DNA of 64,000 nt from an uncultured Prevotellaceae bacterium (GTDB lineage Bacteria; Bacteroidota; Bacteroidia; Bacteroidales; Bacteroidaceae). The notes under the pieces are model-generated. The model was not told where the DNA came from and did no database searches. It saw nothing but the letters and a program-made list of their open reading frames with translations. Below, piece after piece: positions 1-64,000 of the stretch. The translations under genes and the position numbers were made by a program. The stretch is taken from the NCBI GenBank assembly GCA_900315455.1, contig OMZE01000018.1, positions 1-64,000 of the forward strand. Direction: 5' to 3'. Numbering within the stretch: the first letter of the stretch is position 1; each line of letters begins with the position of its first letter.

Positions 1-274
1 AGACTTCGGCAAGACCACTTATGACGTGCGTCTGAACGACGGCACCGAGGTGGATTTCGACTCCAAGGGCACATGGGACAAAGTAGACTGCGGCTTCAGT
101 GCCGTCCCCGCCCAACTCGTTCCCACAGCCATCGCCAACTATGTGAAAGCCAACTACGCAGGTGCCACAATCGTGAAAATCGACAAGGAGCGCCATGGAT
201 ATGACATCGAACTGTCGAACGACCTCGAGTTGAAGTTCAACAAACAGGGTCAACTCATCGGCATCGACGACTGA
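1..274 (+). CDS. PepSY-like (DUF2874-type) protein, 3' end only
   Basis: The reading frame is open from base 2, so the gene begins upstream of the window. About 90 residues are visible. They alternate short beta strands with one helix (around 'LVPTAIANYVKANY') and end in 'KFNKQGQLIGIDD'. This matches the putative beta-lactamase-inhibitor-like PepSY domain common in secreted Bacteroidota proteins, usually present as two tandem copies after a signal peptide. Function is not established; the family is periplasmic or exported. The gene is followed directly by a strong terminator. The family call rests on fold pattern and is fairly sure; the N-terminus cannot be judged. Confidence 0.7.
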   Translation, partial: DFGKTTYDVRLNDGTEVDFDSKGTWDKVDCGFSAVPAQLVPTAIANYVKANYAGATIVKIDKERHGYDIELSNDLELKFNKQGQLIGIDD

Positions 275-295
275 CCAAGCATTTTGAGCAATCTG

Positions 296-329
296 ACACT
301 GCACCGGGAGACCGGTGCAGTGTTTTTTG
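296..329 (+). terminator. Rho-independent terminator
   Basis: An 11-bp perfect stem (cactgcaccgg / ccggtgcagtg) with a GAGA loop is followed by six T residues. It sits 22 bp after the stop codon of the PepSY-like gene. Confidence 0.9.
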
Positions 330-614
330 TTTGCGGGGGGCTTCTTTTGGTCGCGATGAAATCGCGACATACGGTAAACCTTAAACTCTGGGCCGTGATG
401 GTCATGAGAACAAGAAGGCGAAGGGAATTATAAGGAGATGGAAATGACGAATAGAGGTAGAAGGGGTGTGGGTTACTGTGATACAGCAACAAACGGGACA
501 GGAAGGACTTTTGGGGTTTACTTCACAATCCGCTCCTGCGTCTTGATCTGTAATCTGGAAAAACGAATCAAAAACTCCGTTCCTGCAATCTGCGTCCCTT
601 CGATCAGTTTTCGG
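330..614. other. intergenic stretch without a recognisable gene
   Basis: This gap lies between the terminator and the 3' end of the LicD gene. Two short open frames cross it on opposite strands, but neither has a family-like composition or a plausible promoter. I see nothing else here. Confidence 0.5.
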
Positions 615-1544
615 TCACCGCTTTTTCATCAGACGGGTGAACAATGACTTGCGGTAGTTGCGCCTCACTTCAGGCAAGAGTTCACGATAACTGTGGTCGG
701 GGTCGAGGATGAGTTGACCATGATTCGTCTTCGCCATCACGGGAGTCATGTAGTTGTCGCCATACTGTAAACGCAAGAACTGGTCGTATCCCTGGGGAAC
801 CGGCACTTTCAGGTGCTCGAAATCCATCCATACCGTAGAGTCGAAAAGGTGCTTGGGGAATATCAGACGCAGACCGTCGATGCCCAACTGCGCCACCTGG
901 TCGCTGTCGTCCCACGAATGCGAGCGGAAAAGGTCTTCCACAGGTTTAAACAACTCGTAAAAGCCCTCACGGCGAACCTTCCTGCGCCATTTGTATTTGC
1001 GGAACAGCAGTCCGAAACGCCCCGACACCAATATGGGATAGTCGATGCTCTTCAGGTATTTCATGCGCTTATTGGCCCTTCGCAGGATATCCTGGCGCTC
1101 CGCCTCATCGTCGGCAAGTCCTTCGAAGGCGAAGATATCAATAAAGATTCCTTGGTTGAACGGACGCCAGGCATCGCTCGGACGAATGGCAGCGGTGTCG
1201 CTGCGCCGCAACTGGGCGTGACCACGTGGATAATGCTTATCGGTCTTTGCCGTCTGAAAGAAATAAGGCTCCTGAAAGACTTGTGGGGCGATGGCCTGCA
1301 ACTTGTCGTAGTCGGGACGCGGCATACACACATCGATATCATCGTCCCAAGGGATATAACCGTGGTGCCGCACGGCGCCTAGCATGGTGCCGCCGTCGCA
1401 CCAGAGCCGGAGCCCATGCTCTTGGCACACATCTATCAGTCGTTTGAACATATCGAGTTGTATGTTCCACACTCGTTTCATTTCCGCGGATATCAGATAT
1501 CCGTCGCGTGTTTCTGCCTCAGGGCTCACATAGTTGACTGTCAT
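615..1544 (-). CDS. LicD-family phosphotransferase/nucleotidyltransferase
   Basis: 309 residues. The core 'LWCDGGTMLGAVRHHGYIPW' followed by DDDID (residues 67-71) is the LicD signature, a nucleotidyltransferase fold whose Asp cluster binds metal. Family members transfer phosphocholine or similar phospho-substituents to surface glycans, so a role in decorating LPS, capsule or glycoprotein glycans is likely. The open frame reaches to 1670, but the ATG at 1544 is preferred: residues before it are not LicD-like, and a -7 box lies 52-59 bp upstream. The protein has no signal peptide and should be cytoplasmic. It is a single gene, not obviously in an operon. Substrate unknown. Confidence 0.85.
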   Translation of the reverse strand: MTVNYVSPEAETRDGYLISAEMKRVWNIQLDMFKRLIDVCQEHGLRLWCDGGTMLGAVRHHGYIPWDDDIDVCMPRPDYDKLQAIAPQVFQEPYFFQTAKTDKHYPRGHAQLRRSDTAAIRPSDAWRPFNQGIFIDIFAFEGLADDEAERQDILRRANKRMKYLKSIDYPILVSGRFGLLFRKYKWRRKVRREGFYELFKPVEDLFRSHSWDDSDQVAQLGIDGLRLIFPKHLFDSTVWMDFEHLKVPVPQGYDQFLRLQYGDNYMTPVMAKTNHGQLILDPDHSYRELLPEVRRNYRKSLFTRLMKKR

Positions 1545-1595
1545 AAAATTACATCGTGAATGATTAGTGGCGTTGTAAAGGTATGATATGAAGTG

Positions 1596-1603
1596 CAAAG
1601 ATA
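1596..1603 (-). promoter_or_regulatory. -7 box for the LicD gene
   Basis: On the minus strand this reads TATCTTTG, matching the Bacteroidota -7 consensus TAnnTTTG. No clear -33 TTTG was seen at the expected distance. Confidence 0.55.
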
Positions 1604-1662
1604 AAGTAATAATCGAAACGAACCAAGTATTAGACCATATTTTTAAAAAGTGACCTTCTATT

Positions 1663-1693
1663 ATTGCCAATCAGAAAAAAGTTATTATTTTTG
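1663..1693 (+). promoter_or_regulatory. promoter of the lipoprotein gene
   Basis: The -7 box TATTTTTG is at 1686-1693. A weak -33 element (ATTG, 1663-1666) lies 19 bp upstream. The box lies 26 bp before the ATG at 1720. Confidence 0.55.
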
Positions 1694-1719
1694 CGAAAGA
1701 AAACCAATTGACCATCATT

Positions 1720-2664
1720 ATGAAAACCAACAAGACCAAACTGTTTGTTACGATTTGGGGCATGCTGATTGTGACGTTGACAGCCAACTGCAGTGACAAG
1801 AAGCCTGTAGGGAGTGCTGATACCACAGAAGCATCTGCCACAACAGAAAGCGTTATCGATGTGGGTGCTCCACCATTCAAGAAATTCGTGGTGGTGACCA
1901 CCTCAGACGAAGGACTCTACAAGGAGGCTGACACCAACAGCCCCCTCTTGATGCGCTGGATAGAGTCGGATTGCGAGAGTGACTACTGCCAGAACATATA
2001 CCAGTGGTCGGACCAACCCGCCAAACCGGGGTTCGAGGTAAGCACGGATATCATGACTTCGGAAGGCAGGGTCTTTCCCGTGCTCGACGAGAAAGGCAAC
2101 TTCTATAAGGTATGCACCCTCAGCCAATGGTGCGATATAGAGAGCGCTTATATCCTCAAAGCCAGTGTCGAAGACATCGAGAGTGCAGCCATCAAAGCCG
2201 ATATGCTGGAATCGGAGGACAATTACTACAATTGCCGTGTGGTGAAGGACGGCAAGTACAAGGACATCGTCTTTATTGATGGGTATGACGAACTCGAAGG
2301 AGAGACGCTACAAGTGGGCATGCTGAAAGACGGTGTCGTGGTCACCCCGACAGTTTATGACATCGTCTGTAATCTGGACACTGAACAGAAAGAAGATATT
2401 ACCATAGTAGAAACGAAGGGTCATCACTTTGCCTCCGACGGTAGCGTCGAAAATACCGATGACCACTTCCTCCTCAAATTCAACAAGAGCGTGGCAACGA
2501 CTGCCGATGGCGACGACTCCTATCGACTCGACCTGAAGAAACTCAGCGCGGAGCAGATAGCAATGATTGTGGACACGGTGACAAAGAAAAAGCCTGAAGT
2601 CGTGAGTTGCATGTACCATTTCCCCGCTATGGGACTGGAGGTTTTCTATTACAAGGCAAAGTGA
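1720..2664 (+). CDS. secreted lipoprotein of unknown function
   Basis: 314 residues. The N-terminus is Lys-rich, then hydrophobic, and ends in LTANC (Cys24). This is a lipobox with an atypical Asn at -1, so lipid attachment is likely but not certain. A Thr/Ala/Ser-rich linker follows. The body is acidic, with paired cysteines ('CESDYC', 'CTLSQWC') and mixed alpha/beta content. I do not recognise a family. The ATG at 1720 was chosen over an upstream TTG in the same frame because it begins a canonical signal peptide and follows the promoter at the usual distance. The gene is monocistronic between its promoter and a bidirectional terminator. It is probably a periplasmic or surface protein. Confidence 0.75.
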   Translation: MKTNKTKLFVTIWGMLIVTLTANCSDKKPVGSADTTEASATTESVIDVGAPPFKKFVVVTTSDEGLYKEADTNSPLLMRWIESDCESDYCQNIYQWSDQPAKPGFEVSTDIMTSEGRVFPVLDEKGNFYKVCTLSQWCDIESAYILKASVEDIESAAIKADMLESEDNYYNCRVVKDGKYKDIVFIDGYDELEGETLQVGMLKDGVVVTPTVYDIVCNLDTEQKEDITIVETKGHHFASDGSVENTDDHFLLKFNKSVATTADGDDSYRLDLKKLSAEQIAMIVDTVTKKKPEVVSCMYHFPAMGLEVFYYKAK

Positions 2665-2675
2665 TTCAGAAAACG

Positions 2676-2714
2676 AAAATCCCCGGAAGCCATCCATGCT
2701 TCCGGGGATTTTTG
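2676..2714. terminator. bidirectional terminator between convergent genes
   Basis: A long stem (aaaatccccggaag / cttccggggattttt) closes a 9-nt loop and has A-rich and T-rich flanks. It can therefore stop transcription of both the lipoprotein gene (+) and the DUF169 gene (-). Confidence 0.9.
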
Positions 2715-2721
2715 TTGTTGC

Positions 2722-3432
2722 TCACTCCTCCATCCTTCTCTTTATTTTCTCCCAGGCATGGGAATCGAAGAGGAAACAGTCTCTCATACTCTCTGTCATC
2801 TGAACGAAACGGCTGAAAGGGATGGTGAAACTCAACTCATTTCGTCCGACCCAAGGACGTACCGATGGGTCGAAAAGTCCGATGAAACAACGATGGCCTT
2901 GTTTCTCATTCTCTACCACTGTCATGGAAACCACTGTGCTGCATCCCGACCCGAACAGCGACACCACGGCATCGGGTTGGTTGGTGTCGTAGAAAGCCCA
3001 TCCGCACAAGCCCGACAACATATCGGGTGTGGCAAAGAACAGCACTCCTTCCATTTGCGTGAAAGACGATGCCTGGTCTATCCTGACGAAGTTGAGATAT
3101 GGTTTCTCTGCCCTCTTCATTCCAAGTTGCTGGATGTAGTCGGTCACCATCTCCGGAGTCTTCTTGTATTTCTCCTTCAACGACACAAAGGCAGGCACCC
3201 GCTCTGGCATATCGGAAAAGCCAGTATAGAGTTTTCCGCCGCCACAGCCGATGACATCCACGCTGAGACTGACGGGTGTCCCCTCTCTGGCTGCTTGCAG
3301 ACCCTTGAAAAAGCAACCTCCTATCTTTTCTGTTTTTGCCACTGGCTGGTCACTGTATCCAAACAACAGAGGCAATGGTGCCTGGATGCCAAACGCCTCT
3401 TGATAATTGCTGATAAACTCCTGTATCTCCAT
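2722..3432 (-). CDS. DUF169 domain protein
   Basis: 236 residues, soluble, no signal peptide. The whole length resembles the DUF169 family: an N-terminal segment with 'PLPLLFGYSDQPVA', then a Cys-containing stretch ('GGCFFKGLQAAREG', 'VIGCGGGKLYTGF') and a conserved 'LCGWAFYD...GSGCSTVV' region. Family members are cytoplasmic and of unknown biochemical role; the conserved Cys and Gly residues suggest cofactor or metal binding, which is inference. The gene is monocistronic with its own full promoter and ends at the shared bidirectional terminator. Confidence 0.8.
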   Translation of the reverse strand: MEIQEFISNYQEAFGIQAPLPLLFGYSDQPVAKTEKIGGCFFKGLQAAREGTPVSLSVDVIGCGGGKLYTGFSDMPERVPAFVSLKEKYKKTPEMVTDYIQQLGMKRAEKPYLNFVRIDQASSFTQMEGVLFFATPDMLSGLCGWAFYDTNQPDAVVSLFGSGCSTVVSMTVVENEKQGHRCFIGLFDPSVRPWVGRNELSFTIPFSRFVQMTESMRDCFLFDSHAWEKIKRRMEE

Positions 3433-3460
3433 ATGTTTTTGGGGTAAGTTGAACTTATTG

Positions 3461-3492
3461 CAAAGATAGTGAATAGTCTCGAATTATCCAAA
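3461..3492 (-). promoter_or_regulatory. promoter of the DUF169 gene
   Basis: On the minus strand, the -33 TTTG (3489-3492) and the -7 TATCTTTG (3461-3468) are separated by 20 bp, a canonical Bacteroidota promoter. It starts 29 bp upstream of the ATG. Confidence 0.75.
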
Positions 3493-3531
3493 TAAATCAG
3501 TAGCAGAGGGTGGAAAACCTGAGGTCACGTA

Positions 3532-6500
3532 TCAATAGACTTCCAATTCATAAATGCGTGCGGCACCGCCCGTGCCCTGTTCAGGAGAAACGACATAGAG
3601 GCGAACATACCTGACGGTGGCAGGTGTGAACGAGCGTGCCACGCTGTTGTTGCGATTGCCGTCGAACATATCGAGAGTCACCCACTCCTCGGTTTCACTG
3701 TTACGTCCTTGCAAGAGACAAGTGCGGGTGATATAGGAGAAATCCTCTGCCCCGGCATTTAGTACACGCCATTTGCTGACAACGGTAGGTTTGCCCAGGT
3801 CGAAAGTCACATGGTTGGGTGAAGGTTTCACGTCACACCATTTCGTGTCAGGATTGCCGTCGGTCAGGTTCACGGCTTTTTCATTCTCGTTGGTCTCTCC
3901 TGTGACCGTTGTTATCCTCGCGTTCTTGAGCAGATTAGGGCCATCCTCTTCCTCGTCAATACCTTCGCGCGTGTTTTCCCTCAATGAAGTTTCAAACATT
4001 TCAGAGGCCGGACACAAATCATCTTCATCATTCGCCAGCGAAGCGGCAAAGACCACGATGTGCGCATCATCAGGCAATATGATTTCCCGGGCATCCTTGG
4101 GCAAATCAACCTTTATCTTGAACATGTAAGTAAACTCATACGGTTCGTCGGCACCCGAAGAGTGGCGGTGAGTTCCCACGTATGCCACCTGAGCATCTTT
4201 GAGGAATCCTTCTGTTTGCCCATCGTGGCCCCATTGCCCTATAAAGCCGCTATAGAAAGGTATGGTGCACGACTGTCTGCTCCCACCTACAACGAAGTCG
4301 CCCTTCCTGTCGCCTTTGTCGGAAGCGGCAAGGAGATACAGATGCCTGTATGACTTATCGGATGGCAAAGAAAGCCGCTGCCCCTTGCAACTCGTACCAT
4401 TAAGTCCGTCGGCTTCACCGAAGCGAAAACGGATTCCATCTACCGTGATGCCATCATTGGGCAGCAATTCGGCAGCATAACTGTAACCGCCTTCGAAATT
4501 AGCAGAAGAACGAAACTCGTTGTAACTGAAGCATTTCCGGTCATGAGGAAGCACAATGGGCTGCACATCGACAGTCGTCGCCTCCTGCTTGTCGAGAGTC
4601 ACCTTGTAAGTTTTGAGGCTGTTGGCCTTCACATCCACCACCAACTGCGCCCCCTGGAAAACAGCATTGCCGATAGTCTTTTCTGTTCCGTCGGTCTCCA
4701 CTGCCTTCACGATAGCCGAAGCAAACGTGAGCCGTGCTTTCTGGGCTTGTTGGCCACCCACCTCATACACACGCACCACATACTCATTGTCGGTTTCGGC
4801 CTGCTTCAGCGCACGTACCATCACATTGTCGTTGTCGGAACTGACAAAAGAAAACGACGGGCCGAGCGTGCCTTTGTGCTTCGGCGTGGTGAAAGTCTTC
4901 AAAGGACTGTTGAGTTGTGTAGACCACCGTGCTGCCGCCACATTGTCGAGACCACCTTCATGCCCTACGATGCTGTAGGTGAAAACATGATGGCCGAAGT
5001 CTTGCCGTGCCTGGTAGGCGTAGGCAGCATCGGTAGAAGGCGAGTAGAGCAACGACAGGCGCAGCGTATTGTCATTGGGCTTGTCCCAACCATAGCGTGA
5101 ATCGTTGAGTATCGTCACGCCATAATCACCGCTCCGGTCGGTGAGGTCGGTCCATTCGTGCGAATAGACCTCAAAAGCCGTCTCACTGTTGTTTCCACGC
5201 TTTACATTGCCCAAGCCGATGTCGTAGGTGGCTTCCTGGTTGCTCACAGAGAGAGGAAATTCGGCTTTCAGCAGTGCATTCAGCGATTTCCAGTCTACCA
5301 CATTCTCAAAGTCGATGCGGCGGCACTGTCCTCCTTCGTAGAGGTGTATACGCTGCACCATCTCCGAATCGCCATATCGTTTCCGAATGTGGAGGGTCTT
5401 ACGCAGCAGTCCCACCGAAGCGGTCACCTCCACATCGTCATGGATGGGTTTCGCCTCTTTGTCGAGCGTGGCTTTCTGCACCTCCCACGCCGGCCAGCGC
5501 GGTGAATGGCAGTCGTCGAGCACAACCAGCCGGATGCTCTTTCCTGGAGCCACGAGTTCTTTCTGGTATTGTTTGTCGAAAACAGACACCACGTCGCCAT
5601 GACTGTCAACCTCCAGACGGTATTGGGAATTCTCTATCGAATGCGATGCCGAGGTGGTGGCAGCATGGCCCTGTGCGGGACGAAGACTGTAGACAGACAA
5701 GCCCACCGACGGCACACTGGCATCGAAAAGCAGATGCCTGCTGCCATTCTTCTCTACGACCTGCGACAGCACTTTTCTGCCGTCGTGTGTGGTGACCTGA
5801 TAGTTTCTGGTGTCGTTGAGTTCGACGTCGGCAATGGCGTTGACGGGGAACGCCTCGTTGTTGTAGACCACTACAGGCACCCCTTTCACGCGGGTGTCCA
5901 TCCTGCCCACGACACCACTGGCGCTATGGGTGAGCACGTGAGAGAAATCCTTGAGCGAGAGCAGTTCATCGTTCCAAGAAAACTCATAGGCCCTTGGGAT
6001 GGAGGTGCCGGTGAGGTCGTCATGAAACTGATGCCAGATGACACGCTTCCAGGCGTCGGTGAGTAGTTGCGACGGGTATGCCGACACCCCGAGCCAATCG
6101 GCCATTACCGCCATGCGCTCGGCAGCATCGCCCAAGTGCTCGTTCTGGCGGTTGTAGAGTTTCATGGCGGCTTGCGAGGTGTAACAGCCGTTGCCATGCA
6201 GGTCCATCGTCAGTTCACCGTCGAAGACCGGCAGTTCGGAATGATTCTCATAGGGCAGGAAATCCTTGTAGAGTTGGTCGCTGGCAGCACTGACAATAGT
6301 GATGGGGCCCTGGCCCTTGATGCCTTTTTCTACCGCCCTCACCGACGACAGGTCTGGCGAACCGCCGGTGTCGCCGGTGCCGTAGTAATGGTAGGCGATG
6401 CCCAGCGGACTCTCGTCGGCGGCACGCAGCAGATGTTCGTTCTTCGACAAGTCCTCATCGTTCCACCGCCTGCCATAGTCGAAGCCATGAGCCATCATGA

Positions 6501-7104
6501 TGCGGCTGCCGTCGACACCCTGCCACAACCCCACAGAGAAAGGATACCGCCTGTTGCCCTCATAGAATGGTTTGGTGCGCCACACCAGTTTCTGCGAGGA
6601 AAAACCGATAAGACCGCAATGTGTGGCCAGTGTGGGGAGGGTATAGGGGAAGCCGAAGCAATCGGGCAAGAAGATGTCGGTGCCCTCGGTCCCAAATTCC
6701 CGGCGATAGAACGTCTGTCCGAGAAGCACGTTCCGTATCCACGACTCAGGAGAGCAGATGATGCTCTCGCAGGCATCCCAACTGCTGCCGGTGACATGCC
6801 ATCGCCCGGCGGCGATACATTTTTTCAATTCTTCATATTGAAGAGGGTAATACTCTTTCATCCAGGCATACTTTACACCTCCCTCGAAATTGAAGATATA
6901 ATCGGGATATTGCCTGATGAGAAACAGATTCTGGTTAAGGGTATTCTTGATGTATTCGCGGATAGTGGTTTGCACGTCCCAGTTCCATTGGGTATCCAGG
7001 TGGGCATCGGCCACGAGATACACTTTCTTGTTTTTTTCCTGTCCACAGACGGGTGAAACAAACATGGCGAAGACAGCAAGGATGATGAAGAACGATTTTT
7101 TCAT
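3532..7104 (-). CDS. GH38 alpha-mannosidase with C-terminal F5/8-type (discoidin) domain
   Basis: 1190 residues, exported (signal peptide about 1-21). The catalytic domain begins at once with 'DAHLDTQWNWD' (His35 and Asp37, zinc ligands of GH38). The family nucleophile motif 'LPDCFGFP' follows with Asp148. The middle (about 400-870) is the usual GH38 beta-sandwich region. A discoidin-like carbohydrate-binding domain occupies about 1055-1190 ('NLTDGNPDTKWCD...VRYVRLYV'). The enzyme should hydrolyse terminal alpha-mannose in the periplasm or at the surface. It is the last gene of the GH31/SusF-like operon, 126 bp after the preceding gene with a hairpin in the gap. Family call secure; linkage specificity not predictable. 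Confidence 0.93.
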   Translation of the reverse strand: MKKSFFIILAVFAMFVSPVCGQEKNKKVYLVADAHLDTQWNWDVQTTIREYIKNTLNQNLFLIRQYPDYIFNFEGGVKYAWMKEYYPLQYEELKKCIAAGRWHVTGSSWDACESIICSPESWIRNVLLGQTFYRREFGTEGTDIFLPDCFGFPYTLPTLATHCGLIGFSSQKLVWRTKPFYEGNRRYPFSVGLWQGVDGSRIMMAHGFDYGRRWNDEDLSKNEHLLRAADESPLGIAYHYYGTGDTGGSPDLSSVRAVEKGIKGQGPITIVSAASDQLYKDFLPYENHSELPVFDGELTMDLHGNGCYTSQAAMKLYNRQNEHLGDAAERMAVMADWLGVSAYPSQLLTDAWKRVIWHQFHDDLTGTSIPRAYEFSWNDELLSLKDFSHVLTHSASGVVGRMDTRVKGVPVVVYNNEAFPVNAIADVELNDTRNYQVTTHDGRKVLSQVVEKNGSRHLLFDASVPSVGLSVYSLRPAQGHAATTSASHSIENSQYRLEVDSHGDVVSVFDKQYQKELVAPGKSIRLVVLDDCHSPRWPAWEVQKATLDKEAKPIHDDVEVTASVGLLRKTLHIRKRYGDSEMVQRIHLYEGGQCRRIDFENVVDWKSLNALLKAEFPLSVSNQEATYDIGLGNVKRGNNSETAFEVYSHEWTDLTDRSGDYGVTILNDSRYGWDKPNDNTLRLSLLYSPSTDAAYAYQARQDFGHHVFTYSIVGHEGGLDNVAAARWSTQLNSPLKTFTTPKHKGTLGPSFSFVSSDNDNVMVRALKQAETDNEYVVRVYEVGGQQAQKARLTFASAIVKAVETDGTEKTIGNAVFQGAQLVVDVKANSLKTYKVTLDKQEATTVDVQPIVLPHDRKCFSYNEFRSSANFEGGYSYAAELLPNDGITVDGIRFRFGEADGLNGTSCKGQRLSLPSDKSYRHLYLLAASDKGDRKGDFVVGGSRQSCTIPFYSGFIGQWGHDGQTEGFLKDAQVAYVGTHRHSSGADEPYEFTYMFKIKVDLPKDAREIILPDDAHIVVFAASLANDEDDLCPASEMFETSLRENTREGIDEEEDGPNLLKNARITTVTGETNENEKAVNLTDGNPDTKWCDVKPSPNHVTFDLGKPTVVSKWRVLNAGAEDFSYITRTCLLQGRNSETEEWVTLDMFDGNRNNSVARSFTPATVRYVRLYVVSPEQGTGGAARIYELEVY

Positions 7105-7172
7105 GATGGTTGAAGAATTACTGATTTCTTGTTGATAATGTTAGCAGACACTTTTTCCGCACTCGCGCGACA

Positions 7173-7206
7173 CCTTCTGCCATCGGCAATATGCCAATGG
7201 CGAAGG
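7173..7206 (-). other. intercistronic hairpin before the GH38 gene
   Basis: The outer stem ccttc(t)gccat / atggcgaagg encloses an inner stem ggca / tgcc. No T-run follows on the minus strand, so it looks more like an mRNA-stabilising or processing hairpin than a terminator. It lies in the only long gap of the seven-gene operon. Confidence 0.45.
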
Positions 7207-7230
7207 AGTCTGCAAGTGATGCTATTCTTG

Positions 7231-8145
7231 TTATCGCTGAATGACTTTGCGCACACTGCCGTCGGGCATTCTCACCAGGTTAAGACCACGGCGGAGCCCT
7301 TGAATCCTGCAACCGTTGACATCATAGATTTCTGCAGGTCCGACACACTCCGCATTCCATATTTCTTCTACAGCCGTGGAAGAAGGAGCGCCGAAAGCAG
7401 ATATCAGTTCGGCCTGGATGGTTTCATTGAAGATATCGACGGTAATCCGATAGATGCCGTTCTGCGAGACATGCCACTTGTTGTCGGGTCCGCCAGTGCA
7501 TGCCTGTGAGGCCTGCATGATATCCTCATCCTGCACGAACGGATGGAGTTCGCGTGGTCCCCATGTCATCTGCCCCTCGAGTTTGAACCTGCCGGGCTCC
7601 ACGACATCATCGTAGACACCCAACTCGCCCGTCCAAGTGAAGAGGTATGGATTGTCGTGGTCGCGCTCAAAGGGTTGCATATTGTCGCGTTTCCACTCCA
7701 CCCTGTCGGAACCGCCGGGAATAGCGCTGCCGGCGATGAACAACTCATTCCACGGAAGCATCAACTCGCCTGTCACCTTACGGTTGTGCGTGTCGACAAG
7801 GAAGCGGTAGGTGTCTTCCTGAAAAGACACCACCCAGCCCGGTTGGCTCGCATCGGTGGTAAGGACATAGCCCAACCCATAGTTGATGAGATAGGAGTCC
7901 ACCAACTGGGGTTTCAGAAACTGCGTGGTTCCTTCCTGATAGTATTCCGTGGTCATGATTTTCAGTTCGCCGGCATTCAAGGCACCGGCAAAACGAAACT
8001 GGCCATCGGGGTGCTTGCTGAGTTTGCAGGTGCCTTCGGGCACGGCACTTCCCGTGGCCCACAGTTCCTCAAACTCCTGTGCCTGCATGCCCACTGCCGA
8101 CATGCAGAATATCAATAACAGTATATATCTTGATGTACTCATCAT
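7231..8145 (-). CDS. SusE/SusF-like glycan-binding protein with C-terminal tail domain
   Basis: 304 residues. It has a signal peptide ending near 'MQAQ' and no proper lipobox. Two tandem SusE/F-type modules are visible, each opening with the same motif: 'ELWATGSAVPEG' (about residue 28) and 'ELFIAGSAIPGG' (about 138). Each continues into a 'W...FTWTGEL' beta-sandwich. Such modules bind starch-like or other glycans at the outer membrane. About 45 C-terminal residues form a separate tail ('IYDVNGCRIQG...LNLVRMPDG'), like the sorting or cell-anchoring tails of Prevotella secreted proteins. It is a paralogue of the gene at 15792-16526, which lacks the tail. Sixth gene of the operon, 11 bp after the GH31 gene. 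Confidence 0.75.
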   Translation of the reverse strand: MMSTSRYILLLIFCMSAVGMQAQEFEELWATGSAVPEGTCKLSKHPDGQFRFAGALNAGELKIMTTEYYQEGTTQFLKPQLVDSYLINYGLGYVLTTDASQPGWVVSFQEDTYRFLVDTHNRKVTGELMLPWNELFIAGSAIPGGSDRVEWKRDNMQPFERDHDNPYLFTWTGELGVYDDVVEPGRFKLEGQMTWGPRELHPFVQDEDIMQASQACTGGPDNKWHVSQNGIYRITVDIFNETIQAELISAFGAPSSTAVEEIWNAECVGPAEIYDVNGCRIQGLRRGLNLVRMPDGSVRKVIQR

Positions 8146-8156
8146 GGCTGACTTGA

Positions 8157-10589
8157 TTATTTATTGATTTTGGTTGTCGTCACCCTTCCGTCGGACCACA
8201 CACTGCGGACGATATAGACCGCAGGGGCGTTGCCCTGACGGGCTTCATTTATCTCGCGGCCTTGCAGATCGTAGAAGCGCTGGGAGACGAGCGAAGCACC
8301 CTCATGGGGCATGATGCCCGATGCTGAACGCACTACCGACACCGTAAGCCTGCTGTCGCATGACACCGCCGGAACCCTGACGCTGACGCTGTGGGTTGCG
8401 GCGTCATAGGTCCAGTCACTGGAAATCTCTCCGTTGACCTCCACCGACTGCGGCTCATCTTCCGAAAGGAATGTCATGGTGTAAGAACGCTCGCTGAGCA
8501 TGCCTTCGAAGGCGCCTTCACGGGGCATCACGGTGACGGTGATATTGCCTGGCGTGCGGGTCTGACTGATAGCCGTCATGGTATAGGCACCATCCATATA
8601 GGCCTGGGTATCGCCCTCGTCTTCATAGAGGTGCGCCATGCCGTCGGCACCAGGCACGATCTGGAGCAACAGTTCATTAGGAGCCGTCTTGAGGTTGTCG
8701 ACGGGAGGATTGCAGGGGATGATGGCACCAGCCCTGTAGAAATAGGGAATATCCTGCTGCTTGTAGTATCCGCTCAATGTCTGGTTGCCCTTGACAAGAC
8801 TGTTGCCACAGACATCAAACCAAGTGCCTTCGGGCAACCATGTATGATGGAAAGTGAGCCCGTTGTCGTCGGCAGGTGTCACTATGGGTGAGACGAGGAT
8901 GTCGTCGCCAAACATATACTCTCCCTCCTGACGGTAGGCCTCGTTTTCCTCCGGCCATTCATAATAGAGCGGACGGCAGATGGAGACGCCGGTGTCGTAA
9001 GCCCCGCGGGCGGCAGTGTAGATGTAGGGCATGAGCCGGTAGCGGAGGTTCACACAATCGAGCAAGAGCGGGAAATTGCTGAATTTCCATATACGCCGCT
9101 CATTGCCTTCCTGACTGGCACCATGGGTGCGGAAGATGGGAGAGAAAACGCCATACTGCATCCACCGCAACATCAGTTCGGGATTGGTGGGCGCTATCTG
9201 GATGTGGCCCCCCAAATCATGTCCCCAGTAACCGAAACACACATTGGATGCCGTGGCGGTGAAATAGGGTTGGAAAGCCAACGACCCAAAGGTGGAATAG
9301 GTGTCGCCGGAGAAGCCGATGGGATAGCGATGGCTGCCCAGTCCGCCCCAGCGGTGGAAGATGAACGGCCGTCGCTCGGGTCTGTTCACCCGCATATCAT
9401 TGTAGAACACATGATTGCACCAGAATGTCTCGCCAAGACCTTGCAAACGGGGATTGGTGAGGTTCTGCTGCCAGTCTATCCACCAGAAATCCACCCCCTC
9501 GCCTTCGCGCTCACGGATGATGTGTGAGAACATCGACTTATAGAACGTGGAGTCTTCCAACATCCAGGGCACGCGGTCGGTGTCGCCCATGCCCATGTCG
9601 GAACGAATCTCATCGAAATGGTCTTCGTGGGAGCCCACTCCGTCGGCGGGATGGAGATTCAGGCTCACCTTGATGCCCTGGTTATGCATCCACCGTATCA
9701 GTCCCTGGGGATTGGGGATGAGGTTCTTGTTCCATGTCCATCCTGTCCATCCGTCAAGATGCCAGTCCATGTCGAATATCATCACGTCGAGAGGAATGTC
9801 GTTCTGGTTGATATCGTTGACGAGGTCGATGAAGTCTTGCTGTGAATATCGCTGATACTTGCTGTACCAATAGCCCATGGCATAGAGCGGGGGCATGGGC
9901 TGGCGCCCTGCTATTTTTATATAGTCGCCTATGGCTTTCTTATACTCATGTCCATAGCCCATGAAATACCAGTCGAAAGCATTCTTGTCGACAGGCTGCG
10001 ACACCCATTCGATGCCATTGACGCTGTTTTCGAAGGCGAAAGTCGTGGAGCCGTCTCCACGCTGTGTTTTCGGCGACTCGTCGATGACAGCCCACCCGGC
10101 ACGCGACAGGATGCCATCCTCTAAATCAGGACGCTGATTGTCGCCGCTGGCCGTATCGAGCGTGCGCTTCGTGCCCTTGAGGTTGAGCGCGTCTTCTTTG
10201 CCGGGATACCATATCACCTCCTTGCTGTTGAGTTGGAAAGTGATGCTGAGGTTGTTGGGCGATTTCATCGCCGGACTGATAGTAGACCCCACCTTGTAGC
10301 GCAGCGTGAGGTATTCGGTCTCAATATAGAGATAGCCGTTTTCCTCACGGGTGGAGAACTCGGGAACGGGCAGGTTGCGGTTGACGACCGCAAAGGTGGC
10401 ACGGTCTTCGAACAATTGCCGTGTACTGTATTGTATGCGTATCATCTGGGGCGTGAGCACCGTGAAACGCGCCTTCCCCGAGGTCACGACAGCCTCGGGG
10501 TTGGCTTCAGGGTTGTTGCCCGGCTTTGCCCACAACTGCACGAAGCAGCATGTGAGCAGGGCGAGCAAAGAGAGAATTGTCTTTTTCAT
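8157..10589 (-). CDS. GH31 alpha-glycosidase (DUF5110-type), copy C
   Basis: 810 residues, signal peptide about 1-21. The order is N-terminal galactose-mutarotase-like domain, catalytic TIM barrel, proximal and distal beta domains (DUF5110-like), and a short C-terminal tail ('FYDLQGREINE'). The GH31 nucleophile is Asp372 in 'FWWIDWQQN' and the acid/base is Asp429 in 'GFSGDTYS'. The stretch 'DMDWHLDGWTGWTW' is typical of the subgroup that includes alpha-xylosidases and alpha-glucosidases. The ATG at 10589 was chosen because it opens a normal signal peptide; the frame extends upstream into the previous gene. Very similar to the GH31 at 16537-18789, so the two are tandem duplicates. Likely a periplasmic or surface exo-enzyme; substrate not resolved. 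Confidence 0.92.
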   Translation of the reverse strand: MKKTILSLLALLTCCFVQLWAKPGNNPEANPEAVVTSGKARFTVLTPQMIRIQYSTRQLFEDRATFAVVNRNLPVPEFSTREENGYLYIETEYLTLRYKVGSTISPAMKSPNNLSITFQLNSKEVIWYPGKEDALNLKGTKRTLDTASGDNQRPDLEDGILSRAGWAVIDESPKTQRGDGSTTFAFENSVNGIEWVSQPVDKNAFDWYFMGYGHEYKKAIGDYIKIAGRQPMPPLYAMGYWYSKYQRYSQQDFIDLVNDINQNDIPLDVMIFDMDWHLDGWTGWTWNKNLIPNPQGLIRWMHNQGIKVSLNLHPADGVGSHEDHFDEIRSDMGMGDTDRVPWMLEDSTFYKSMFSHIIREREGEGVDFWWIDWQQNLTNPRLQGLGETFWCNHVFYNDMRVNRPERRPFIFHRWGGLGSHRYPIGFSGDTYSTFGSLAFQPYFTATASNVCFGYWGHDLGGHIQIAPTNPELMLRWMQYGVFSPIFRTHGASQEGNERRIWKFSNFPLLLDCVNLRYRLMPYIYTAARGAYDTGVSICRPLYYEWPEENEAYRQEGEYMFGDDILVSPIVTPADDNGLTFHHTWLPEGTWFDVCGNSLVKGNQTLSGYYKQQDIPYFYRAGAIIPCNPPVDNLKTAPNELLLQIVPGADGMAHLYEDEGDTQAYMDGAYTMTAISQTRTPGNITVTVMPREGAFEGMLSERSYTMTFLSEDEPQSVEVNGEISSDWTYDAATHSVSVRVPAVSCDSRLTVSVVRSASGIMPHEGASLVSQRFYDLQGREINEARQGNAPAVYIVRSVWSDGRVTTTKINK

Positions 10590-10612
10590 TGGAATGATGT
10601 TTTGACCATAAC

Positions 10613-12748
10613 TCATTTTCTCTTTCGGGAGAGATTTATCCTCATGGTTGCTTCGGAGCCTTCCTGCCATGGGGAATAGGCTACACGGCCTTCGCTTACC
10701 AACCCGATGCGCAACACACGTGCGGGAGGCGTCATCTTGCCCTCCTTGCCTGTAACGCTGACAGTAAGCATCTTGCGGTCGACAGTAGCCTCAATACGCG
10801 AGAAGCAATAATTGCCATCACGGTAGCCGAAACCGTCGCCCTCGTCTTCATAAAGTGAGCCACAGGCTTTCAACTCTTTGTCGAGACAGACAAGAAGGGT
10901 GAGCGAGTCGGTGCGCAGTTCGTCGGTGCTTTGGGCAAGATTGGCTACAGGAATCACGGAGCCTGGACGTTGCAGCATGCGTGCCTGGTAGGCATCGGGA
11001 CGGCTCTCTAGGCAGAAAGGCTGCCAATTGTCTTTAGGCATAGCCACATTTTCCGCCCACCGGGGCACTATCATCATGTCGCCACCCAAGAGAAACGCAC
11101 GGTCTTCGCTTCGGAGAGAGCGGTCTTGTGCATCGGCCATGAAGAGAGGCCGCATGACCGGCATACCGTTGACACTCGCCTCTCTGAAAAGCGTGTAGAT
11201 GTAGGGCATGAGCCTGTATCGGCGCTCTATGGCAGTGCGGCAGGAATTGAGCACCTCGTCGCCGAACGCCCACGGTTCCTGGTCGACACTTCCCTTGATG
11301 CTGTGGTTGCGCACAAAGGGGAAGAACACCCCCATTGCCGTCCAGTCTGCCAGCAACTCGCCGTTGGCGCTCTCGCAGAAACCGCCTATGTCGGGACCGC
11401 TGAAAGGCTGTCCGGAGAGTCCTAGGGTAAGCGACATCGGTACACTGAGCCTCATCTGGTCGTTGGAAGAGAGGTTGTCGCCGGTCCAGGTGGCTGCATA
11501 GCGGTGGCCACCGAGAAAGTTGGAACGTGAAAGGATGAAGGGCCGTTTCGTGGGATTGGCAAGCAGAAGTCCCTGCTTACTTGCCCTCACCATATTCATT
11601 CCAAACACGTTATGGTAGCGGAGATGTGTAGAGGAGGCGAGGCCCTCGCCGCCGAGGTGGATATTGTCGACAGGCATGGTGCCACCAGGACCGCCAAAGA
11701 CTGACGGTTCGTTCATGTCGTTCCATACCCCGTCGATACCCTGTGCCATATAGTCTTTGTAGAGAGTGGCCCACCACATACGAACCTCCGGACGGGTGAA
11801 ATCAGGAAAATGGCATGCTCCCGGCCACACATCGCCCACGAAGGGTTTCCCGTCTTTGTCTTTCACCCAATAGTCGCCGACTGTTCCCTGGTCGTCGACG
11901 AAATAGCCTTTCTCCACCTTCACCCCTGGGTCGATCATGTAGACCGCCTTGAAGTGTTTCTGATGCAGATAATCGTTGAGTTGCTTGGGTTGGGGAAACT
12001 CTTTGGGATTGAACGTGAAAATCTTGTAACCGTCCATGTAGTCGATGTCCATCCAGATGACATCCGACGGGATGCGGTGACGGCGCAAGAGGTCGGCAAT
12101 CTCCTTGACACGGGTGTCGGGCTGATAACTGAACCTGCACTGCTGGTATCCAAGAGCCCAGAGAGGAGGCAGGTCCATGGTGCCGGTGAGTTGTACAAGA
12201 GCCTGCATCAGTGCCTGTGGACTCTCACGCTCGATGATGACCACACGGAAAGGCGGGCCGTCGCTCTCGAAGACAATCTCTGAGGAAGTCTTGATAGACT
12301 GCCGCCAAGTGTTGTCGGCGATGATGCCGAAGGCAGAGCCATCGCTGCGTACACCCATCACCCATGGGTGACTCTGGTAGAGGTGTGAGCCGTTGTCGAC
12401 ACTGTATGCCGGAGTATCTACATTCCAAAGTGAGATTTGACAACCGTTGCGCCGCAGGGGACCGGTGACCTCACCCGTTCCATAAAGGTCGACATCGTCG
12501 CCCACCTTGACCACCGCCACGCTCTTGCCGTCGCTGACGCTGAACTCGGGCCTCAACCGCCAGTCGTGCGGCAGCGGGTTGACGGCCACCGGCTCATGAA
12601 CGAACACTGGCGACGGCTGATGCTGCCGGGCATCATAATCCTTGGGATAGAACACCGCCACACGGTCTTCGTTAACGAAGGCTGCCTGAGCCATCGCCAA
12701 AGAGGCGACGGCCAGGCAGCAAACCAACAAACTGACTCTTTTAGTCAT
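10613..12748 (-). CDS. GH31 alpha-glucosidase, copy B
   Basis: 711 residues, signal peptide about 1-20 ('LAVASLAMA'). This is a canonical GH31: nucleophile Asp344 in 'GVWNDMNEPSVF' and acid/base Asp424 in 'TWTGDNLSS'. The N-terminal beta domain holds 'LYGTGEVTGPL', and the C-terminal beta domains are shorter than in the other two GH31 proteins here. The sequence is closer to classical alpha-glucosidases and glucosidase II-like enzymes than to copies A and C, so substrates probably differ. It lies 5 bp after the GLUG gene and 23 bp before copy C, in the same operon. Expected to release alpha-glucose from oligosaccharides in the periplasm. Confidence 0.92.
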   Translation of the reverse strand: MTKRVSLLVCCLAVASLAMAQAAFVNEDRVAVFYPKDYDARQHQPSPVFVHEPVAVNPLPHDWRLRPEFSVSDGKSVAVVKVGDDVDLYGTGEVTGPLRRNGCQISLWNVDTPAYSVDNGSHLYQSHPWVMGVRSDGSAFGIIADNTWRQSIKTSSEIVFESDGPPFRVVIIERESPQALMQALVQLTGTMDLPPLWALGYQQCRFSYQPDTRVKEIADLLRRHRIPSDVIWMDIDYMDGYKIFTFNPKEFPQPKQLNDYLHQKHFKAVYMIDPGVKVEKGYFVDDQGTVGDYWVKDKDGKPFVGDVWPGACHFPDFTRPEVRMWWATLYKDYMAQGIDGVWNDMNEPSVFGGPGGTMPVDNIHLGGEGLASSTHLRYHNVFGMNMVRASKQGLLLANPTKRPFILSRSNFLGGHRYAATWTGDNLSSNDQMRLSVPMSLTLGLSGQPFSGPDIGGFCESANGELLADWTAMGVFFPFVRNHSIKGSVDQEPWAFGDEVLNSCRTAIERRYRLMPYIYTLFREASVNGMPVMRPLFMADAQDRSLRSEDRAFLLGGDMMIVPRWAENVAMPKDNWQPFCLESRPDAYQARMLQRPGSVIPVANLAQSTDELRTDSLTLLVCLDKELKACGSLYEDEGDGFGYRDGNYCFSRIEATVDRKMLTVSVTGKEGKMTPPARVLRIGLVSEGRVAYSPWQEGSEATMRINLSRKRK

Positions 12749-12753
12749 GCTTC

Positions 12754-15744
12754 TTATTTAACCAAAACCTTTGTTACCGTACCATCGCTGTTGCGCACGA
12801 TGTTGATACCTCGCTGCAACTGCTGCTGGCGTGCGCCAGAAAGCGAATAGATAGCGCTGTCTGTGGTCTTGCCTGTCTCAACGGCAGCAATGCCAGTGTC
12901 GGCATTCATATAGTTGTCGCCGTCTTTCACTACCACGCCATGCGAAGACAAGAGCACTGGGTGGGCATCGGTTCCAAGCGTCTGGAAGAACACGTTCTGT
13001 CCGGCACCCTCGTTGAGCATGAAGCAGAGTTTGCCGCCCTTCACATCGTCTTCGGAAACCTGTGCGATATTGTCTTGCGCGCCATTGAGTTCATAGCAGT
13101 TGACGAACGACATGCTGCTGCCACTGTAACGGGCAAACGTACGTGTACCGTCTACCGACTCGGGAGCCACGTTGCCGCAGTTGAAGCAGTTGACAATCTC
13201 TCCATTGTCGCCAAGCCATCCTGAGATGGCACCACACTCGCGCTGTCCGATGATGTCGCCAGCGTTGTAGCAGTTGATGATACGCACATAAGCCTCGCTC
13301 AGGTCGTTCACACCGAGGATACCTGCGCCGTTGGCGCCGCTGGCACCCACATTGACCATGGCCTCATTGCCGCAATTCTCGATAGTGAGCACATTGCGCC
13401 CGATAGAAGTACCTACGATACCGGCGGAATAGCCTATTGAATAGATTTCGCAACTGCTGTCCACGGTCACGTTCTTGATGGTAGCGCCACTGACCACACC
13501 GAAGAGGCCCTTGTTGCCTTCCTGCGAGTCGATGAGCATATTCTTGATGACATAGCCATGTCCGTCGAAGGTGCCCTTGTAAGGACGCTTCACATCTTGT
13601 GAGTTTCCTTCTTCGTCGACTTGGTTGAAGCGTGTTCCAATGCCTTCGAATTCGATGCCTGCGAGGTCGATATCGTTGGCAAGGTCGATGATGACATTTC
13701 CGTCAACGGCACCGCTGTTGATATCGTCGGCAATAGCCTTAAGTTGGATTCCGGTGTGGATGAGACGTGCTCCACAAACCGAGCAGATATCATCGACATA
13801 CTGATGTTCGTCGCGCACAGGGTCGCCCTTGGTGTTGGAATAGGAAATGTCAGAACCTGCCGTACCGTCGCAGTTGAGCGAGCCATTGGCGTAAACCATA
13901 AGGTGAGAAGCGAAAGGCACGGGATAGGCATCCTCGCCAAGATTCTGGCGCCATGCATCGGTGCCGCCGTTGTTATCCAGGTTGTAGGCCAGTTCGCCGC
14001 TGCCCACACTCTCCTGGCTTACCATAGTGGCTGCATCTTCCCACATATCGGTGATATTGTCGGTGTAGAAGCAGTTGATCATATTGCGCACGTGGCGGGC
14101 GATGATAGTGGAGTTGCCGGTCATCTTGAGAACGGTAGGTGCCACATAGGTGTTTTCGATGACAGTCTCTACCTCGCCATGGGCATATCCGATGATAGCG
14201 GCAGTACCCTCACAGTCGGGGGCATCGATACCGCCCACGAAAGCACAGTTGCGGAAGGTGGGGTTGTTGTGGCACACGGCGCTGATACCGCCATGGGTGG
14301 CATCGCCGGGATAAGAACCGGTGATTTGCGTAGCCACCACCACATTCTCGATAAGAACAGTGCCATAGGTGGTGCTTACCAGACCTCCGGCATAGCGCTG
14401 TGTGCTCTCTATGCTGCCGTCGACCGTAAGGTTGCGCACTGTGGCGTTTTCGATGAACTTAAACAGTGCCACGCCATCGTAGGAAGAGTGGTACTCCACG
14501 GTGATGGTGTGCTCCTGACCGTCGAAGACACCCTCAAACGCCTTGTCGGTGTTCATAGTATAGGCATCGCCGCCAATCATCACATCCTTCTTGCTGTATT
14601 CAGTGAAATCGATGTCGGCAGTAAGGCGGGCATTCACCTTCTTCACGCCACTGTTGACAAGAGCAGCAAACCAGTTGAGTTCGATTGCATTGGAGAGGTC
14701 GTAGAATCCATCGGTAAGGGGAAGGAAGTCGGAGTCTACAGCACCGCAGACCGAGCACACGCCACCATCAAACTGATGGGGGTCGCGGTTGGATTCATTC
14801 ACGTTGGAGAATGTCACATCACCGGTCTTCGAAGAGCCGTCGCAGTTGAGGTCGCCTACAGCATAGACAGTGCCATGAGTAGAGAAAGGAACGGGATGCA
14901 GGTCCTCGCCCAGAGTCTGGAACCAGATAACATCGTCGGACTGGCTGCCATTAATCTGATAGCACACTGCGCCAGAACTCAGTTCATAGTCGTCGTCGCT
15001 GATGTAGGTTCCCTGATAGCCATAAGAATCGTAGTTGTTGACACCCTTGCCGTTGCCGTTGCGCCAGAGCGAGTTGTTGCCATCCATACCGATCACATAG
15101 CCGGTGTTGTAGCAATTGAAAATCTCGCTGCCATTGTCGCCTACCCAACCGCAGAAAGCAGCACACTCGCGGTCGCCGGAGATGCCTCCGGTATTGAAGC
15201 AGTTGTGCATCTTGATGCCACACTGGCTCCACATGCTCACGCCGCAGATACCGGCAGCATTCTCCTGTGAAGCACCGATACTGGCCTCATTGCCGCAATT
15301 CTCGAAGGTCACGCTTCCGCTGCCATTCGTACCACCGGCGATACCTGCCACGAAGCGCAGGCCCGAGATGGAGCACGATGCGTCGACGATGACATTCTTG
15401 ATGTAAGCGCCATCGCCTATCGTACCGAAGAGACCCACATACTCGGCCTCTGGGGTATCGATGACCATATTACGGATGAAGTGCTGCTGACCATCGAAAG
15501 TGCCTGTATACAGGCTGCTTGTCGTGCCTATGGGCATATGAGCCACGCCAGTCATGTCGATGTCGGCTGTCAGGGCGCCGGAGATGCCTCCGTTGCCACT
15601 TGCCACCATGTTGGAGAAATCCTCCAGATCCTGCGCATTGCCGATCTGATATACTCCGTCGATTTGATCCAAGGCAAAAGCCCTGGAACTGCCCATCCAA
15701 CAACAGATGAAGGACAAGGCCATTAAAAGTAAACTCTTTTTCAT
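12754..15744 (-). CDS. GLUG-repeat surface protein with C-terminal tail
   Basis: 996 residues, signal peptide about 1-24. It is built of three large repeat blocks. Each starts with a beta-helix-like stretch of GLUG-type repeats ('GTFDGQQHFIRNMVID', 'GVFDGQEHTITV', 'GTFDGHGYVIKNMLID'), with Asn- and Gly-rich strands such as 'IENCGNEA'. The first two blocks end in a Cys-pair linker ('CSVCGA') preceded by 'LNCDG'. The last ~45 residues ('IYSLSGARQQQLQRGINIV') match the tail seen on other secreted proteins here. GLUG repeats are found in adhesins and carbohydrate-active surface proteins. Its place between GH31 genes suggests it holds or scaffolds glycan at the surface. No catalytic motif recognised. 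Confidence 0.75.
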   Translation of the reverse strand: MKKSLLLMALSFICCWMGSSRAFALDQIDGVYQIGNAQDLEDFSNMVASGNGGISGALTADIDMTGVAHMPIGTTSSLYTGTFDGQQHFIRNMVIDTPEAEYVGLFGTIGDGAYIKNVIVDASCSISGLRFVAGIAGGTNGSGSVTFENCGNEASIGASQENAAGICGVSMWSQCGIKMHNCFNTGGISGDRECAAFCGWVGDNGSEIFNCYNTGYVIGMDGNNSLWRNGNGKGVNNYDSYGYQGTYISDDDYELSSGAVCYQINGSQSDDVIWFQTLGEDLHPVPFSTHGTVYAVGDLNCDGSSKTGDVTFSNVNESNRDPHQFDGGVCSVCGAVDSDFLPLTDGFYDLSNAIELNWFAALVNSGVKKVNARLTADIDFTEYSKKDVMIGGDAYTMNTDKAFEGVFDGQEHTITVEYHSSYDGVALFKFIENATVRNLTVDGSIESTQRYAGGLVSTTYGTVLIENVVVATQITGSYPGDATHGGISAVCHNNPTFRNCAFVGGIDAPDCEGTAAIIGYAHGEVETVIENTYVAPTVLKMTGNSTIIARHVRNMINCFYTDNITDMWEDAATMVSQESVGSGELAYNLDNNGGTDAWRQNLGEDAYPVPFASHLMVYANGSLNCDGTAGSDISYSNTKGDPVRDEHQYVDDICSVCGARLIHTGIQLKAIADDINSGAVDGNVIIDLANDIDLAGIEFEGIGTRFNQVDEEGNSQDVKRPYKGTFDGHGYVIKNMLIDSQEGNKGLFGVVSGATIKNVTVDSSCEIYSIGYSAGIVGTSIGRNVLTIENCGNEAMVNVGASGANGAGILGVNDLSEAYVRIINCYNAGDIIGQRECGAISGWLGDNGEIVNCFNCGNVAPESVDGTRTFARYSGSSMSFVNCYELNGAQDNIAQVSEDDVKGGKLCFMLNEGAGQNVFFQTLGTDAHPVLLSSHGVVVKDGDNYMNADTGIAAVETGKTTDSAIYSLSGARQQQLQRGINIVRNSDGTVTKVLVK

Positions 15745-15791
15745 TGTGATAAAGGATCTTTGGTTATTGGATAATTGGTAATTAATATGTT

Positions 15792-16526
15792 CTATTTCAC
15801 GATTGTTGCTTTCACCGTCTCATGGAACAGGTCGACAGTGATGCGATAGATGCCTTCCCTGCTGATGACCCACTTGGTATCATCGCCACCCACGCGCAAC
15901 TTGGTGTCGGTAAGGATGTCGGTGCCTTGCATGTAGGGATGCAGGTTCTTGGGATACCACCTGTCCTGCCCCTGGAATTTGAAACTCGTCGGTTCCTCGT
16001 TTTCGTCACGCTTCTTCAGTTCGCCTTCCCAGGTCCAGATGCAAGGGTTTTCAATATCCTGTGTCATCAGGAGCATCTTTCCTTCTTTCCATCCCGCCTC
16101 GGTGGCACCGCCGGCAATGAACAACTCGCCCCATGGCTGGAATATCTCACCTTTAAGCATCTTGCTGCGGGTATGCACAGTGAACTTGTATCTGTCTTCG
16201 GCTACTACCACCTGCCATGCCGGCGACTGGGCATCAGAGGTCTCGGCATACTGCAAGCCGTGATTGACGATATCGGCATCGGGAACGACAGGTGCGAGGA
16301 AGCGGGTGCCCTTCCCCACTTTCTTTGTCGTGACGACACGCAGCACACCTTCGTTCAGCGAACCGGCATACTTGAAGTCGCCGCCATCGACCTTTGTCAG
16401 TTTCTGTATCCCTCCAGGCACGGCACTGCCTGTTATCCATAGTTCCTGATAAGTCTGTGCCGACAAACTGTGGCATGACACCAGAATGGCTGCCAACAGG
16501 AATAATATCTTTTGCATCTTCATCAT
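15792..16526 (-). CDS. SusE/SusF-like glycan-binding protein, short paralogue
   Basis: 244 residues. The hydrophobic leader contains both a possible lipobox (LVSC, Cys18) and a signal-peptidase I site ('SLSAQ'), so anchoring is uncertain. Two modules begin with 'ELWITGSAVPGG' and 'ELFIAGGATEAG', each with a 'WTWEGEL'-type strand, as in the SusE/F C-terminal glycan-binding domains. It lacks the C-terminal tail of its paralogue at 7231-8145. It is the second gene of the operon, 10 bp downstream of GH31 copy A and 47 bp upstream of the GLUG gene. It probably presents oligosaccharide to the GH31 enzymes; ligand unknown. Confidence 0.75.
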   Translation of the reverse strand: MMKMQKILFLLAAILVSCHSLSAQTYQELWITGSAVPGGIQKLTKVDGGDFKYAGSLNEGVLRVVTTKKVGKGTRFLAPVVPDADIVNHGLQYAETSDAQSPAWQVVVAEDRYKFTVHTRSKMLKGEIFQPWGELFIAGGATEAGWKEGKMLLMTQDIENPCIWTWEGELKKRDENEEPTSFKFQGQDRWYPKNLHPYMQGTDILTDTKLRVGGDDTKWVISREGIYRITVDLFHETVKATIVK

Positions 16527-16536
16527 CTTCTTTTGC

Positions 16537-18789
16537 TTAGTAGTTTACCGAAACATCTATTTTCTTATCACACGGCATGGAAGGCACATAGACGTTCACC
16601 TTCTTTTGCTGCGCATCGTAGTTCCAAGAGCCATTCGACAGAGTGGCACCGTTGACCGATACCGAAGCGGGCTGTTGCACGGCGAGGAACTCCACCGTAT
16701 AGGCCCGTTCAGCAGGCATACCTGGGAATGAGCCCTCGCGTGGCATGATGCATATGCTGTTGCCATGATGCACAATCTTCACCATGGAGTATTCACCAGT
16801 CTTGTATCCCTCGCTATCGCCATCGTCCTCATAAAGCGAGGTAGCGCCATCGTTGCCAGGCACCACTTTCAAGATGAGCCTGTCGGGACGGGTATTGAGG
16901 TTCAGCATCGGGGGATTGTTCACCACTACAGTTCCGGCACGAAAGAAATAGGGTATCTCCTGCAAGGAATAGCCTGAAGTGAAAATCCTGTCGCCCTCGA
17001 CCACCTCATTACGGCATACATCAAACCACTTGCCTTCGGGCAACCATATTCTCCTCATGGTTTTACCATCATCGCCCGAGGGAGCCACTACGGGAGCCAC
17101 GAGGATATCGTCGCCAAACATGTATTCGTCTTCGAAGAGATAAGCATTGTTTTTCTCCGGAGAGTCGTAATACAACGGACGGCAGATGCTCACACCTGTA
17201 TCGTAGGCCTGACGTGCTGCAGTGTAGATATAAGGCATCAGCGCGTAGCGGAGTTTCACGGTCTCGAGCAGAAGGGGGAAGTTGTCGTAATGCCAGATGC
17301 GGCGCTCGATGCCAGGCCAGTTGGTGGCATGGGTGCGGAAAATAGGTGTGAACACACCATACTGCATCCATCTGAGATAGATTTCGGGGTCGTTGTCACC
17401 TGTCTGCTGGTGTCCGCCCAGGTCATGCCCCCAATAGCCGAAGCCTACGTTGGAAGCCGTGGCAGTGAAATAGGGTTGCCATGCCAGCGTGCCGTACGTG
17501 GTGAACGAGTCGCCGGAGAATCCTATGGGATAGCGGTGGCTGCCCAGTCCGCCCCATCGGTGGAATATCAGCGGACGGTGCCCGGGCCGGTTGAGCCTCA
17601 TGTCGTTGTAGAAGACGTGGTTGCACCAGAAAGTCTCACTCAGTCCGCTTACATACTTGCTGGTGAGGTTTTGCTGCCAGTCGAGCCACCAGAAGTCGAC
17701 TCCCTGTTGCTCACGGGCACGGATGATGCGGTTGAACATAGAATGGTAGAATTTGGGATCGGAGAGGTTCCATGGCACCACCTTGGCACTGCTGTCCATA
17801 CCCATATCGTCGCGTATCTCGCTGAAAAAATCCTCGTCGGCATCCACGCCATCGGCGGGATGAAGGTTGAGAGCCACCTTGAGACCATTGTCGTGCATCC
17901 AGGATATCAACCCTTCGGGATCGGGGATGGCGGTGCGGTCCCATGTCCAGCCTGTCCAACCCTGAGTGTGCCAGTCCATGTCGAAAATCATCACATCCAT
18001 TGGAATCTGGTTGCATTTCACGTCATTGACAATCTCCATGAACTCATCGGAAGTATATCGCTGATACTTGCTGTACCAATATCCCAGCACATACAGCGGC
18101 GGCATGGGCTGGCGGCCAGCCACCTTGACGAAGTCGCCGAGCGCCTTCTTGTATTGATGGCCATAACCGAGGAAATACCAGTCGATGGCATCCTTGTCGA
18201 CAGGCTCTGCCACCCACTCTATCCCGTCGTAGGACTTGTCGAAAGCGAAAGTGGTGGAGCCGTCGCCGCGGCGTGCTTTCGGTGATTCATCGATGATGCT
18301 CCATCCTGCACGCGAAAGGAGTCCGTTCTCCAACTCCTGGCGTTTGTTGTCGCCAATCTGTCCGTCGAGCGTACGTGTGGTGCCCTTCAAGTTGAGGGCA
18401 TCGTCTTTTCCCGGATACCACAGCACGCTCCTGCCGTTGAGTGACAGAGAAATGCCGAGCACCTCATCATTATGGTCATTGGCATTGATGACACCACCTA
18501 TCTTATATTTCAAAGTCAGCGCATCGGTCTTGATGAAGAGACAACCGTCTTTCTGCTCTGTCGTGAAATGTGGCACGGGCAGCCGGCGGTTGATGACAGC
18601 AAACGTAGCCCTGTCCTCAAATTTTCCTTTCTCGCTATATTGGATACGAATCATCTCCGGTGTGAGCACCGTGAACCTCGCCTTGCCCGAAACCACTACG
18701 GCTGCCGGGTCGGCAACGGGATTGCCTTCCAACGCCATTGCCGGCAGGAGGAAAGACGAGAGCATAAACAATAGGAATAATCGTTTCAT
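16537..18789 (-). CDS. GH31 alpha-glycosidase (DUF5110-type), copy A
   Basis: 750 residues, signal peptide about 1-19. Nucleophile Asp370 in 'FWWLDWQQN'; acid/base Asp427 in 'GFSGDSFT'; substrate-loop motif 'DMDWHTQGWTGWTW'. Domain order is the same as copy C (8157-10589), with long stretches of identity such as 'ARFTVLTP' and 'GGLGSHRYPIGFSGD', but without the C-terminal tail. It is the first gene of the seven-gene minus-strand operon, preceded by a -7 box and a 14-bp inverted repeat. Family certain. Whether it cleaves alpha-xylose, alpha-glucose or another alpha-sugar cannot be read from sequence alone. Confidence 0.93.
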   Translation of the reverse strand: MKRLFLLFMLSSFLLPAMALEGNPVADPAAVVVSGKARFTVLTPEMIRIQYSEKGKFEDRATFAVINRRLPVPHFTTEQKDGCLFIKTDALTLKYKIGGVINANDHNDEVLGISLSLNGRSVLWYPGKDDALNLKGTTRTLDGQIGDNKRQELENGLLSRAGWSIIDESPKARRGDGSTTFAFDKSYDGIEWVAEPVDKDAIDWYFLGYGHQYKKALGDFVKVAGRQPMPPLYVLGYWYSKYQRYTSDEFMEIVNDVKCNQIPMDVMIFDMDWHTQGWTGWTWDRTAIPDPEGLISWMHDNGLKVALNLHPADGVDADEDFFSEIRDDMGMDSSAKVVPWNLSDPKFYHSMFNRIIRAREQQGVDFWWLDWQQNLTSKYVSGLSETFWCNHVFYNDMRLNRPGHRPLIFHRWGGLGSHRYPIGFSGDSFTTYGTLAWQPYFTATASNVGFGYWGHDLGGHQQTGDNDPEIYLRWMQYGVFTPIFRTHATNWPGIERRIWHYDNFPLLLETVKLRYALMPYIYTAARQAYDTGVSICRPLYYDSPEKNNAYLFEDEYMFGDDILVAPVVAPSGDDGKTMRRIWLPEGKWFDVCRNEVVEGDRIFTSGYSLQEIPYFFRAGTVVVNNPPMLNLNTRPDRLILKVVPGNDGATSLYEDDGDSEGYKTGEYSMVKIVHHGNSICIMPREGSFPGMPAERAYTVEFLAVQQPASVSVNGATLSNGSWNYDAQQKKVNVYVPSMPCDKKIDVSVNY

Positions 18790-18818
18790 AAGTTTGTGGA
18801 ATACTGTTTTTGTATCGA

Positions 18819-18826
18819 CAAAATTA
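18819..18826 (-). promoter_or_regulatory. -7 box of the GH31/GH38 operon
   Basis: On the minus strand this reads TAATTTTG (TAnnTTTG). The -33 position has no TTTG, which suggests the promoter depends on an activator. Exactly 33 bp separate this box from the AAATGTATAA core upstream, the same distance as at the susC promoter. Confidence 0.6.
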
Positions 18827-18857
18827 TGACTTTACGCATGTAATATAAAGAAAACAA

Positions 18858-18892
18858 GCAAATGTATAAGGTATATTGCCTTATACATTTGC
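18858..18892. promoter_or_regulatory. perfect inverted repeat, proposed operator (site A)
   Basis: Arms gcaaatgtataagg and ccttatacatttgc (14 bp each, perfect) flank a 7-bp spacer. It lies between the GH31 operon start and the 3' end of the DUF6377 regulator gene. It could also form an RNA hairpin, but the AAATGTATAA core recurs upstream of susC and GH76, favouring a protein-binding site. The regulator assignment is inference. Confidence 0.65.
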
Positions 18893-18969
18893 CATCTATC
18901 TGAAAATCAATATATTGACTATTCCTTTACCAAGGATTTGTATAAAGGAAATATTGCAGTTTCAAGTGT

Positions 18970-20565
18970 CTATATCTCCATAATCAACTTTTCAAACTGT
19001 TCGTTTTCGGCTGTCGAACGGTTCTTGATGCGGGTCTTGTAGGTATTGACCGTATGGACGGAATAGTCGAGGAATTTGGCTATCCGCTCGCTGTCGGTGA
19101 TGCCCAGGCGGATGAGGGCGAAGATACGCATCTCGGAGGTCAAAGAATGGTCGTTGGGTGGAAGTTTACGGTCTTTCTCCTCGAAGAGCAGGTTGTAGCG
19201 TTCCACGAAATTGGGAAACAGTTTGAGGAACGTCTGGTCGAAGGCCTCATACATATTCTCCCTCTCGGCATTGAGCGTTGACAGTTTTGTCATCGAGCGC
19301 AGGTCGTCATACTGACGGGCAGTGAGTTTGCGGTCGATGGTGAGGAAGAGTTTTTCCAACTTGGCTATGTACTCCGCATTGGTGTAGAAGGTACGGCCTA
19401 TATAGGCATTCTTGATTTTGTCGTCTTCCTTCAGCAAGCGGTTGGCATGCTGCAATTGCTCCAGTTGTCCGGCAATGGTTTCGCGCGCCTCTGTGAGTTT
19501 TCGGTTCTTCTTCCGGATAAACCAATAGCCATAGAGAATCACCAGCAACAGCGCAACGAAGAGAGAGGAAGCGGCAATAAGCCAGTTGCGCTGGCTCCGC
19601 ACCGCTTTGTAACGGTCTTGTTCGATAATGGGGAGGATATCGCCTATCTCCACCTTGCGCAGACGGGTGTTGTAGAACTGCACGTCGTCGAGCGCCTGAT
19701 GCACATACCGGCTGGCACGCTCATGCTGCCCGTCCTTGTAGACGAGTCTTGAAAGATGATAGAGGGCAGTGATCTCGCGTGTGGCCGTTTCATTGTCGTA
19801 AATGGCCGATTGCGCGAAATACTCCTGCGCCTTATCCTCATCTTTCATATGGATATACGCCCACCCCATCTCGGCAGTGACCATCGCCTTGAGATGAGGT
19901 GTGGCCTTGGGGTCATCGAGCACTTTCTGGAATGCCTCCAATGCCTCAGGATATTTCCAGTCGCGCATCAGTCGCGACCCGCGGCTCGAATACCACATCA
20001 TGGTCTTGGGCGGCAAGGCCCGGATGAGCGAATCGAGATAGGTGTTGCTGAGGGTGATATACTTGGTGTAATAAGGGTCGTCGTGGGCATAGTCGGCCAT
20101 TGCCCTGTAGAGGCTGCATTTCATATCGAGATACAGGTTGTGCAATGGTTGCGGCAGTGTGCGGGGGTCTACCGTGTCGAGTATGGAAGAGGCTTCACTG
20201 AGGATGCCTGCCGAGATAAGACAGAAAGCCACTGCACATTTCGACTCCGCGATACGGTCGCTCTCCCCCATCTTCTCTGCCAGTTCCTGGCTCTCGCGGG
20301 CATAATATACCGCCGAGTCGTAACTATAACTTTTGTTTTCCTCAAACAATGCCATCAGTGCCTGATAGCGGCTTGCCTGGCTGTTGGCCGATTTCAGTTG
20401 TTTGCGGAGGTCATCAAGACGGCTCTTTTTCTGATTCTCATACTGTTCACGTTTCGAGAGGCTCTCATCCAGCCGTTGAAGCCATTGCTCCTTCGTGTCT
20501 TGTGCCGACAACACCAACGGGCATAAGAGGAAAGCAAAAATCATATAGTTGATTATACGTTTCAT
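18970..20565 (-). CDS. DUF6377 membrane regulator (SusR-like), TPR sensor plus HTH
   Basis: 531 residues. A signal peptide (1-21) leads into a long helical, TPR-like periplasmic region (about 25-315). One transmembrane helix follows ('WLIAASSLFVALLLVILYGYWF', about 325-346), then a coiled coil and a cytoplasmic C-terminal domain. Near the end, 'LTSEMRIFALIRLGITDSERIAKFLDYSVHTVNTYKTRIKNRS' (about 475-520) has the pattern of a LuxR-type helix-turn-helix. This layout is that of the Bacteroides SusR/DUF6377 group, which sense oligosaccharide in the periplasm and activate adjacent PUL genes. It sits between the two Sus-type operons, with its own promoter. It likely controls the operons carrying the AAATGTATAA core. 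Confidence 0.8.
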   Translation of the reverse strand: MKRIINYMIFAFLLCPLVLSAQDTKEQWLQRLDESLSKREQYENQKKSRLDDLRKQLKSANSQASRYQALMALFEENKSYSYDSAVYYARESQELAEKMGESDRIAESKCAVAFCLISAGILSEASSILDTVDPRTLPQPLHNLYLDMKCSLYRAMADYAHDDPYYTKYITLSNTYLDSLIRALPPKTMMWYSSRGSRLMRDWKYPEALEAFQKVLDDPKATPHLKAMVTAEMGWAYIHMKDEDKAQEYFAQSAIYDNETATREITALYHLSRLVYKDGQHERASRYVHQALDDVQFYNTRLRKVEIGDILPIIEQDRYKAVRSQRNWLIAASSLFVALLLVILYGYWFIRKKNRKLTEARETIAGQLEQLQHANRLLKEDDKIKNAYIGRTFYTNAEYIAKLEKLFLTIDRKLTARQYDDLRSMTKLSTLNAERENMYEAFDQTFLKLFPNFVERYNLLFEEKDRKLPPNDHSLTSEMRIFALIRLGITDSERIAKFLDYSVHTVNTYKTRIKNRSTAENEQFEKLIMEI

Positions 20566-20682
20566 AGATTGTTAGTTTAATGGTCACCGAAATGCATTTG
20601 TAAGAGCACGAAGCGATGTGCCACATGACGGGCATTGCTCTTTTGAAATGTTCTCCGCTGGCATCATCCTTGCTTTACACTG

Positions 20683-20690
20683 CAAAATTA
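20683..20690 (-). promoter_or_regulatory. -7 box for the DUF6377 regulator
   Basis: TAATTTTG on the minus strand, 117 bp upstream of the regulator ATG, in an otherwise AT-rich gap. No AAATGTATAA core is visible here, so the regulator gene itself may not be under the same control. Confidence 0.45.
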
Positions 20691-20783
20691 AAACATTTTT
20701 TCTAACATCGTGACAAAAAACAAGAAAAAACAAACAATCGCCCATTCTTCGCTGCCCAACACCACCAATGGCATTGGCTGAAA

Positions 20784-20812
20784 GACAAAAAAAGGCATCC
20801 CGCTGGATGCCT
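20784..20812 (-). terminator. terminator of the susC-susD-susE-GH43 operon
   Basis: On the minus strand, stem aggcatcc / ggatgcct with a 4-nt loop is followed by eight T residues. It starts 22 bp after the GH43 stop codon and separates this operon from the regulator gene. Confidence 0.9.
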
Positions 20813-20833
20813 CTCACTTCTAATCATTTTCGC

Positions 20834-22108
20834 TCATATTTTTACCAACTTTTTGCATTGTACACCATTAGGACCATTAACCTTGATCACAAACATACCC
20901 TTGCCGAACCCCGAAGCGTCGACAACGGCAGTGTTTCTTGCCATGCCGTTGCCCATCATGCAGCCGTCGACATTGAACAACTGCCAAGAGAACGTCTCAT
21001 GGTCGGGCGCCTCGATGCGGTACATGCCATCGGCCTCGGTGGAGAGGATGAGGTATTCGGTGTCGGGGGTGACCGACAGCGGCGACGTGACTCCTGCTGC
21101 TTCGCCGAAGAGAGGTGCCTCGGCCTCGGTAGAAGGCCTCATGCCCTGTATCTGCGGCCAGCCGTCGTTGCCCCATGTGACCTTGTCGAGATAAATCACA
21201 CGCCCGGCATCCACATCGTCGGCCTGGAAGCCATGGTAGAGTATCCAGGTCTGGCCGGCATCGTCTTGTATGAACTCCGAACAGTGACCGGGCCCATAGA
21301 CCTGCGGACTGGCATTGAGCAGCGGAGAGAAGTTGTCGCCTATGGCCGACCGTCCCTCCCTGTCGACGTAAGGTCCGAAGAGATTTCTTGAACGTGCCAT
21401 CACCAGGCGGTATGTACTGTTGGCACCCTCGCAGCATGTTCCTGCCGAACCTATGAGGTAATAGTAGTTCTGATGCTTCACGATACACGTTGCCTCAATC
21501 AGTCCGCCGGCAATCTTCGTCGGCTCGGCACCTTCTTTGAAAGCCAGTCCGTCTTCGGTCAGTTCCACTCCGTAGATGTCGTGGAAAGACCCCCAGAACA
21601 GGTAGTTGTGGCCATCATCCTGGATGAAGAAGGGGTCGATGCAGTTTTCTATGCCCACCTCACTCGAGATAAACATCTTGTGAGCGTCGTGGAAACCGCC
21701 ATTGGGCCTGTCGGAAACCGCCACGCCTATGCCGCATTCCCATGTCTTTCCCCATTCCGACTTGGAGTAATACAACACATACTGTCCGTTGATGTAATTG
21801 ATATCGGGAGCCCAGATAGCCCCGTTAGGAACAAAATCCATGGGGCGTGTGGCATCGGTGAACGCTGTTCCGGCATATCGCCACGTCACCAGGTCTTTTG
21901 AGCGATATATAGGCACGTTGTGTGTATCCTCAGTGGCATAGAGATAAAAATAGTTGTCGGCAGCCTTAATGACAGAGGGGTCGGGCAGACTCCACTTCGC
22001 CACAGGGTTGTTGTAGAGTTTTACCTCGTCGTCGGCACACGTCGCAAGCCCCATCGACATGGTCAGGGCAACACAGAAGCATATTCTCATTACCATATTC
22101 ATCATCAT
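20834..22108 (-). CDS. GH43 family glycosidase (secreted)
   Basis: 424 residues; signal peptide about 1-25. The five-bladed beta-propeller markers of GH43 are present: general base Asp in 'WSLPDPSVI', pKa-modulating Asp in 'ENCIDPFFIQDD' and the acid Glu in 'GLIEATCIV'. Typical members are arabinanases, arabinofuranosidases, xylosidases or exo-galactanases. Residues after about 345 form a tail ('WQLFNVDGCMMGN...MFVIKV') resembling a secretion-sorting or beta-sandwich tail. It is the last gene of the susC operon, 8 bp after susE, so it likely acts on glycan bound by this SusCD pair. The start is ambiguous among four Met codons in the first seven. Confidence 0.9.
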   Translation of the reverse strand: MMMNMVMRICFCVALTMSMGLATCADDEVKLYNNPVAKWSLPDPSVIKAADNYFYLYATEDTHNVPIYRSKDLVTWRYAGTAFTDATRPMDFVPNGAIWAPDINYINGQYVLYYSKSEWGKTWECGIGVAVSDRPNGGFHDAHKMFISSEVGIENCIDPFFIQDDGHNYLFWGSFHDIYGVELTEDGLAFKEGAEPTKIAGGLIEATCIVKHQNYYYLIGSAGTCCEGANSTYRLVMARSRNLFGPYVDREGRSAIGDNFSPLLNASPQVYGPGHCSEFIQDDAGQTWILYHGFQADDVDAGRVIYLDKVTWGNDGWPQIQGMRPSTEAEAPLFGEAAGVTSPLSVTPDTEYLILSTEADGMYRIEAPDHETFSWQLFNVDGCMMGNGMARNTAVVDASGFGKGMFVIKVNGPNGVQCKKLVKI

Positions 22109-22116
22109 AGGGTGTT

Positions 22117-23253
22117 TCAGTTGGCAGGCTCAAATTTTGTCCACATGTCGGTAGCCAGAAGACATAGGGTGAAGGTATATCGGCCACTCACCGATGGAAC
22201 CCATTTCAGGTCACCGCCATTGTCTTGGAAACGGTACATGTCGAGTCGGTGGTTGGTCACGGGGTCAGCATTTGCTTCGGGAGCGAAGAAGAACTGGTCG
22301 CCCCATCCGTTGCCCAAGCCAAATTTTATCTCTCCACCTTCAACGAAGTCGCCTGTCCACGCATAATAATAGGGTTCACGGGCTGTTCCCACCATCTCGA
22401 GCCTTCCTGCCACGGTATTGGTGTTCCATCCGATAGAACAGCCGTTGCCACATATCCAGATGAGTCCGGGTGTGGGGAGTTGCACGATATCGAGCACGCG
22501 GCAGTCGTTGAAACCGTTGTTGGTATCTACGATGACGGTACGCTGTCCGGTCTGCTCAAAGGCGAACTGTTTCACATTGCCTTCGGTGACATACTCCATC
22601 TGTTCGCCCTCGGCTTGTCCGTAGGCAGGATAGTCCTCCAGACTTGTGGTGAAATAATACGTACAGGGGCGCAGGTTGAACGACCCTTCGTAGATGCCCG
22701 TTCCCAACTGCCGCTGTTCGAGACGCTCCACTTTTGCAGTGCCGTCGGCAGTGTTGGTGATATGCATGTAGAGATAGGTGGGATATTTCTCATAACATGT
22801 GGCTGTGAAAGTCACCGTAGAGGGAATGGGCTTCACATATTGTGTGGCGTTGTCGACATAGCAGAGCAACTGTGCCGTCACACTGAGAGGCTCTCCTGGC
22901 AATACCCACTTCGATATGATGGTATTGAGTTCGTCGTGAGTGAACGACTTCTGTGTGACATTGCCCAACTCTATCAGTTCTGACATATGTTCACCCTTCA
23001 TGTTTGTATCGTAGAAACGGATGCTGTAACTCACGGGGTCGCCAGCCGACACGGGGCTTGTTGCCGCATCCCATGTGAATGTGATGGCATCCTGGTCGGC
23101 CAGGCCTTTATTGAAGACCACATTCTCGGCAGAGGCCTTGATATGCATCTGGTCGGGATTGTCTTTCAGTTCATAATATACGGGGTCTTCATTGCAGGAA
23201 GCCATGCTTCCCACAACGAAGATCAGACCAACTGAATATATCAACTTTTTCAT
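22117..23253 (-). CDS. SusE-family outer-membrane lipoprotein
   Basis: 378 residues. The lipoprotein signal ends 'GSMASC' with Cys20. The start at 23253 (MKKLIY) was preferred over an in-frame ATG three codons earlier. The N-terminal part (about 30-140) is the SusE-type Ig-like domain ('ITFTWDAATSPVSAGDPVSYSIRF'). A second domain with 'TYLYMHITNTADG' and a third C-terminal domain follow ('PGLIWICGNGCSIGWNTN', ending 'GRYTFTLCLLATDMWTKFEPAN'). It is expected to bind oligosaccharide at the cell surface beside SusCD. Third in the operon, 29 bp after susD. Confidence 0.85.
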   Translation of the reverse strand: MKKLIYSVGLIFVVGSMASCNEDPVYYELKDNPDQMHIKASAENVVFNKGLADQDAITFTWDAATSPVSAGDPVSYSIRFYDTNMKGEHMSELIELGNVTQKSFTHDELNTIISKWVLPGEPLSVTAQLLCYVDNATQYVKPIPSTVTFTATCYEKYPTYLYMHITNTADGTAKVERLEQRQLGTGIYEGSFNLRPCTYYFTTSLEDYPAYGQAEGEQMEYVTEGNVKQFAFEQTGQRTVIVDTNNGFNDCRVLDIVQLPTPGLIWICGNGCSIGWNTNTVAGRLEMVGTAREPYYYAWTGDFVEGGEIKFGLGNGWGDQFFFAPEANADPVTNHRLDMYRFQDNGGDLKWVPSVSGRYTFTLCLLATDMWTKFEPAN

Positions 23254-23282
23254 ATCTGTCACTTTTTTTTGATGGTTTGTTG

Positions 23283-25232
23283 TTATTGTCCAGCCTCGCC
23301 CGAGCCTTCACCGGTCACCCAGAAAGGAGCCTCTACGAGATTGGGGTTCTTCTCATATTCGTTGATATAAATAGGCATCCAATAGTACTCACGCTTCCAC
23401 ACACGCTTCTGGTAAGGTGTGCGCTGGAAGAATTCGTTCTGGTTGCGTCCCTGGGCATTCATGCCGTAGCAGTCGCCGTTCATCTCGGGTATGCTCTCGG
23501 CGAGCATGAGACGGCGGATGTCGAACCATCGGTTGTTCTCGCAGCACAACTCCACACGCCGCTCCATATAGACTACGTTCCTCACGGCTTCCTGGGTGTT
23601 GTCGATATGGATGTATTCCTCATCCATCTGGTTCACGTTCTCGAAAGTGTATTGTCTCACACCGGCACGCTTGCGAATGAGATTGAGGTATTTCAACGAC
23701 TGCTCACGAGCCTCCGCAGTATTGTAGGCCTCGTTCACGGCTTCGGCATAGTCGAGGTAGGTGAACGCAAGACGGTAGGTGAATCCCTGGCGGTCGGTCA
23801 CGGCGCCTGTGAGGTAGTTGTCGGTCACACAGAGCGACTTGCGTGCGAGATAACCATTCTGAGGTGCATCGTGTGGCGACGACGACTGTATGTTGTCGCG
23901 ACCATTGTAGAAGAAGTTGTACTTGCGGTTGCCTACTGCCAACCATGAACCATGGTATGAAACGGCATTGTAGAACCTCGGCTCGCGATTGCAATACATG
24001 TTGTAGGTGCCGCGTGCCGTCACCTCTCCCGGATTACCGGTGCCATATTCCCATGAAGTAACATCCGAGCGGTCCTCGACAACAGATGAGAAGCCTTCTT
24101 CTACATAACCCGAATTGGGGTCGCTGATAGGCAGTCCGTTCTTTGTGAAGAAAGCATCGACGAGTCCCTGATACACCCCAAGTCCATTACCGCCGCCATA
24201 CTCTCTCACAGAGACGGTGCGCAGGAAGGTGCCGTGGTAGTCGTTGCCCTTGGTCACGGGGAAGGTGATTTCGCGGTTGCCCTCGCTCCATTTCTTGATG
24301 TGCACATTATAAGTCGACATAAACGGATCGATGTTGCCGTTGGGGCCGGCTTCGGTATAGAGTGCATATCCTGCTTTCTCGGCCTCATCGATGCAGAGTT
24401 TGCATGCCTCAGCAGCCTTGACCCACTTGTTGTGGTCGTAAGTGGGATTGAAAATCTGTTCACCAAGATTATTGCGGTAGTTGGTATACCAGGGATTTCC
24501 GTTGACCAGCGGACTGGCAGCAAAGAGCAGCATGCGCGAACGCACGGTAAGTGCCATGATTTTATTGATACGGCCGTATTTGGCGGGGTCGGAGTAGATG
24601 GCGGGGAGTGCATTTGCGGCTTCCAGCATCTCCTTATCGCAATAGTCGACCACATCGTCGAATTTCGACTGGCCCACCATCAACTCATCGAGTGATGCGT
24701 CGGTAGGTGCGATATAGTCGGGCTTGAAAGGGATGCCGCCATAGTTCTCGGCCAGCAGCCACCATCCGTAAGCCGTGAGGAACTTCACCTCATTCTTCAT
24801 GTTGTCGACCTCCGACTGCGGCAGGTCATGGTCGGGCATGGCTTTTACCATGTTGTTGAAGATATATCCGTGACGGATATACAGCGGCATCCTGGCCCAG
24901 AGGTCGCCATCCCAAGGCGAGTTGATGGTCCATGTGCCGGTAATTTTCTCTATGACGAGACGCCAGTCCCATTGGCGCCAACGCTCTGAGGGTGTGATGT
25001 CGTCGGCCATCACCTCGTAGCCGTCGGCGGTGAGCGACCACTTGTCGGGTTTGTGTATCACATTGTAAATGCTTGCCAGCCAAGAGTAAACTTTATCGCG
25101 GTTTTCGAACACCATGTCGGTGGTCAGTTCCGGGTCGGGTTCCTTGTCAAGGTAATCGGAGCACGATGTGGCAATCGACAGCACCACCAGTGCGGCTGCC
25201 ATATATTTTGCAAACTTAAATGTTTTCATCAT
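23283..25232 (-). CDS. SusD/RagB-family glycan-binding lipoprotein
   Basis: 649 residues. Lipobox 'SIATSC' with Cys24, followed by 'SDYLDKEPDPELT', the usual SusD N-terminus. Helical TPR-type repeats run through the chain. C-terminal SusD-like signatures are present: 'AFTYLDYAEAVNEAYN', 'LKYLNLIRKRAGV' and 'VYMERRVELCCENNRWFDIRR'. It binds glycan at the surface and caps the SusC transporter. It follows susC by 22 bp. It is longer than starch SusD (about 550), consistent with an insertion-bearing member. Confidence 0.95.
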   Translation of the reverse strand: MMKTFKFAKYMAAALVVLSIATSCSDYLDKEPDPELTTDMVFENRDKVYSWLASIYNVIHKPDKWSLTADGYEVMADDITPSERWRQWDWRLVIEKITGTWTINSPWDGDLWARMPLYIRHGYIFNNMVKAMPDHDLPQSEVDNMKNEVKFLTAYGWWLLAENYGGIPFKPDYIAPTDASLDELMVGQSKFDDVVDYCDKEMLEAANALPAIYSDPAKYGRINKIMALTVRSRMLLFAASPLVNGNPWYTNYRNNLGEQIFNPTYDHNKWVKAAEACKLCIDEAEKAGYALYTEAGPNGNIDPFMSTYNVHIKKWSEGNREITFPVTKGNDYHGTFLRTVSVREYGGGNGLGVYQGLVDAFFTKNGLPISDPNSGYVEEGFSSVVEDRSDVTSWEYGTGNPGEVTARGTYNMYCNREPRFYNAVSYHGSWLAVGNRKYNFFYNGRDNIQSSSPHDAPQNGYLARKSLCVTDNYLTGAVTDRQGFTYRLAFTYLDYAEAVNEAYNTAEAREQSLKYLNLIRKRAGVRQYTFENVNQMDEEYIHIDNTQEAVRNVVYMERRVELCCENNRWFDIRRLMLAESIPEMNGDCYGMNAQGRNQNEFFQRTPYQKRVWKREYYWMPIYINEYEKNPNLVEAPFWVTGEGSGEAGQ

Positions 25233-25254
25233 TCGTCGTATTTGTAATTATGCA

Positions 25255-28200
25255 TTAGAAACTGATATCCAATCCGAACATGACAGAACGGTTGAGAGGA
25301 TACTGCAAGCCATTGCTGGTGCCAAGTTCTGGGTCCCAGAGTTTGAATCCCGAGAAGCAGAACAGGTTGTTCCCGCTCACATAGATGCGGCAATTCTTGG
25401 CATATATATGCTCTACCCATGCTTTGGGCAGTGTATATCCTACTTCGATGGTTTTGCAGCGCAAGAAACTCATGTTTTTCTTCCACCATGTGGAGGAACG
25501 GTAGTTGTTCTGGTTGGGGCCATAGGTGAGACGCGGCCAGAAAGCATAGGGGTCGGGGTTGTCGTCGGTCCACCTGTCGTCGATATTATAAGAGTAGGCA
25601 TTGCCCTCGGTAGTGGTTCCGCCTCCGGGGAGGAAGTAAGGCTGTCCGCCTATTACGCGATACACGTCACCCACACCCTGGAAGAAGAAGTTGAGGTCGA
25701 TTTTCTTATAACTGATAACACCACCGAAACCATATACGATACGGGGGTCTACGGTGCCGCCGATAAATCCTTCGTCTTCCTCGGTGATGACATTGTCGCC
25801 GTTCATGTCAAGATACTTGATGTCGCCGGGATAGAGTTGCGAGCCGCCCACGCGCTGTTCGGGGATGCCGGCTTTGAGACTGCCGTCGGCATTGAAGTCG
25901 TCTTTGGTAAACAGGCGCTCGGCAGTAAGTCCGTAGAGTTCGCCCCACGAGCGTCCGGTCTGTGCACGGTGCGTGCCTTTCTTTACCTCGGGCTCGTCGA
26001 ATTCCGTCACCTTGTTCTTGGCATAGGTGAAGTTGCCGTAGGCTGAGGTATAGAAGTCTTTGTTCCACTGCTTATGCAGGTTGATGGTGAACTCTATACC
26101 CTGGTTCTCCATCTTTCCGTAGTTGGCATAGGGCTGGCTCTCGTAGGGAATACCACTCTGTGACGGCACGCTGCTGCGCCGCATGAAGATGTCTTTACGG
26201 TTTTCCTTGAAGATATCGAAACTGAAGTCGATGGCATTGATAAGGCTCAGTTCGATACCGAAATTCTTCTTCGTCACCGTCTCCCAAGTGAGGTTGCTCA
26301 CGCCGTATTCACCCTCCAGGATACCGTCGAAATGGCGCTGTCCGGTGGTACCCCAGGTATAGCCATAATCGCCCGACTGTTTGAGCGTGGTGAGATATGC
26401 GAAACGGCGTCCGCCGATGTTGTCGTCACCGGCAAGTCCGATGCTGGCACGGAACTTGATTTTGTTGAACGTCGATTTATACGGCTCCATCCAGGGTTCC
26501 TCGCTCAGCAGCCAACCCAAGGCGAAAGAGGGGAAGAAACCGAAGCGCTTGCCCTTGGCGAAGTTTTCCGAACCGTTGTAACCGAAGTTGAACTCTGCCA
26601 CATATCGGTTGTCATAGGTTCCGGAGAGACGCCCGGCAATACCCTGTTTGCGGAAGTCCTGAATGTCGCCATTGTCGTAAGCCTGCTGGTTGTAGAGGAA
26701 AAGGGCATCGACATCCAACTTACCGAACTTACGGGCATACATCAGGTCGGCTTCGAAGTAGATGTTGGTGTTGCCATACTCACCACTGTTGTAGTGAGGC
26801 ATCGACTCGTCGCCGGTCTGGAACTGGGTATAGATGAGATTGCCTTCCTCGTCGCGCCCGGTGGTGGGAAACACGGTGCCCACATTGGTTCTGCGCCCGC
26901 GCTCGCTCTGGTTCCAGCGGTCGAAACTGAACAGCACTTTGGCTTTCAGTCCTTTGGTTATCTGTTTCAGGTCTTGCTCCACGGAGAAGAGCGTTTGCAA
27001 CTTCGACGACGTGCGGAAATTGTAGCCGCCCTGTGTCACTTCCAGCCATGGATTGTGACGGTTGGAGATAAGGGGTATGGCGCCATCGCTGTAACGTGCC
27101 GGATGTGCAAACGGGAGTGTCATGAAAGCATGGTCGAAAGCAGTATTCACATCCACGCCCTGCTTCTTGAACCTATTGAGGTAGCCACCGATATTCACCC
27201 TCAGCAGGGTGGTCTTGGTCACATCCATATCGATATTGGTGCGCAGGTTGAACTGCTGGTTGTTGGTGGCATTGTCGATGGGCAGTGTCTTGTCCTGCTC
27301 GAGGATGCCGCCCTCCTTGAAATAGGATGCTACGATAGAATAGCGCAGGAAGTCGGAACCGCCGCTCACCTCCAGATTGCCACGTGTGGTGTGGGCATAA
27401 TCCTTGGTGATGGCATCTATCCAATTGACATCGGGATAGAGGTCGGGGTCATAGCCTATACGCGTGCGTTCAATCTGCAATGCGGTGAACGGCAGAGGCG
27501 AACCGTCTTTTCCTGCTAGGTCGTTGAGCAGCGTCATATAGTCGGCAGCATTGAGGAACTCGGGAAACATAGTAGGCTCACTGATGGCATGCTCTACATG
27601 GAAACGCACCTGCGGTGCTCCCACCTTGCCTCGCTTGGTGGTGATAACGATAATACCGTTGGCGCCCCGCACACCATACATGGCCTGTGCAGAGGCATCC
27701 TTCAAAATAGAGAACGACTCTATTTCGGCAATATCCACATTGTTGAGGTCGCGGGCCACACCGTCGATGAGCACCAAGGGGGCATTGCTGCCATGGAAAG
27801 TAGACATACCGCGTATCCAGAATTCGGAATCGTCGTATCCGGGTTCTCCTGAGCGCTGGATACCTATCACACCACTCAGTTTTCCCGCCAGGTTATTGGA
27901 TAATGTACGTGTGGTACCAAATTGCAATTCCGAGGGTTTAATGGTCTCGATGGAACCGATAATCGAAGCCTTCTTCTGACTGCTGTAACCAGTCACCACC
28001 ACCTCGGTAAACTCATTGGTGTCTTCTTCCATCTGCACGTTGAGCAGTTTGGCGCCGTTCACCTTCACTTCTTTCTTCTTATACCCCACATAGGTAAATT
28101 CTATCATCGTAGTGCTTTTGTTGGGCACCGTGATGTGGAACATACCGTCGACATCGGTCACAGTCCTGTTCTGGGTACCTACGACGGTCACCGTCACACC

Positions 28201-28383
28201 GATGAGGGGCTCTTTCTCGCTGTCGGTCACAAGTCCCGTCACTTGTATCTCGTGACCATCCTGCTGCACGGCTGCCACTGCCCTCGGCAGTGAAGGCGAT
28301 GCTGCCTGCATCACCATCGTGCCAAGCATGAAGATGCCGGCAGGAAGTAGATTTCGGCAAAATTCAGATAGATTTCTTTGCAT
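25255..28383 (-). CDS. SusC/RagA-family TonB-dependent outer-membrane transporter
   Basis: 1042 residues. After a signal sequence (about 1-30) comes a carboxypeptidase-regulatory-like domain ('VTGLVTDSEKEPLIGVTVTV'). The TonB-box region is 'EVVVTGYSSQKKASIIGS'. The plug domain contains 'APLVLIDGVARDLNNVD' and 'SAQAMYGVRGANGIIVITTK', the SusC hallmark. The rest is a beta barrel ending in an aromatic residue ('SVMFGLDISF'). It imports large oligosaccharides using TonB energy together with the SusD product. First gene of a four-gene operon, driven by an activator-type promoter with an upstream AAATGTATAA core. Confidence 0.96.
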   Translation of the reverse strand: MQRNLSEFCRNLLPAGIFMLGTMVMQAASPSLPRAVAAVQQDGHEIQVTGLVTDSEKEPLIGVTVTVVGTQNRTVTDVDGMFHITVPNKSTTMIEFTYVGYKKKEVKVNGAKLLNVQMEEDTNEFTEVVVTGYSSQKKASIIGSIETIKPSELQFGTTRTLSNNLAGKLSGVIGIQRSGEPGYDDSEFWIRGMSTFHGSNAPLVLIDGVARDLNNVDIAEIESFSILKDASAQAMYGVRGANGIIVITTKRGKVGAPQVRFHVEHAISEPTMFPEFLNAADYMTLLNDLAGKDGSPLPFTALQIERTRIGYDPDLYPDVNWIDAITKDYAHTTRGNLEVSGGSDFLRYSIVASYFKEGGILEQDKTLPIDNATNNQQFNLRTNIDMDVTKTTLLRVNIGGYLNRFKKQGVDVNTAFDHAFMTLPFAHPARYSDGAIPLISNRHNPWLEVTQGGYNFRTSSKLQTLFSVEQDLKQITKGLKAKVLFSFDRWNQSERGRRTNVGTVFPTTGRDEEGNLIYTQFQTGDESMPHYNSGEYGNTNIYFEADLMYARKFGKLDVDALFLYNQQAYDNGDIQDFRKQGIAGRLSGTYDNRYVAEFNFGYNGSENFAKGKRFGFFPSFALGWLLSEEPWMEPYKSTFNKIKFRASIGLAGDDNIGGRRFAYLTTLKQSGDYGYTWGTTGQRHFDGILEGEYGVSNLTWETVTKKNFGIELSLINAIDFSFDIFKENRKDIFMRRSSVPSQSGIPYESQPYANYGKMENQGIEFTINLHKQWNKDFYTSAYGNFTYAKNKVTEFDEPEVKKGTHRAQTGRSWGELYGLTAERLFTKDDFNADGSLKAGIPEQRVGGSQLYPGDIKYLDMNGDNVITEEDEGFIGGTVDPRIVYGFGGVISYKKIDLNFFFQGVGDVYRVIGGQPYFLPGGGTTTEGNAYSYNIDDRWTDDNPDPYAFWPRLTYGPNQNNYRSSTWWKKNMSFLRCKTIEVGYTLPKAWVEHIYAKNCRIYVSGNNLFCFSGFKLWDPELGTSNGLQYPLNRSVMFGLDISF

Positions 28384-28414
28384 ACATAGTTAGGTTAATA
28401 ATTAGACTTTTCCG

Positions 28415-28422
28415 CAAAATTA
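28415..28422 (-). promoter_or_regulatory. -7 box of the susC operon
   Basis: TAATTTTG on the minus strand, 31 bp upstream of the susC start. No TTTG at -33, as at the GH31 operon promoter. Confidence 0.6.
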
Positions 28423-28455
28423 CACCTTTTGCACCTACGTAAGAGAAATAATTGG

Positions 28456-28477
28456 AAATGTATAATGTGTTTATAAC
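28456..28477. promoter_or_regulatory. proposed operator (site B) upstream of susC
   Basis: AAATGTATAA at 28456-28465, followed by TTATAAC; the two TATAA elements are 11 bp apart. The core begins exactly 33 bp from the -7 box, identical to site A. Binding by the DUF6377 regulator is inference. Confidence 0.55.
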
Positions 28478-28541
28478 TCCATCGCCATAATATCATCTGA
28501 TTATCAGATGCTTATGTTTTTCCACAGTATATCGGTGTATA

Positions 28542-28570
28542 ACAAAAATATAGGGCTGCGCATGCAGCCC
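28542..28570 (-). terminator. terminator of the GH76-GH43 operon
   Basis: Stem gggctgc / gcagccc with a 4-nt loop (28553-28570), followed on the minus strand by TATATTTTTG. It lies 6 bp after the stop codon of the last gene. Confidence 0.75.
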
Positions 28571-28576
28571 CATACC

Positions 28577-30580
28577 TTATTTTGTCAAGAAATCCGCTGT
28601 TCGATGCGGAGAATACAACTCCCACAACGATGCGATGGTCCACCCTGGCGCGAAGATGTCGTTGTAGAATCCCTTGCCGTTGCGTCCGTAATCCCATTGG
28701 GTATGTTGCACCACTTCGGGATTGAATCCCGGCACTCCGATGCCACACAATCTCTGGGGGGTGGGCAACAGTTGGTTGAGCGAAGAGTAAATCACATCGT
28801 GTATCTTCCGGAACCGCTGTTCGCCTGTCTGACCGGCAAGCCAGTTCACGATATGGGCGAGTTCGAAGACAAAGACATCGATGTGGTTGTTCTCCACCGA
28901 CACGTTGCTCCATCCACGGGTTTTCAGTCCGAGGTCGCCAAGCATCTGCCCCTCGGCAAACGGCACATCCCAGAGATAATACCATGAGAGGGCGAAATAG
29001 GCTGCCTGGACACAGAGGTCTATATAATGACTGCGCTCCTGCTTCTTGGTGACCATGGCAAGATAATAGGTGGCGGTGACCGCACTGATGGCTGCCTCCT
29101 TGTCCTCGCAGTTGGCATCGAGCGTGGATGAGAAATAGTCGCTCTTGGATATGATGTTCTGCTCCAAATACTGCACTGTGCGCTTTGCTGCCGCCAGATA
29201 GCGTTTGTCGCCAAAATACTTGTATCCCATCACCAGTGTGGAAGTGGCACTCGGGGTAGAGCCGCCAGAGGCATCCACATCGCTATGGTCGTCGCGGAAT
29301 TTCCTGGGAAAATGACCGTCGTCTTTGAGCAGTTCCACCATATTGTTGAGCAAAGTGCGCATCTTCTTCTCCCACTCCAAGTGTTTGCGCCCCTGCTTCT
29401 TCTCGTAGTTGAGATAGTGGAGCACGGCATAGACCGCCTCCGACTGCTGACGGATACTGTGCACGATGTCGTTGTCGGCAGGAATGCCACCGGCAATATG
29501 CATGTCTTCTTTGAAATAGCCTTTTGCCGTAAACCCGTATTTCAGCCAACTGTCGAAGATCTCCTGTCCGATTTTCACCAAAGCAGCATCGCCGCGCTGC
29601 TCACCATATTCCAGGGCATTGAAGGCATTGAGGAGCACACGGCCGCAGAAACCCAGTTGCACGTGGTCGACAGGAAGGCAGTCGTCGCACCTGATGCTGA
29701 TGCCCGAGTTGTATTTGAGGTCGTATTTATCGACGTAACTCTTGCGGAAATAGTCCGACAACTGCGCCTTCATCTCATCGGCTGTATAGAGAGGCTGAAC
29801 AGGCTGCGGGTTCAACCGGTCGAAGCAATGGGTCCAGGTCTGTGCGATAAACTGCCCGTAGTCATCGGCCTTGGACTGCCGGATAATCCACGAAAGCGAG
29901 ATTTGCTCGCCTTTTTCCAATTTCGCGAAGGCTACGATGGGATTCACCAGAGTGAGTTTGCGTATATATCGCTGTGGAGTTTCCATATACGGATACCCGA
30001 AGGTGACGGCGGCAAGTCCGCTGCTGTTGTCGAAGCCCAGATAGCCAAGCGACGTCTTGCCGCTGAGAATCACCTCACCCTCCTGGTGGGTGGTGAGTGC
30101 ATCGCAGCAGCCATCCAAATGGCGCAACACGCTCAATGTCTTGCCCGACTTGCTGTCGTAAACACCCGAGAGGGGCGACGACAGGCGGTCTTCGCGGAAG
30201 TTCCAACTCTTCGACGTGTGAAACGAGGGGGCCGATTGGGGTGAGCGCAGGTTTTTGTGATACCAGAAACCAGGCAGGTAGAACTCGCAGTCGTCGGTGG
30301 CAAAGTGGGTTGGAATACTCAAGTTGAGATTGAAATATACCCGCTGATTGGCGGTGACGGTAACAGTGAGTTTCTCGTCATCGCCGTCTTTCGTCATTTG
30401 CTTGCTGATGACGAGTGGCAGGTCAGCGTCGGCGCTGAACAGATTGCCTTTGTCACGAAGCGGATAAGTGACCGCCATGTTGCCGGGTTGCTTCAACGAC
30501 ACCCGGGCATTCAATTCAATGGGCTGTGCATTGACCTGACACCAGGGCACCGCCAGCAGGAGCATCATTATTTTTCTCAT
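28577..30580 (-). CDS. secreted protein of unknown family, likely (alpha/alpha)-barrel glycosidase-like
   Basis: 667 residues, signal peptide about 1-18 ('VPWCQVNA'). The first ~230 residues look beta-rich ('RVYFNLNLSIPTHF', 'EVILSGKTSLGYLGFD'). The remaining ~400 are strongly helical with repeated aromatic and Gly-containing turns ('GGSTPSATSTLVMGYKYFGDKRYLAAAKRTVQYLEQ', split around residues 440-475). A beta-sandwich followed by an alpha/alpha toroid is the layout of several glycoside hydrolase and polysaccharide lyase families. Acidic candidates lie in 'DDHSDVDASGG' and 'LDANCEDKEA'. I do not recognise a named family. It is the last gene of the GH76-GH43 operon, 7 bp after GH43, so a role in breaking down the same glycan is likely. 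Confidence 0.6.
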   Translation of the reverse strand: MRKIMMLLLAVPWCQVNAQPIELNARVSLKQPGNMAVTYPLRDKGNLFSADADLPLVISKQMTKDGDDEKLTVTVTANQRVYFNLNLSIPTHFATDDCEFYLPGFWYHKNLRSPQSAPSFHTSKSWNFREDRLSSPLSGVYDSKSGKTLSVLRHLDGCCDALTTHQEGEVILSGKTSLGYLGFDNSSGLAAVTFGYPYMETPQRYIRKLTLVNPIVAFAKLEKGEQISLSWIIRQSKADDYGQFIAQTWTHCFDRLNPQPVQPLYTADEMKAQLSDYFRKSYVDKYDLKYNSGISIRCDDCLPVDHVQLGFCGRVLLNAFNALEYGEQRGDAALVKIGQEIFDSWLKYGFTAKGYFKEDMHIAGGIPADNDIVHSIRQQSEAVYAVLHYLNYEKKQGRKHLEWEKKMRTLLNNMVELLKDDGHFPRKFRDDHSDVDASGGSTPSATSTLVMGYKYFGDKRYLAAAKRTVQYLEQNIISKSDYFSSTLDANCEDKEAAISAVTATYYLAMVTKKQERSHYIDLCVQAAYFALSWYYLWDVPFAEGQMLGDLGLKTRGWSNVSVENNHIDVFVFELAHIVNWLAGQTGEQRFRKIHDVIYSSLNQLLPTPQRLCGIGVPGFNPEVVQHTQWDYGRNGKGFYNDIFAPGWTIASLWELYSPHRTADFLTK

Positions 30581-30587
30581 GTTCGGT

Positions 30588-31583
30588 TTATTGATTTGAA
30601 GATTCTTTCAGTTTTGTGCGTCTTACCCCCTCGTGAGTGATTTTCACTGGGCGGATGTAACCGTTCTCGTCGAACTCCAGCCGGTCGATGCAAGTCACTC
30701 TGAAGTTGGCGTCGGTCTCGCCGAGTGGCCGTCGGTGGTAGATGATATACCACTCGTCGGCACCCTTTCCCTTGACGACGGAATGATGTCCGGCACTGGT
30801 GGCCACCGAAGGGTCGGACTCTAATATCTTGCCGATGCGCTTGAACGGCCCGAGGGGATTGTCGCTGATGGCATAACTCACACAATAGTTGGGCTGCCCC
30901 CACCCTCCTTCACTCCACATGAAGTAATACTTGCCGTTGCGTTTCATCATGAACGGTCCTTCGACATAGTGTTCGGGTGTCACCTCCTTGTATATCTCGC
31001 CGTCGTCGAATGCCGCCACGCCAAGAAGGTCGTCGGTGAGCCGCACCACATTGCAGTGTCCCCAGCCACCATAATACATATAATACTTTCCGTCGTCGTC
31101 GCAGAACACATACTGGTCTATCGGTTGGGCACCATTGACGACATGACTGATGAGAGGTTGGCCGAGGGCATCCTTGTAGGGACCTTGCGGGCGCTTGCTC
31201 ACTGCCACGCCGATGCCTCCCACTTCGCCCTCGTGCACATCATTGGCAGAGAAGAAGAGGTAGTAGAGGTTTCCTTTCCTCAGGATGGCAGGCGCCCACA
31301 TGGCCCGCCTTGCCCACGTCACGCTGTCGGAGGTGAGCACATCGGGGTGTTTCTTCCAATGCACCAAGTCGCTTGATGAGAACGCATCGAAATGCAGTTG
31401 CTGGTCGTAGGGGGCCGAAAAAGTGGGGAACACCCAGCAACGGTTGCCGAACACCACAGCCTCGGGGTCGGCATACCATCCTTCGAAAATGGGATTGCCG
31501 CTCCACTGTTTGTCTTTCTGTGCTTCTGCACCCACTATGGAGCATACGATGCACAGGCAGGTGAGCCAAATACGGTTTCTCAT
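30588..31583 (-). CDS. GH43 family glycosidase (secreted)
   Basis: 331 residues; signal peptide about 1-21 ('SIVGAEA'). GH43 markers: 'EGWYADPEAVV' (general base Asp), 'PIDQYVFCDDDGK' (pKa modulator), 'HYVEGPFMMKRNGKYYFMW' (acid Glu). It is a single-domain enzyme with no added binding module. The ATG at 31583 was chosen over an earlier in-frame Met because it opens a clean signal peptide. It lies 7 bp downstream of the GH76 gene. Likely removes arabinose- or xylose-type side chains; activity unproven. Confidence 0.9.
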   Translation of the reverse strand: MRNRIWLTCLCIVCSIVGAEAQKDKQWSGNPIFEGWYADPEAVVFGNRCWVFPTFSAPYDQQLHFDAFSSSDLVHWKKHPDVLTSDSVTWARRAMWAPAILRKGNLYYLFFSANDVHEGEVGGIGVAVSKRPQGPYKDALGQPLISHVVNGAQPIDQYVFCDDDGKYYMYYGGWGHCNVVRLTDDLLGVAAFDDGEIYKEVTPEHYVEGPFMMKRNGKYYFMWSEGGWGQPNYCVSYAISDNPLGPFKRIGKILESDPSVATSAGHHSVVKGKGADEWYIIYHRRPLGETDANFRVTCIDRLEFDENGYIRPVKITHEGVRRTKLKESSNQ

Positions 31584-31590
31584 CACACAG

Positions 31591-33279
31591 TCACTTCTGT
31601 ACCAGATATTTCTTGTTGCCATGGATATAGATGCCTTTCCTGAGAGGAAGCGAGGTCTTCATCCCCGTCAGCGTATAGTATGAGTCGTCGCCATGATACC
31701 CTGTATGGCAGCGGTGCCGGCTATCGGCATCAGCCTGCGGCGAGATGGCCGACACGTCGTCCATCGGCACAGCAAAGGCGGCGGCAAGCGACGTGGAACC
31801 GCCGAAAGCGGAACCGGGCAGGCTATAGTCTTTCTCGCCATACTTCATGTCTTCGGCAGCCTTCGTGAGCCATGCGGAGTGACCGAACGACTGCGAATTG
31901 AGGTTGTTGTAGGCATGGAAGGCGTTTGCCGCGAGCCACGACATGTAGCCGGAATGCTCAAATTCCCTGGCATAGAGACCAGCATAGCGCATGAGGATGC
32001 CCTTGAAGCCTTGGAAATCGCCATCCACATTCTGGCATACGCTCACCACTCCGTTGCTGTCGCATAGTTCTGCCTTCGCAAAAGCAATGATTTTGTCGGC
32101 ATCAGCCTTATACTGCTCGTCACCATAATGCCTGTAGAGCAGCACAGCGGCACCGAGCATGGTGCCTTGGTTGTAGGTCGAAGCCCATGTGTTTCGGCTC
32201 ACCACAGTGAGGTCGCTGGGATTGAGCACCACACTGTCGTACACTCTTCCTGTCTCGGGCTCAAAGAGATACTTCCTCTGATTGGCATAGAGCAGACGTG
32301 CCTTCTCGTAATAGGTTTCGTCGCCCGAACCGGCAGCGATATAGCAGGCAGCCACCTCTGCAGGCCCGTTGATGCAGGAGTTGGTGCCGTTGCGGTCGCC
32401 CGTGTATTCTGCCCATCGGAGCATATCGATGTAACCCAGATGAGCACGCTGCCAAATCAGGTCGAAGTTGTACTTGGCGTTATTGAGATAGACCTGCTTG
32501 CCCGTAAGCAGATATGCTCTTGCTGCCCCGATAATCATCCACATCACATCGTCGTTGAAGTCATAGCCAAACCAGTCGTATCCGTCGACCACCGTTCCTC
32601 CAGTCCAGTTGTTGCCCACATGATATTTCATGTATTTGTAGCACGACTCATACACATCAAGATAGTCGGTTTCCTGGGTGCGCTCATACATATCGAGAAT
32701 CGTCTCAAGGGTCTCAGCCTCTCCCCAGCCGCCGTTGCAGAAGGTCTTGTAGCCATTTCCCTTGTCCTGCAGATAGTGGTTGAGATAGCCGGTGGCCATG
32801 CGCCTGCGGGCCTGGGCATCGAAAACCGATTGCGGCTGCACTTCTTCGAAAATCCACGGCTGGGCTGCTCCCAGAAACGGCTGTCTGCCGTCGTAACGGC
32901 TGCTGGCACGCAGGTATTCGCCGTCTTTCTTAATAAACAATGTGCCTTTGCTCTCGTCGGCATCTTCCAAGGTCCAATGGGCCACACTCTCTGTCTGTAT
33001 GAGGAACTTGCCCGAAGTGTTGAGATATTTTCCGGTATATACGTTTTTAAGGGCCAATTCTCCTCCTGTGCCCTCTACCACTGTCCATTGCTGGGCAGGA
33101 ACATCGGTCTCTGTCCACAACACCACGGCGGCATGGTCACCCAGCGAGGAGTTGTTGACAAAAAGCGATTTGCTTTGGTTCTCCTCAGGCATGATGCGAT
33201 AGGTCTTTCCGGGTTCTACCGCTCCCGAGACAGCAATGGAAAAAACTACGAGGACAAGCAAGGTTGGTAGTCGCTTCAT
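31591..33279 (-). CDS. GH76 endo-alpha-1,6-mannanase with N-terminal beta-trefoil and C-terminal tail
   Basis: 562 residues, signal peptide about 1-20. Residues 25-147 form a ricin-like beta-trefoil ('YRIMPEENQSKSLFV', 'QQWTVVEG', 'GKYLNTSG'). Residues about 150-505 are the GH76 alpha/alpha barrel. Its paired catalytic aspartates Asp243-Asp244 lie in 'WFGYDFNDDVMWM', and other GH76 features include 'NGGWGEAETLETILDMY' and 'CINGPAEVAACYIA'. The end ('YYTLTGMKTSLPLRKGIYIH') is the same kind of tail seen on other secreted proteins here. GH76 enzymes cut the alpha-1,6-mannan backbone of yeast-type mannan. First gene of a three-gene operon. Confidence 0.9.
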   Translation of the reverse strand: MKRLPTLLVLVVFSIAVSGAVEPGKTYRIMPEENQSKSLFVNNSSLGDHAAVVLWTETDVPAQQWTVVEGTGGELALKNVYTGKYLNTSGKFLIQTESVAHWTLEDADESKGTLFIKKDGEYLRASSRYDGRQPFLGAAQPWIFEEVQPQSVFDAQARRRMATGYLNHYLQDKGNGYKTFCNGGWGEAETLETILDMYERTQETDYLDVYESCYKYMKYHVGNNWTGGTVVDGYDWFGYDFNDDVMWMIIGAARAYLLTGKQVYLNNAKYNFDLIWQRAHLGYIDMLRWAEYTGDRNGTNSCINGPAEVAACYIAAGSGDETYYEKARLLYANQRKYLFEPETGRVYDSVVLNPSDLTVVSRNTWASTYNQGTMLGAAVLLYRHYGDEQYKADADKIIAFAKAELCDSNGVVSVCQNVDGDFQGFKGILMRYAGLYAREFEHSGYMSWLAANAFHAYNNLNSQSFGHSAWLTKAAEDMKYGEKDYSLPGSAFGGSTSLAAAFAVPMDDVSAISPQADADSRHRCHTGYHGDDSYYTLTGMKTSLPLRKGIYIHGNKKYLVQK

Positions 33280-33373
33280 AAAAAAATACTTCTTTGGTTA
33301 CAGGAATGAGGTTTGTTCTGCTTTTCTGTCCGGAAAGATAACCCTCCGGCCACGAAACATGTTATTTCGCTTA

Positions 33374-33405
33374 CAAAATTAGTGAGAAAAGGGAAGCAGG
33401 GCAAA
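33374..33405 (-). promoter_or_regulatory. promoter of the GH76 operon
   Basis: On the minus strand, -33 TTTG (33402-33405) and -7 TAATTTTG (33374-33381) with a 20-bp spacer. The -33 box overlaps site C. Confidence 0.7.
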
Positions 33406-33427
33406 ATGTATAACGGGAAATATAAGG
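33403..33427. promoter_or_regulatory. proposed operator (site C) at the GH76 promoter
   Basis: AAATGTATAA then, after CGGGAA, ATATAAGG. The core starts 22 bp from the -7 box, 11 bp (about one helical turn) closer than at sites A and B. Confidence 0.5.
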
Positions 33428-33432
33428 CTGTA

Positions 33433-33459
33433 TGACACCTGCAAGTGGACTGACACCTG
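33433..33459 (+). repeat. direct repeat TGACACCTG in the divergent control region
   Basis: Two exact copies of TGACACCTG (33433-33441 and 33451-33459) with 18 bp start-to-start spacing, between sites C and D. The gap 33280-33682 is about 400 bp and otherwise holds only promoters and operators. Confidence 0.5.
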
Positions 33460-33525
33460 TGAACATGGCTTAAACACTCATGTTTACATCATCATAGCGA
33501 GACAAGGACACTTCGGCGACTACAT

Positions 33526-33550
33526 GGAAATGTATAATGAAAATATAAGG
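33526..33550. promoter_or_regulatory. proposed operator (site D) in the divergent region
   Basis: GGAAATGTATAATGAAAATATAAGG: the AAATGTATAA core plus a second ATATAAGG half 11 bp later, nearly the same as site C 125 bp away. It lies about 105 bp upstream of the -7 box of the plus-strand gene. Confidence 0.5.
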
Positions 33551-33654
33551 TGTACACGCGGTGAATCGGAGAGGAAAAAACGAAAAAGGGAAAATGGAAA
33601 TGGATGGCTTCATTTTTTTGTCGCTTCGGTTTTCTTGCTTCGGCAAAAAATGTA

Positions 33655-33662
33655 TATCTTTG
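33655..33662 (+). promoter_or_regulatory. -7 box of the DUF4964/4965 gene
   Basis: TATCTTTG, 20 bp before the ATG at 33683. A weak TTG near 33635 could serve as -33. Confidence 0.55.
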
Positions 33663-33682
33663 CGGTATCCAAAGAATAAATC

Positions 33683-36187
33683 ATGAAAAAGCCTATCACC
33701 ATTTTCACCTTTCTGTTCTTCGTCATCAACCTGCTGGCACAGTCTGCCGACGTCTTCAAACCCTACAAGGCCACAAACCTCAGACTACCGTCGGTACCCC
33801 TCATCGTGTCGGACCCCTATTTCTCCATCTGGTCGCCATACGACCAACTCAATGAAGGCACCACACGTCACTGGACAAATGACGAGAAACCACTGCAAGG
33901 CCTGCTGAGGGTTGATGGCAAGACCTACAACTTTCTCGGTAGCGAACGCGAACAACTCACTGCCATCGCCCCCATGGCCGACGAAGAAGCATGGATGGCA
34001 CGCTACACCATGCAGAAACAGGATGAGGGGTGGCAGCGTGCCGGATTCGACGACAGCCGATGGCAAGAAGGCAGGGCTGCCTTCGGCTCTCCAGGCCTGA
34101 ATTATATCGCTACCGACTGGCGTGACGAACATTCCGACCTCTATGTGCGCAGAAAGGTTAACATCCAAGAGGCTGACTTGAAAGAAAAACTCACCCTCAT
34201 CTATTCGCACGACGATGTTTTCGAACTCTATATCAACGGAACGAAAGTGGCCGACACAGGGGAGACCTGGCGTGAAGGCATTCACCTGCCATTAGACAAC
34301 GACCTGAAGAAACTGCTGCATGCCGGCGACAACATCATCGCCGCCCATTGCCACAACACCACAGGAGGCGCCTATACCGACTTTGGATTGTATAAAGTAA
34401 AACCGCAGGAGAGTCTCGGAGTGGTGCAGGCTGTGCAGAAGTCGGTGAGCGTGTTGGCCACCTCTTCTTATTACACTTTTTCCTGCGGACCTGTGGAACT
34501 CGACGTGACATTCACCGCGCCGATGCTCATCGACGACTACGACCTGCTGTCGGCACCCGCCAACTACGTCAGTTACCAAGTGCGCTCCACCGACAAGAAA
34601 GCGCACAACGTGCAACTGCTGCTCACCGCCTCGCCACTGATGGCAGTGAACAAGGCCGCCCAACCCACCGTCACCAACACCGAGACGCATCACGGCATCA
34701 CCTATGCCCGCACAGGCACCATCGAACAGCCTATATTGGCGAAAACAGGCGACGGCATCTGCATCGACTGGGGATACTTCTATCTGCCTGCCATCAACGG
34801 CGACGTAGCCATTGCCACACCATCATCGGTACTTCACGAATTCACGTCGAAAGGGCTTCTGCCTCCAACAAGTCGGCAAGTGACGGCACAAAAACCCGGT
34901 GAGATGCCGGTCATGGCCTACACACACGATTTCGGCAACACGAAGGTTGCCGCCAGTTTCACCATCTTGGCATACGACGAGATCGACGACATCGAGTTCT
35001 TCTACAAGCGTTACAAAGGCTACTGGGCCCACGAGGGGACAGTGACCATCCAACAACTCATAGAGCGGATGGCAAGAGACTACGATTCTATCATGACAAA
35101 GTGCCGGCTGCTCGACAAGCGGATTTACGACGACGGCATCCTTTCCGGCGACAAGAGGTATGCGGAAATCCTATCCGCCTCCTACCGCCATGTCATCGCC
35201 GCCCACAAACTCTTCCGCGACGACAAGGGCAACCTGCTCTTCTTTTCCAAGGAGAACAACTCCAACGGCTGTGTCAACACCGTAGACCTTACTTATCCCG
35301 AGTCGCCGCTGTTTCTGTGCTACAACCCAGAACTGCAGAAAGCCATGATGACCTCAATCTTTGAATACAGCAAGAGCGGCAGGTGGACGAAACCTTTCAC
35401 CGCACATGACCTCGGACAGTATCCAAAGGCCAACGGACAGGTGTATGGAGGCGACATGCCGCTTGAAGAGTCGGGCAACATGCTCATCCTCACTGCCATG
35501 CTCAGCAAACTCGACGGCAACACATCGTATGCCGACCAATACTGGGACCTCATCACGCTATGGGCCGACTACCTCTGCACCTACGGACAAGACCCAGACA
35601 ATCAGTTGTGTACAGATGACTTCGCCGGCCATTGGGCACACAACGCCAACCTATCGGTGAAGGCCATCATGGGCGTAGCAGGCTATGCCGAAATGGCACG
35701 CTTGCGAGGCGACACACAGACTGCCGACCGATATATGGCACGCGCCAGGGAAATGGCCAGGAAATGGGAAGCCGATGCTTCGGAGGGTGACCACTACCGA
35801 CTGGCTTTTGACCGCCACAACACTTGGAGCCAGAAATACAACATGATTTGGGACAAACTATGGCAGACGCACCTCTTCTCTGAGGAGGTATACGACAAGG
35901 AGGTGTGCTATTACCTCAACAAGCAAAACCGCTATGGACTGCCTCTTGACTGTCGCAGAGACTACACCAAAACCGATTGGGTAATGTGGTCGGCCACGAT
36001 GGCCAGCGACAAGGAAACCTTCCTGCGGTTCGTGGAACCCGTCTACCGATACATCAACGAAACCACGAGCCGCGTGCCCATCAGCGACTGGCACGACACC
36101 AAGACCGGTGAAATGGTGGGTTTCAAAGCACGCAGCGTCATCGGCGGCTATTGGATGAAGGTATTGGCCGACAAACTAAGAAAGTAG
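33683..36187 (+). CDS. glutaminase-A-like protein (DUF4964-DUF5127-DUF4965-DUF1793), secreted
   Basis: 834 residues, signal peptide about 1-20 ('FVINLLAQ'). The N-terminal DUF4964 region has 'RLPSVPLIVSDPYFSIWSPYDQL'. Next comes an inserted galactose-binding-like sandwich (about 110-250: 'WQRAGFDDSRWQEGRAAFG', 'LYVRRKVNIQ', 'LYINGTKVADTGE'). A DUF5127/4965 core follows, then a DUF1793-like alpha/alpha domain ('CRLLDKRIYDDGILSGDKRY', 'MILTAMLSK'-type helices). Proteins of this layout are annotated glutaminase A after a fungal homologue, yet Bacteroidota copies are usually in polysaccharide loci, so a glycan substrate is as likely. Divergent from the GH76 operon and sharing its control region. 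Confidence 0.8.
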   Translation: MKKPITIFTFLFFVINLLAQSADVFKPYKATNLRLPSVPLIVSDPYFSIWSPYDQLNEGTTRHWTNDEKPLQGLLRVDGKTYNFLGSEREQLTAIAPMADEEAWMARYTMQKQDEGWQRAGFDDSRWQEGRAAFGSPGLNYIATDWRDEHSDLYVRRKVNIQEADLKEKLTLIYSHDDVFELYINGTKVADTGETWREGIHLPLDNDLKKLLHAGDNIIAAHCHNTTGGAYTDFGLYKVKPQESLGVVQAVQKSVSVLATSSYYTFSCGPVELDVTFTAPMLIDDYDLLSAPANYVSYQVRSTDKKAHNVQLLLTASPLMAVNKAAQPTVTNTETHHGITYARTGTIEQPILAKTGDGICIDWGYFYLPAINGDVAIATPSSVLHEFTSKGLLPPTSRQVTAQKPGEMPVMAYTHDFGNTKVAASFTILAYDEIDDIEFFYKRYKGYWAHEGTVTIQQLIERMARDYDSIMTKCRLLDKRIYDDGILSGDKRYAEILSASYRHVIAAHKLFRDDKGNLLFFSKENNSNGCVNTVDLTYPESPLFLCYNPELQKAMMTSIFEYSKSGRWTKPFTAHDLGQYPKANGQVYGGDMPLEESGNMLILTAMLSKLDGNTSYADQYWDLITLWADYLCTYGQDPDNQLCTDDFAGHWAHNANLSVKAIMGVAGYAEMARLRGDTQTADRYMARAREMARKWEADASEGDHYRLAFDRHNTWSQKYNMIWDKLWQTHLFSEEVYDKEVCYYLNKQNRYGLPLDCRRDYTKTDWVMWSATMASDKETFLRFVEPVYRYINETTSRVPISDWHDTKTGEMVGFKARSVIGGYWMKVLADKLRK

Positions 36188-36267
36188 GAAACCAAGAGGT
36201 TAGAATAACTGCATTATAAGCAAGTGCCGGTCACTATATCCAAACAAATCAGTTGTTGAGATAAATC

Positions 36268-36299
36268 TTTGGAAGTCAATTATCTTTTTCCTATATTTG
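36268..36299 (+). promoter_or_regulatory. promoter of the small lipoprotein-GH43 operon
   Basis: -33 TTTG (36268-36271), 20-bp spacer, -7 TATATTTG (36292-36299). This is a canonical Bacteroidota promoter, 44 bp before the ATG. Confidence 0.75.
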
Positions 36300-36343
36300 C
36301 AGCGTATAACGAATGTCATTAGTTTACTGTAAAAGACAAAGAT

Positions 36344-36601
36344 ATGAAGAAATTAGTTTTTATATTCGCAGCAATGACTGTTTTGGCTTTCGCTGCTTGT
36401 ACTGAGACCAAGGCTCCCGAGACACCTGTTGAGGAGGCTGCTGAGGCTGATGCCCCAGCCGTGGATGAGGGTGAAGCCGATACGATAACTGTAGAGGATG
36501 CCGTAGAGGATGCAGCCGAATATGTAGGAGAGGCCCCGGGGGACGCCCCTGCCGAAGCAGCAAATGAAGGAGTTCGTGACGATATATCTGTGAAGAGATG
36601 A
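36344..36601 (+). CDS. small acidic lipoprotein
   Basis: 85 residues. Lipobox 'LAFAAC' with Cys19. The remaining 66 residues are almost only Glu, Asp, Ala, Pro and Val ('EEAAEADAPAVDEGEADTIT') and should be disordered and strongly negative. No family recognised. Its TGA overlaps the ATG of the next gene (ATGA), so it is translationally coupled to the GH43 enzyme. It may simply be a leader that sets expression of GH43, or an envelope spacer; the sequence does not decide. Confidence 0.75.
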   Translation: MKKLVFIFAAMTVLAFAACTETKAPETPVEEAAEADAPAVDEGEADTITVEDAVEDAAEYVGEAPGDAPAEAANEGVRDDISVKR

Positions 36602-38253
36602 GCAGAATGATGAATATGTACAAATCATCTTTATGGATGATTGTCTTGTCCATCGTATTGAGCATGCATTCCACAGTGGGACTGGCACAGGGATTTACCA
36701 ATCCGGTGCTGCCGGGATTCCATGCCGACCCTAGTGTATGCAGGGCTGGCAATGACTTCTATCTTGTGAACAGCACATTCCAGTATTTCCCTGGCGTACC
36801 TGTATTCCACAGTAAAGACCTGGTGAACTGGGAGCAGGTGGGCAACTGCCTTTCGCGGCCGTCGCAGGTAGACCTGAAGGGAACTGACGGAAACAGCGGC
36901 ATCTACGCCCCTACCATCCGCTACAACAACGGTCGATTCTATATGGTGACAACGGTGTTTCCTTCACGCCGTCATTTCTATGTTTGGACCGACAATCCTT
37001 CCGGAGAATGGTCAGAACCCATTGTGATAGATTTTGCCATCGGAAGTTGCGACCCCACCCTCTATTTTGAAGACGGGAAGTGCTATTTCCTTTGGAAAGA
37101 GGGCGACATCAAGATATGCGAAATTGACGTAGAGACAGGCAAGCAACTGGGTGAAATCCATCACTTGGGAACGGGATTAGGCGGCAGGTATCCTGAAGGA
37201 CCACATATCTACAAGAAAGACGGATACTACTATCTTCTCCTTGCCGAGGGAGGTACGGAGCATGGCCATCATGTGAATATCCTGCGCAGCAAGAATCTTT
37301 TCGGCCCATACGAGCCCAACCCAGCCAACCCGATTCTCTCACACTTCAACATGAAGATGCAGAACAATAATATACAGGGGTTGGGACATGCCGATTTGGT
37401 TCAGGCACCCGACTCCTCATGGTGGATGATCTGTTTGGGATACCGCACCAGCGGTTACCTGCAACATGTGATGGGACGCGAGACCATGCTTGCTCCAGTG
37501 AGTTGGGACAAAGGAGAATGGCCTGTGGTGAATAAGGACGGTACATTGCAAACCGACATGCAGTGCAAGACACTCCCCCTGATTCCGATGTCCCAAGACC
37601 CTGTAAAGGAAGAGTTCAATTACGTCAAACGCGATGCTCCCAAAGACAGTTATCATTTATTAGGTTTGCCGATGGGATGGATGAGTCTCTGTAACCCCGA
37701 CTACACCAGATATTCGCTGACAGAACGAGAAGGGTGGCTCAGGCTCAAGCCAAGCACCACCGACCTCAGCGAGACGGCCTCGCCCACGTTCGTTGCCCGC
37801 CGTCAGACAGAACTGAATTTTTCAGCAACGGCCTCGTTTGACCTCTCTCACCTCACAGAAGGGATGCAGGCCGGCATTACAGCCTACGCCGCGCCATTAA
37901 ACCACTATGATGTGGTGGCAGAAAGAAGGAACGGGAAGATTGTCATCAAATCGAATGTAAGATTGGGACAGACCTGCCATAGTGAAAAGGAAAAACTGCT
38001 GTCTGGCGACCATGCTTTTCTGCGTATCACCTCCGATCAAAACTACTATTACCTGCAGGTTTCGGCTAACGGCAAAGAATTCACCACACTCGCCAAAATG
38101 GAGTATCGTTTCCTCAGCACAGAGACCATCGGAGGCTTTACCGGTGTCATGATTGGCCTATTTGCGCAGGGCAATCAAGTGACCGACAAAGGGTATGTGG
38201 ACATAGACTGGTTCGAATATATTACTCCACAAAAAAGCGGTGACATCGAGTGA
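36598..38253 (+). CDS. GH43 beta-xylosidase/arabinofuranosidase-type enzyme with C-terminal beta-sandwich
   Basis: 551 residues, signal peptide about 1-31. Catalytic propeller markers: 'GFHADPSVC' (general base), 'GSCDPTLYFEDGK' (pKa modulator) and 'RYPEGPHIYKKDGYYYLL' (acid Glu). Residues about 340-545 form the beta-sandwich that in beta-xylosidases of this type contributes to the active site ('LRLKPSTTDLSETASPTFVARRQ', 'EGMQAGITAYAAPLNHYDVVA'). Length and architecture match XynB-like enzymes. The start overlaps the stop of the small lipoprotein by 4 bp; an alternative Met three codons later is possible. The stop codon lies inside the terminator hairpin. Confidence 0.9.
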   Translation: MSRMMNMYKSSLWMIVLSIVLSMHSTVGLAQGFTNPVLPGFHADPSVCRAGNDFYLVNSTFQYFPGVPVFHSKDLVNWEQVGNCLSRPSQVDLKGTDGNSGIYAPTIRYNNGRFYMVTTVFPSRRHFYVWTDNPSGEWSEPIVIDFAIGSCDPTLYFEDGKCYFLWKEGDIKICEIDVETGKQLGEIHHLGTGLGGRYPEGPHIYKKDGYYYLLLAEGGTEHGHHVNILRSKNLFGPYEPNPANPILSHFNMKMQNNNIQGLGHADLVQAPDSSWWMICLGYRTSGYLQHVMGRETMLAPVSWDKGEWPVVNKDGTLQTDMQCKTLPLIPMSQDPVKEEFNYVKRDAPKDSYHLLGLPMGWMSLCNPDYTRYSLTEREGWLRLKPSTTDLSETASPTFVARRQTELNFSATASFDLSHLTEGMQAGITAYAAPLNHYDVVAERRNGKIVIKSNVRLGQTCHSEKEKLLSGDHAFLRITSDQNYYYLQVSANGKEFTTLAKMEYRFLSTETIGGFTGVMIGLFAQGNQVTDKGYVDIDWFEYITPQKSGDIE

Positions 38254-38269
38254 TGTCACCGCAGTTTTT
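38231..38269. terminator. bidirectional terminator between GH43 and nagB
   Basis: Stem gcggtgacatc / gatgtcaccgc with a 4-nt loop, preceded by six A and followed by six T. It overlaps the end of the GH43 gene and serves convergent nagB. Confidence 0.9.
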
Positions 38270-38307
38270 TGTATTAAGGTCATCGGGCGGAGCCCTGACA
38301 ATCATCT

Positions 38308-39102
38308 TTAAATAAGGTTATCCTTCTCGATATCCTTGAAATATTTGTAGGTGCCTACCTTCAGTTCGTCGGTGGCTGGCTCGTCGCAGACGATGATGCC
38401 ATGGGGATGCATCTGCAGGGCGCTGATGGTCCACATGTGGTTCACGCTGCCTTCTACTGCTGCCTGCAGGGCACGTGCCTTGTGGTGGCCATTGACGAGA
38501 ATCATCACCTCACGGGCATCCATCACAGTGCCCACACCCACGGTAAGGGCGAGTTTCGGCACCTTGTTGATGTCGTTGTCGAAGAAACGTGAGTTGGCAA
38601 TGATGGTGTCGGTGGTGAGGGTCTTCACACGGGTGCGTGAGGAGAGTGATGAGCCTGGCTCGTTGAAGGCGATGTGGCCGTCGGGACCAATACCTCCGAG
38701 GAACAGGTCGATGCCACCAGCCTCAGCAATCATTTCCTCGTAGTGAGCGCACTCTGCGGCGAGGTCTTTGGCATTGCCGTTGAGGATATGGATATTCTCT
38801 TTCGGGCAGTCGATATGGTCGAAGAGGTTGCGGGCCATGAAGGAGTGGTAACTCTCGGGATGGTCTTCGGGCAGGTTCACATACTCGTCCATGTTGAAGG
38901 TGAGCACGTTCTTGAACGATACCCTACCCTCTTTGTTGGCCTTCACCAGTTCGGCATACATCCCCTCGGGTGACGAGCCGGTAGGCAGTCCGAGAACGAA
39001 GGGCTTCTCTGCGGTGGGCTGTGCCTCGTTGATGCGCTTGATGACATGTTCGGCAGCCCATTTCGACATTTTCTGATAGTCGCTTTCGATGATTAATCTC
39101 AT
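38308..39102 (-). CDS. nagB: glucosamine-6-phosphate deaminase NagB
   Basis: 264 residues, near the usual 266. Converts glucosamine-6-phosphate to fructose-6-phosphate and ammonia in the cytoplasm, the last step of amino-sugar catabolism. Catalytic residues align position for position with E. coli NagB: Asp72 ('FNMDEYV'), Asp141, His143 and Glu148 ('[16 protein letters not shown]'). The phosphate-binding loop '[11 protein letters not shown]' is intact. Monocistronic, with its own -7 box and a shared terminator. It sits next to the glycan locus but is a general housekeeping enzyme. Confidence 0.97.
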
Positions 39103-39136
39103 ATTTATATAGTATTTATAATTTGTTTACGAGGAG

Positions 39137-39144
39137 CAAAAATA
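39137..39144 (-). promoter_or_regulatory. -7 box of nagB
   Basis: TATTTTTG on the minus strand, 35 bp upstream of the nagB start. No clear -33. Confidence 0.5.
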
Positions 39145-39254
39145 CTATTTTCTGAATAAAAAGAATAAAAAATGACTAAAAAAATCACGGCATGCCAACA
39201 TTTTGTCAATATGCAGTGAACAAGATTGCGGCATTCATTGAGGAAACAGGGCTA

Positions 39255-40433
39255 TCAATAGGCATATACCAAACCATACTTCTCATGCAGACGGCGTAGG
39301 GAGCCATCAGATTTCATCTGACGGATGACAATGTTCACCATCTCCAGCAAATCTTCCTGTCCTTTGGGCATGAGGACACCTATCTCACCATGAGTGAAAG
39401 GAGAGTCCAACAACGGGGCTGCCAATCGGCTGTCGGTCTGAACGTAATAGGGTGCCTCGGTAATCTCGGTTATCATCACGTCGGCTTCGCCCTCGGCTAT
39501 CAGCGACGGTATCTCCTCGTTCTTCTGATGGACGATGATGGTGGCATGGGTGAGGTGCTCATTGGCGAACTTCTCGTTCAGGCCACCGGGATTCACCATC
39601 ACGCGGACTTCAGGCTTGTCGATGTCAGCAAGCGATTGGAAACGGCCTGCCTCCGATGCCCGACAGAGTATCGTCTTGCCATTTGCCAGGTATCCCTCGC
39701 TCATCAGCATGGTCTCACGCCGCGCGTCGGTGATGGTGATACCGCCAATGGCGAGGTCGAATTGTTGCGGCTGTGCGAGCACGTCGGCCGTCAGCGTAGG
39801 CCATGACGTCGGCTTGAACACGATGCCGACATCCAGTCTTTTTGCTATCTCTCCTGCCATTTCAATGCCGAAGCCCCAATACTCACCCGTCTCCGGTTCG
39901 CGGAACGAAAGCGGTCGGTAGTCGCCCGTTGTGCCGAAGAGAATGGTACCTCGCTCCATTATCTCCGCCACCTTGCCACTGACAGGAATATCCGTTTTGG
40001 TAGAAAGGATGAAAACCGAGTATTGCCCGTTGTCCTTTCCGAAACTGACGGCAGACTTCAGTGAATCCTCGGGAAACAGCCTTGAACTGTCAAAATAATA
40101 AAGTTTGTCATCGCTGTTGTACCAGCCGCCGACATATCCATCGTGCTGCAAGGCGTGGCGAACGACCTTGTCGAGTTGGTCGCGCGAATGGCTGTTCTGT
40201 GTGGCGGCATAACTGACAGCGATTCCCTCCGTTGGTTCGGACATTGTCCTCACATCGAGGGTGAACCCGTCTGGGTGGGTCTGGCTGAAAGCCCACACCT
40301 TGTCGGCAATTACCGATACGTTGCTTTGCCCGGTGATGTTGTCATCACACGAAGAACAAGACAACAAACAGCCAGCCCCGCTGAGGAACACAAGGGCCGT
40401 CAACAACCAAACTCTAAACTTATCCTTTCTCAT
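39255..40433 (-). CDS. solute-binding lipoprotein, cyclohexadienyl-dehydratase (PheC)-like, with extra N-terminal domain
   Basis: 392 residues. The hydrophobic leader contains several Cys (22, 26, 29); 'LSGAGC' or 'LLSC' can act as lipobox. About residues 130-390 are a family 3 periplasmic binding protein fold: 'GTTGDYRPLSFREPETGEYWGFGIEMAGEIAKRL' (split here as a motif region), 'FDLAIGGITITDARRE' and 'GKTILCRA'. This pattern is that of PheC-type cyclohexadienyl/arogenate dehydratases and their binding-protein relatives. About 35-125 is an added domain ('GFTLDVRTMSEPTEGIAVSY', 'YVGGWYNSDDKLYYFDSSRL') resembling a domain I associate with Bacteroidota phage and mobile-element polyvalent proteins. 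The ATG at 40433 gives the signal peptide. No transporter genes are adjacent, favouring an enzymatic or sensory role. Confidence 0.75.
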   Translation of the reverse strand: MRKDKFRVWLLTALVFLSGAGCLLSCSSCDDNITGQSNVSVIADKVWAFSQTHPDGFTLDVRTMSEPTEGIAVSYAATQNSHSRDQLDKVVRHALQHDGYVGGWYNSDDKLYYFDSSRLFPEDSLKSAVSFGKDNGQYSVFILSTKTDIPVSGKVAEIMERGTILFGTTGDYRPLSFREPETGEYWGFGIEMAGEIAKRLDVGIVFKPTSWPTLTADVLAQPQQFDLAIGGITITDARRETMLMSEGYLANGKTILCRASEAGRFQSLADIDKPEVRVMVNPGGLNEKFANEHLTHATIIVHQKNEEIPSLIAEGEADVMITEITEAPYYVQTDSRLAAPLLDSPFTHGEIGVLMPKGQEDLLEMVNIVIRQMKSDGSLRRLHEKYGLVYAY

Positions 40434-40476
40434 ATTTTTATAGCAATTATATAGGGTTTGACCCCCAAAGAACATA

Positions 40477-40502
40477 AAATGCAGTCAGAAATGGCTGCAT
40501 TT
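40477..40502. terminator. hairpin after the TPR gene
   Basis: Arms aaatgcag and ctgcattt (8 bp) with a 10-nt loop. On the minus strand it lies 46 bp after the TPR stop and is followed by a weak T-rich stretch. Probable but weak terminator. Confidence 0.45.
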
Positions 40503-40547
40503 ATGTTGTGTGGAGTCTATCCCCTTCCCTACTACACAGCACCGGGT

Positions 40548-41570
40548 TTATTTCATCCTCCTCTTCAGTTTGCGGTCGCGGAGATCAGCCACATCGTCTT
40601 GGAAACGGGCATCTTGCTGTGCCAGTATCTCGTAACTTTTCAGCGCCTGGTCCAACATGCTGTCGTACTTCTTCCAATTCTTCATCCTGCTATAGATCAG
40701 CATGAGGTTCCACTGAATCATCGCCATGTCTTCAAGATGGGCTTCAGGAGACTGGTCATAGAGCAAGGTACGATTCTCCAATGCCTTGAGGAAAAATTCC
40801 TCTGCTTTGGCGTATTTGTGGGTGTCGGAATACAATATCCCAAGGAAGTTCTGGGTTAGGGCCAGGTCGGTGCGGTAAGTTTCGGGGGCGTGAGCGAGCA
40901 GCAGGGTATAGTTCTCCAATGCCTTGAGGTGGAACTCCTCTGCCTTGGCATAGTCGTGCTTGTCGGCATACAAAGACCCCAGGTTGTTCTGTGTCAGCGC
41001 CAGACTGGCACGATACCCCTCAGGAGAAATGGAGAAAAGTTTGGTATAGTTCTCCAGCGCCTCAAGGAAGCATTCCTCTGCCTTGGCATAGTTTTCGGTA
41101 TCGGCATACAACGTACCGAGATTTACCTGAGTTTCTGCCACACTGGCGCGGTAGGCCTCAGGGTCTTTATTGAACAGGTAGATTTTGTTCTCCAACGCCT
41201 TAAGGTAGAATTCCTCTGATTTGGCATCGTCGTGGAGGTCGAAATATATATTGCCCAGTTTATCCTGGACACCAGCCAAATCTTCACGGTAGGTATCGGG
41301 ATTTTGTTTGAACAGTTGGGTATAAGTTTCCAACGCCTTCAGGAAACATTCCTCCGCCTTGGGAAAGTCGTCGCCGTCGTAATAGGAAACGCCCGACTCG
41401 ACCAGCGCACGCGCAGAAGCGGCTTTATTCGTAGTCGTGACGGTGGTGTCGGCAACCGATTCAGCCACCCTTACCTCAGGCAGCATCTTCTTTTGTTTCC
41501 CGTTATACGGGGTAGCCAGGGCAGTGAGGGCGGTGGCATGGATGAGAAGGGAAAGGATGGTTCGTTTCAT
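40548..41570 (-). CDS. secreted TPR protein with five 46-residue repeats
   Basis: 340 residues, signal peptide about 1-20. After a Thr/Ala-rich stretch, five tandem repeats of 46 residues follow from about residue 68. Consensus: KAEE.FLKALENYT.LF...PE.YR..LA..Q.NLG.LY.D...YA. This is the kinesin-light-chain-like TPR type. The last repeat diverges ('IQWNLMLIYSRMKNWKK') and leads to a basic C-terminus. It probably mediates protein-protein contacts in the periplasm; no catalytic domain. The ATG at 41570 opens the signal peptide; the frame extends upstream without one. Confidence 0.85.
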   Translation of the reverse strand: MKRTILSLLIHATALTALATPYNGKQKKMLPEVRVAESVADTTVTTTNKAASARALVESGVSYYDGDDFPKAEECFLKALETYTQLFKQNPDTYREDLAGVQDKLGNIYFDLHDDAKSEEFYLKALENKIYLFNKDPEAYRASVAETQVNLGTLYADTENYAKAEECFLEALENYTKLFSISPEGYRASLALTQNNLGSLYADKHDYAKAEEFHLKALENYTLLLAHAPETYRTDLALTQNFLGILYSDTHKYAKAEEFFLKALENRTLLYDQSPEAHLEDMAMIQWNLMLIYSRMKNWKKYDSMLDQALKSYEILAQQDARFQDDVADLRDRKLKRRMK

Positions 41571-41592
41571 GGCGTTATAGTGTAATTCGAAG

Positions 41593-41600
41593 CAAAGATA
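41593..41600 (-). promoter_or_regulatory. -7 box of the TPR gene
   Basis: TATCTTTG on the minus strand, 23 bp upstream of the ATG. Confidence 0.5.
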
Positions 41601-41719
41601 ATGAAAAATAGGCAAAGAACAGCCTGAAGGCTGGAAATTATTCGAAAATAATTCTTTTATAGTCATTCAAAAACCTACACATCGGCATCTCCCACGGCTT
41701 CGGAGGTCTTATGTCTGAA

Positions 41720-42415
41720 TTATACCACAGAGCGGATGAGGAACCAGATGACGGGCACCAGCAATGCCGGCAATAGGTTGAGCGTGCGGCAGTCTTTCAG
41801 CCGGAGCAAGGAGAGGCCGCTGCCAGTGATGAGCAGACCACCCACAATCAAGAGTTCTGCCATGAGGGCATCGCTGATGGCAGTGGCCGAGAGGCGGGCC
41901 ACCAGCCAGAACATGCCCTGCCAGCAGAAGAGAACGGGAGCCGCCAATATCATGCCTATGCCATAGGTGGAGGCAAACACCATGGACGACACAAAGTCGA
42001 GCGTGGCGTTGGTGAAGAGGAAGGTGTGGTCGCCCTTCAGGGCAGAGAACACTGGTCCGAGCATCGACAACGGTCCGATGCAATAGAGCAGGATGGCAGT
42101 GGCAAGGCCGTCGGCAAGACGGTCGCTCCTCGTCTCTCCCTGTTTGGAGAACTTGTCGACCAAGCGCTTGAAACGTCCGTCGATGTCGAGGGCCGTCCCC
42201 ACTACACCCCCTATGGCGAGCGAAATGATGAAGAGCACGGGATACTCCGACTGGCTGAAGTGCGAGATGGTGGCATTGAGACCTATGGCGAGTGATGCCA
42301 GACCCAATGCGGTATAAAGCACCTCCTTATATTTTTCCTTGATGCCACGGTGGAGCATGGCACCGATGATGCCACCCACGATGATGGTAGCGGTGTTGAC
42401 GATGGTTCCTATCAT
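41720..42415 (-). CDS. DUF554 family integral membrane protein
   Basis: 231 residues with six or seven hydrophobic helices. The opening 'MIGTIVNTATIIVGGIIGAML' and the later 'ALGLASLAIGLNATI', 'IGGVVGTALDIDGRF' and 'CIGPLSMLGPV' are characteristic of DUF554 (YdfK/YqgA-like). Family function is not settled; it is an inner-membrane protein, perhaps a transporter. The start at 42415 was chosen because the upstream extension of the frame is unlike the family. Monocistronic, divergent from the patatin gene. Confidence 0.88.
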   Translation of the reverse strand: MIGTIVNTATIIVGGIIGAMLHRGIKEKYKEVLYTALGLASLAIGLNATISHFSQSEYPVLFIISLAIGGVVGTALDIDGRFKRLVDKFSKQGETRSDRLADGLATAILLYCIGPLSMLGPVFSALKGDHTFLFTNATLDFVSSMVFASTYGIGMILAAPVLFCWQGMFWLVARLSATAISDALMAELLIVGGLLITGSGLSLLRLKDCRTLNLLPALLVPVIWFLIRSVV

Positions 42416-42540
42416 AAAATACGGTAATTCGGCTACAATATTAACACATTTATCGCAAAGACCTACAACAATGGTGATGAAAAATGAAAACCGAGTAAAA
42501 GATTTTTCTTCCTGAGACATGGAAATGTCGGTTTTTTTTA

Positions 42541-42548
42541 TATTTTTG
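42541..42548 (+). promoter_or_regulatory. -7 box of the patatin gene
   Basis: TATTTTTG, 32 bp before the ATG at 42581. Confidence 0.55.
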
Positions 42549-42580
42549 CAAAGAAATCACGCATCCACATCAGTTCTGGC

Positions 42581-44827
42581 ATGAAACGTCTCATCATCAT
42601 CATTGCTGTCGTCATAGGGTTCGTGCAGATGGCCATGGGTCAGGAAGACCCCCCTCGCAAGAAAGTAGCCCTCGTGCTTAGCGGAGGCGGCGCCAAGGGC
42701 GTTGCCCACATCGGTGTGCTGAAGGTGCTCGAGCGGGCAGGGATGCCCATCGATATCATCACCGGCACCAGCATGGGCAGCATCATCGGCGGTCTGTATG
42801 CCTGTGGCAACGACGCCATGCGGCTCGACTCCATCGTGCGCTCACAAGACTGGACAGAAGTGCTCTCCGACAAAGACGACCTGAGATACCAGAGTCTGAA
42901 AGAGCGCGAGCACCACAACACCTATGTCTTCTCCACCAGTCTGAGGCTGAAGAAAAAGAGAGGGAGCGGGAGCAGCATCGGTGGCGGTTTCATCATCGGC
43001 AAGAACATCGGCAAACTGCTCCATACCTTCACCATCCCTTATACCGACTCCATCGACTTCAACACCCTCCCCATCAGGTTTGCCTGTGTAGCCACCAACG
43101 TAGTAGACAACAGCGAGCAGGTGTTTCACAGCGGTGTGCTGAGCGAGGCGATGCGGGCGAGCATGTCGATTCCCGGTGCTTTCGCTCCCGTGAGGAAAGG
43201 CGACAAGGTGCTCGTTGACGGTGGACTGCGCAACAATTATCCCGCCGATATTGCCAAGGAGATGGGTGCCGACTATATCATCGGCGTATCGGTGGCAGCC
43301 AAACTGAGGACAGCCGAACGGTTGAAGTCCACCGGCGACATCCTCCTGCAGATTGTTGACTTCAACACCAAGAACAAGTTTGATGAAAACATGGCCATCA
43401 CCGACATCCCTATCAACGTGAACACAGAGGGTTACAGCACGGCATCCTTCACCCCCTCTGCCATCGACACGCTGATACAACGGGGCGAAGAAGCCGCCAT
43501 GGAGCACTGGGACGAGATTGTGGCGCTCAAGGAGAAACTATTTCCCTCGGAAACGCCACATCACACACCGGTCGTACAAATACCCACACCCGACAACCCA
43601 TCGTGCAGAATCGGTGAGTTGCGGTTTGAGAACATGACACCCAGCGATGAGACATTCCTCCGCACAAAATTCAAACTCAGAGAAGGCGACAGCATCGATA
43701 TCGAGCGCGCCAACCTCCTTACTATCTCTATTCGTCTTGACCTGTTCTATCAGAGTGCCGATTATCGCGTAGAGAACAATGCCATCGATATGCCCGACGG
43801 CACCAAGGCGGCGAGGATAACGCTCATCGCCGGCCAACCCAAGCCCAACAAGATGAGCGTCGGCATCCGATTCGACAGCAGGGAGATGGTGGCACTGCAG
43901 AGCAACATCGCCTTCCCGCTCCGCAAGCGGCTGCCCATGCAACTCGACTTCACGTTCCGCATGGGAAAGCATATCATGGCGAAAGCCGACTGGGAACTCC
44001 ACCCCACCAACTTCCTCCACCCCACCCTCTCCGTGGCATTCCACCGCAACGACATCAACCTGTACGAGTATGGCACGAAAGCCTACAACCACACCTACAA
44101 CCGACTGGCCGCCGAGGTCGTCCCCCTGTCGTTCTACGTCCGTAATTTCCATATCAGTCTGGGAGCCGCCTTCGACTACTTCTTCAACACCAATCTGCTG
44201 CTCGACCAGGTAAAGGAACATCAGATAGAAATACCCAAGCACGAGCATTTCTTCAGTTATTTTGCCAAAGTGAACTACAACAGCGAGAACAACTGGTATT
44301 TCCCCACACGCGGAAGCAAGTTCTGGGCAAAGTATGGTTACTACACCGACAACTTCGTGAAGTTGTATGATGAAATCGGCATGCACGAGGTAAGCATGAT
44401 GTGGCGCACGAACTTCCCCATTGGCGAGCATCTCGTCTTCCAGCCCATGCTTTATGGCCGACTGCTTCACTGCAAGGAGTCGCCCATCATCCTCAGCAAC
44501 ATCTTGGGCGGAGAATGGTTCGGCCATTATATTGATCAGCAACTGCCGTTTGCAGGAATGGGAAACATGGAACTGCAATGGGACAAACTCTTCGTTGCGC
44601 AGATGCAAGCACAATACTCGCTGACCACCAACAACATCATGTTGCTGAAGTTAGGCGTGGCTCAAGATGGCGACAAATACAAGGAGGTGCTCAAACGCAA
44701 GACCATGTTGGGGGGATCAGTAGGCTACTACTACAACTCGCCCACCGGACCTGTGGGTGCCTCGCTGGGATATAGCAATGTCACCAACAAACTCACATTC
44801 TACTTCAATCTCGGATTTGTGTTCTGA
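42581..44827 (+). CDS. patatin-like phospholipase with C-terminal outer-membrane beta barrel
   Basis: 748 residues, signal peptide about 1-20. The patatin domain (about 28-320) has the oxyanion motif GGGAKG (35-40), nucleophile Ser64 in 'GTSMG' and the dyad Asp213 in 'VDGGLRNNYP'. A POTRA-like stretch follows ('LRFENMTPSDETFLRTKFKLREGDSIDIE'), then a 16-strand-type barrel ending 'LTFYFNLGFVF' with a terminal Phe. This is the PlpD-like type V secreted phospholipase layout. It should hydrolyse phospholipids at or outside the outer membrane. Single gene with its own promoter. Confidence 0.9.
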   Translation: MKRLIIIIAVVIGFVQMAMGQEDPPRKKVALVLSGGGAKGVAHIGVLKVLERAGMPIDIITGTSMGSIIGGLYACGNDAMRLDSIVRSQDWTEVLSDKDDLRYQSLKEREHHNTYVFSTSLRLKKKRGSGSSIGGGFIIGKNIGKLLHTFTIPYTDSIDFNTLPIRFACVATNVVDNSEQVFHSGVLSEAMRASMSIPGAFAPVRKGDKVLVDGGLRNNYPADIAKEMGADYIIGVSVAAKLRTAERLKSTGDILLQIVDFNTKNKFDENMAITDIPINVNTEGYSTASFTPSAIDTLIQRGEEAAMEHWDEIVALKEKLFPSETPHHTPVVQIPTPDNPSCRIGELRFENMTPSDETFLRTKFKLREGDSIDIERANLLTISIRLDLFYQSADYRVENNAIDMPDGTKAARITLIAGQPKPNKMSVGIRFDSREMVALQSNIAFPLRKRLPMQLDFTFRMGKHIMAKADWELHPTNFLHPTLSVAFHRNDINLYEYGTKAYNHTYNRLAAEVVPLSFYVRNFHISLGAAFDYFFNTNLLLDQVKEHQIEIPKHEHFFSYFAKVNYNSENNWYFPTRGSKFWAKYGYYTDNFVKLYDEIGMHEVSMMWRTNFPIGEHLVFQPMLYGRLLHCKESPIILSNILGGEWFGHYIDQQLPFAGMGNMELQWDKLFVAQMQAQYSLTTNNIMLLKLGVAQDGDKYKEVLKRKTMLGGSVGYYYNSPTGPVGASLGYSNVTNKLTFYFNLGFVF

Positions 44828-45017
44828 TTCAGGGCTGGATTTTTAATGAAACAGGACAAAAAATAAAGGACTCAGTTTTTGATGATGAGATGGCAGTTTC
44901 AGCAAACGCTTTCAACCAGGCTCCTTTGATCAAAGACTCGCGGAAGCATAAATAGTTGCAACCATATACTTTAACGTTAAATATCTGATTTTTTCGTTTT
45001 ATTATAGAAATAAATCG

Positions 45018-45025
45018 TACTTTTG
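45018..45025 (+). promoter_or_regulatory. -7 box of the GH3 gene
   Basis: TACTTTTG, 105 bp before the ATG. The gap 44828-45130 (303 bp) holds this box and a long AT-rich leader; I see nothing else in it. Confidence 0.5.
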
Positions 45026-45130
45026 CAGGCCAATTGCCAACAGCCACATTCCCTTCAGAATGTGCTACTTGGTATGAAGTGCATGGAGGCCATGCATACT
45101 TTACCGTATGAATTATTAAGTAAATAAAAA

Positions 45131-46327
45131 ATGAAACAGAAGTTATCATGGATGTTGACCGTCATCCTTACAAGCGGTTTCCTACTGACATCATGTAGCG
45201 ACAACGATGATGCTGAGAAGGAATCATACTATGATTATGAGGTTGAGGAACAATTGAAGCAGATGACTCTGCGTGAAAAGGTGGGCCAGATGTTCTATGT
45301 TCGCCCTGAGGTGCTGGATACCACGATCCATTATGGCCACACTGGCGGAATAGATGTCACTACAGCAGACCTTGCAAACATCAAACTTCGGGCAGTGAAT
45401 GCCACTATGCTGGCCGTGAACGAGAAATATCCTGTGGGCGGCATAATCCTCTACGCTCACAACATAGAAAATGAAGCGCAGTTGGCGGCTTTCATACCCC
45501 AAATCCGTGCCCTCAAGGGCTCGCCCTTACTCTGTATCGATGAGGAGGGAGGACGTGTGGCACGCATAGGCAACAACCCTAATTTCGACGTTGAGAAGTT
45601 TGAGTCGATGGATTCTATCGGCAAGACAGGCGACCCCGCTAATGCTTATTACTGCGGCAATACTATCGGCACATATTTAAAGAAATATGGTTTCGACATC
45701 GACTTTGCCCCGGTGGCTGATGTGAACACCAACCCCGAGAACATCGTCATCGGCAAGCGTGCCTTTAGCGACGACCCTTACGTGGCTGCCCCTATGGTTA
45801 CAAACTATTTACAGGGGTTGAAGGATGCTGGCATTACGGGGTGTATCAAGCACTTCCCAGGTCATGGCGACACCAAGGCCGATACACATTATGGCTACGC
45901 TCAGAGCCTGAAGACATGGGATGAGATGATGAATTGTGAGATGATAACTTTCAGGGCAGGCATTGAGTGGGGATGCCAGTTGATTATGACTGCCCATATC
46001 GCTACTCCCAACGTGACAGGAACAGATTTACCTGCCACAATGTCTTCGCTCATCTTGCAGGACAAGTTGCGCGGTATAATGGGCTATAAGAACATCATCA
46101 TAACCGATGCCATGGAGATGGGGGCTATTACGCAGCAGTTCACAAGTGCTGAGGCTGCTGTGGGTTGTATATTGGCAGGTGCTGACATCGTTCTTGGTCC
46201 ACAGAACTTCATCGAAGCATTTGAGGCCGTTGTTAAGGCTGTGGAGAACGGAAAAATCACCGAGGAACGTATCAACCAAAGTGTCCGCCGCATACTGAAA
46301 CTCAAAATTGAAAAAGGGCATAAGTAG
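45131..46327 (+). CDS. GH3 beta-N-acetylglucosaminidase (NagZ-like) lipoprotein
   Basis: 398 residues. Lipobox 'FLLTSC' with Cys22. Only the N-terminal GH3 barrel is present. NagZ-type hallmarks: 'CIDEEGGRVARI' (135-146), 'KHFPGHGDT' (240-248), the acid/base His253 in 'DTHYG' and the nucleophile Asp326 in 'ITDAMEM'. NagZ-type enzymes cleave GlcNAc from muropeptides or chitin-like oligosaccharides. A lipid anchor places it in the periplasm or at the surface, unlike cytoplasmic E. coli NagZ. Monocistronic with promoter and terminator. Confidence 0.92.
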   Translation: MKQKLSWMLTVILTSGFLLTSCSDNDDAEKESYYDYEVEEQLKQMTLREKVGQMFYVRPEVLDTTIHYGHTGGIDVTTADLANIKLRAVNATMLAVNEKYPVGGIILYAHNIENEAQLAAFIPQIRALKGSPLLCIDEEGGRVARIGNNPNFDVEKFESMDSIGKTGDPANAYYCGNTIGTYLKKYGFDIDFAPVADVNTNPENIVIGKRAFSDDPYVAAPMVTNYLQGLKDAGITGCIKHFPGHGDTKADTHYGYAQSLKTWDEMMNCEMITFRAGIEWGCQLIMTAHIATPNVTGTDLPATMSSLILQDKLRGIMGYKNIIITDAMEMGAITQQFTSAEAAVGCILAGADIVLGPQNFIEAFEAVVKAVENGKITEERINQSVRRILKLKIEKGHK

Positions 46328-46397
46328 CACAAGATGACTATCCCCTGTGAGCCCACATTGCTCCTTCGGCCGATAACAAATGGAGACGAAAAACAAG

Positions 46398-46424
46398 AAG
46401 CCCTGGCATCACGCCAGGGCTTTC
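46398..46424 (+). terminator. terminator of the GH3 gene
   Basis: Stem aagccctggc / gccagggctt with a 5-nt loop followed by TTCTTCTT. The gap 46328-46923 otherwise contains only the next promoter; I see no gene in it. Confidence 0.8.
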
Positions 46425-46787
46425 TTCTTGAATGTTTCAGCAGTCTGTCTTATGTAGTTATGATCTCTTGAAAATCGTTTTTACGTTTGCAAAGATAGGG
46501 AAATAATCAGCGCAAGCCAAATTATCGTCTGTTTATAGTCGAAAAAACAACGCAAACGATTTCGTATACTCTACATCATCCATGATGGTTTAATAAGGAT
46601 TTGCATTGGCGGAAGATGATACTTGGGGGGGCTGAAGTGCGGATTATTGTTACAATCGGGATGAGTCGGAACGAAAAAATGCCCCCTGACCAAAACCACC
46701 TGTAAGCCATCGTATGAAATCTATCATCACAGAAAAGTGATGAATTCTTTCATTTTCCGACAGTTACGTTAGATTTTCCTATAATTA

Positions 46788-46819
46788 TTTGGTCATTTGA
46801 AAGTAAAAGACTATTTTTG
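46788..46819 (+). promoter_or_regulatory. promoter of the beta-barrel gene
   Basis: -33 TTTG (46788-46791), 20-bp spacer, -7 TATTTTTG (46812-46819). A 105-nt leader precedes the ATG at 46924. Confidence 0.75.
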
Positions 46820-46923
46820 TACTTTAAAACTGATTGATTGATTTTTTTCATCGCAAAAGAATAGGAAACAAGTCCCTTTTGGGGCAGATTTCATATAGAT
46901 TATTCATTAAATTTTTATTGGAA

Positions 46924-47526
46924 ATGAAAAAACTGTTTCTTTTAGTAACCATCATGATGGTATCGACCTGTGTTTTTGCTCAGCATGCACCTGGTTCATT
47001 GACATTGCAGCCGCGTATCGGTTTCAGTGCTGCCGACTTCAACAACACTTATGACACCAAGGCCCGCGTAGGTCTGGTTGTGGGTCCGGAGTTCGAATAC
47101 ACTTTGAGCGATCGCTTCAGCATCGCCGCTGGTCTGAACTACTCTCAGCAAGGTACTGAATTGAAAGATTACGATGTCACGGCTAAGTTTGACTACCTTA
47201 CCATTCCCGTCGTGGCCAACGTCTATCTGTTTAAAGGCTTTGCACTTAAGGCAGGCATTCAGCCTGGAATCAATCTCTCTGCCAAAGCAGAAATTAACGG
47301 CAAAGAATCGGACATCAACGAAGATTATATGAATTCTTTTGAGTTTGCCATTCCCGTAGGCTTGTCGTATGAATTCCGCAACTTTGTAATCGACGCCCGT
47401 TACATCTTCGGTGTCACCAAGATTTTCAATGAGGATAAAATCAACAAGGATGGTTTTGAATTCGACCTCGGCAGCAAGAACCTCGGATTCCAACTGACAC
47501 TGGGCTACAAGTTCACCCTGATTTAA
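46924..47526 (+). CDS. small outer-membrane beta-barrel protein (PorT/OmpA-barrel-like)
   Basis: 200 residues, signal peptide about 1-19 ('MVSTCVFAQ'). The mature part is a run of amphipathic strands with aromatic girdles ('FSIAAGLNYSQQGTEL', 'YLTIPVVANVYLFKGFALKAGIQPGINLS', seen as separate strands), ending 'LGFQLTLGYKFTLI'. This is the outer-membrane beta-barrel domain (OMP_b-brl_2) frequent in Bacteroidota. The start at 46924 was preferred because the upstream frame lies before any signal peptide. Function unknown, perhaps structural. Confidence 0.85.
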   Translation: MKKLFLLVTIMMVSTCVFAQHAPGSLTLQPRIGFSAADFNNTYDTKARVGLVVGPEFEYTLSDRFSIAAGLNYSQQGTELKDYDVTAKFDYLTIPVVANVYLFKGFALKAGIQPGINLSAKAEINGKESDINEDYMNSFEFAIPVGLSYEFRNFVIDARYIFGVTKIFNEDKINKDGFEFDLGSKNLGFQLTLGYKFTLI

Positions 47527-47579
47527 TTTTTGTCAAGTGTGGGTGCCTATGACGGCATCTTCATCGACATTTCAAAATA

Positions 47580-47618
47580 GTTCTGCTCATTCGTAAGCGA
47601 GTGAGCAGAACTTTTTTT
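47580..47618 (+). terminator. terminator of the beta-barrel gene
   Basis: A 14-bp stem (gttctgctcattcg / cgagtgagcagaac, one wobble pair) with a 4-nt loop and seven T. Confidence 0.9.
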
Positions 47619-47792
47619 GTGCAGACCAGATTAAGTCCTTCGGCACCGTCTTCCCGAACCTTCTGAAGTGCGTTGTCGTCACCAAGCGAGATTGGCTTTG
47701 CTTTTTATTTTGCATTCCGCTTGGTTTGCACTACTCTGCCGCTGCGCGGCGAAGATACGCACGCTCCAAATATTAATACAACACGGAGATTC

Positions 47793-47835
47793 AGAGGCAC
47801 AGAGAAAAATTAAAACTCTATATCTCTGTGCTTCT
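47793..47835. repeat. imperfect inverted repeat in the gap before hflX
   Basis: Arms agaggcacagaga and tctctgtgcttct (one G-T wobble) around a 17-nt AT-rich loop. It resembles the 'cacagag' palindromes scattered in Prevotella intergenic DNA. The gap 47527-47954 (428 bp) contains no convincing gene; a 66-codon open frame across it has no recognisable features. Confidence 0.5.
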
Positions 47836-47914
47836 ATGTTGATAGTGATACTCGGGGCTTCATTTTGAGTGTTGCCCAATTCGTTACTCAGAATCAAAAA
47901 TAAATCTAGATTTA

Positions 47915-47946
47915 TTTTGAGTTTCTCTCGACATTCATTATTTTTG
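47915..47946 (+). promoter_or_regulatory. promoter of hflX
   Basis: -33 TTTTG (47915-47919) and -7 TATTTTTG (47939-47946), 19 bp apart. The box ends 8 bp before the ATG, so the leader must be very short. Confidence 0.6.
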
Positions 47947-47954
47947 CAAATGCT

Positions 47955-49205
47955 ATGAAAGAATTTGTAATATCTGAGGCACAAGCCGAAACTGCCGTTC
48001 TCGTAGGCCTGATTACCAAGGACCAAGACGAGGCGAAGACAAAAGAATACCTCGATGAATTGGAGTTTCTTGCCGATACTGCCGGCGCAGTGACAGTGAA
48101 ACGCTTCACCCAACGGGTGAACGGCCCCTCGTCGGTGACCTACGTGGGCAAAGGCAAGTTGGAAGAGATACGCGACTACATCAAAGCCGAGGAAGACGCC
48201 GACCGCATCGTGGGAATGGTTATCTTCGACGATGAACTATCCGCGAAGCAGTTGCGCAACATCGAGCAGGTGCTGCAGGTGAAAATCCTCGACCGCACTT
48301 CGCTCATCCTCGACATCTTTGCCATGCGCGCACAGACCGCCAACGCCAAGACACAGGTGGAACTGGCGCAATACCGCTATATGCTCCCCCGCCTGCAACG
48401 TCTGTGGACACACCTTGAGCGCCAGGGCGGTGGCTCCGGCTCAGGTGGCGGCAAAGGTTCGGTGGGCCTGCGCGGTCCAGGTGAGACCCAACTCGAGATG
48501 GACCGCCGTATCATCCTCCAGCGGATGACCCTACTGAAACAACGTCTGGCAGAGATTGACAAACAGAAGTCGACACAGCGCAAGAACCGTGGCCGACTCA
48601 TCCGCGTTGCCCTCGTGGGCTATACCAACGTGGGGAAGTCGACCATCATGAACCTGCTCTCCAAGAGTGAGGTGTTCGCTGAGAACAAACTCTTCGCCAC
48701 CCTCGACACCACCGTGCGCAAGGTGGTGGTGGAGAATCTCCCCTTCCTCCTCGCCGACACCGTGGGATTCATCCGCAAGTTGCCCACCGACCTGGTAGAC
48801 TCTTTCAAGTCGACCCTCGACGAGACCCGCGAGGCCGACCTGCTCATCCATGTCGTCGACATCTCGCATCCCGACTTCGAGGAACAGATTACCGTGGTGG
48901 AGAAGACCCTCGGAGAATTGGGCTGTTCGGAGAAACCGATGATGATTGTCTTCAACAAGATCGACGCCTACCACTGGGTGGACAAAGAGCCCGACGACCT
49001 CACCCCACCGACAAAAGAGAACATCACCCTCGATGAGTTGCGCCGCACATGGATGGCCAAACTCAACGACAACTGCATCTTCATCTCCGCCCGCGAGCAT
49101 ATCAACGTCGACGAACTTCGCTCTGTGCTCTACAAGAAAGTGCGCGAACTGCATGTGCAGAAATATCCCTACAACGACTTCCTCTACCCCGAGGTGGAGG
49201 AATGA
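47955..49205 (+). CDS. hflX: ribosome-associated GTPase HflX
   Basis: 416 residues. The N-terminal HflX domain (about 10-200) has 'AGAVTVKRFTQRV', 'VTYVGKGKLEEI' and the Gly-rich loop 'GGGSGSGGGKGSVGLRGPGETQLE'. The GTPase domain has G1 'GYTNVGKST' (222-229), switch/G3 'LADTVGFIRKLPTDLVDSF' and G4 'NKID'. HflX splits stalled or heat-damaged 70S ribosomes. First of a closely spaced plus-strand group with the DUF4954 and M16 genes (gaps 51 and 29 bp). Confidence 0.96.
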   Translation: MKEFVISEAQAETAVLVGLITKDQDEAKTKEYLDELEFLADTAGAVTVKRFTQRVNGPSSVTYVGKGKLEEIRDYIKAEEDADRIVGMVIFDDELSAKQLRNIEQVLQVKILDRTSLILDIFAMRAQTANAKTQVELAQYRYMLPRLQRLWTHLERQGGGSGSGGGKGSVGLRGPGETQLEMDRRIILQRMTLLKQRLAEIDKQKSTQRKNRGRLIRVALVGYTNVGKSTIMNLLSKSEVFAENKLFATLDTTVRKVVVENLPFLLADTVGFIRKLPTDLVDSFKSTLDETREADLLIHVVDISHPDFEEQITVVEKTLGELGCSEKPMMIVFNKIDAYHWVDKEPDDLTPPTKENITLDELRRTWMAKLNDNCIFISAREHINVDELRSVLYKKVRELHVQKYPYNDFLYPEVEE

Positions 49206-49256
49206 GGAGAATGAAAGGGAAACGATTACAAAAGAAAACAAAAATCATATACATCA

Positions 49257-51113
49257 ATGGAATACAGACAACTTACCCAAGAAGAAATTGCCTTGCTTGA
49301 AGAGCGTGGCTGTAAAGCAGAAGACTGGGACCTCATCACCGTAGCCCCTGGATTCAATGCCAGTTATATCCGCAACACCTCATTCTACGGAGAGATACGC
49401 CTCGGCATCTTCGAGAAAGAGATAGAGGTGAGCAAAGGATTCGTAAAACACTGCGGTATCAAAAGCACCACCCTGCGCAATGTAACCCTAGGCGACAACT
49501 GCCTCATCGAGAACATTGGAAACTTCATCAACAACTACACCATCGGCGACGAGTGCTATATCAGCAATGTGAACACCATAGAGACCACCGAGGGAGCCAC
49601 CTTTGGCGAAGGCAACCTCATCTCCGTGCTCAATGAGGTGGGCGACGGCAACGTGATGCTCTTCGACGGACTGACGAGCCAGTTGGCTGCCTTCATGGTG
49701 AAGCACTACCGCGACAAGGAACTGATGCGCCAGATTTTCAAACTCATCCGCAAGGAGGTGGAGGCCAGTGTGCCCGAACGTGGCACTATCGGCAACAACG
49801 TGAAGATTATCAACACCGGTGAGATTACCAACACCCACATCAACGACGACTGCGAGATCAGCGGTGCCTGCCGTCTGAGCGACTGCTCCATCAAGAGCAT
49901 CCCCGAGGCCAGCGTCTATATCGGTTCGGGGGTCATCTGCGAAAACTCCATCATCTACGACGGCAGTTCGATACTCAACAGCGTAAAACTCGAGAACTGC
50001 TTCGTGGGCGAGGCCTGCAAGATAACCAACGGCTTCGCGGCAGAGAACAGCATCTTCTTCGCCAACAGTTTCATGTCGAACGGTGAGGCCTGCGCCGCCT
50101 TCTGCGGTCCCTTCTCCGCCAGCCACCACAAGAGTTCACTGCTCATCGGAGGTATGTTCTCGTTCTACAACGCCGGTTCTGCCACCAACTTCAGCAACCA
50201 CGCCTACAAGATGGGCCCCATGCACTACGGCACACTGGAGCGCGGCGTGAAGACGGCCAGCGGCGCCTATATCCTCATGCCCGCACAAATAGGCACATTC
50301 TCGGTGTGCTTCGGCAAACTGATGTATCACCCCGACACCCGCAACCTGCCCTTCTCCTACCTCATCGCCTATGGCGACACGATGTATCTGAACCCCGGCC
50401 GCAACCTCACCACCGTAGGTCTATACCGCGACATCCGCAAATGGCCGAAACGCGACAAGCGCCCACGCAGCGGACAGAAGAGCATCGTCAACTTCGACTG
50501 GCTCAGTCCGTTCTCCGCCGGCGAGATACTCGAAGGCAAGCAGGTGCTTGAGAACCTGAGGGCAGCCTCCGGCGACAAGGTGTCGACCTACAACTACCAC
50601 GAATACGTGATCAAGGCCAGCCACCTGCGCCTGGGCATCCAACTCTATGACATGGCCCTCCGCATCTATATGGGCGCCGTGCTCAAGCGCCACAAACTCG
50701 AACTGCCGAAGAGCCCGGTGGGCACCGGCAAGTGGAGTGACCTCGCCGGTCTTCTCCTTCCCGAGACCGAGGAATACCGCCTCATCGATGACATCAAGAA
50801 CGGCACGATTATCGATGTCTACGATATCCTCGACCGCTTCTCTGAAATCCACCACAACTATTCGGAGTATCGCTGGACCTGGACCTACAGGATGATGCTC
50901 GACTACTATGGTCTGGAGACCCTCACCGAGGAGGATGCCGCCAAAATCCACCAAGACTACATCACCGCCCGCCGCAAGTGGATAGCCGAGATACAGGCCG
51001 ATGCCGAGAAGGAATACACCCTTGGCGACGTGGACAAGGAAGTACTCGACAACTTCATCACCCAACTGAAGGGAGAGATGGATTACGAAAACGAAATCAA
51101 GATAGAACCATAA
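49257..51113 (+). CDS. DUF4954 family protein (left-handed beta-helix, nucleotidyltransferase-like)
   Basis: 618 residues, no signal peptide. The N-terminal half is hexapeptide-like ('LGDNCLIENIGNFINNYTIG', 'IGNNVKIINTGEITNTHI'), typical of left-handed beta-helix acyl- or sugar-nucleotide transferases. The C-terminal third is helical ('EYRLIDDIKNGTIIDVYDIL', 'ARRKWIAEIQADAEKEY'). It matches the Bacteroidota DUF4954 family, which is of unknown function and often sits near housekeeping genes, as here. Cytoplasmic. Confidence 0.88.
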   Translation: MEYRQLTQEEIALLEERGCKAEDWDLITVAPGFNASYIRNTSFYGEIRLGIFEKEIEVSKGFVKHCGIKSTTLRNVTLGDNCLIENIGNFINNYTIGDECYISNVNTIETTEGATFGEGNLISVLNEVGDGNVMLFDGLTSQLAAFMVKHYRDKELMRQIFKLIRKEVEASVPERGTIGNNVKIINTGEITNTHINDDCEISGACRLSDCSIKSIPEASVYIGSGVICENSIIYDGSSILNSVKLENCFVGEACKITNGFAAENSIFFANSFMSNGEACAAFCGPFSASHHKSSLLIGGMFSFYNAGSATNFSNHAYKMGPMHYGTLERGVKTASGAYILMPAQIGTFSVCFGKLMYHPDTRNLPFSYLIAYGDTMYLNPGRNLTTVGLYRDIRKWPKRDKRPRSGQKSIVNFDWLSPFSAGEILEGKQVLENLRAASGDKVSTYNYHEYVIKASHLRLGIQLYDMALRIYMGAVLKRHKLELPKSPVGTGKWSDLAGLLLPETEEYRLIDDIKNGTIIDVYDILDRFSEIHHNYSEYRWTWTYRMMLDYYGLETLTEEDAAKIHQDYITARRKWIAEIQADAEKEYTLGDVDKEVLDNFITQLKGEMDYENEIKIEP

Positions 51114-51142
51114 GACTAAACTCCACATCTAAAAGATAACAG

Positions 51143-54049
51143 ATGAAAACACGTATTTTCATGATGGCCGTGGCATGTGTCATGTCACTCCACATGGTAG
51201 CCAAAGACTACCATTACACCACTGTTCCCGGCGACCTGACACAGACCCGTGTCTACAAACTCGACAACGGGCTTACCGTGTATCTCTCTGTGAACAAGGA
51301 AAAGCCACGTCTGCAGGCCAACATCGCCGTGAAGACCGGCTCGCGCAACGACCCTGCCGAAACCACTGGCCTTGCTCACTACCTGGAGCACTTGATGTTT
51401 AAGGGCACAAAGCAGTTTGGTGTCACCGACCCCGTGGCCGAGGCACCCTATCTCGACGACATCGAGGCCCGCTACGAGAAATACCGCAAGATGACCGACC
51501 CTGCCCTGCGCAAGCAGGCCTACCACGAGATTGACAGTGTGTCGCAACTCGCCGCCCAGTATTTCATTCCCAACGAGTACGACAAACTGATGTCGGCCAT
51601 CGGCAGTGAGGGCACCAATGCCTACACCAGCAACGATGTGACCTGCTATGTGGAGAACATCCCCTCTAACGAGATAGAGAACTGGGCCCGCGTGCAGGCT
51701 GACCGTTTCCAGAACATGGTCATCCGCGGTTTCCACACCGAACTTGAGGCCGTGTATGAAGAGAAGAACATCGGTATGGCTCAGGACCAGCGCAAGATGT
51801 GGGAGGCCCTCTATGCCCAACTCTTCCCCACCCATCCCTACGGCACACAGACCACCATCGGCACGCAGGAGCACCTGAAGAACCCCTCTATCACCAACAT
51901 CAAGAACTACTTCCGCAACTACTATGTGCCCAACAACGTGGCCATCTGTATGGCGGGCGATTTCGACCCCGACGAGGTGATAGCCATCATCGACAAGTAT
52001 TTCGGCAATTGGAAACCCAACCCACAACTCAACATACCGCAGTTTGCCCCACTGGCACCCATCACCTCGCCGCGCGACACCAGCGTGGTGGGTAAGGAAG
52101 CCGAATACCTGATGATGGGCTGGCGCTTCGGCAGGGCCAACAGCGGTCAGACCGACACCCTCAACATCATCAGCAGCATCCTCGCCAACGGCAAGTGCGG
52201 CCTCTTCGAGGTTGACCTAGAGCAGAAGATGAAACTCATGTCGGCAGGTGCCTTTGCCGACGAGATGTCCGACTACAGCCCCTTCGTACTCTACGGTTAT
52301 CCGAAAGACAACCAGAGTCTTGACGAGGTGCGCCAGTTGCTGCTCGAGGAGATGGGCAAGTTGCGCCGCGGCGAGTTCAGCGACGACCTCATCCCTGCCG
52401 TGGTGAGCAACGCAAAACTCAATTTCTTCCGGTCGATACAGAACAACAACAACCGCGCGAGCATGATGGTTAACGCCTTCATCAACGAGCAGCGTTGGGA
52501 AGACGTGGCCAACTACGTGGAGCGCATTTCCAAGATTTCGAAGCAAGACGTGGTGAACTTCGCCAACAAGTATCTCGGCGACAACAACTATGTATGTGTC
52601 TTCAAGCGCGTGGGCACCGACAGCACCCAGGTGAAAATCGACAAGCCCGAGATTACCGCCATCCCCACCAACCGCGACCTCTGCAGCCAGTTCCTCAACG
52701 AAATCAAGAACGCCTACGTGAAACCCATCACTCCGCGGTTCCTCAACTTCGAGAAAGACCTCACTGTGAGCAAGACGAAGAAAGGGCTGCCCCTGCTCTA
52801 CAAGCACAACGAGGAAGACGGTCTGTTCGACCTCACCTTCATGTATGACTTCGGCGAGGAGAGCGACCTCAACCTCAGTTATGCTCCCAGTTACCTGGAA
52901 TACATCGGCACCGACAAGAAGAGCGTGAGCGACATCAAACTCGACTTCTACAAACTCGCATGCAGTTACTCCGTCAGCGTGAACAACTTCTACACCACAG
53001 TGAGCCTGAGCGGTTTGAGCGAGAACATGCCTGCCGCACTCGCCCTGCTCGAGGACCTGCTGCAGAATGCCAAGGCCGACCCCGAAGCCTACTCACAACT
53101 TGTCGACCTCATGATGAAGAGCCGTACGGACGCCAAGAAGAACCAGAGTTCGAACTTCAGCGCCCTGCGCAACTACGTCACCTACGGCACCTACAACCCC
53201 CAACTCAACATCCTCAGCGAGGCACAACTGCGTGCCGCTGACCCACAGAAGTTCCTCGACCTCCTCGGAAACCTGAAGAACTATGAGCAGACCGTGATGT
53301 ACTATGGACCGATGAGCGAGAAAGAGTTGAGCAAGGTTATCGGCAAATACCACAAGACGCCGAAACGCCTGCTTCCCGTGCCTGCCGGCCGCGAATACAT
53401 GGAGCAACTCACCCCCACCAATGAGGTGTATATCGCCCCCTACGAGGCAAAGAACATCTACATGATGCAATACCACAACGAGGGCAAGCGCTTCAATCTT
53501 GACGAGGCTCCCGTGCGCGTGCTGTTCAACGAGTATTTCGGAGGCGGCATGAACACCATCGTGTTCCAAGAACTCCGCGAGAGCCGCGGTCTTGCCTACA
53601 GCGCATCTGCCAGTTACAGCACACCATTCCGTCTGAACCATCCTGAGTCGTTCATGACCTACATCGTGTCGCAGAACGACAAGATGATGGACTGCATCAA
53701 CACCTTCAAGAGCATCATCGACACCATACCTCAGAGCCAAACCGCCTTCGACATCGCCAAGCAGAGCGCGATGAAGAGTCTGCAGACTGCACGCACTACG
53801 AAGTACAGCATCCTCACTTCCTACTACTGGGCCAAGAAGCGCGGTTTCGACTTCGACCTCAACGAGCGTATCTACAATGCTCTCCCCAGTGTGACCCTGC
53901 AAGACATCGTTGATTTCGAACGCAAGAACATGGTGGGCAAGACCTACAAGTATTTCATCCTCGGCGATGAGAAAGAACTCGACATGAAGGCGCTGGAGAA
54001 GATTGGCCCCATCCACCGTCTGACAACCGAGGAAATATTCGGCTATTAA
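51143..54049 (+). CDS. M16 (insulinase/pitrilysin-type) zinc peptidase, two-module
   Basis: 968 residues, signal peptide about 1-20. The inverted zinc motif HYLEH (residues 79-83) lies in 'TGLAHYLEHLMFKGT', with the third ligand expected in 'ELEAVYEEKNIGMAQDQR'. Two M16 modules are present; the second (about 540-960) lacks the HxxEH motif and should be structural, with the partner motif 'ESRGLAYSASASY'. Such peptidases degrade peptides in the periplasm. It follows the DUF4954 gene by 29 bp. Confidence 0.94.
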   Translation: MKTRIFMMAVACVMSLHMVAKDYHYTTVPGDLTQTRVYKLDNGLTVYLSVNKEKPRLQANIAVKTGSRNDPAETTGLAHYLEHLMFKGTKQFGVTDPVAEAPYLDDIEARYEKYRKMTDPALRKQAYHEIDSVSQLAAQYFIPNEYDKLMSAIGSEGTNAYTSNDVTCYVENIPSNEIENWARVQADRFQNMVIRGFHTELEAVYEEKNIGMAQDQRKMWEALYAQLFPTHPYGTQTTIGTQEHLKNPSITNIKNYFRNYYVPNNVAICMAGDFDPDEVIAIIDKYFGNWKPNPQLNIPQFAPLAPITSPRDTSVVGKEAEYLMMGWRFGRANSGQTDTLNIISSILANGKCGLFEVDLEQKMKLMSAGAFADEMSDYSPFVLYGYPKDNQSLDEVRQLLLEEMGKLRRGEFSDDLIPAVVSNAKLNFFRSIQNNNNRASMMVNAFINEQRWEDVANYVERISKISKQDVVNFANKYLGDNNYVCVFKRVGTDSTQVKIDKPEITAIPTNRDLCSQFLNEIKNAYVKPITPRFLNFEKDLTVSKTKKGLPLLYKHNEEDGLFDLTFMYDFGEESDLNLSYAPSYLEYIGTDKKSVSDIKLDFYKLACSYSVSVNNFYTTVSLSGLSENMPAALALLEDLLQNAKADPEAYSQLVDLMMKSRTDAKKNQSSNFSALRNYVTYGTYNPQLNILSEAQLRAADPQKFLDLLGNLKNYEQTVMYYGPMSEKELSKVIGKYHKTPKRLLPVPAGREYMEQLTPTNEVYIAPYEAKNIYMMQYHNEGKRFNLDEAPVRVLFNEYFGGGMNTIVFQELRESRGLAYSASASYSTPFRLNHPESFMTYIVSQNDKMMDCINTFKSIIDTIPQSQTAFDIAKQSAMKSLQTARTTKYSILTSYYWAKKRGFDFDLNERIYNALPSVTLQDIVDFERKNMVGKTYKYFILGDEKELDMKALEKIGPIHRLTTEEIFGY

Positions 54050-54056
54050 GAATGGA

Positions 54057-54119
54057 GCATCCGGAGAATCCGGGTTTTCCCGGGTTTTCTGGGCTTTCTG
54101 GGGTTTCCGGATAGACCGG
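54057..54119 (+). repeat. short C/G-T tandem repeats in the M16-fumarase gap
   Basis: Repeated units like 'ccgggttttc' (at least four degenerate copies of about 10 bp) lie between the inverted arms atccgga and tccggat. No T-run follows. It may form a structured leader or act as a weak terminator. Confidence 0.45.
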
Positions 54120-54169
54120 AATCAATCAAAACGCATATTCACCTTAAATTCAATTAAAAAATAATCATT

Positions 54170-55819
54170 ATGGCAAAAACACCCGATTTCAAGTATGCAC
54201 CCATGTTCCAGTTGGGTGAAGACAAGACTGAGTATCGCCTGCTGACCAAAGAAGGAGTCAGCGTGGGCGAATTCGAAGGTCACCCCATGCTCAAGGTGAG
54301 CAAGGAAGCCCTCACCCTCTTGGCTCAACAAGCCTTCCACGACTGTGAGTTCATGCTGCGCCGTGAACACAACAAGCAAGTGGCCGCCATCCTCACCGAC
54401 CCCGAGGCCAGCGAGAACGACAAGTATGTGGCCCTGCAGTTTCTGCGCAATGCCGAGACATCTGTGAAAGGCATACTCCCCTTCTGCCAGGACACCGGCA
54501 CCGCCATCATCCACGGCGAGAAAGGCCAACAGGTGTGGACCGGCTTTGAGGACGAGGAAGCCCTCAGCCTTGGTGTCTACAACACCTACACCCAGGACAA
54601 CCTGCGCTATTCGCAGAATGCCCCACTCAACATGTATGACGAGGTGAACACCCGTTGCAACCTGCCAGCCCAGATTGACATCGAGGCTGTGGAAGGCATG
54701 GAATACCGCTTCGTAATGGTGGCCAAAGGCGGTGGTTCAGCCAACAAGACCTACTTCTACCCCATGACCAAGGCCACGATACAAAACGAGGGCACCCTGC
54801 TGCCCTTCCTCGTAGAGAAGATGAAGTCGCTCGGCACTGCTGCCTGTCCTCCCTACCACATCGCCTTCGTCATCGGCGGCACGTCGGCAGAGAAGAACCT
54901 GCTCACCGTGAAACTCGCCAGCATCAAGTACTACGACAACCTGCCCACCACCGGCGACGAGACCGGACGTGCCTTCCGTGACATCGACCTGGAGAAGAAA
55001 CTCCTCGACGAGGCCCACAAGATTGGACTTGGCGCACAATTCGGCGGCAAGCACCTTGCCCACGACATCCGCGTGGTGCGTCTTCCCCGCCATGGTGCCT
55101 CCTGTCCTATTGGCATGGGCGTGTCGTGTTCTGCCGACCGCAATATCAAGGCGAAGATCAACGCCGACGGTGTGTGGTTGGAGAAGATGGACGACAACCC
55201 CACCGAACTCATTCCTGAAGAGATGCGCCAGGCCGGCGAGGGTGGTGAAACCATCGTCATCGACCTCGACAAGGGCATCGACGCTGTCAGGGCAGAGTTG
55301 ACCAAATATCCCGTAAGCACCCGTGTGAACCTGAAGGGCACCATCATCGTGGCCCGCGACATCGCCCACGCCAAGTTGAAGGCCCGCCTGGATGCCGGTG
55401 AGGAGATGCCCGCCTATTTCAAGGACCATCCCATCCTCTATGCCGGTCCGGCAAAAACTCCGGAGGGCTATCCCTGCGGTTCGATGGGTCCCACCACTGC
55501 CAACCGCATGGACCCGTATGTCGACGAGTTCCAGGACCATGGTGCCTCTCTGGTGATGATAGCCAAGGGCAACCGCACCCAGGAGGTGACCGATGCCTGC
55601 AAGAAACATGGCGGATTCTACCTCGGTTCTATCGGCGGCGCTGCTGCCGTGCTCTCGCAGTCGAGCATCAAGTCGATAGAATGTGTGGAATATCCTGAGT
55701 TGGGTATGGAGGCCATCTGGAAAATCAAGGTGGAAGACTTCCCCGCCTTTATCCTTGTCGACGACAAGGGCAACGACTTCTTCAAGCAGTTGAAGCCCTG
55801 GAGCCCTTGCAAGAAATAA
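54170..55819 (+). CDS. class I fumarate hydratase (iron-sulfur, FumA/B type)
   Basis: 549 residues, the usual length. It interconverts fumarate and malate with a [4Fe-4S] cluster. Cluster Cys candidates are in '[12 protein letters not shown]', '[14 protein letters not shown]' and the C-terminal '[16 protein letters not shown]'. Conserved '[16 protein letters not shown]' and '[15 protein letters not shown]' support the family. Cytoplasmic; part of the reductive TCA branch to succinate that Bacteroidota use in fermentation. 120 bp after the M16 gene; no clear promoter box seen. Confidence 0.96.
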
Positions 55820-55849
55820 GGTCTTTGAACTCCACAATACCATTCACAA

Positions 55850-55884
55850 GCAGGCACACCCCAAAAGGTGTGCCTGCTTTTTTT
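55850..55884 (+). terminator. terminator of the fumarase gene
   Basis: Stem gcaggcacacc / ggtgtgcctgc with a 6-nt loop and seven T residues. The T-run overlaps the last codon of the convergent portal-like gene. Confidence 0.9.
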
Positions 55885-57391
55885 ATTGTCCGATGACAAA
55901 TTGTTTCAGATTGCTGATGTCCTTGCGTGCAGCCTCGTCGAGAAAACTGTAGAAAGTATCGAGCAGGTCGAGTTGCGACACCGAGGCGTTATGCGTCTGC
56001 TGCTCGAAGAGTTTGCCACTCACGCTGGCGCCACCCGCCTTGCCTTGCAATGCCCCATTTACCCCCGAGATGTCTTCCATAAAAGCAAGTTGGGTGTTGA
56101 GCAATTCGTTGATGCCCACATTCACCGCATTTGCCGACACCTGTTGCGGCAAGAGCGCCCCATTGCGTGTCTTCACAGGGATGACACCATTGAAGAGCGT
56201 CCACTGACTTGCGATGTCGTCGATGGTATATCCGTCGGGGATGCTTTCCTCGGGCACAAGAAGCACCCCTTTTGCCGATGACCTCATCACCCAGTCGTAG
56301 AGCGTGATGAGCCTGTTGGTATAACGCTGCTGGTCGATGACGTCGTCGACAAATGAGTGAATCTCCCCGTCGACGTAAGGATAAGCCTTGAACACATACG
56401 GATGCGACCTATGGGCATAGGGCGACCTGCCCTCGGAGAGCACATCGCCGAAAGGAGTGAGATAGTAGTACCTCCACTCATCGGTCACCATCCACTGTTT
56501 CTCGATGAGCGCCACTTCGCCCACGGTCCTACCCTCGGCAGCCGCCATGGCTATCCTCCATTGGTTGACGGCATCCACATCTTTCGCCACTGCCACGTCG
56601 ATAGAGAAAAGTTGTCCGGTGGCCACGTCATGGCAGAGATAGCAAGGTTTGCGCTCCCGCCTCCATAGTTCATAGACACGGCATGCCGATGGCGTAGAAG
56701 GCGTCCTGAAAGCCGTTGTCATGCCCACCGCCGTGGCGAAGTTCCCCATGGTCTGTGCCAGACGTTCGCGGTAAGTTTCCGGCGCGTAGATGTCGGCAAG
56801 TTCTGCGCAGTCGTTCTCATCGGCAGCAAACTCCGCGCAGAGCGTATCGAAGGACACGTCGTGCATCTCGCCCACCAGTCTCACGTCCCACCCTCTGGTG
56901 TCGCGGAAGGCAGAGTCGATGATAAAGCGTGCCGGCGAGACATTGTCGGTGAAGCATCCCCTCCTACCGTTACGCGTGCCAAAAGTCTTCCGCTGCACCG
57001 TCATGCCCGAGATGAGGAATTCCTCGAGTGCCCTTGCGTTAAGTTCATCGATGTCGTTGATTCGTCGTGTCAGCGCGATGGCCTCACGGAGTGCAGTGTC
57101 TCCGTCGTGTGGCACGTTCGATTCCCGTTTGCCATACTCCCCTTGGCGATACAGCCCGAGCACCTGTTTCACCAACCGCCTTATCAAGTTGTTCTTCAGC
57201 GGTTCGCTGCCCATATGCCGAATATACTGTTCTTCTCTCACCCATTTGCCATCCATCATCACAAGGTCGCCCCATTGGTCGCCATAGCAATAGCGCTTGC
57301 AGCGCTCGCGCCGCCTCCTGAAGCCATCGGCGCTGTCCCAGCAGCGCTGTGCCTCATCCAGTAAATCCTGATTTTTCAAGTATCTTTTCAT
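55883..57391 (-). CDS. orphan phage portal-like protein
   Basis: 502 residues, soluble, no signal peptide. The helical N-terminus with 'RRRRERCKRYCYGDQWGD' is followed by 'EPLKNNLIRRLVKQVLGLYRQ' (split region about 62-83). A mixed alpha/beta middle holds 'VSPARFIIDSAFRDTRGWDV'. The C-terminal stem/wing-like part contains 'QQRYTNRLITLYDWVMRSSAK' and 'DISGVNGALQGKAG'. This layout is that of double-stranded DNA phage portal proteins. No terminase, capsid, tail or integrase genes are near; the neighbours are fumarase and a small XRE-like gene. It may be a domesticated or relic gene, but the frame is intact over a full portal length. Own -7 box. Confidence 0.75.
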   Translation of the reverse strand: MKRYLKNQDLLDEAQRCWDSADGFRRRRERCKRYCYGDQWGDLVMMDGKWVREEQYIRHMGSEPLKNNLIRRLVKQVLGLYRQGEYGKRESNVPHDGDTALREAIALTRRINDIDELNARALEEFLISGMTVQRKTFGTRNGRRGCFTDNVSPARFIIDSAFRDTRGWDVRLVGEMHDVSFDTLCAEFAADENDCAELADIYAPETYRERLAQTMGNFATAVGMTTAFRTPSTPSACRVYELWRRERKPCYLCHDVATGQLFSIDVAVAKDVDAVNQWRIAMAAAEGRTVGEVALIEKQWMVTDEWRYYYLTPFGDVLSEGRSPYAHRSHPYVFKAYPYVDGEIHSFVDDVIDQQRYTNRLITLYDWVMRSSAKGVLLVPEESIPDGYTIDDIASQWTLFNGVIPVKTRNGALLPQQVSANAVNVGINELLNTQLAFMEDISGVNGALQGKAGGASVSGKLFEQQTHNASVSQLDLLDTFYSFLDEAARKDISNLKQFVIGQ

Positions 57392-57410
57392 GCCTACATT
57401 TTTTTATCGG

Positions 57411-57418
57411 CAAAAATA
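57411..57418 (-). promoter_or_regulatory. -7 box of the portal-like gene
   Basis: TATTTTTG on the minus strand, 20 bp upstream of the ATG. The gap to the XRE-like gene (57392-57674) is AT-rich and carries two divergent -7 boxes. Confidence 0.5.
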
Positions 57419-57598
57419 CGTCAGAACAAGATGATTTGCCTGACATTTTCGTTGCGACAATGTTTCTCTGAGATAAATATTTTTTGTAGCATAATGAATT
57501 GTCAGTATTATATTTACAAATAATAATCAAACGTCCCTTATATGTTTACATTTAGAAGTTTTTAACGAAAATTAAAAACACTTTATGGTCATAATATA

Positions 57599-57606
57599 TA
57601 TTTTTG
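57599..57606 (+). promoter_or_regulatory. -7 box of the XRE-like gene
   Basis: TATTTTTG, 69 bp before the proposed TTG start. Confidence 0.5.
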
Positions 57607-57674
57607 CGCAAGAAAACTATATGACTGGTCAATATCCAGACTCTTTCCATCACTAACTTTTAAATTATCACATT

Positions 57675-57896
57675 TTGGTACACATAGGAGAAACAATAAA
57701 ACAGACATTGAAACTAAGGCGTAAGTCTGTGGTTTGGTTTGCTGGAGAGTTGTCGTGCAGCCGCACCAATGTATACAAGATTTTTTCAAAGCCATCCATC
57801 GACACGAACGACTTACTTAGGATTTCAAGAATACTCGACTGTGATTTCTTTGATCTTTATACTAAAGAGTTACGCCTCCAAAAAGGTGGGCAATGA
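57675..57896 (+). CDS. small XRE/HTH-like DNA-binding protein
   Basis: 73 residues. Helices in 'IKQTLKLRRKSVVWFAGELS', 'CSRTNVYKIFSKPSIDTNDL' and 'LRISRILDCDFFDLYTKEL' fit the helix-turn-helix of short Bacteroidota XRE-like proteins. The only suitable start is TTG at 57675, giving 'MVHIGETIKQ', which matches the common N-terminus of this group; no in-frame ATG is near. It likely regulates itself or neighbours; targets unknown. Followed by a hairpin terminator. Confidence 0.7.
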   Translation: MVHIGETIKQTLKLRRKSVVWFAGELSCSRTNVYKIFSKPSIDTNDLLRISRILDCDFFDLYTKELRLQKGGQ

Positions 57897-57920
57897 ATTA
57901 GAAAAGAGTCATTAAAAAAC

Positions 57921-57960
57921 ACAAGCATACCATTTGTCGGATGGCATGCTTGTTTTTTTT
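57921..57960 (+). terminator. terminator of the XRE-like gene
   Basis: Stem acaagcataccа-type: acaagcat-a-cca pairs with tgg-c-atgcttgt (one internal mismatch), followed by nine T. Confidence 0.75.
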
Positions 57961-57993
57961 TGCAAAAAAGTTGCAGAGTACATTTTGTTTTTG

Positions 57994-58001
57994 TACTTTT
58001 G
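57994..58001 (+). promoter_or_regulatory. -7 box of the two-gene envelope operon
   Basis: TACTTTTG; a weak -33 TTG at 57971-57973 lies 20 bp upstream. A leader of about 90 nt follows. Confidence 0.55.
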
Positions 58002-58097
58002 CCCATGCATAGTGAAATGTCGCCGCCGGGCATGTCAACCCCATGGCTGGACCGTTTGCGGCATGGCTATTGCTTAGCGAGAAAACGCAGATTGGAA

Positions 58098-58472
58098 ATG
58101 TATATGAAATGTAGTGCCTTTGTAGCAGCCGTCGTGCTGTTGCTTGTGGGATGCGTGGAGAAGAAGACCACCATTAGCCAGGCAGTATTCAAGGACAGTA
58201 AAGTGTATGTTGACAATGCTCCCTTCACTGGTGAAGTATGGAGCGATGACGGCATGACCTGGTGTCTGGAGTCGGAAGCCGGCGAAATGGTAGGTTTCAC
58301 CCTTTACCATTCCAACGAGAACAAGGCGCTCACCCTCTCCTCCCCCGACTCTCTGAAAGCCTTTTCCGAGAATGGCGTGGAGATTTCCCTCGACTCCTTC
58401 AACAACGCGTATAAGTCGCTTGCCCAGGAGATACCCGAATTGGCTGGTCTCATCAAAGGAAGTAAAGAATAA
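58098..58472 (+). CDS. small lipoprotein of unknown function
   Basis: 124 residues from ATG 58098, or 122 from ATG 58104. Lipobox 'LLLVGC' with Cys19. The mature part (about 105 residues) has 'VYVDNAPFTGEVWSDDGMTW', which resembles the repeating unit of MORN/'toxin-antitoxin wing' beta-hairpin proteins, and then two amphipathic helices. No firm family. The frame extends upstream to 57960, but that part precedes the promoter and is not signal-like. Probably co-transcribed with the next gene (9-bp gap). Confidence 0.7.
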   Translation: MYMKCSAFVAAVVLLLVGCVEKKTTISQAVFKDSKVYVDNAPFTGEVWSDDGMTWCLESEAGEMVGFTLYHSNENKALTLSSPDSLKAFSENGVEISLDSFNNAYKSLAQEIPELAGLIKGSKE

Positions 58473-58481
58473 CCTTCTTGC

Positions 58482-59216
58482 ATGAAAAAAGCATTCATCA
58501 TCGTAGTCATCCTGCTGCTTGCCGCCGGTGGTGCCGGGTGGTACTTCTATGACAAGGAACAGAAGCGTGAGGCAGCAGAGCGTGCCGCCCACGATTCCAT
58601 CCGCCACGCCCGTGACTTGGAGAATGCCCGTCTGGCAGCCATCGACCAGGCACGCCGCGACTCTCTGGATGCTTTCGAGAAGACCCATTCACCCGCTGTC
58701 ATCCGCGAGGCCTTGTCGAAGTTGCTTGACGAAGAGGTGATGAACGGCCGCAACCGCATGAGTGGCGACAACTGGTCGGAGCGCATCAAGATATTGCGTG
58801 AGCAATGCGAGAACGTGATAGCCTACAACAAGGGCAGCGAGGCCGACTCCGTGTTTCGTGCCTTCAGTTTCAAGGGTCTGATGGGTGATGGTGTACGTAT
58901 TCTCTCAGACAGCGTGAAGAAGGTATATTATGTGTCGCAAGATTCGGCGTGGGCTGATGTCCACTTCAAGATACAAGACTATCCCGAGGGGCAGGATGTG
59001 ACCTACAAACTGCTTTTCTATGATGGCAGATGGATTCTCGACGACTTCTTCTTCGACTATGACGACGGTGAGCGTGTGGTAGAATCCGAGGAGATGAAAT
59101 GGTTTATCGACTACTATGGCGAGCCAGATGCCGATGCCAGTCAGGATGCGGCAGAGAAGCCGAGTGCCACAAAGCCCAGGGAGGCAACCCCCGCCAAGGA
59201 CACAAAGACGAAATAA
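58482..59216 (+). CDS. membrane-anchored protein with coiled coil and C-terminal Lys/Pro-rich tail
   Basis: 244 residues. One N-terminal transmembrane helix ('AFIIVVILLLAAGGAGWYF') leads into a charged coiled coil (about 23-75). A compact domain follows with 'AWADVHFKIQDYPEGQDVTY' and 'LLFYDGRWILDDFFFDYDDG', which has the strand pattern of an NTF2-like or similar lipoprotein-associated fold. The last 30 residues are Ala/Pro/Lys/Thr-rich. I do not recognise a family. It probably faces the periplasm. Second gene of the operon. Confidence 0.7.
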   Translation: MKKAFIIVVILLLAAGGAGWYFYDKEQKREAAERAAHDSIRHARDLENARLAAIDQARRDSLDAFEKTHSPAVIREALSKLLDEEVMNGRNRMSGDNWSERIKILREQCENVIAYNKGSEADSVFRAFSFKGLMGDGVRILSDSVKKVYYVSQDSAWADVHFKIQDYPEGQDVTYKLLFYDGRWILDDFFFDYDDGERVVESEEMKWFIDYYGEPDADASQDAAEKPSATKPREATPAKDTKTK

Positions 59217-59288
59217 TATTTTGGCCTCTTTTTGAGAGGCGGTTCATCATAAAGAATAGGACCATCCATTCATTCTTTATCTATAGGA

Positions 59289-59327
59289 GAGCGGCTGTGC
59301 TGGGGGCAACCCCAGTCACAGCCGCTC
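59289..59327 (+). terminator. strong hairpin after the envelope operon
   Basis: Stem gagcggctgtg / cacagccgctc extended by ctgggg / ccccag with a short loop; followed by GAATTTTC. Probable terminator. Confidence 0.7.
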
Positions 59328-59346
59328 GAATTTTCATCCATACAAA

Positions 59347-59382
59347 AAGGGCTGCAGAGGTCATTAATTCTCTGTAGCCCTT
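59347..59382. terminator. hairpin after the GrpE-like gene
   Basis: Arms aagggctgcagag and ctctgtagccctt (one wobble pair); on the minus strand it continues with TTTTTGTA. It terminates the zinc-ribbon/GrpE-like operon, 44 bp after its stop. Confidence 0.75.
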
Positions 59383-59425
59383 ATGCTGTTTCTCCTGTTG
59401 ATTTGTCAGGGATGGAAAAGAAACA

Positions 59426-59872
59426 TCAGTCGTTCTTCACCAACACCACTTCGGCCTTTCTCAGGAGTTTATCTTTTCTTACGAAGCCGTCGCGCTGAAC
59501 CCTCAGCACGGTGCCCTCCTCTTTCTCGTCATCGGGTTCTGCGCCCACGATTTGCGCTTTCGTGGCATCCATCACCCCATTGGGGAAGTTCACCTTCTTC
59601 ACGCCATATCTCTCGAGCACCTCGAGGAGTTTCTCCTTGGCGGTAAGCAGGCGGTCGATGGCGCCCTTACAGATGCGGCTCTGGTCGAGCCCCCGCTCAT
59701 GGATGCTGTCTTCAGCCCATTCGAAGGCCTCGAGCACTTGCAGGAAATCCTTGCAGATTTCTCCTACCTGGTTGTCGCTCGACTGCTCCTGTGTGGAGAT
59801 CCAATTGTTGAGTCTTATATTCTCTTCGAAGAGTTTCGTTATCTCTTCTCTCAAATCATCGATTTTACTCAT
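59426..59872 (-). CDS. GrpE-like protein
   Basis: 148 residues. An N-terminal coiled coil ('IDDLREEITKLFEENIRLNN') is followed by a helical part ('LQVLEAFEWAEDSIHE'). The C-terminal beta domain is GrpE-like: 'GVMDATKAQIVGAEPDDEKE' then 'GTVLRVQRDGFVRKDKLLRKAEVVLV'. GrpE exchanges nucleotide on Hsp70. This one is shorter and more divergent than a housekeeping GrpE (about 190), and no dnaK or dnaJ is adjacent, so it may serve a specialised Hsp70. It follows the zinc-ribbon/LysM gene by 19 bp in an operon. Confidence 0.75.
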   Translation of the reverse strand: MSKIDDLREEITKLFEENIRLNNWISTQEQSSDNQVGEICKDFLQVLEAFEWAEDSIHERGLDQSRICKGAIDRLLTAKEKLLEVLERYGVKKVNFPNGVMDATKAQIVGAEPDDEKEEGTVLRVQRDGFVRKDKLLRKAEVVLVKND

Positions 59873-59891
59873 AAAGTGGTGATTTTAATGG

Positions 59892-60506
59892 TTATTTCAC
59901 AAGGATTTGCTGCCCTATCTCCAGGTGCTCGGAAGGTTTCATGCCATTCATTCTGGCTATCTCCTCGTCTTTCACCTTTCCTTTGTAGAGTTTCTGTGAG
60001 ATGCCCCACCAAGAGTCACCCTTCTTCACGGTATAATATTTTTTGCCGTCTTTCACCGTCACCTTGTCGGCTGGAGCGGTAATGGTTTCCGTGCCCTGAG
60101 CCTGTGCTTCTTCGGCAGCAGCGGGTTTAGCCTCGTCGGTGGTCTGAGGCTTGGTGTTATCGGCTGTGGCTGTGGTGGTTTCGGTAGCGGCTGCTACGGG
60201 ATTGCTAAGTCTCTCGTTGAGAGCGTTGATGGAGTCCTCGAGCAGTGCCACGCGTTCTTTAGCCTCAGCAGCGGAGGCTTCCGGATTCTTTGTGAAATAC
60301 AAGAGCGCGAAAAGAGCGGCTGCTGCGAGTGCGAGTATGGCGAGAGGCTTCCATTTTGCAGATGTCATGCCGCTGCCTTCCTCAATTTCATTGAGCAGTC
60401 GGAAGACCTTGAGGTCACTTCCACAATCAGGACACCTTACTACTCCCTTGTTGTAGTCAGGAATGTCAGTTCGCCCGCAAATGGGGCATTTCGTACTATC
60501 TGTCAT
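59892..60506 (-). CDS. zinc-ribbon, transmembrane and LysM domain protein
   Basis: 204 residues from ATG 60506. The N-terminal zinc ribbon has CPIC...CPDC ('KCPICGRTDIPDY', 'VRCPDCGSDL'). A transmembrane helix ('PLAILALAAAALFALLYF', about 55-72) leads to a short coiled coil and a Thr/Ala/Glu-rich linker. A C-terminal LysM (about 155-204: 'YYTVKKGDSWWGISQKLY', 'IARMNGMKPSEHLEIGQQIL') ends the chain. The ribbon would be cytoplasmic and LysM would bind peptidoglycan in the periplasm. Operon with the GrpE-like gene. The frame continues upstream to 60554, but that lies beyond the -7 box region. Confidence 0.85.
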   Translation of the reverse strand: MTDSTKCPICGRTDIPDYNKGVVRCPDCGSDLKVFRLLNEIEEGSGMTSAKWKPLAILALAAAALFALLYFTKNPEASAAEAKERVALLEDSINALNERLSNPVAAATETTTATADNTKPQTTDEAKPAAAEEAQAQGTETITAPADKVTVKDGKKYYTVKKGDSWWGISQKLYKGKVKDEEIARMNGMKPSEHLEIGQQILVK

Positions 60507-60550
60507 AATCAATCTACTAATATCGGCGATGGCCATTTCCAAAAATCGCT

Positions 60551-60558
60551 CCAAAGAT
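60551..60558 (-). promoter_or_regulatory. -7 box of the zinc-ribbon/GrpE-like operon
   Basis: TATCTTTG on the minus strand, 45 bp upstream of the ATG at 60506. Confidence 0.6.
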
Positions 60559-60725
60559 ACAATTTTTTTTTCACATTACATACATTTTTTTAAAGAAAAG
60601 TTTTGATTTTAAGCAACTTCGCCGTTTTTGCAGTCAAAATTTGGTGTGTGAGGGCTACATTGCCAATGCTTTCGGTGTCGGCCGATGCCATCGCAGGATG
60701 GTTGACATAAAAAGGCGATGACATC

Positions 60726-60775
60726 AATACGGCGACACAGCAGACGCATTCGCTGCGCCCCTGTATCGCCGTATT
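60726..60775 (-). terminator. hairpin after the M6 protease gene
   Basis: Arms aatacggcgacacag and ctgtatcgccgtatt (one mismatch) around a 20-nt loop. On the minus strand it is followed 14 nt later by CTTTTTA. Likely terminator. The gap 60507-60802 otherwise shows only the -7 box above. Confidence 0.6.
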
Positions 60776-60802
60776 AGGAAATATAGTTGTTTGGAAATGG
60801 TC

Positions 60803-63142
60803 TTATTGGACAACGATTTTCTTTCCACGCACCACATAGATGCCCTTAGGCAATCCCTCCATGGTTGTGGCATCCCTTCTCACCACCGAACCATCGAGAG
60901 CGAACACATCGCCCAGGGTTTGCTCGTCGATGCTCACGAGTTGGTCGTCGACATAAGTCTGCTGTCCACTCTCGTCTACATCCACGTTGATGTAACCCAC
61001 ACCGTCGCCCTCGGTCTTGAAATATCCCTTGAAGGCTTTCATGGTGGTGGTGCCCGCCGACATGTACAACGTGCCGTTGCTGAAGAAATAGCATCCCTTT
61101 GGCACCGTGGTAAAGTTGCTTACGCCCACGAAGGTGAAAGGTCCCACCTTTGTGTGCACTGCCTCGGTGAGATTGTCAGATGCCTTCGGTACGAAGCGCA
61201 TGGGCATGGTAGCCACCTGTTCCTGCTCATTGTTGCTCTCAATATAGATGAGCACAGGAGTGTTGGCAGGTATGCCATCCGCTGTGGTAGAGAATCGCAG
61301 CGATTGGTCGTCGCCACCGGTAAAGAGTGCCACCCGGGTGCGTTGTCCGAAGGCAGCCTTCACCTCGTCGTCATTGAGTTCGAAGGGCAGCCACATCGTG
61401 AGCCATCGGTTGGTCTTGAGTACCATGTTGGTATGCACGTTATACCTATCCTGTTGGTTCTCCGAAGCCTGGTATGCAGCAGGCAGGGGTGAAGTCTCGT
61501 CGAGATACAGCCCTCGCATCACTGGTGCATCCTGGTCGGGCAGGTGGAAGTCGAAACTGATGGTTCCGTCGTCGTTCTGTGTGATGTCGGTCATTTCCCT
61601 TCCATAGAGGAAAGACTTACGGTCGGTGCCGTTGTATTGCACCATTTGCGGGTAGGTGGAGTCGGAGAAGGCGTTATGACCTGGCTGTGGGAATGGCACA
61701 CCTTTCTGCAGGTCGAAGCCCACATAGTATCCCCCATTGTAGTAATACACCAGAGGGTTGTTGTCGGCATTGATGACACGGAATCGCTCATGGAGGTTGT
61801 ACTTCACGTATCTGCCGCTGTTCACCACGTTGTGGCTCCATGCCAGTTCGCTGAAGTCTACCCTGTAGACCAGCAGTCCGAAAGCGGGCAGTCCGGCATC
61901 CCATTTGTCTTCTTGCCTGTTTTCAATGATATAGTATTCCGTGCTGTCGGGATTATCGGTATAGAAGATATAAGTCTCCCCGTTTTTTGTCAGGGGCTGT
62001 ATGTCTCTTATCTTGCACGACTCGGTGAGCACCACGGGGTCGAGCCATCCCAGACACATCTTCTCGTAGGCCGAGTATCCTGCCGGCCGGTGTCCGTTAC
62101 CGTTTTTCTCTCCACTTCCCATGACATCGAAGAATCCCACGCCATATCCTGCCCAGTGGCCTACATCGTAGAGGTCGGGGAATCCGAAGCAGTGGGAATA
62201 TTCATGGACGAATGTCCCTATCGACCTCGGCACCGGTTGGTTGTTGCTCTTCGACAGTTCGCTGACCATGCAATAGGTGTCGAGAGTCCTGCCATCGAGT
62301 TGTATGGGTTTAATATTGCTCTGTGTAAGGGTGAACTTATGCGCCCACATCGACTGTCCGGCATCTGCCCCACCTCCAGCGAAGATGATAGCCACTTGGT
62401 TCACGTTTCCGTCACCATTCCAGTCATATTTGGTGTAGTCTACCAGTTGGTCGGCGAGCAGGAAAGCCTCTTTTGCCATCTCTCCACTTCGCTCATACCC
62501 GTTGCTGCCTCCATAGTAATCGCAGTTTTTGCTCAGGGTGACAGGTCCCACGATGTCGAAGGTGAGGTCGAATTTCCCGTAACTTTGGTCGATGAAATAG
62601 TCGTGCACCGACCCAACGTATTTTCCTTCGCAGAGGTTTTCCTGGTTGAGGATTTTATCGAAATGCGCCTTGGTATCGCCCGTGACCTCTGGCGAGAACT
62701 TCCATGCCGAGGAAGCATCCGTCCCGCCTTTTCCGTCACCATCGCCGAACTCAACGAGGATAACAAGGCCCTTCTTCTTCCCCAAGAAATTCGACTTGTC
62801 GGGGTAGTAGTCTCTCTCCTTTGACGAGAGTTTGCGCATGGGAGATGTGCCGGCATTCTGGAGGCGCTGGAGGATGGAGGCCTCGCGCCGTTGCTCGAGC
62901 GTAGCCTTGTCGACGAACGAGAACAATCCCTTCGCGTTGCGCATATAGGTATTGCCGTCGGCATCGACGAGGAAATGGAAGTGCTCATCGCCCACCCATC
63001 TTGCCGTTATCTGCCTGCCGTCATCCAGGTTCACTTCCAGCCAGATATTGGGATTGGCTTCATCGGCCATCGTTTGTGCCGGAACCACCCATACCATGAT
63101 GAGTACGAGCAGCCATAGGAATGGTCTATATATCGTCCTCAT
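60803..63142 (-). CDS. M6 family zinc metalloprotease with C-terminal tail
   Basis: 779 residues from ATG 63142, signal peptide about 1-26. The peptidase core (about 115-480) carries the metzincin-like motif HEYSH (313-317) in 'FVHEYSHCFGFPDLYD', followed by 'FFDVMG', as in immune inhibitor A-type (M6) enzymes. A beta-rich region follows ('TNRWLTMWLPFEL'), and the tail is 'VFALDGSVVRRDA...PKGIYVVRGKKI'. A secreted endopeptidase, possibly proteolytically activated. An alternative Met 11 codons upstream is less signal-like. Its start overlaps the end of the small ORF at 63126-63320 by 17 bp, suggesting coupled translation. Confidence 0.88.
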   Translation of the reverse strand: MRTIYRPFLWLLVLIMVWVVPAQTMADEANPNIWLEVNLDDGRQITARWVGDEHFHFLVDADGNTYMRNAKGLFSFVDKATLEQRREASILQRLQNAGTSPMRKLSSKERDYYPDKSNFLGKKKGLVILVEFGDGDGKGGTDASSAWKFSPEVTGDTKAHFDKILNQENLCEGKYVGSVHDYFIDQSYGKFDLTFDIVGPVTLSKNCDYYGGSNGYERSGEMAKEAFLLADQLVDYTKYDWNGDGNVNQVAIIFAGGGADAGQSMWAHKFTLTQSNIKPIQLDGRTLDTYCMVSELSKSNNQPVPRSIGTFVHEYSHCFGFPDLYDVGHWAGYGVGFFDVMGSGEKNGNGHRPAGYSAYEKMCLGWLDPVVLTESCKIRDIQPLTKNGETYIFYTDNPDSTEYYIIENRQEDKWDAGLPAFGLLVYRVDFSELAWSHNVVNSGRYVKYNLHERFRVINADNNPLVYYYNGGYYVGFDLQKGVPFPQPGHNAFSDSTYPQMVQYNGTDRKSFLYGREMTDITQNDDGTISFDFHLPDQDAPVMRGLYLDETSPLPAAYQASENQQDRYNVHTNMVLKTNRWLTMWLPFELNDDEVKAAFGQRTRVALFTGGDDQSLRFSTTADGIPANTPVLIYIESNNEQEQVATMPMRFVPKASDNLTEAVHTKVGPFTFVGVSNFTTVPKGCYFFSNGTLYMSAGTTTMKAFKGYFKTEGDGVGYINVDVDESGQQTYVDDQLVSIDEQTLGDVFALDGSVVRRDATTMEGLPKGIYVVRGKKIVVQ

Positions 63143-63320
63143 CGGCCCATAAGTCTTTTTGGTGTAAATTGTCATCTGCCTCGGAGGGCAAATCAATCTC
63201 TTCACAGTCAGCAAATTGTATGACAAAAGAAGAGATTCCCAGTTCTGACAAACCGAGAATATCGCCTTCCGGCAACACATAGTCCACCGTAAGGCACGGC
63301 TTAATATAAGATTTTCTCAT
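63126..63320 (-). CDS. small ORF upstream of M6 protease, MRK...LW-acidic type (1)
   Basis: 64 residues from ATG 63320. N-terminus 'MRKSYIKPCLTVDYVLPEGD', two Cys, a hydrophobic middle ('LGISSFVIQF') and a C-terminus 'LHQKDLWADEDDI'. No signal peptide or known family. It shares the MRK-x-Y-x-KP start and LW-acidic end, and the pre-start sequence TTTCACTAT, with the ORF at 63506-63727. It overlaps the protease start by 17 bp. It could be a peptide product, a leader, or a chaperone or inhibitor of the protease; the sequence does not say which. Confidence 0.6.
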   Translation of the reverse strand: MRKSYIKPCLTVDYVLPEGDILGLSELGISSFVIQFADCEEIDLPSEADDNLHQKDLWADEDDI

Positions 63321-63505
63321 AGTGAAATGAATATGATTGACAACAAATAAAATGTCTCCCTTCACAGGGAAAAGAAAATACGATTATATACTTTCACTAT
63401 ATGAGATTACCCTAGTGATTACAGCATCACCTTTTTCCCTTCATGCAAGGGAAGGTATAGAAACAAAATATTACTATTTCGGGGCAATGACTATACTAGC
63501 CGGAC

Positions 63506-63727
63506 TTAAAAATCCGACTCTTCTTCGTCCCAGAGATAATTGTTGTTTCCGCTGCCACTCACGAAAGAAGGATTATTGATAACCCCTCCATGAACAGGAA
63601 TACCCTCCTTGAAGTTTTCCCTTCCAGGCTGGACACCGCCTTCTAATGACATTTGGAGCAGATGGGTTTCAAGACAAGCCTGTACTTCGATTTCGGTAAC
63701 AGGTTTTGCATAGCGCATTTTCCTCAT
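63506..63727 (-). CDS. small ORF upstream of M6 protease, MRK...LW-acidic type (2)
   Basis: 73 residues from ATG 63727. N-terminus 'MRKMRYAKPVTEIEVQACLE', then a Gly/Pro/Asn-rich middle with 'GIPVHGGVINNPSF', and C-terminus 'NNNYLWDEEESDF'. No known family or signal peptide. Its ends match those of the ORF at 63126-63320. A full promoter precedes it by 140 bp, so it likely heads a transcript running through the second small ORF into the M6 protease. Between them, 63321-63505 (185 bp) is non-coding with no clear terminator. Confidence 0.6.
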   Translation of the reverse strand: MRKMRYAKPVTEIEVQACLETHLLQMSLEGGVQPGRENFKEGIPVHGGVINNPSFVSGSGNNNYLWDEEESDF

Positions 63728-63866
63728 AATAGTGAAATTAATAGTGTGACAAGTTTTGAATGTGCTGATTTCCGCCATCTCGCATGGAGGTAAATCATCT
63801 GTTATTGATGGTAAAATGTATCATGCAAGTGCCCCGTAGAGGTGTCACATTAACACGAATACGGGG

Positions 63867-63898
63867 CAAAATTAAGAAATCAAGTCGTAACGTGCAAA
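63867..63898 (-). promoter_or_regulatory. promoter of the small-ORF/M6 protease transcript
   Basis: On the minus strand, -33 TTTG (63895-63898), 20-bp spacer, -7 TAATTTTG (63867-63874). The leader to the first ATG is about 135 nt. Confidence 0.7.
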
Positions 63899-63957
63899 TT
63901 TTTGAATAAAAAAATGCAAATTTTGACCAAAAAAATACATTTTTCGACCAAAAAATT
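63894..63957 (+). repeat. three degenerate 21-22 bp AT-rich repeats at the promoter
   Basis: Copies at 63894-63915, 63916-63936 and 63937-63957, each of the form (g/a)ca(a)atttt(t)(c)ga(c)caaaaaa(t), immediately upstream of and overlapping the -33 box. The spacing is two helical turns, so they could bind a protein or bend DNA; plain AT-richness is the alternative. Confidence 0.5.
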
Positions 63958-64000
63958 CGCTAAAATCAATAATCAGAGTGGTTTACGATACTCTTTCCTA

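Follow-up and report, generated by a model that had tools for sequence, protein, structure and literature searches.

A predicted three-part, long-spaced operator for a SusR-family regulator in a putative alpha-mannan utilization locus of an uncultured Prevotellaceae bacterium

The model locus for starch utilization is regulated by SusR, the mechanism of which a 2019 paper still describes as undefined (PMC6874557). The closest described operators are those predicted in 2013 for the SusR-like regulators SusR (BT3705), SusR2 (BT3091), SusR3 (BT3309), and SusR4 (BT2160) in a set of 11 Bacteroides genomes, i.e., direct repeats whose centers lie 67 or 77 bp apart (Ravcheev et al. 2013, PMC3878776). 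That study calls the spacer between the repeats non-conserved and offers the size of the protein as the reason for the unusually long repeats.

Here, we analyze the promoters of a locus in the window, by which we mean the whole stretch of 64,000 nucleotides of contig OMZE01000018.1. The locus encodes a SusR-family regulator of 531 aa (18970..20565, minus strand) with TPR and DUF6377 Pfam matches (253 bits for DUF6377) and a score of 520.9 bits against the NCBIfam model NF058541 SusR_regulator, over its curated cut-off of 480. By eye, its translation appears to contain a signal peptide, one transmembrane segment, and a C-terminal helix-turn-helix (FLDYSVHTVNTYKTR); a search of PMC returned no literature on DUF6377. 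Three minus-strand genes are relevant here: a GH31 gene (16537..18789; Pfam GH31), which is the first gene downstream of operator A; a gene for a SusC-like TonB-dependent receptor (25255..28383; Pfam Plug and CarbopepD_reg_2), which is the first gene after operator B; and a GH76 gene of the alpha-1,6-mannanase family (31591..33279; Pfam GH76). The nature of these targets suggests fungal or yeast alpha-mannan as the substrate, and the controlled genes are probably genes for yeast-mannan digestion. For the GtaA-like gene at 33683, we saw no operator of its own, while the GtaA-like gene of a relative has one.

A repeated 10-mer and the operators that contain it

The initial annotation of the window had pointed to recurring intergenic copies of the 10-mer AAATGTATAA, which reads TTATACATTT in the direction of transcription. 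This recurrence was confirmed: there are five exact matches (18860, 28456, 33404, and 33528 on the plus strand and 18881 on the minus strand) vs. 0.10 expected, all outside called ORFs, and none of 100 window shuffles reached five copies. Across the organism's own genome, the 10-mer taken alone shows no enrichment (17 matches, five of them in the window, vs. 16 for the reversed control), and it was rejected as a genome-wide marker. Around the remaining 12 matches, we found no two boxes spaced 74-78 bp apart and accompanied by a −7 box at 43 bp. Specificity resides in the operator layout and not in the 10-mer. Paired hits around these 12 matches lie mostly in very AT-rich DNA, on contig 70.

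The 10-mer is very probably the proximal half-site of a three-part, long-spaced operator for the regulator at 18970..20565. As deduced from the window and related loci, this operator comprises a distal box (consensus ATATTTC-nn-T[T/A/G]ATACAA) and, 75-78 bp further on, a similar proximal box. A central element begins 29 bp after the start of the distal box and reads AA-N4-YTGANNNTCAR, with N4-TT as a weaker continuation, and a −7 box (TAnnTTTG) lies 43 bp after the start of the proximal box. An inverted half-site (TTGTATAA) is an occasional additional part.

All parts of operators A and B are on the minus strand. In operator A, which precedes the GH31 operon, the distal box AATATTTCCTTTATACAAAT (18936..18955) scores 24.2 bits with a PWM from whose training the window was left out, and the proximal box GCAATATACCTTATACATTT (18860..18879; exact match and PWM hit), which holds the 10-mer, follows at 76 bp. 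Between them, the central element AA-N4-TTGATTTTCAG (18894..18916) forms the dyad without the trailing TT; its opposite strand, AATCAATATATTG, fits the IHF consensus WATCAANNNNTTR, as given in PMC8942017, at 9/9 positions. The −7 box TAATTTTG (18819..18826) is 43 bp past the proximal box start. The 10-mer copy at 18881 is the second arm of the inverted repeat that had been described at this site; it is an exact AAATGTATAA in minus orientation (18881..18890) and represents the inverted half-site that precedes the proximal box; a simple expression finds such an arm in 10 of 28 related loci.

Operator B, which precedes the susC operon, has a proximal box TATAAACACATTATACATTT (28456..28475; exact match and PWM hit), a −7 box TAATTTTG (28415..28422) 43 bp past its start, and a central element AAGCATCTGATAATCAGATGATA (28491..28513), again the dyad without the trailing TT, that fits the IHF consensus at 8/9 positions on the opposite strand. 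The score of its distal box TATATTTTTGTTATACACCG (28533..28552), 14.1 bits, is by itself inside the shuffle range, and we accept this box because of the 77-bp spacing, the −7 box, and the central element. The distal boxes (18945 and 28542) and central elements were absent from the initial annotation. Its spacings between 10-mer and −7 box, measured from where the 10-mer ends, hold at 33 bp for GH31 and susC and 22 bp for GH76. The TATAA element that it placed 11-12 bp further on coincides in part with the upstream half of one and the same ~18-bp box (ATATTTC-nn-TTATACA).

The long direct repeats upstream of the operons of the locus (76 bp in A, 77 bp in B, 75-78 bp in relatives) match the layout predicted by Ravcheev et al. 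The GH76 promoter is atypical and breaks the plan of operators A and B. Here, box D (TATATTTTCATTATACATTT, 33528..33547, minus strand, 22.9 bits by PWM) and box C (ATATTTCCCGTTATACATTT, 33404..33423, minus strand, 17.4 bits) are 124 bp apart, the −7 box (TAATTTTG, 33374..33381, minus strand) follows box C at 32 bp instead of 43 bp, and by eye the interval between D and C contains no central element. The four sites that had been treated as equivalent resolve instead into two full operators and one irregular pair.

Conservation of the layout and pairing of box and regulator

Two sense boxes 75-77 bp apart are found downstream of the regulator in 21 of 28 loci (the window and 27 orthologue loci), while no pairs at 74-78 bp turned up in a single Markov-random draw of these regions. 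In 33 box pairs spaced 75-78 bp apart, the −7 box lies at 43 bp in 32 and at 44 bp in one. The strict pattern, matched by 23 of these 33, already demands the place of the −7 box; among the ten outside it, the distance is 43 bp in nine and 44 bp in one. Scores within this orthologue group are not independent, since its own operators served to train the box matrix and 23/33 operators match the strict pattern.

Among 200 same-genus genomes, the strict pattern had 34 matches in 21 genomes, and the reversed control had none. Twenty of these 21 genomes carry the regulator (Fisher 1.1e-20; P values here and below overstate independence because many operators come from related species, with G085 and G141 nearly identical). 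Counted by regulator, the strict pattern is present in 20/27 regulator-carrying genomes, the organism's own included, vs. 1/173 others. The exception, G070, is 84% complete and has the strict pattern without a detected regulator orthologue. Remote operator copies, located on other contigs or 90 kb away from the regulator, lie upstream of GH76, GH125, GH31, and susC genes and of one GtaA-like gene. Spacing peaks at 65/66 and 130-132 were discarded, as nearly all of their pairs stem from a tandem repeat array in region G141 that is unrelated to the operators.

We compared 81 SusR-family regions according to the recognition helix of their regulator. The TTATAC operator was present in 24 of 26 regions with the helix described here and in 0 of 55 others; conversely, canonical or sus-type operators were found in 0/26 vs. 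33/55 (Fisher 1.4e-18). Regions G146 and G147 had no operator at the threshold used, and 22 of the 55 other regions had none by the rules used. The box here, TTATACA[A/T], differs from CCACTTTTT, CTACTTTTT, or TTTATATTTT in the SusR-like relatives examined. By these counts, the box sequence of a regulator follows regulator relatedness, and the sequences themselves establish the layout, how well it is conserved, and that it goes together with the type of recognition helix. The earlier proposal that the sites are operators of the adjacent DUF6377 regulator is very probably correct (24/26 vs. 0/55), while its equation of the 10-mer with the whole operator is not supported. A scan of 40 Bacteroidaceae SusR regions that made no use of box sequence gave spacing peaks at 67 (9) and 77 (6). 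Among these regions, the Bacteroides-group locus L246, which has this helix, has the sole TTATA-type operator; a GH99 gene lies nearby. The pairing of helix and box would help to predict, for gut bacteria that have not been studied, which PULs a SusR-family protein controls. It also suggests that SusR-type control extends to alpha-mannan.

The central element

The mannan-trained matrix places its best hit for the central element at the expected position in 29 of the 32 promoters that diverge from SusR orthologues, and it finds the element in position in 22 of the 29 canonical operators. Each of these 32 promoters has a GH13 or GH97 neighbor; they come from 47 divergent SusR-orthologue promoters, 15 of which yielded no operator. 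In the mannan group, the A of the center is at +29 from the distal box in 31/31 operators, and the trailing TT is a weak part of the dyad (19-20/31). Allowing at most two of nine mismatches and ±1 bp, the IHF consensus was found in 29/31, 20/29, and 30/32 operators of the three groups, with shuffle means of 1.8, 3.2, and 3.4, respectively. Compared with the starch system, the protein family, the −7 distance, the center, and its distance to the distal box are shared, while the sus operators differ in their spacing (66-67 bp in 29/32), their box (TTTATATTTT), and their GH13/GH97 neighbors. New here is a conserved element, seen in three operator groups, within a spacer that PMC3878776 describes as non-conserved. 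In the SusR operator literature in PMC, as far as its accessible text goes, we found no report of this element.

In promoters of the IHF-dependent looped type (sigma-54), two protein sites are joined across an intervening bend site, and the arrangement proposed here resembles them in having two protein sites around a bend site. The accessible literature yielded no case of an IHF-looped promoter for SusR. We infer regulator binding, activation, and the sugar sensed as follows: the membrane-anchored regulator would respond to a periplasmic mannan oligosaccharide, and its cytoplasmic helix-turn-helix domains would occupy the two boxes; the spacer would be bent by an IHF/HU-like dimer bound to the central element, so that two bound copies of the regulator would meet beside the RNA polymerase. 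The genome has four matches over cut-off to PF00216 (HU/IHF family). That such a protein binds and bends the spacer is a proposal to which we give just short of an even chance.

Other explanations need to be weighed against this proposal. The central element might be contacted by the SusR-family regulator itself, as a second dimer or oligomer contact without any IHF/HU-like protein. This reading is doubtful but a real possibility: in the mannan group, the distance from distal box to center is rigid, while that to the proximal box varies (75-77 bp, and ~67 bp beside SusR orthologues), as if distal box and center formed a single docking unit. However, regulators that differ considerably in recognition helix and box share much the same center, and this center fits the IHF consensus. 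The palindrome is also present between genes where there is no SusR operator; in its full form, it is not unique to SusR operators, with 12 sites in the genome. Some of these 12 look terminator-like and, by eye, several regulator-proximal operators have the palindrome in a GC-rich stem followed by T, so the palindrome could be the transcription terminator of the upstream gene, inside the operator by coincidence. This is improbable, and we reject it as a general explanation because the palindrome keeps its place in promoters that diverge from SusR orthologues and thus have no gene ending upstream of them; moreover, the palindrome of operator B has no T run. FNR-like and Crp-like readings were rejected, as the spacing does not fit (FNR consensus; Crp motif as given in PMC3878776).

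It is very unlikely that the boxes serve a different regulator, such as a hybrid two-component system (HTCS), an ECF sigma factor, or a Crp-like global regulator, with the DUF6377 protein as a bystander. PMC3878776 does assign the alpha-mannan PULs of B. thetaiotaomicron to HTCS, and HTCS_Man-1 to -3 share with our system the substrate class and targets comprising susC and mannosidase genes. However, these belong to another regulator family and are given 16-bp sites with a 5-bp spacer there, the Crp motif differs, and the box type tracks the recognition helix of the DUF6377 protein across regions. An HTCS operator, with 16-bp direct repeats, a short spacer, and an HTCS gene nearby, does not fit the spacing of 76-77 bp, and the 18 window proteins scanned, all from before position 39255, contain no HTCS domain. 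Finally, the control-like frequency of the bare 10-mer in the genome would fit AT-rich intergenic words arising by chance; this is next to impossible, being refuted by the 34 strict-pattern matches vs. 0 in controls and the fixed spacings, with the window shuffles in agreement.

Extending the bending proposal, SusR-family PUL regulators of the Bacteroidaceae would use a three-part looped operator with an obligatory IHF/HU-type bend rigidly phased to the distal box, and their recognition helix would set the box. We regard this generalization as possible, with somewhat less than even confidence. If it applies, an obligatory bend site would account for the unusually long 67/77-bp repeats, and box and target genes would be predictable from protein sequence. 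A third conserved element common to starch, mannan, and other SusR-family promoters makes DNA bending a testable alternative to the explanation by protein size.

Used without the boxes, the pattern of center and −7 box is not specific: it matches at least 100 of the 200 genomes (reversed control, 9), and many of the matches listed are one conserved unrelated promoter (CAAAGGTAAGNATTTTTTTGATACG...). Matrices for center and −7 box gave a distance peak at 90-92 in the paralogues of the genus, but the Bacteroidaceae set did not peak where expected; there, the commonest distance was 119 (9 pairs; reversed control, 5). Box-anchored analyses then revealed the central element in the Bacteroidaceae set.

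Operator layout at a probable mannan locus

The initial annotation proposed the 10-mer AAATGTATAA as the operator of the DUF6377 regulator at three minus-strand operons. We confirmed its positions: counting both arms of site A, the window holds five matches versus 0.10 expected, and none of 100 shuffles reached five. Across the genome, AAATGTATAA is not enriched (17 matches compared with 16 for the reversed control), and the 10-mer alone would therefore be weak evidence. The matches lie upstream of a GH31, a susC, and a GH76 operon; together with the surrounding GH38 and GH43 genes, these operons make the region look like an alpha-mannan utilisation locus, with the substrate deduced from this gene content. 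For two large proteins of the locus (996 and 667 aa; 12754-15744 and 28577-30580, minus strand), Pfam gave no match at an E value of 0.001, and they may represent undescribed families.

With 520.9 bits, the DUF6377 protein exceeds the 480-bit cut-off of the NCBIfam SusR-family model. Among 200 same-genus genomes, we found 27 orthologue loci (42-79% identity). In 21 of the 28 loci (these 27 and the window), a T[T/A/G]ATACAA box and a TTATACA[A/T] box, both in the sense orientation, lie downstream of the regulator with their starts 75-77 bp apart. A box matrix, which overlaps with its test set inside the orthologue group, identified 33 pairs at spacings of 75-78 bp over these regions, and a −7 box (TAnnTTTG or GAnnTTTG) starts 43 bp from the start of the proximal box in 32 of them and 44 bp in one. 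Twenty-three pairs satisfy a strict pattern (two boxes and −7) in which the place of the −7 box is already required; of the ten other pairs, nine have it at 43 bp and the tenth at 44 bp. No box pair at 74-78 bp appeared in a single random draw matched for composition.

In operator A (GH31), the boxes at 18945 and 18869 are 76 bp apart, and in operator B (susC), those at 28542 and 28465 are 77 bp apart, both with the −7 box at 43 bp. Of the four sites first listed for the 10-mer, two are the proximal boxes of these operators; the other two, at GH76, make up an irregular pair. Taken by itself, the distal box of operator B scores 14.1 bits, which is inside the shuffle range (highest scores of 11.1-18.0 across 20 draws), and the case for it is carried by the spacing, the −7 box, and the centre. 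At the GH76 promoter (33374-33547), two strong boxes are 124 bp apart, the −7 box is at 32 bp, i.e. 11 bp nearer, and the central element described below is absent; in contrast, the GH76 genes in two other loci (L127 and L134) are preceded by strict-pattern operators. A box-like CGGTTTTACTTTATACAATC at 34395 (minus strand; 17.3 bits), inside the GtaA-like gene 33683-36187, is probably due to chance because shuffles reach 18.0 bits.

Co-occurrence of operator and regulator

The strict pattern has 34 matches in 21 of the 200 genomes and its reversed control none. It occurs in 20 of the 27 regulator carriers versus 1 of the 173 other genomes (G070; Fisher 1.1e-20), counts that are, as elsewhere here, inflated by related species. 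For 15 of the matched operators, the next gene was compared with Pfam. Eight of these operators are in G070, on a contig that does not carry the regulator, or 90 kb from it, and they precede genes for GH76 (L127, L134), GH125 and a GtaA-like protein (both L150), susC (L126, L128, L143), and GH31 (L149). The seven at or within ~15 kb of the regulator precede GH31 (L137, L138, L139), susC (L153), and GDSL lipase (L125) genes; the gene after the operators in L124 and L152 gave no Pfam match.

In 81 SusR-family regions (L264, in which the HTH expression did not find the regulator, and the orthologue loci of G140, G002, and G166 were left out), the recognition helix FL[DNH][YF]S[VI]HT[VI]NTYK is present in 26. 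A TTATAC operator accompanies it in 24 of these and a canonical operator, i.e. with the box type of other SusR-family operators, in none; G146 and G147 gave no operator at the threshold used, and in G146 a search for the central element and −7 box gives a match near the contig start. The remaining 55 regions have no TTATAC operator, and 33 have a canonical or sus-type operator by thresholds that we set ourselves and that missed 22. Based on these comparisons, the boxes are very probably the operator of the DUF6377 SusR-family regulator.

L246, which we assign to the Bacteroides group, has a mannan-type helix, a TTATA-type operator, and a GH99 gene. Behind the regulator in this locus (9166-18664) come a DUF5004 gene, a gene weakly matching DUF4961, genes of susC and susD size, and the GH99 gene, so that one operator type occurs with a second arrangement of genes. 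Regulators of the SusR family also stand beside starch genes: in L258 and L263, a 531-aa family member is divergent from GH13, GH97, and susC-sized genes. The genome itself encodes two more SusR-family members above the cut-off (contigs 68 and 75), each with a long-spaced canonical-type operator and central element beside a susC gene.

Central element and a proposed looped activator site

When 31 strict-pattern operators were aligned on the distal box, ATATTTC before this box and AA-N4-YTGANNNTCAR at +29 to +45 stood out beyond the search pattern, with A at +29 in 31/31 for repeat spacings of 75, 76, and 77 alike; the spacer was called non-conserved in 2013 (PMC3878776). T at +50/51 in 19-20 of the 31 operators gives a dyad centred near +40; this TT is missing from operators A and B. 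The SusR-orthologue and canonical groups provide independent tests of the element. Using a matrix trained on mannan-type operators only, we examined 51 SusR orthologue loci, 47 with enough upstream DNA. By set rules, 32 of the 47 have the repeat and −7 box (29 at 66-67 bp), all with a divergent GH13 (27) or GH97 (5) neighbour, and the best central-element match is at the expected place in 29/32. Among 29 canonical operators gathered without using the centre, the best of 27 positions tried is in place in 22. When only the centre and the −7 box were searched for, the Bacteroidaceae set showed no peak at the expected distance, which counts against the element.

In the best-supported account, drawn entirely from sequence comparison, the activator site is looped: the two regulator boxes, separated by some seven (or six) turns of the helix, would be brought together by a bend in the central element and would feed a promoter with a good −7 box and a fixed activator distance. 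That a bending protein acts at the central element is a tentative proposal, with slightly less than an even chance in our estimation; its main rival is that the regulator itself contacts this element. With up to two mismatches in nine on either strand, the IHF consensus WATCAANNNNTTR (PMC8942017) matches 29/31, 20/29, and 30/32 operators of the three groups (shuffle means of 1.8, 3.2, and 3.4); operator A fits at 9/9 positions and operator B at 8/9, and the genome has four HU/IHF-family matches. The full palindrome is also found elsewhere in the genome, at 12 sites (control, 2), of which 11 are intergenic and some terminator-like, and is thus not private to SusR operators.

Away from these operators, the intergenic palindrome AANNNNYTGANNNTCARNNNNTT lies at C68:1263/1320, C68:153334/153382, C50:119395, C50:166803, C40:57944, and C42:31323 (contig:position), twice in pairs ~50 bp apart and with several sites terminator-like; possibly, it is a general nucleoid-protein site.

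Repeat spacing in the family

A scan of 40 Bacteroidaceae SusR regions without box sequence, using only the −7 box at 43 bp, gave two peaks at spacings of 67 (9) and 77 bp (6). These are the repeat spacings predicted for SusR-like operators in 2013 (PMC3878776), and the operator in the window therefore belongs to this predicted kind but has a new box. Among the matches listed, many same-genus genomes share a conserved block that resembles a promoter, CAAAGGTAAGNATTTTTTTGATACG...TTTTTTTTGTAACTTTTTTGCAA (e.g. G042:C13:61104 and G172:C1:26818). Some 10-11 kb upstream of the regulator in the G141 region (L107), a tandem array with a 65/66-bp period carries GATATAAGAGATATACAAC in every unit.
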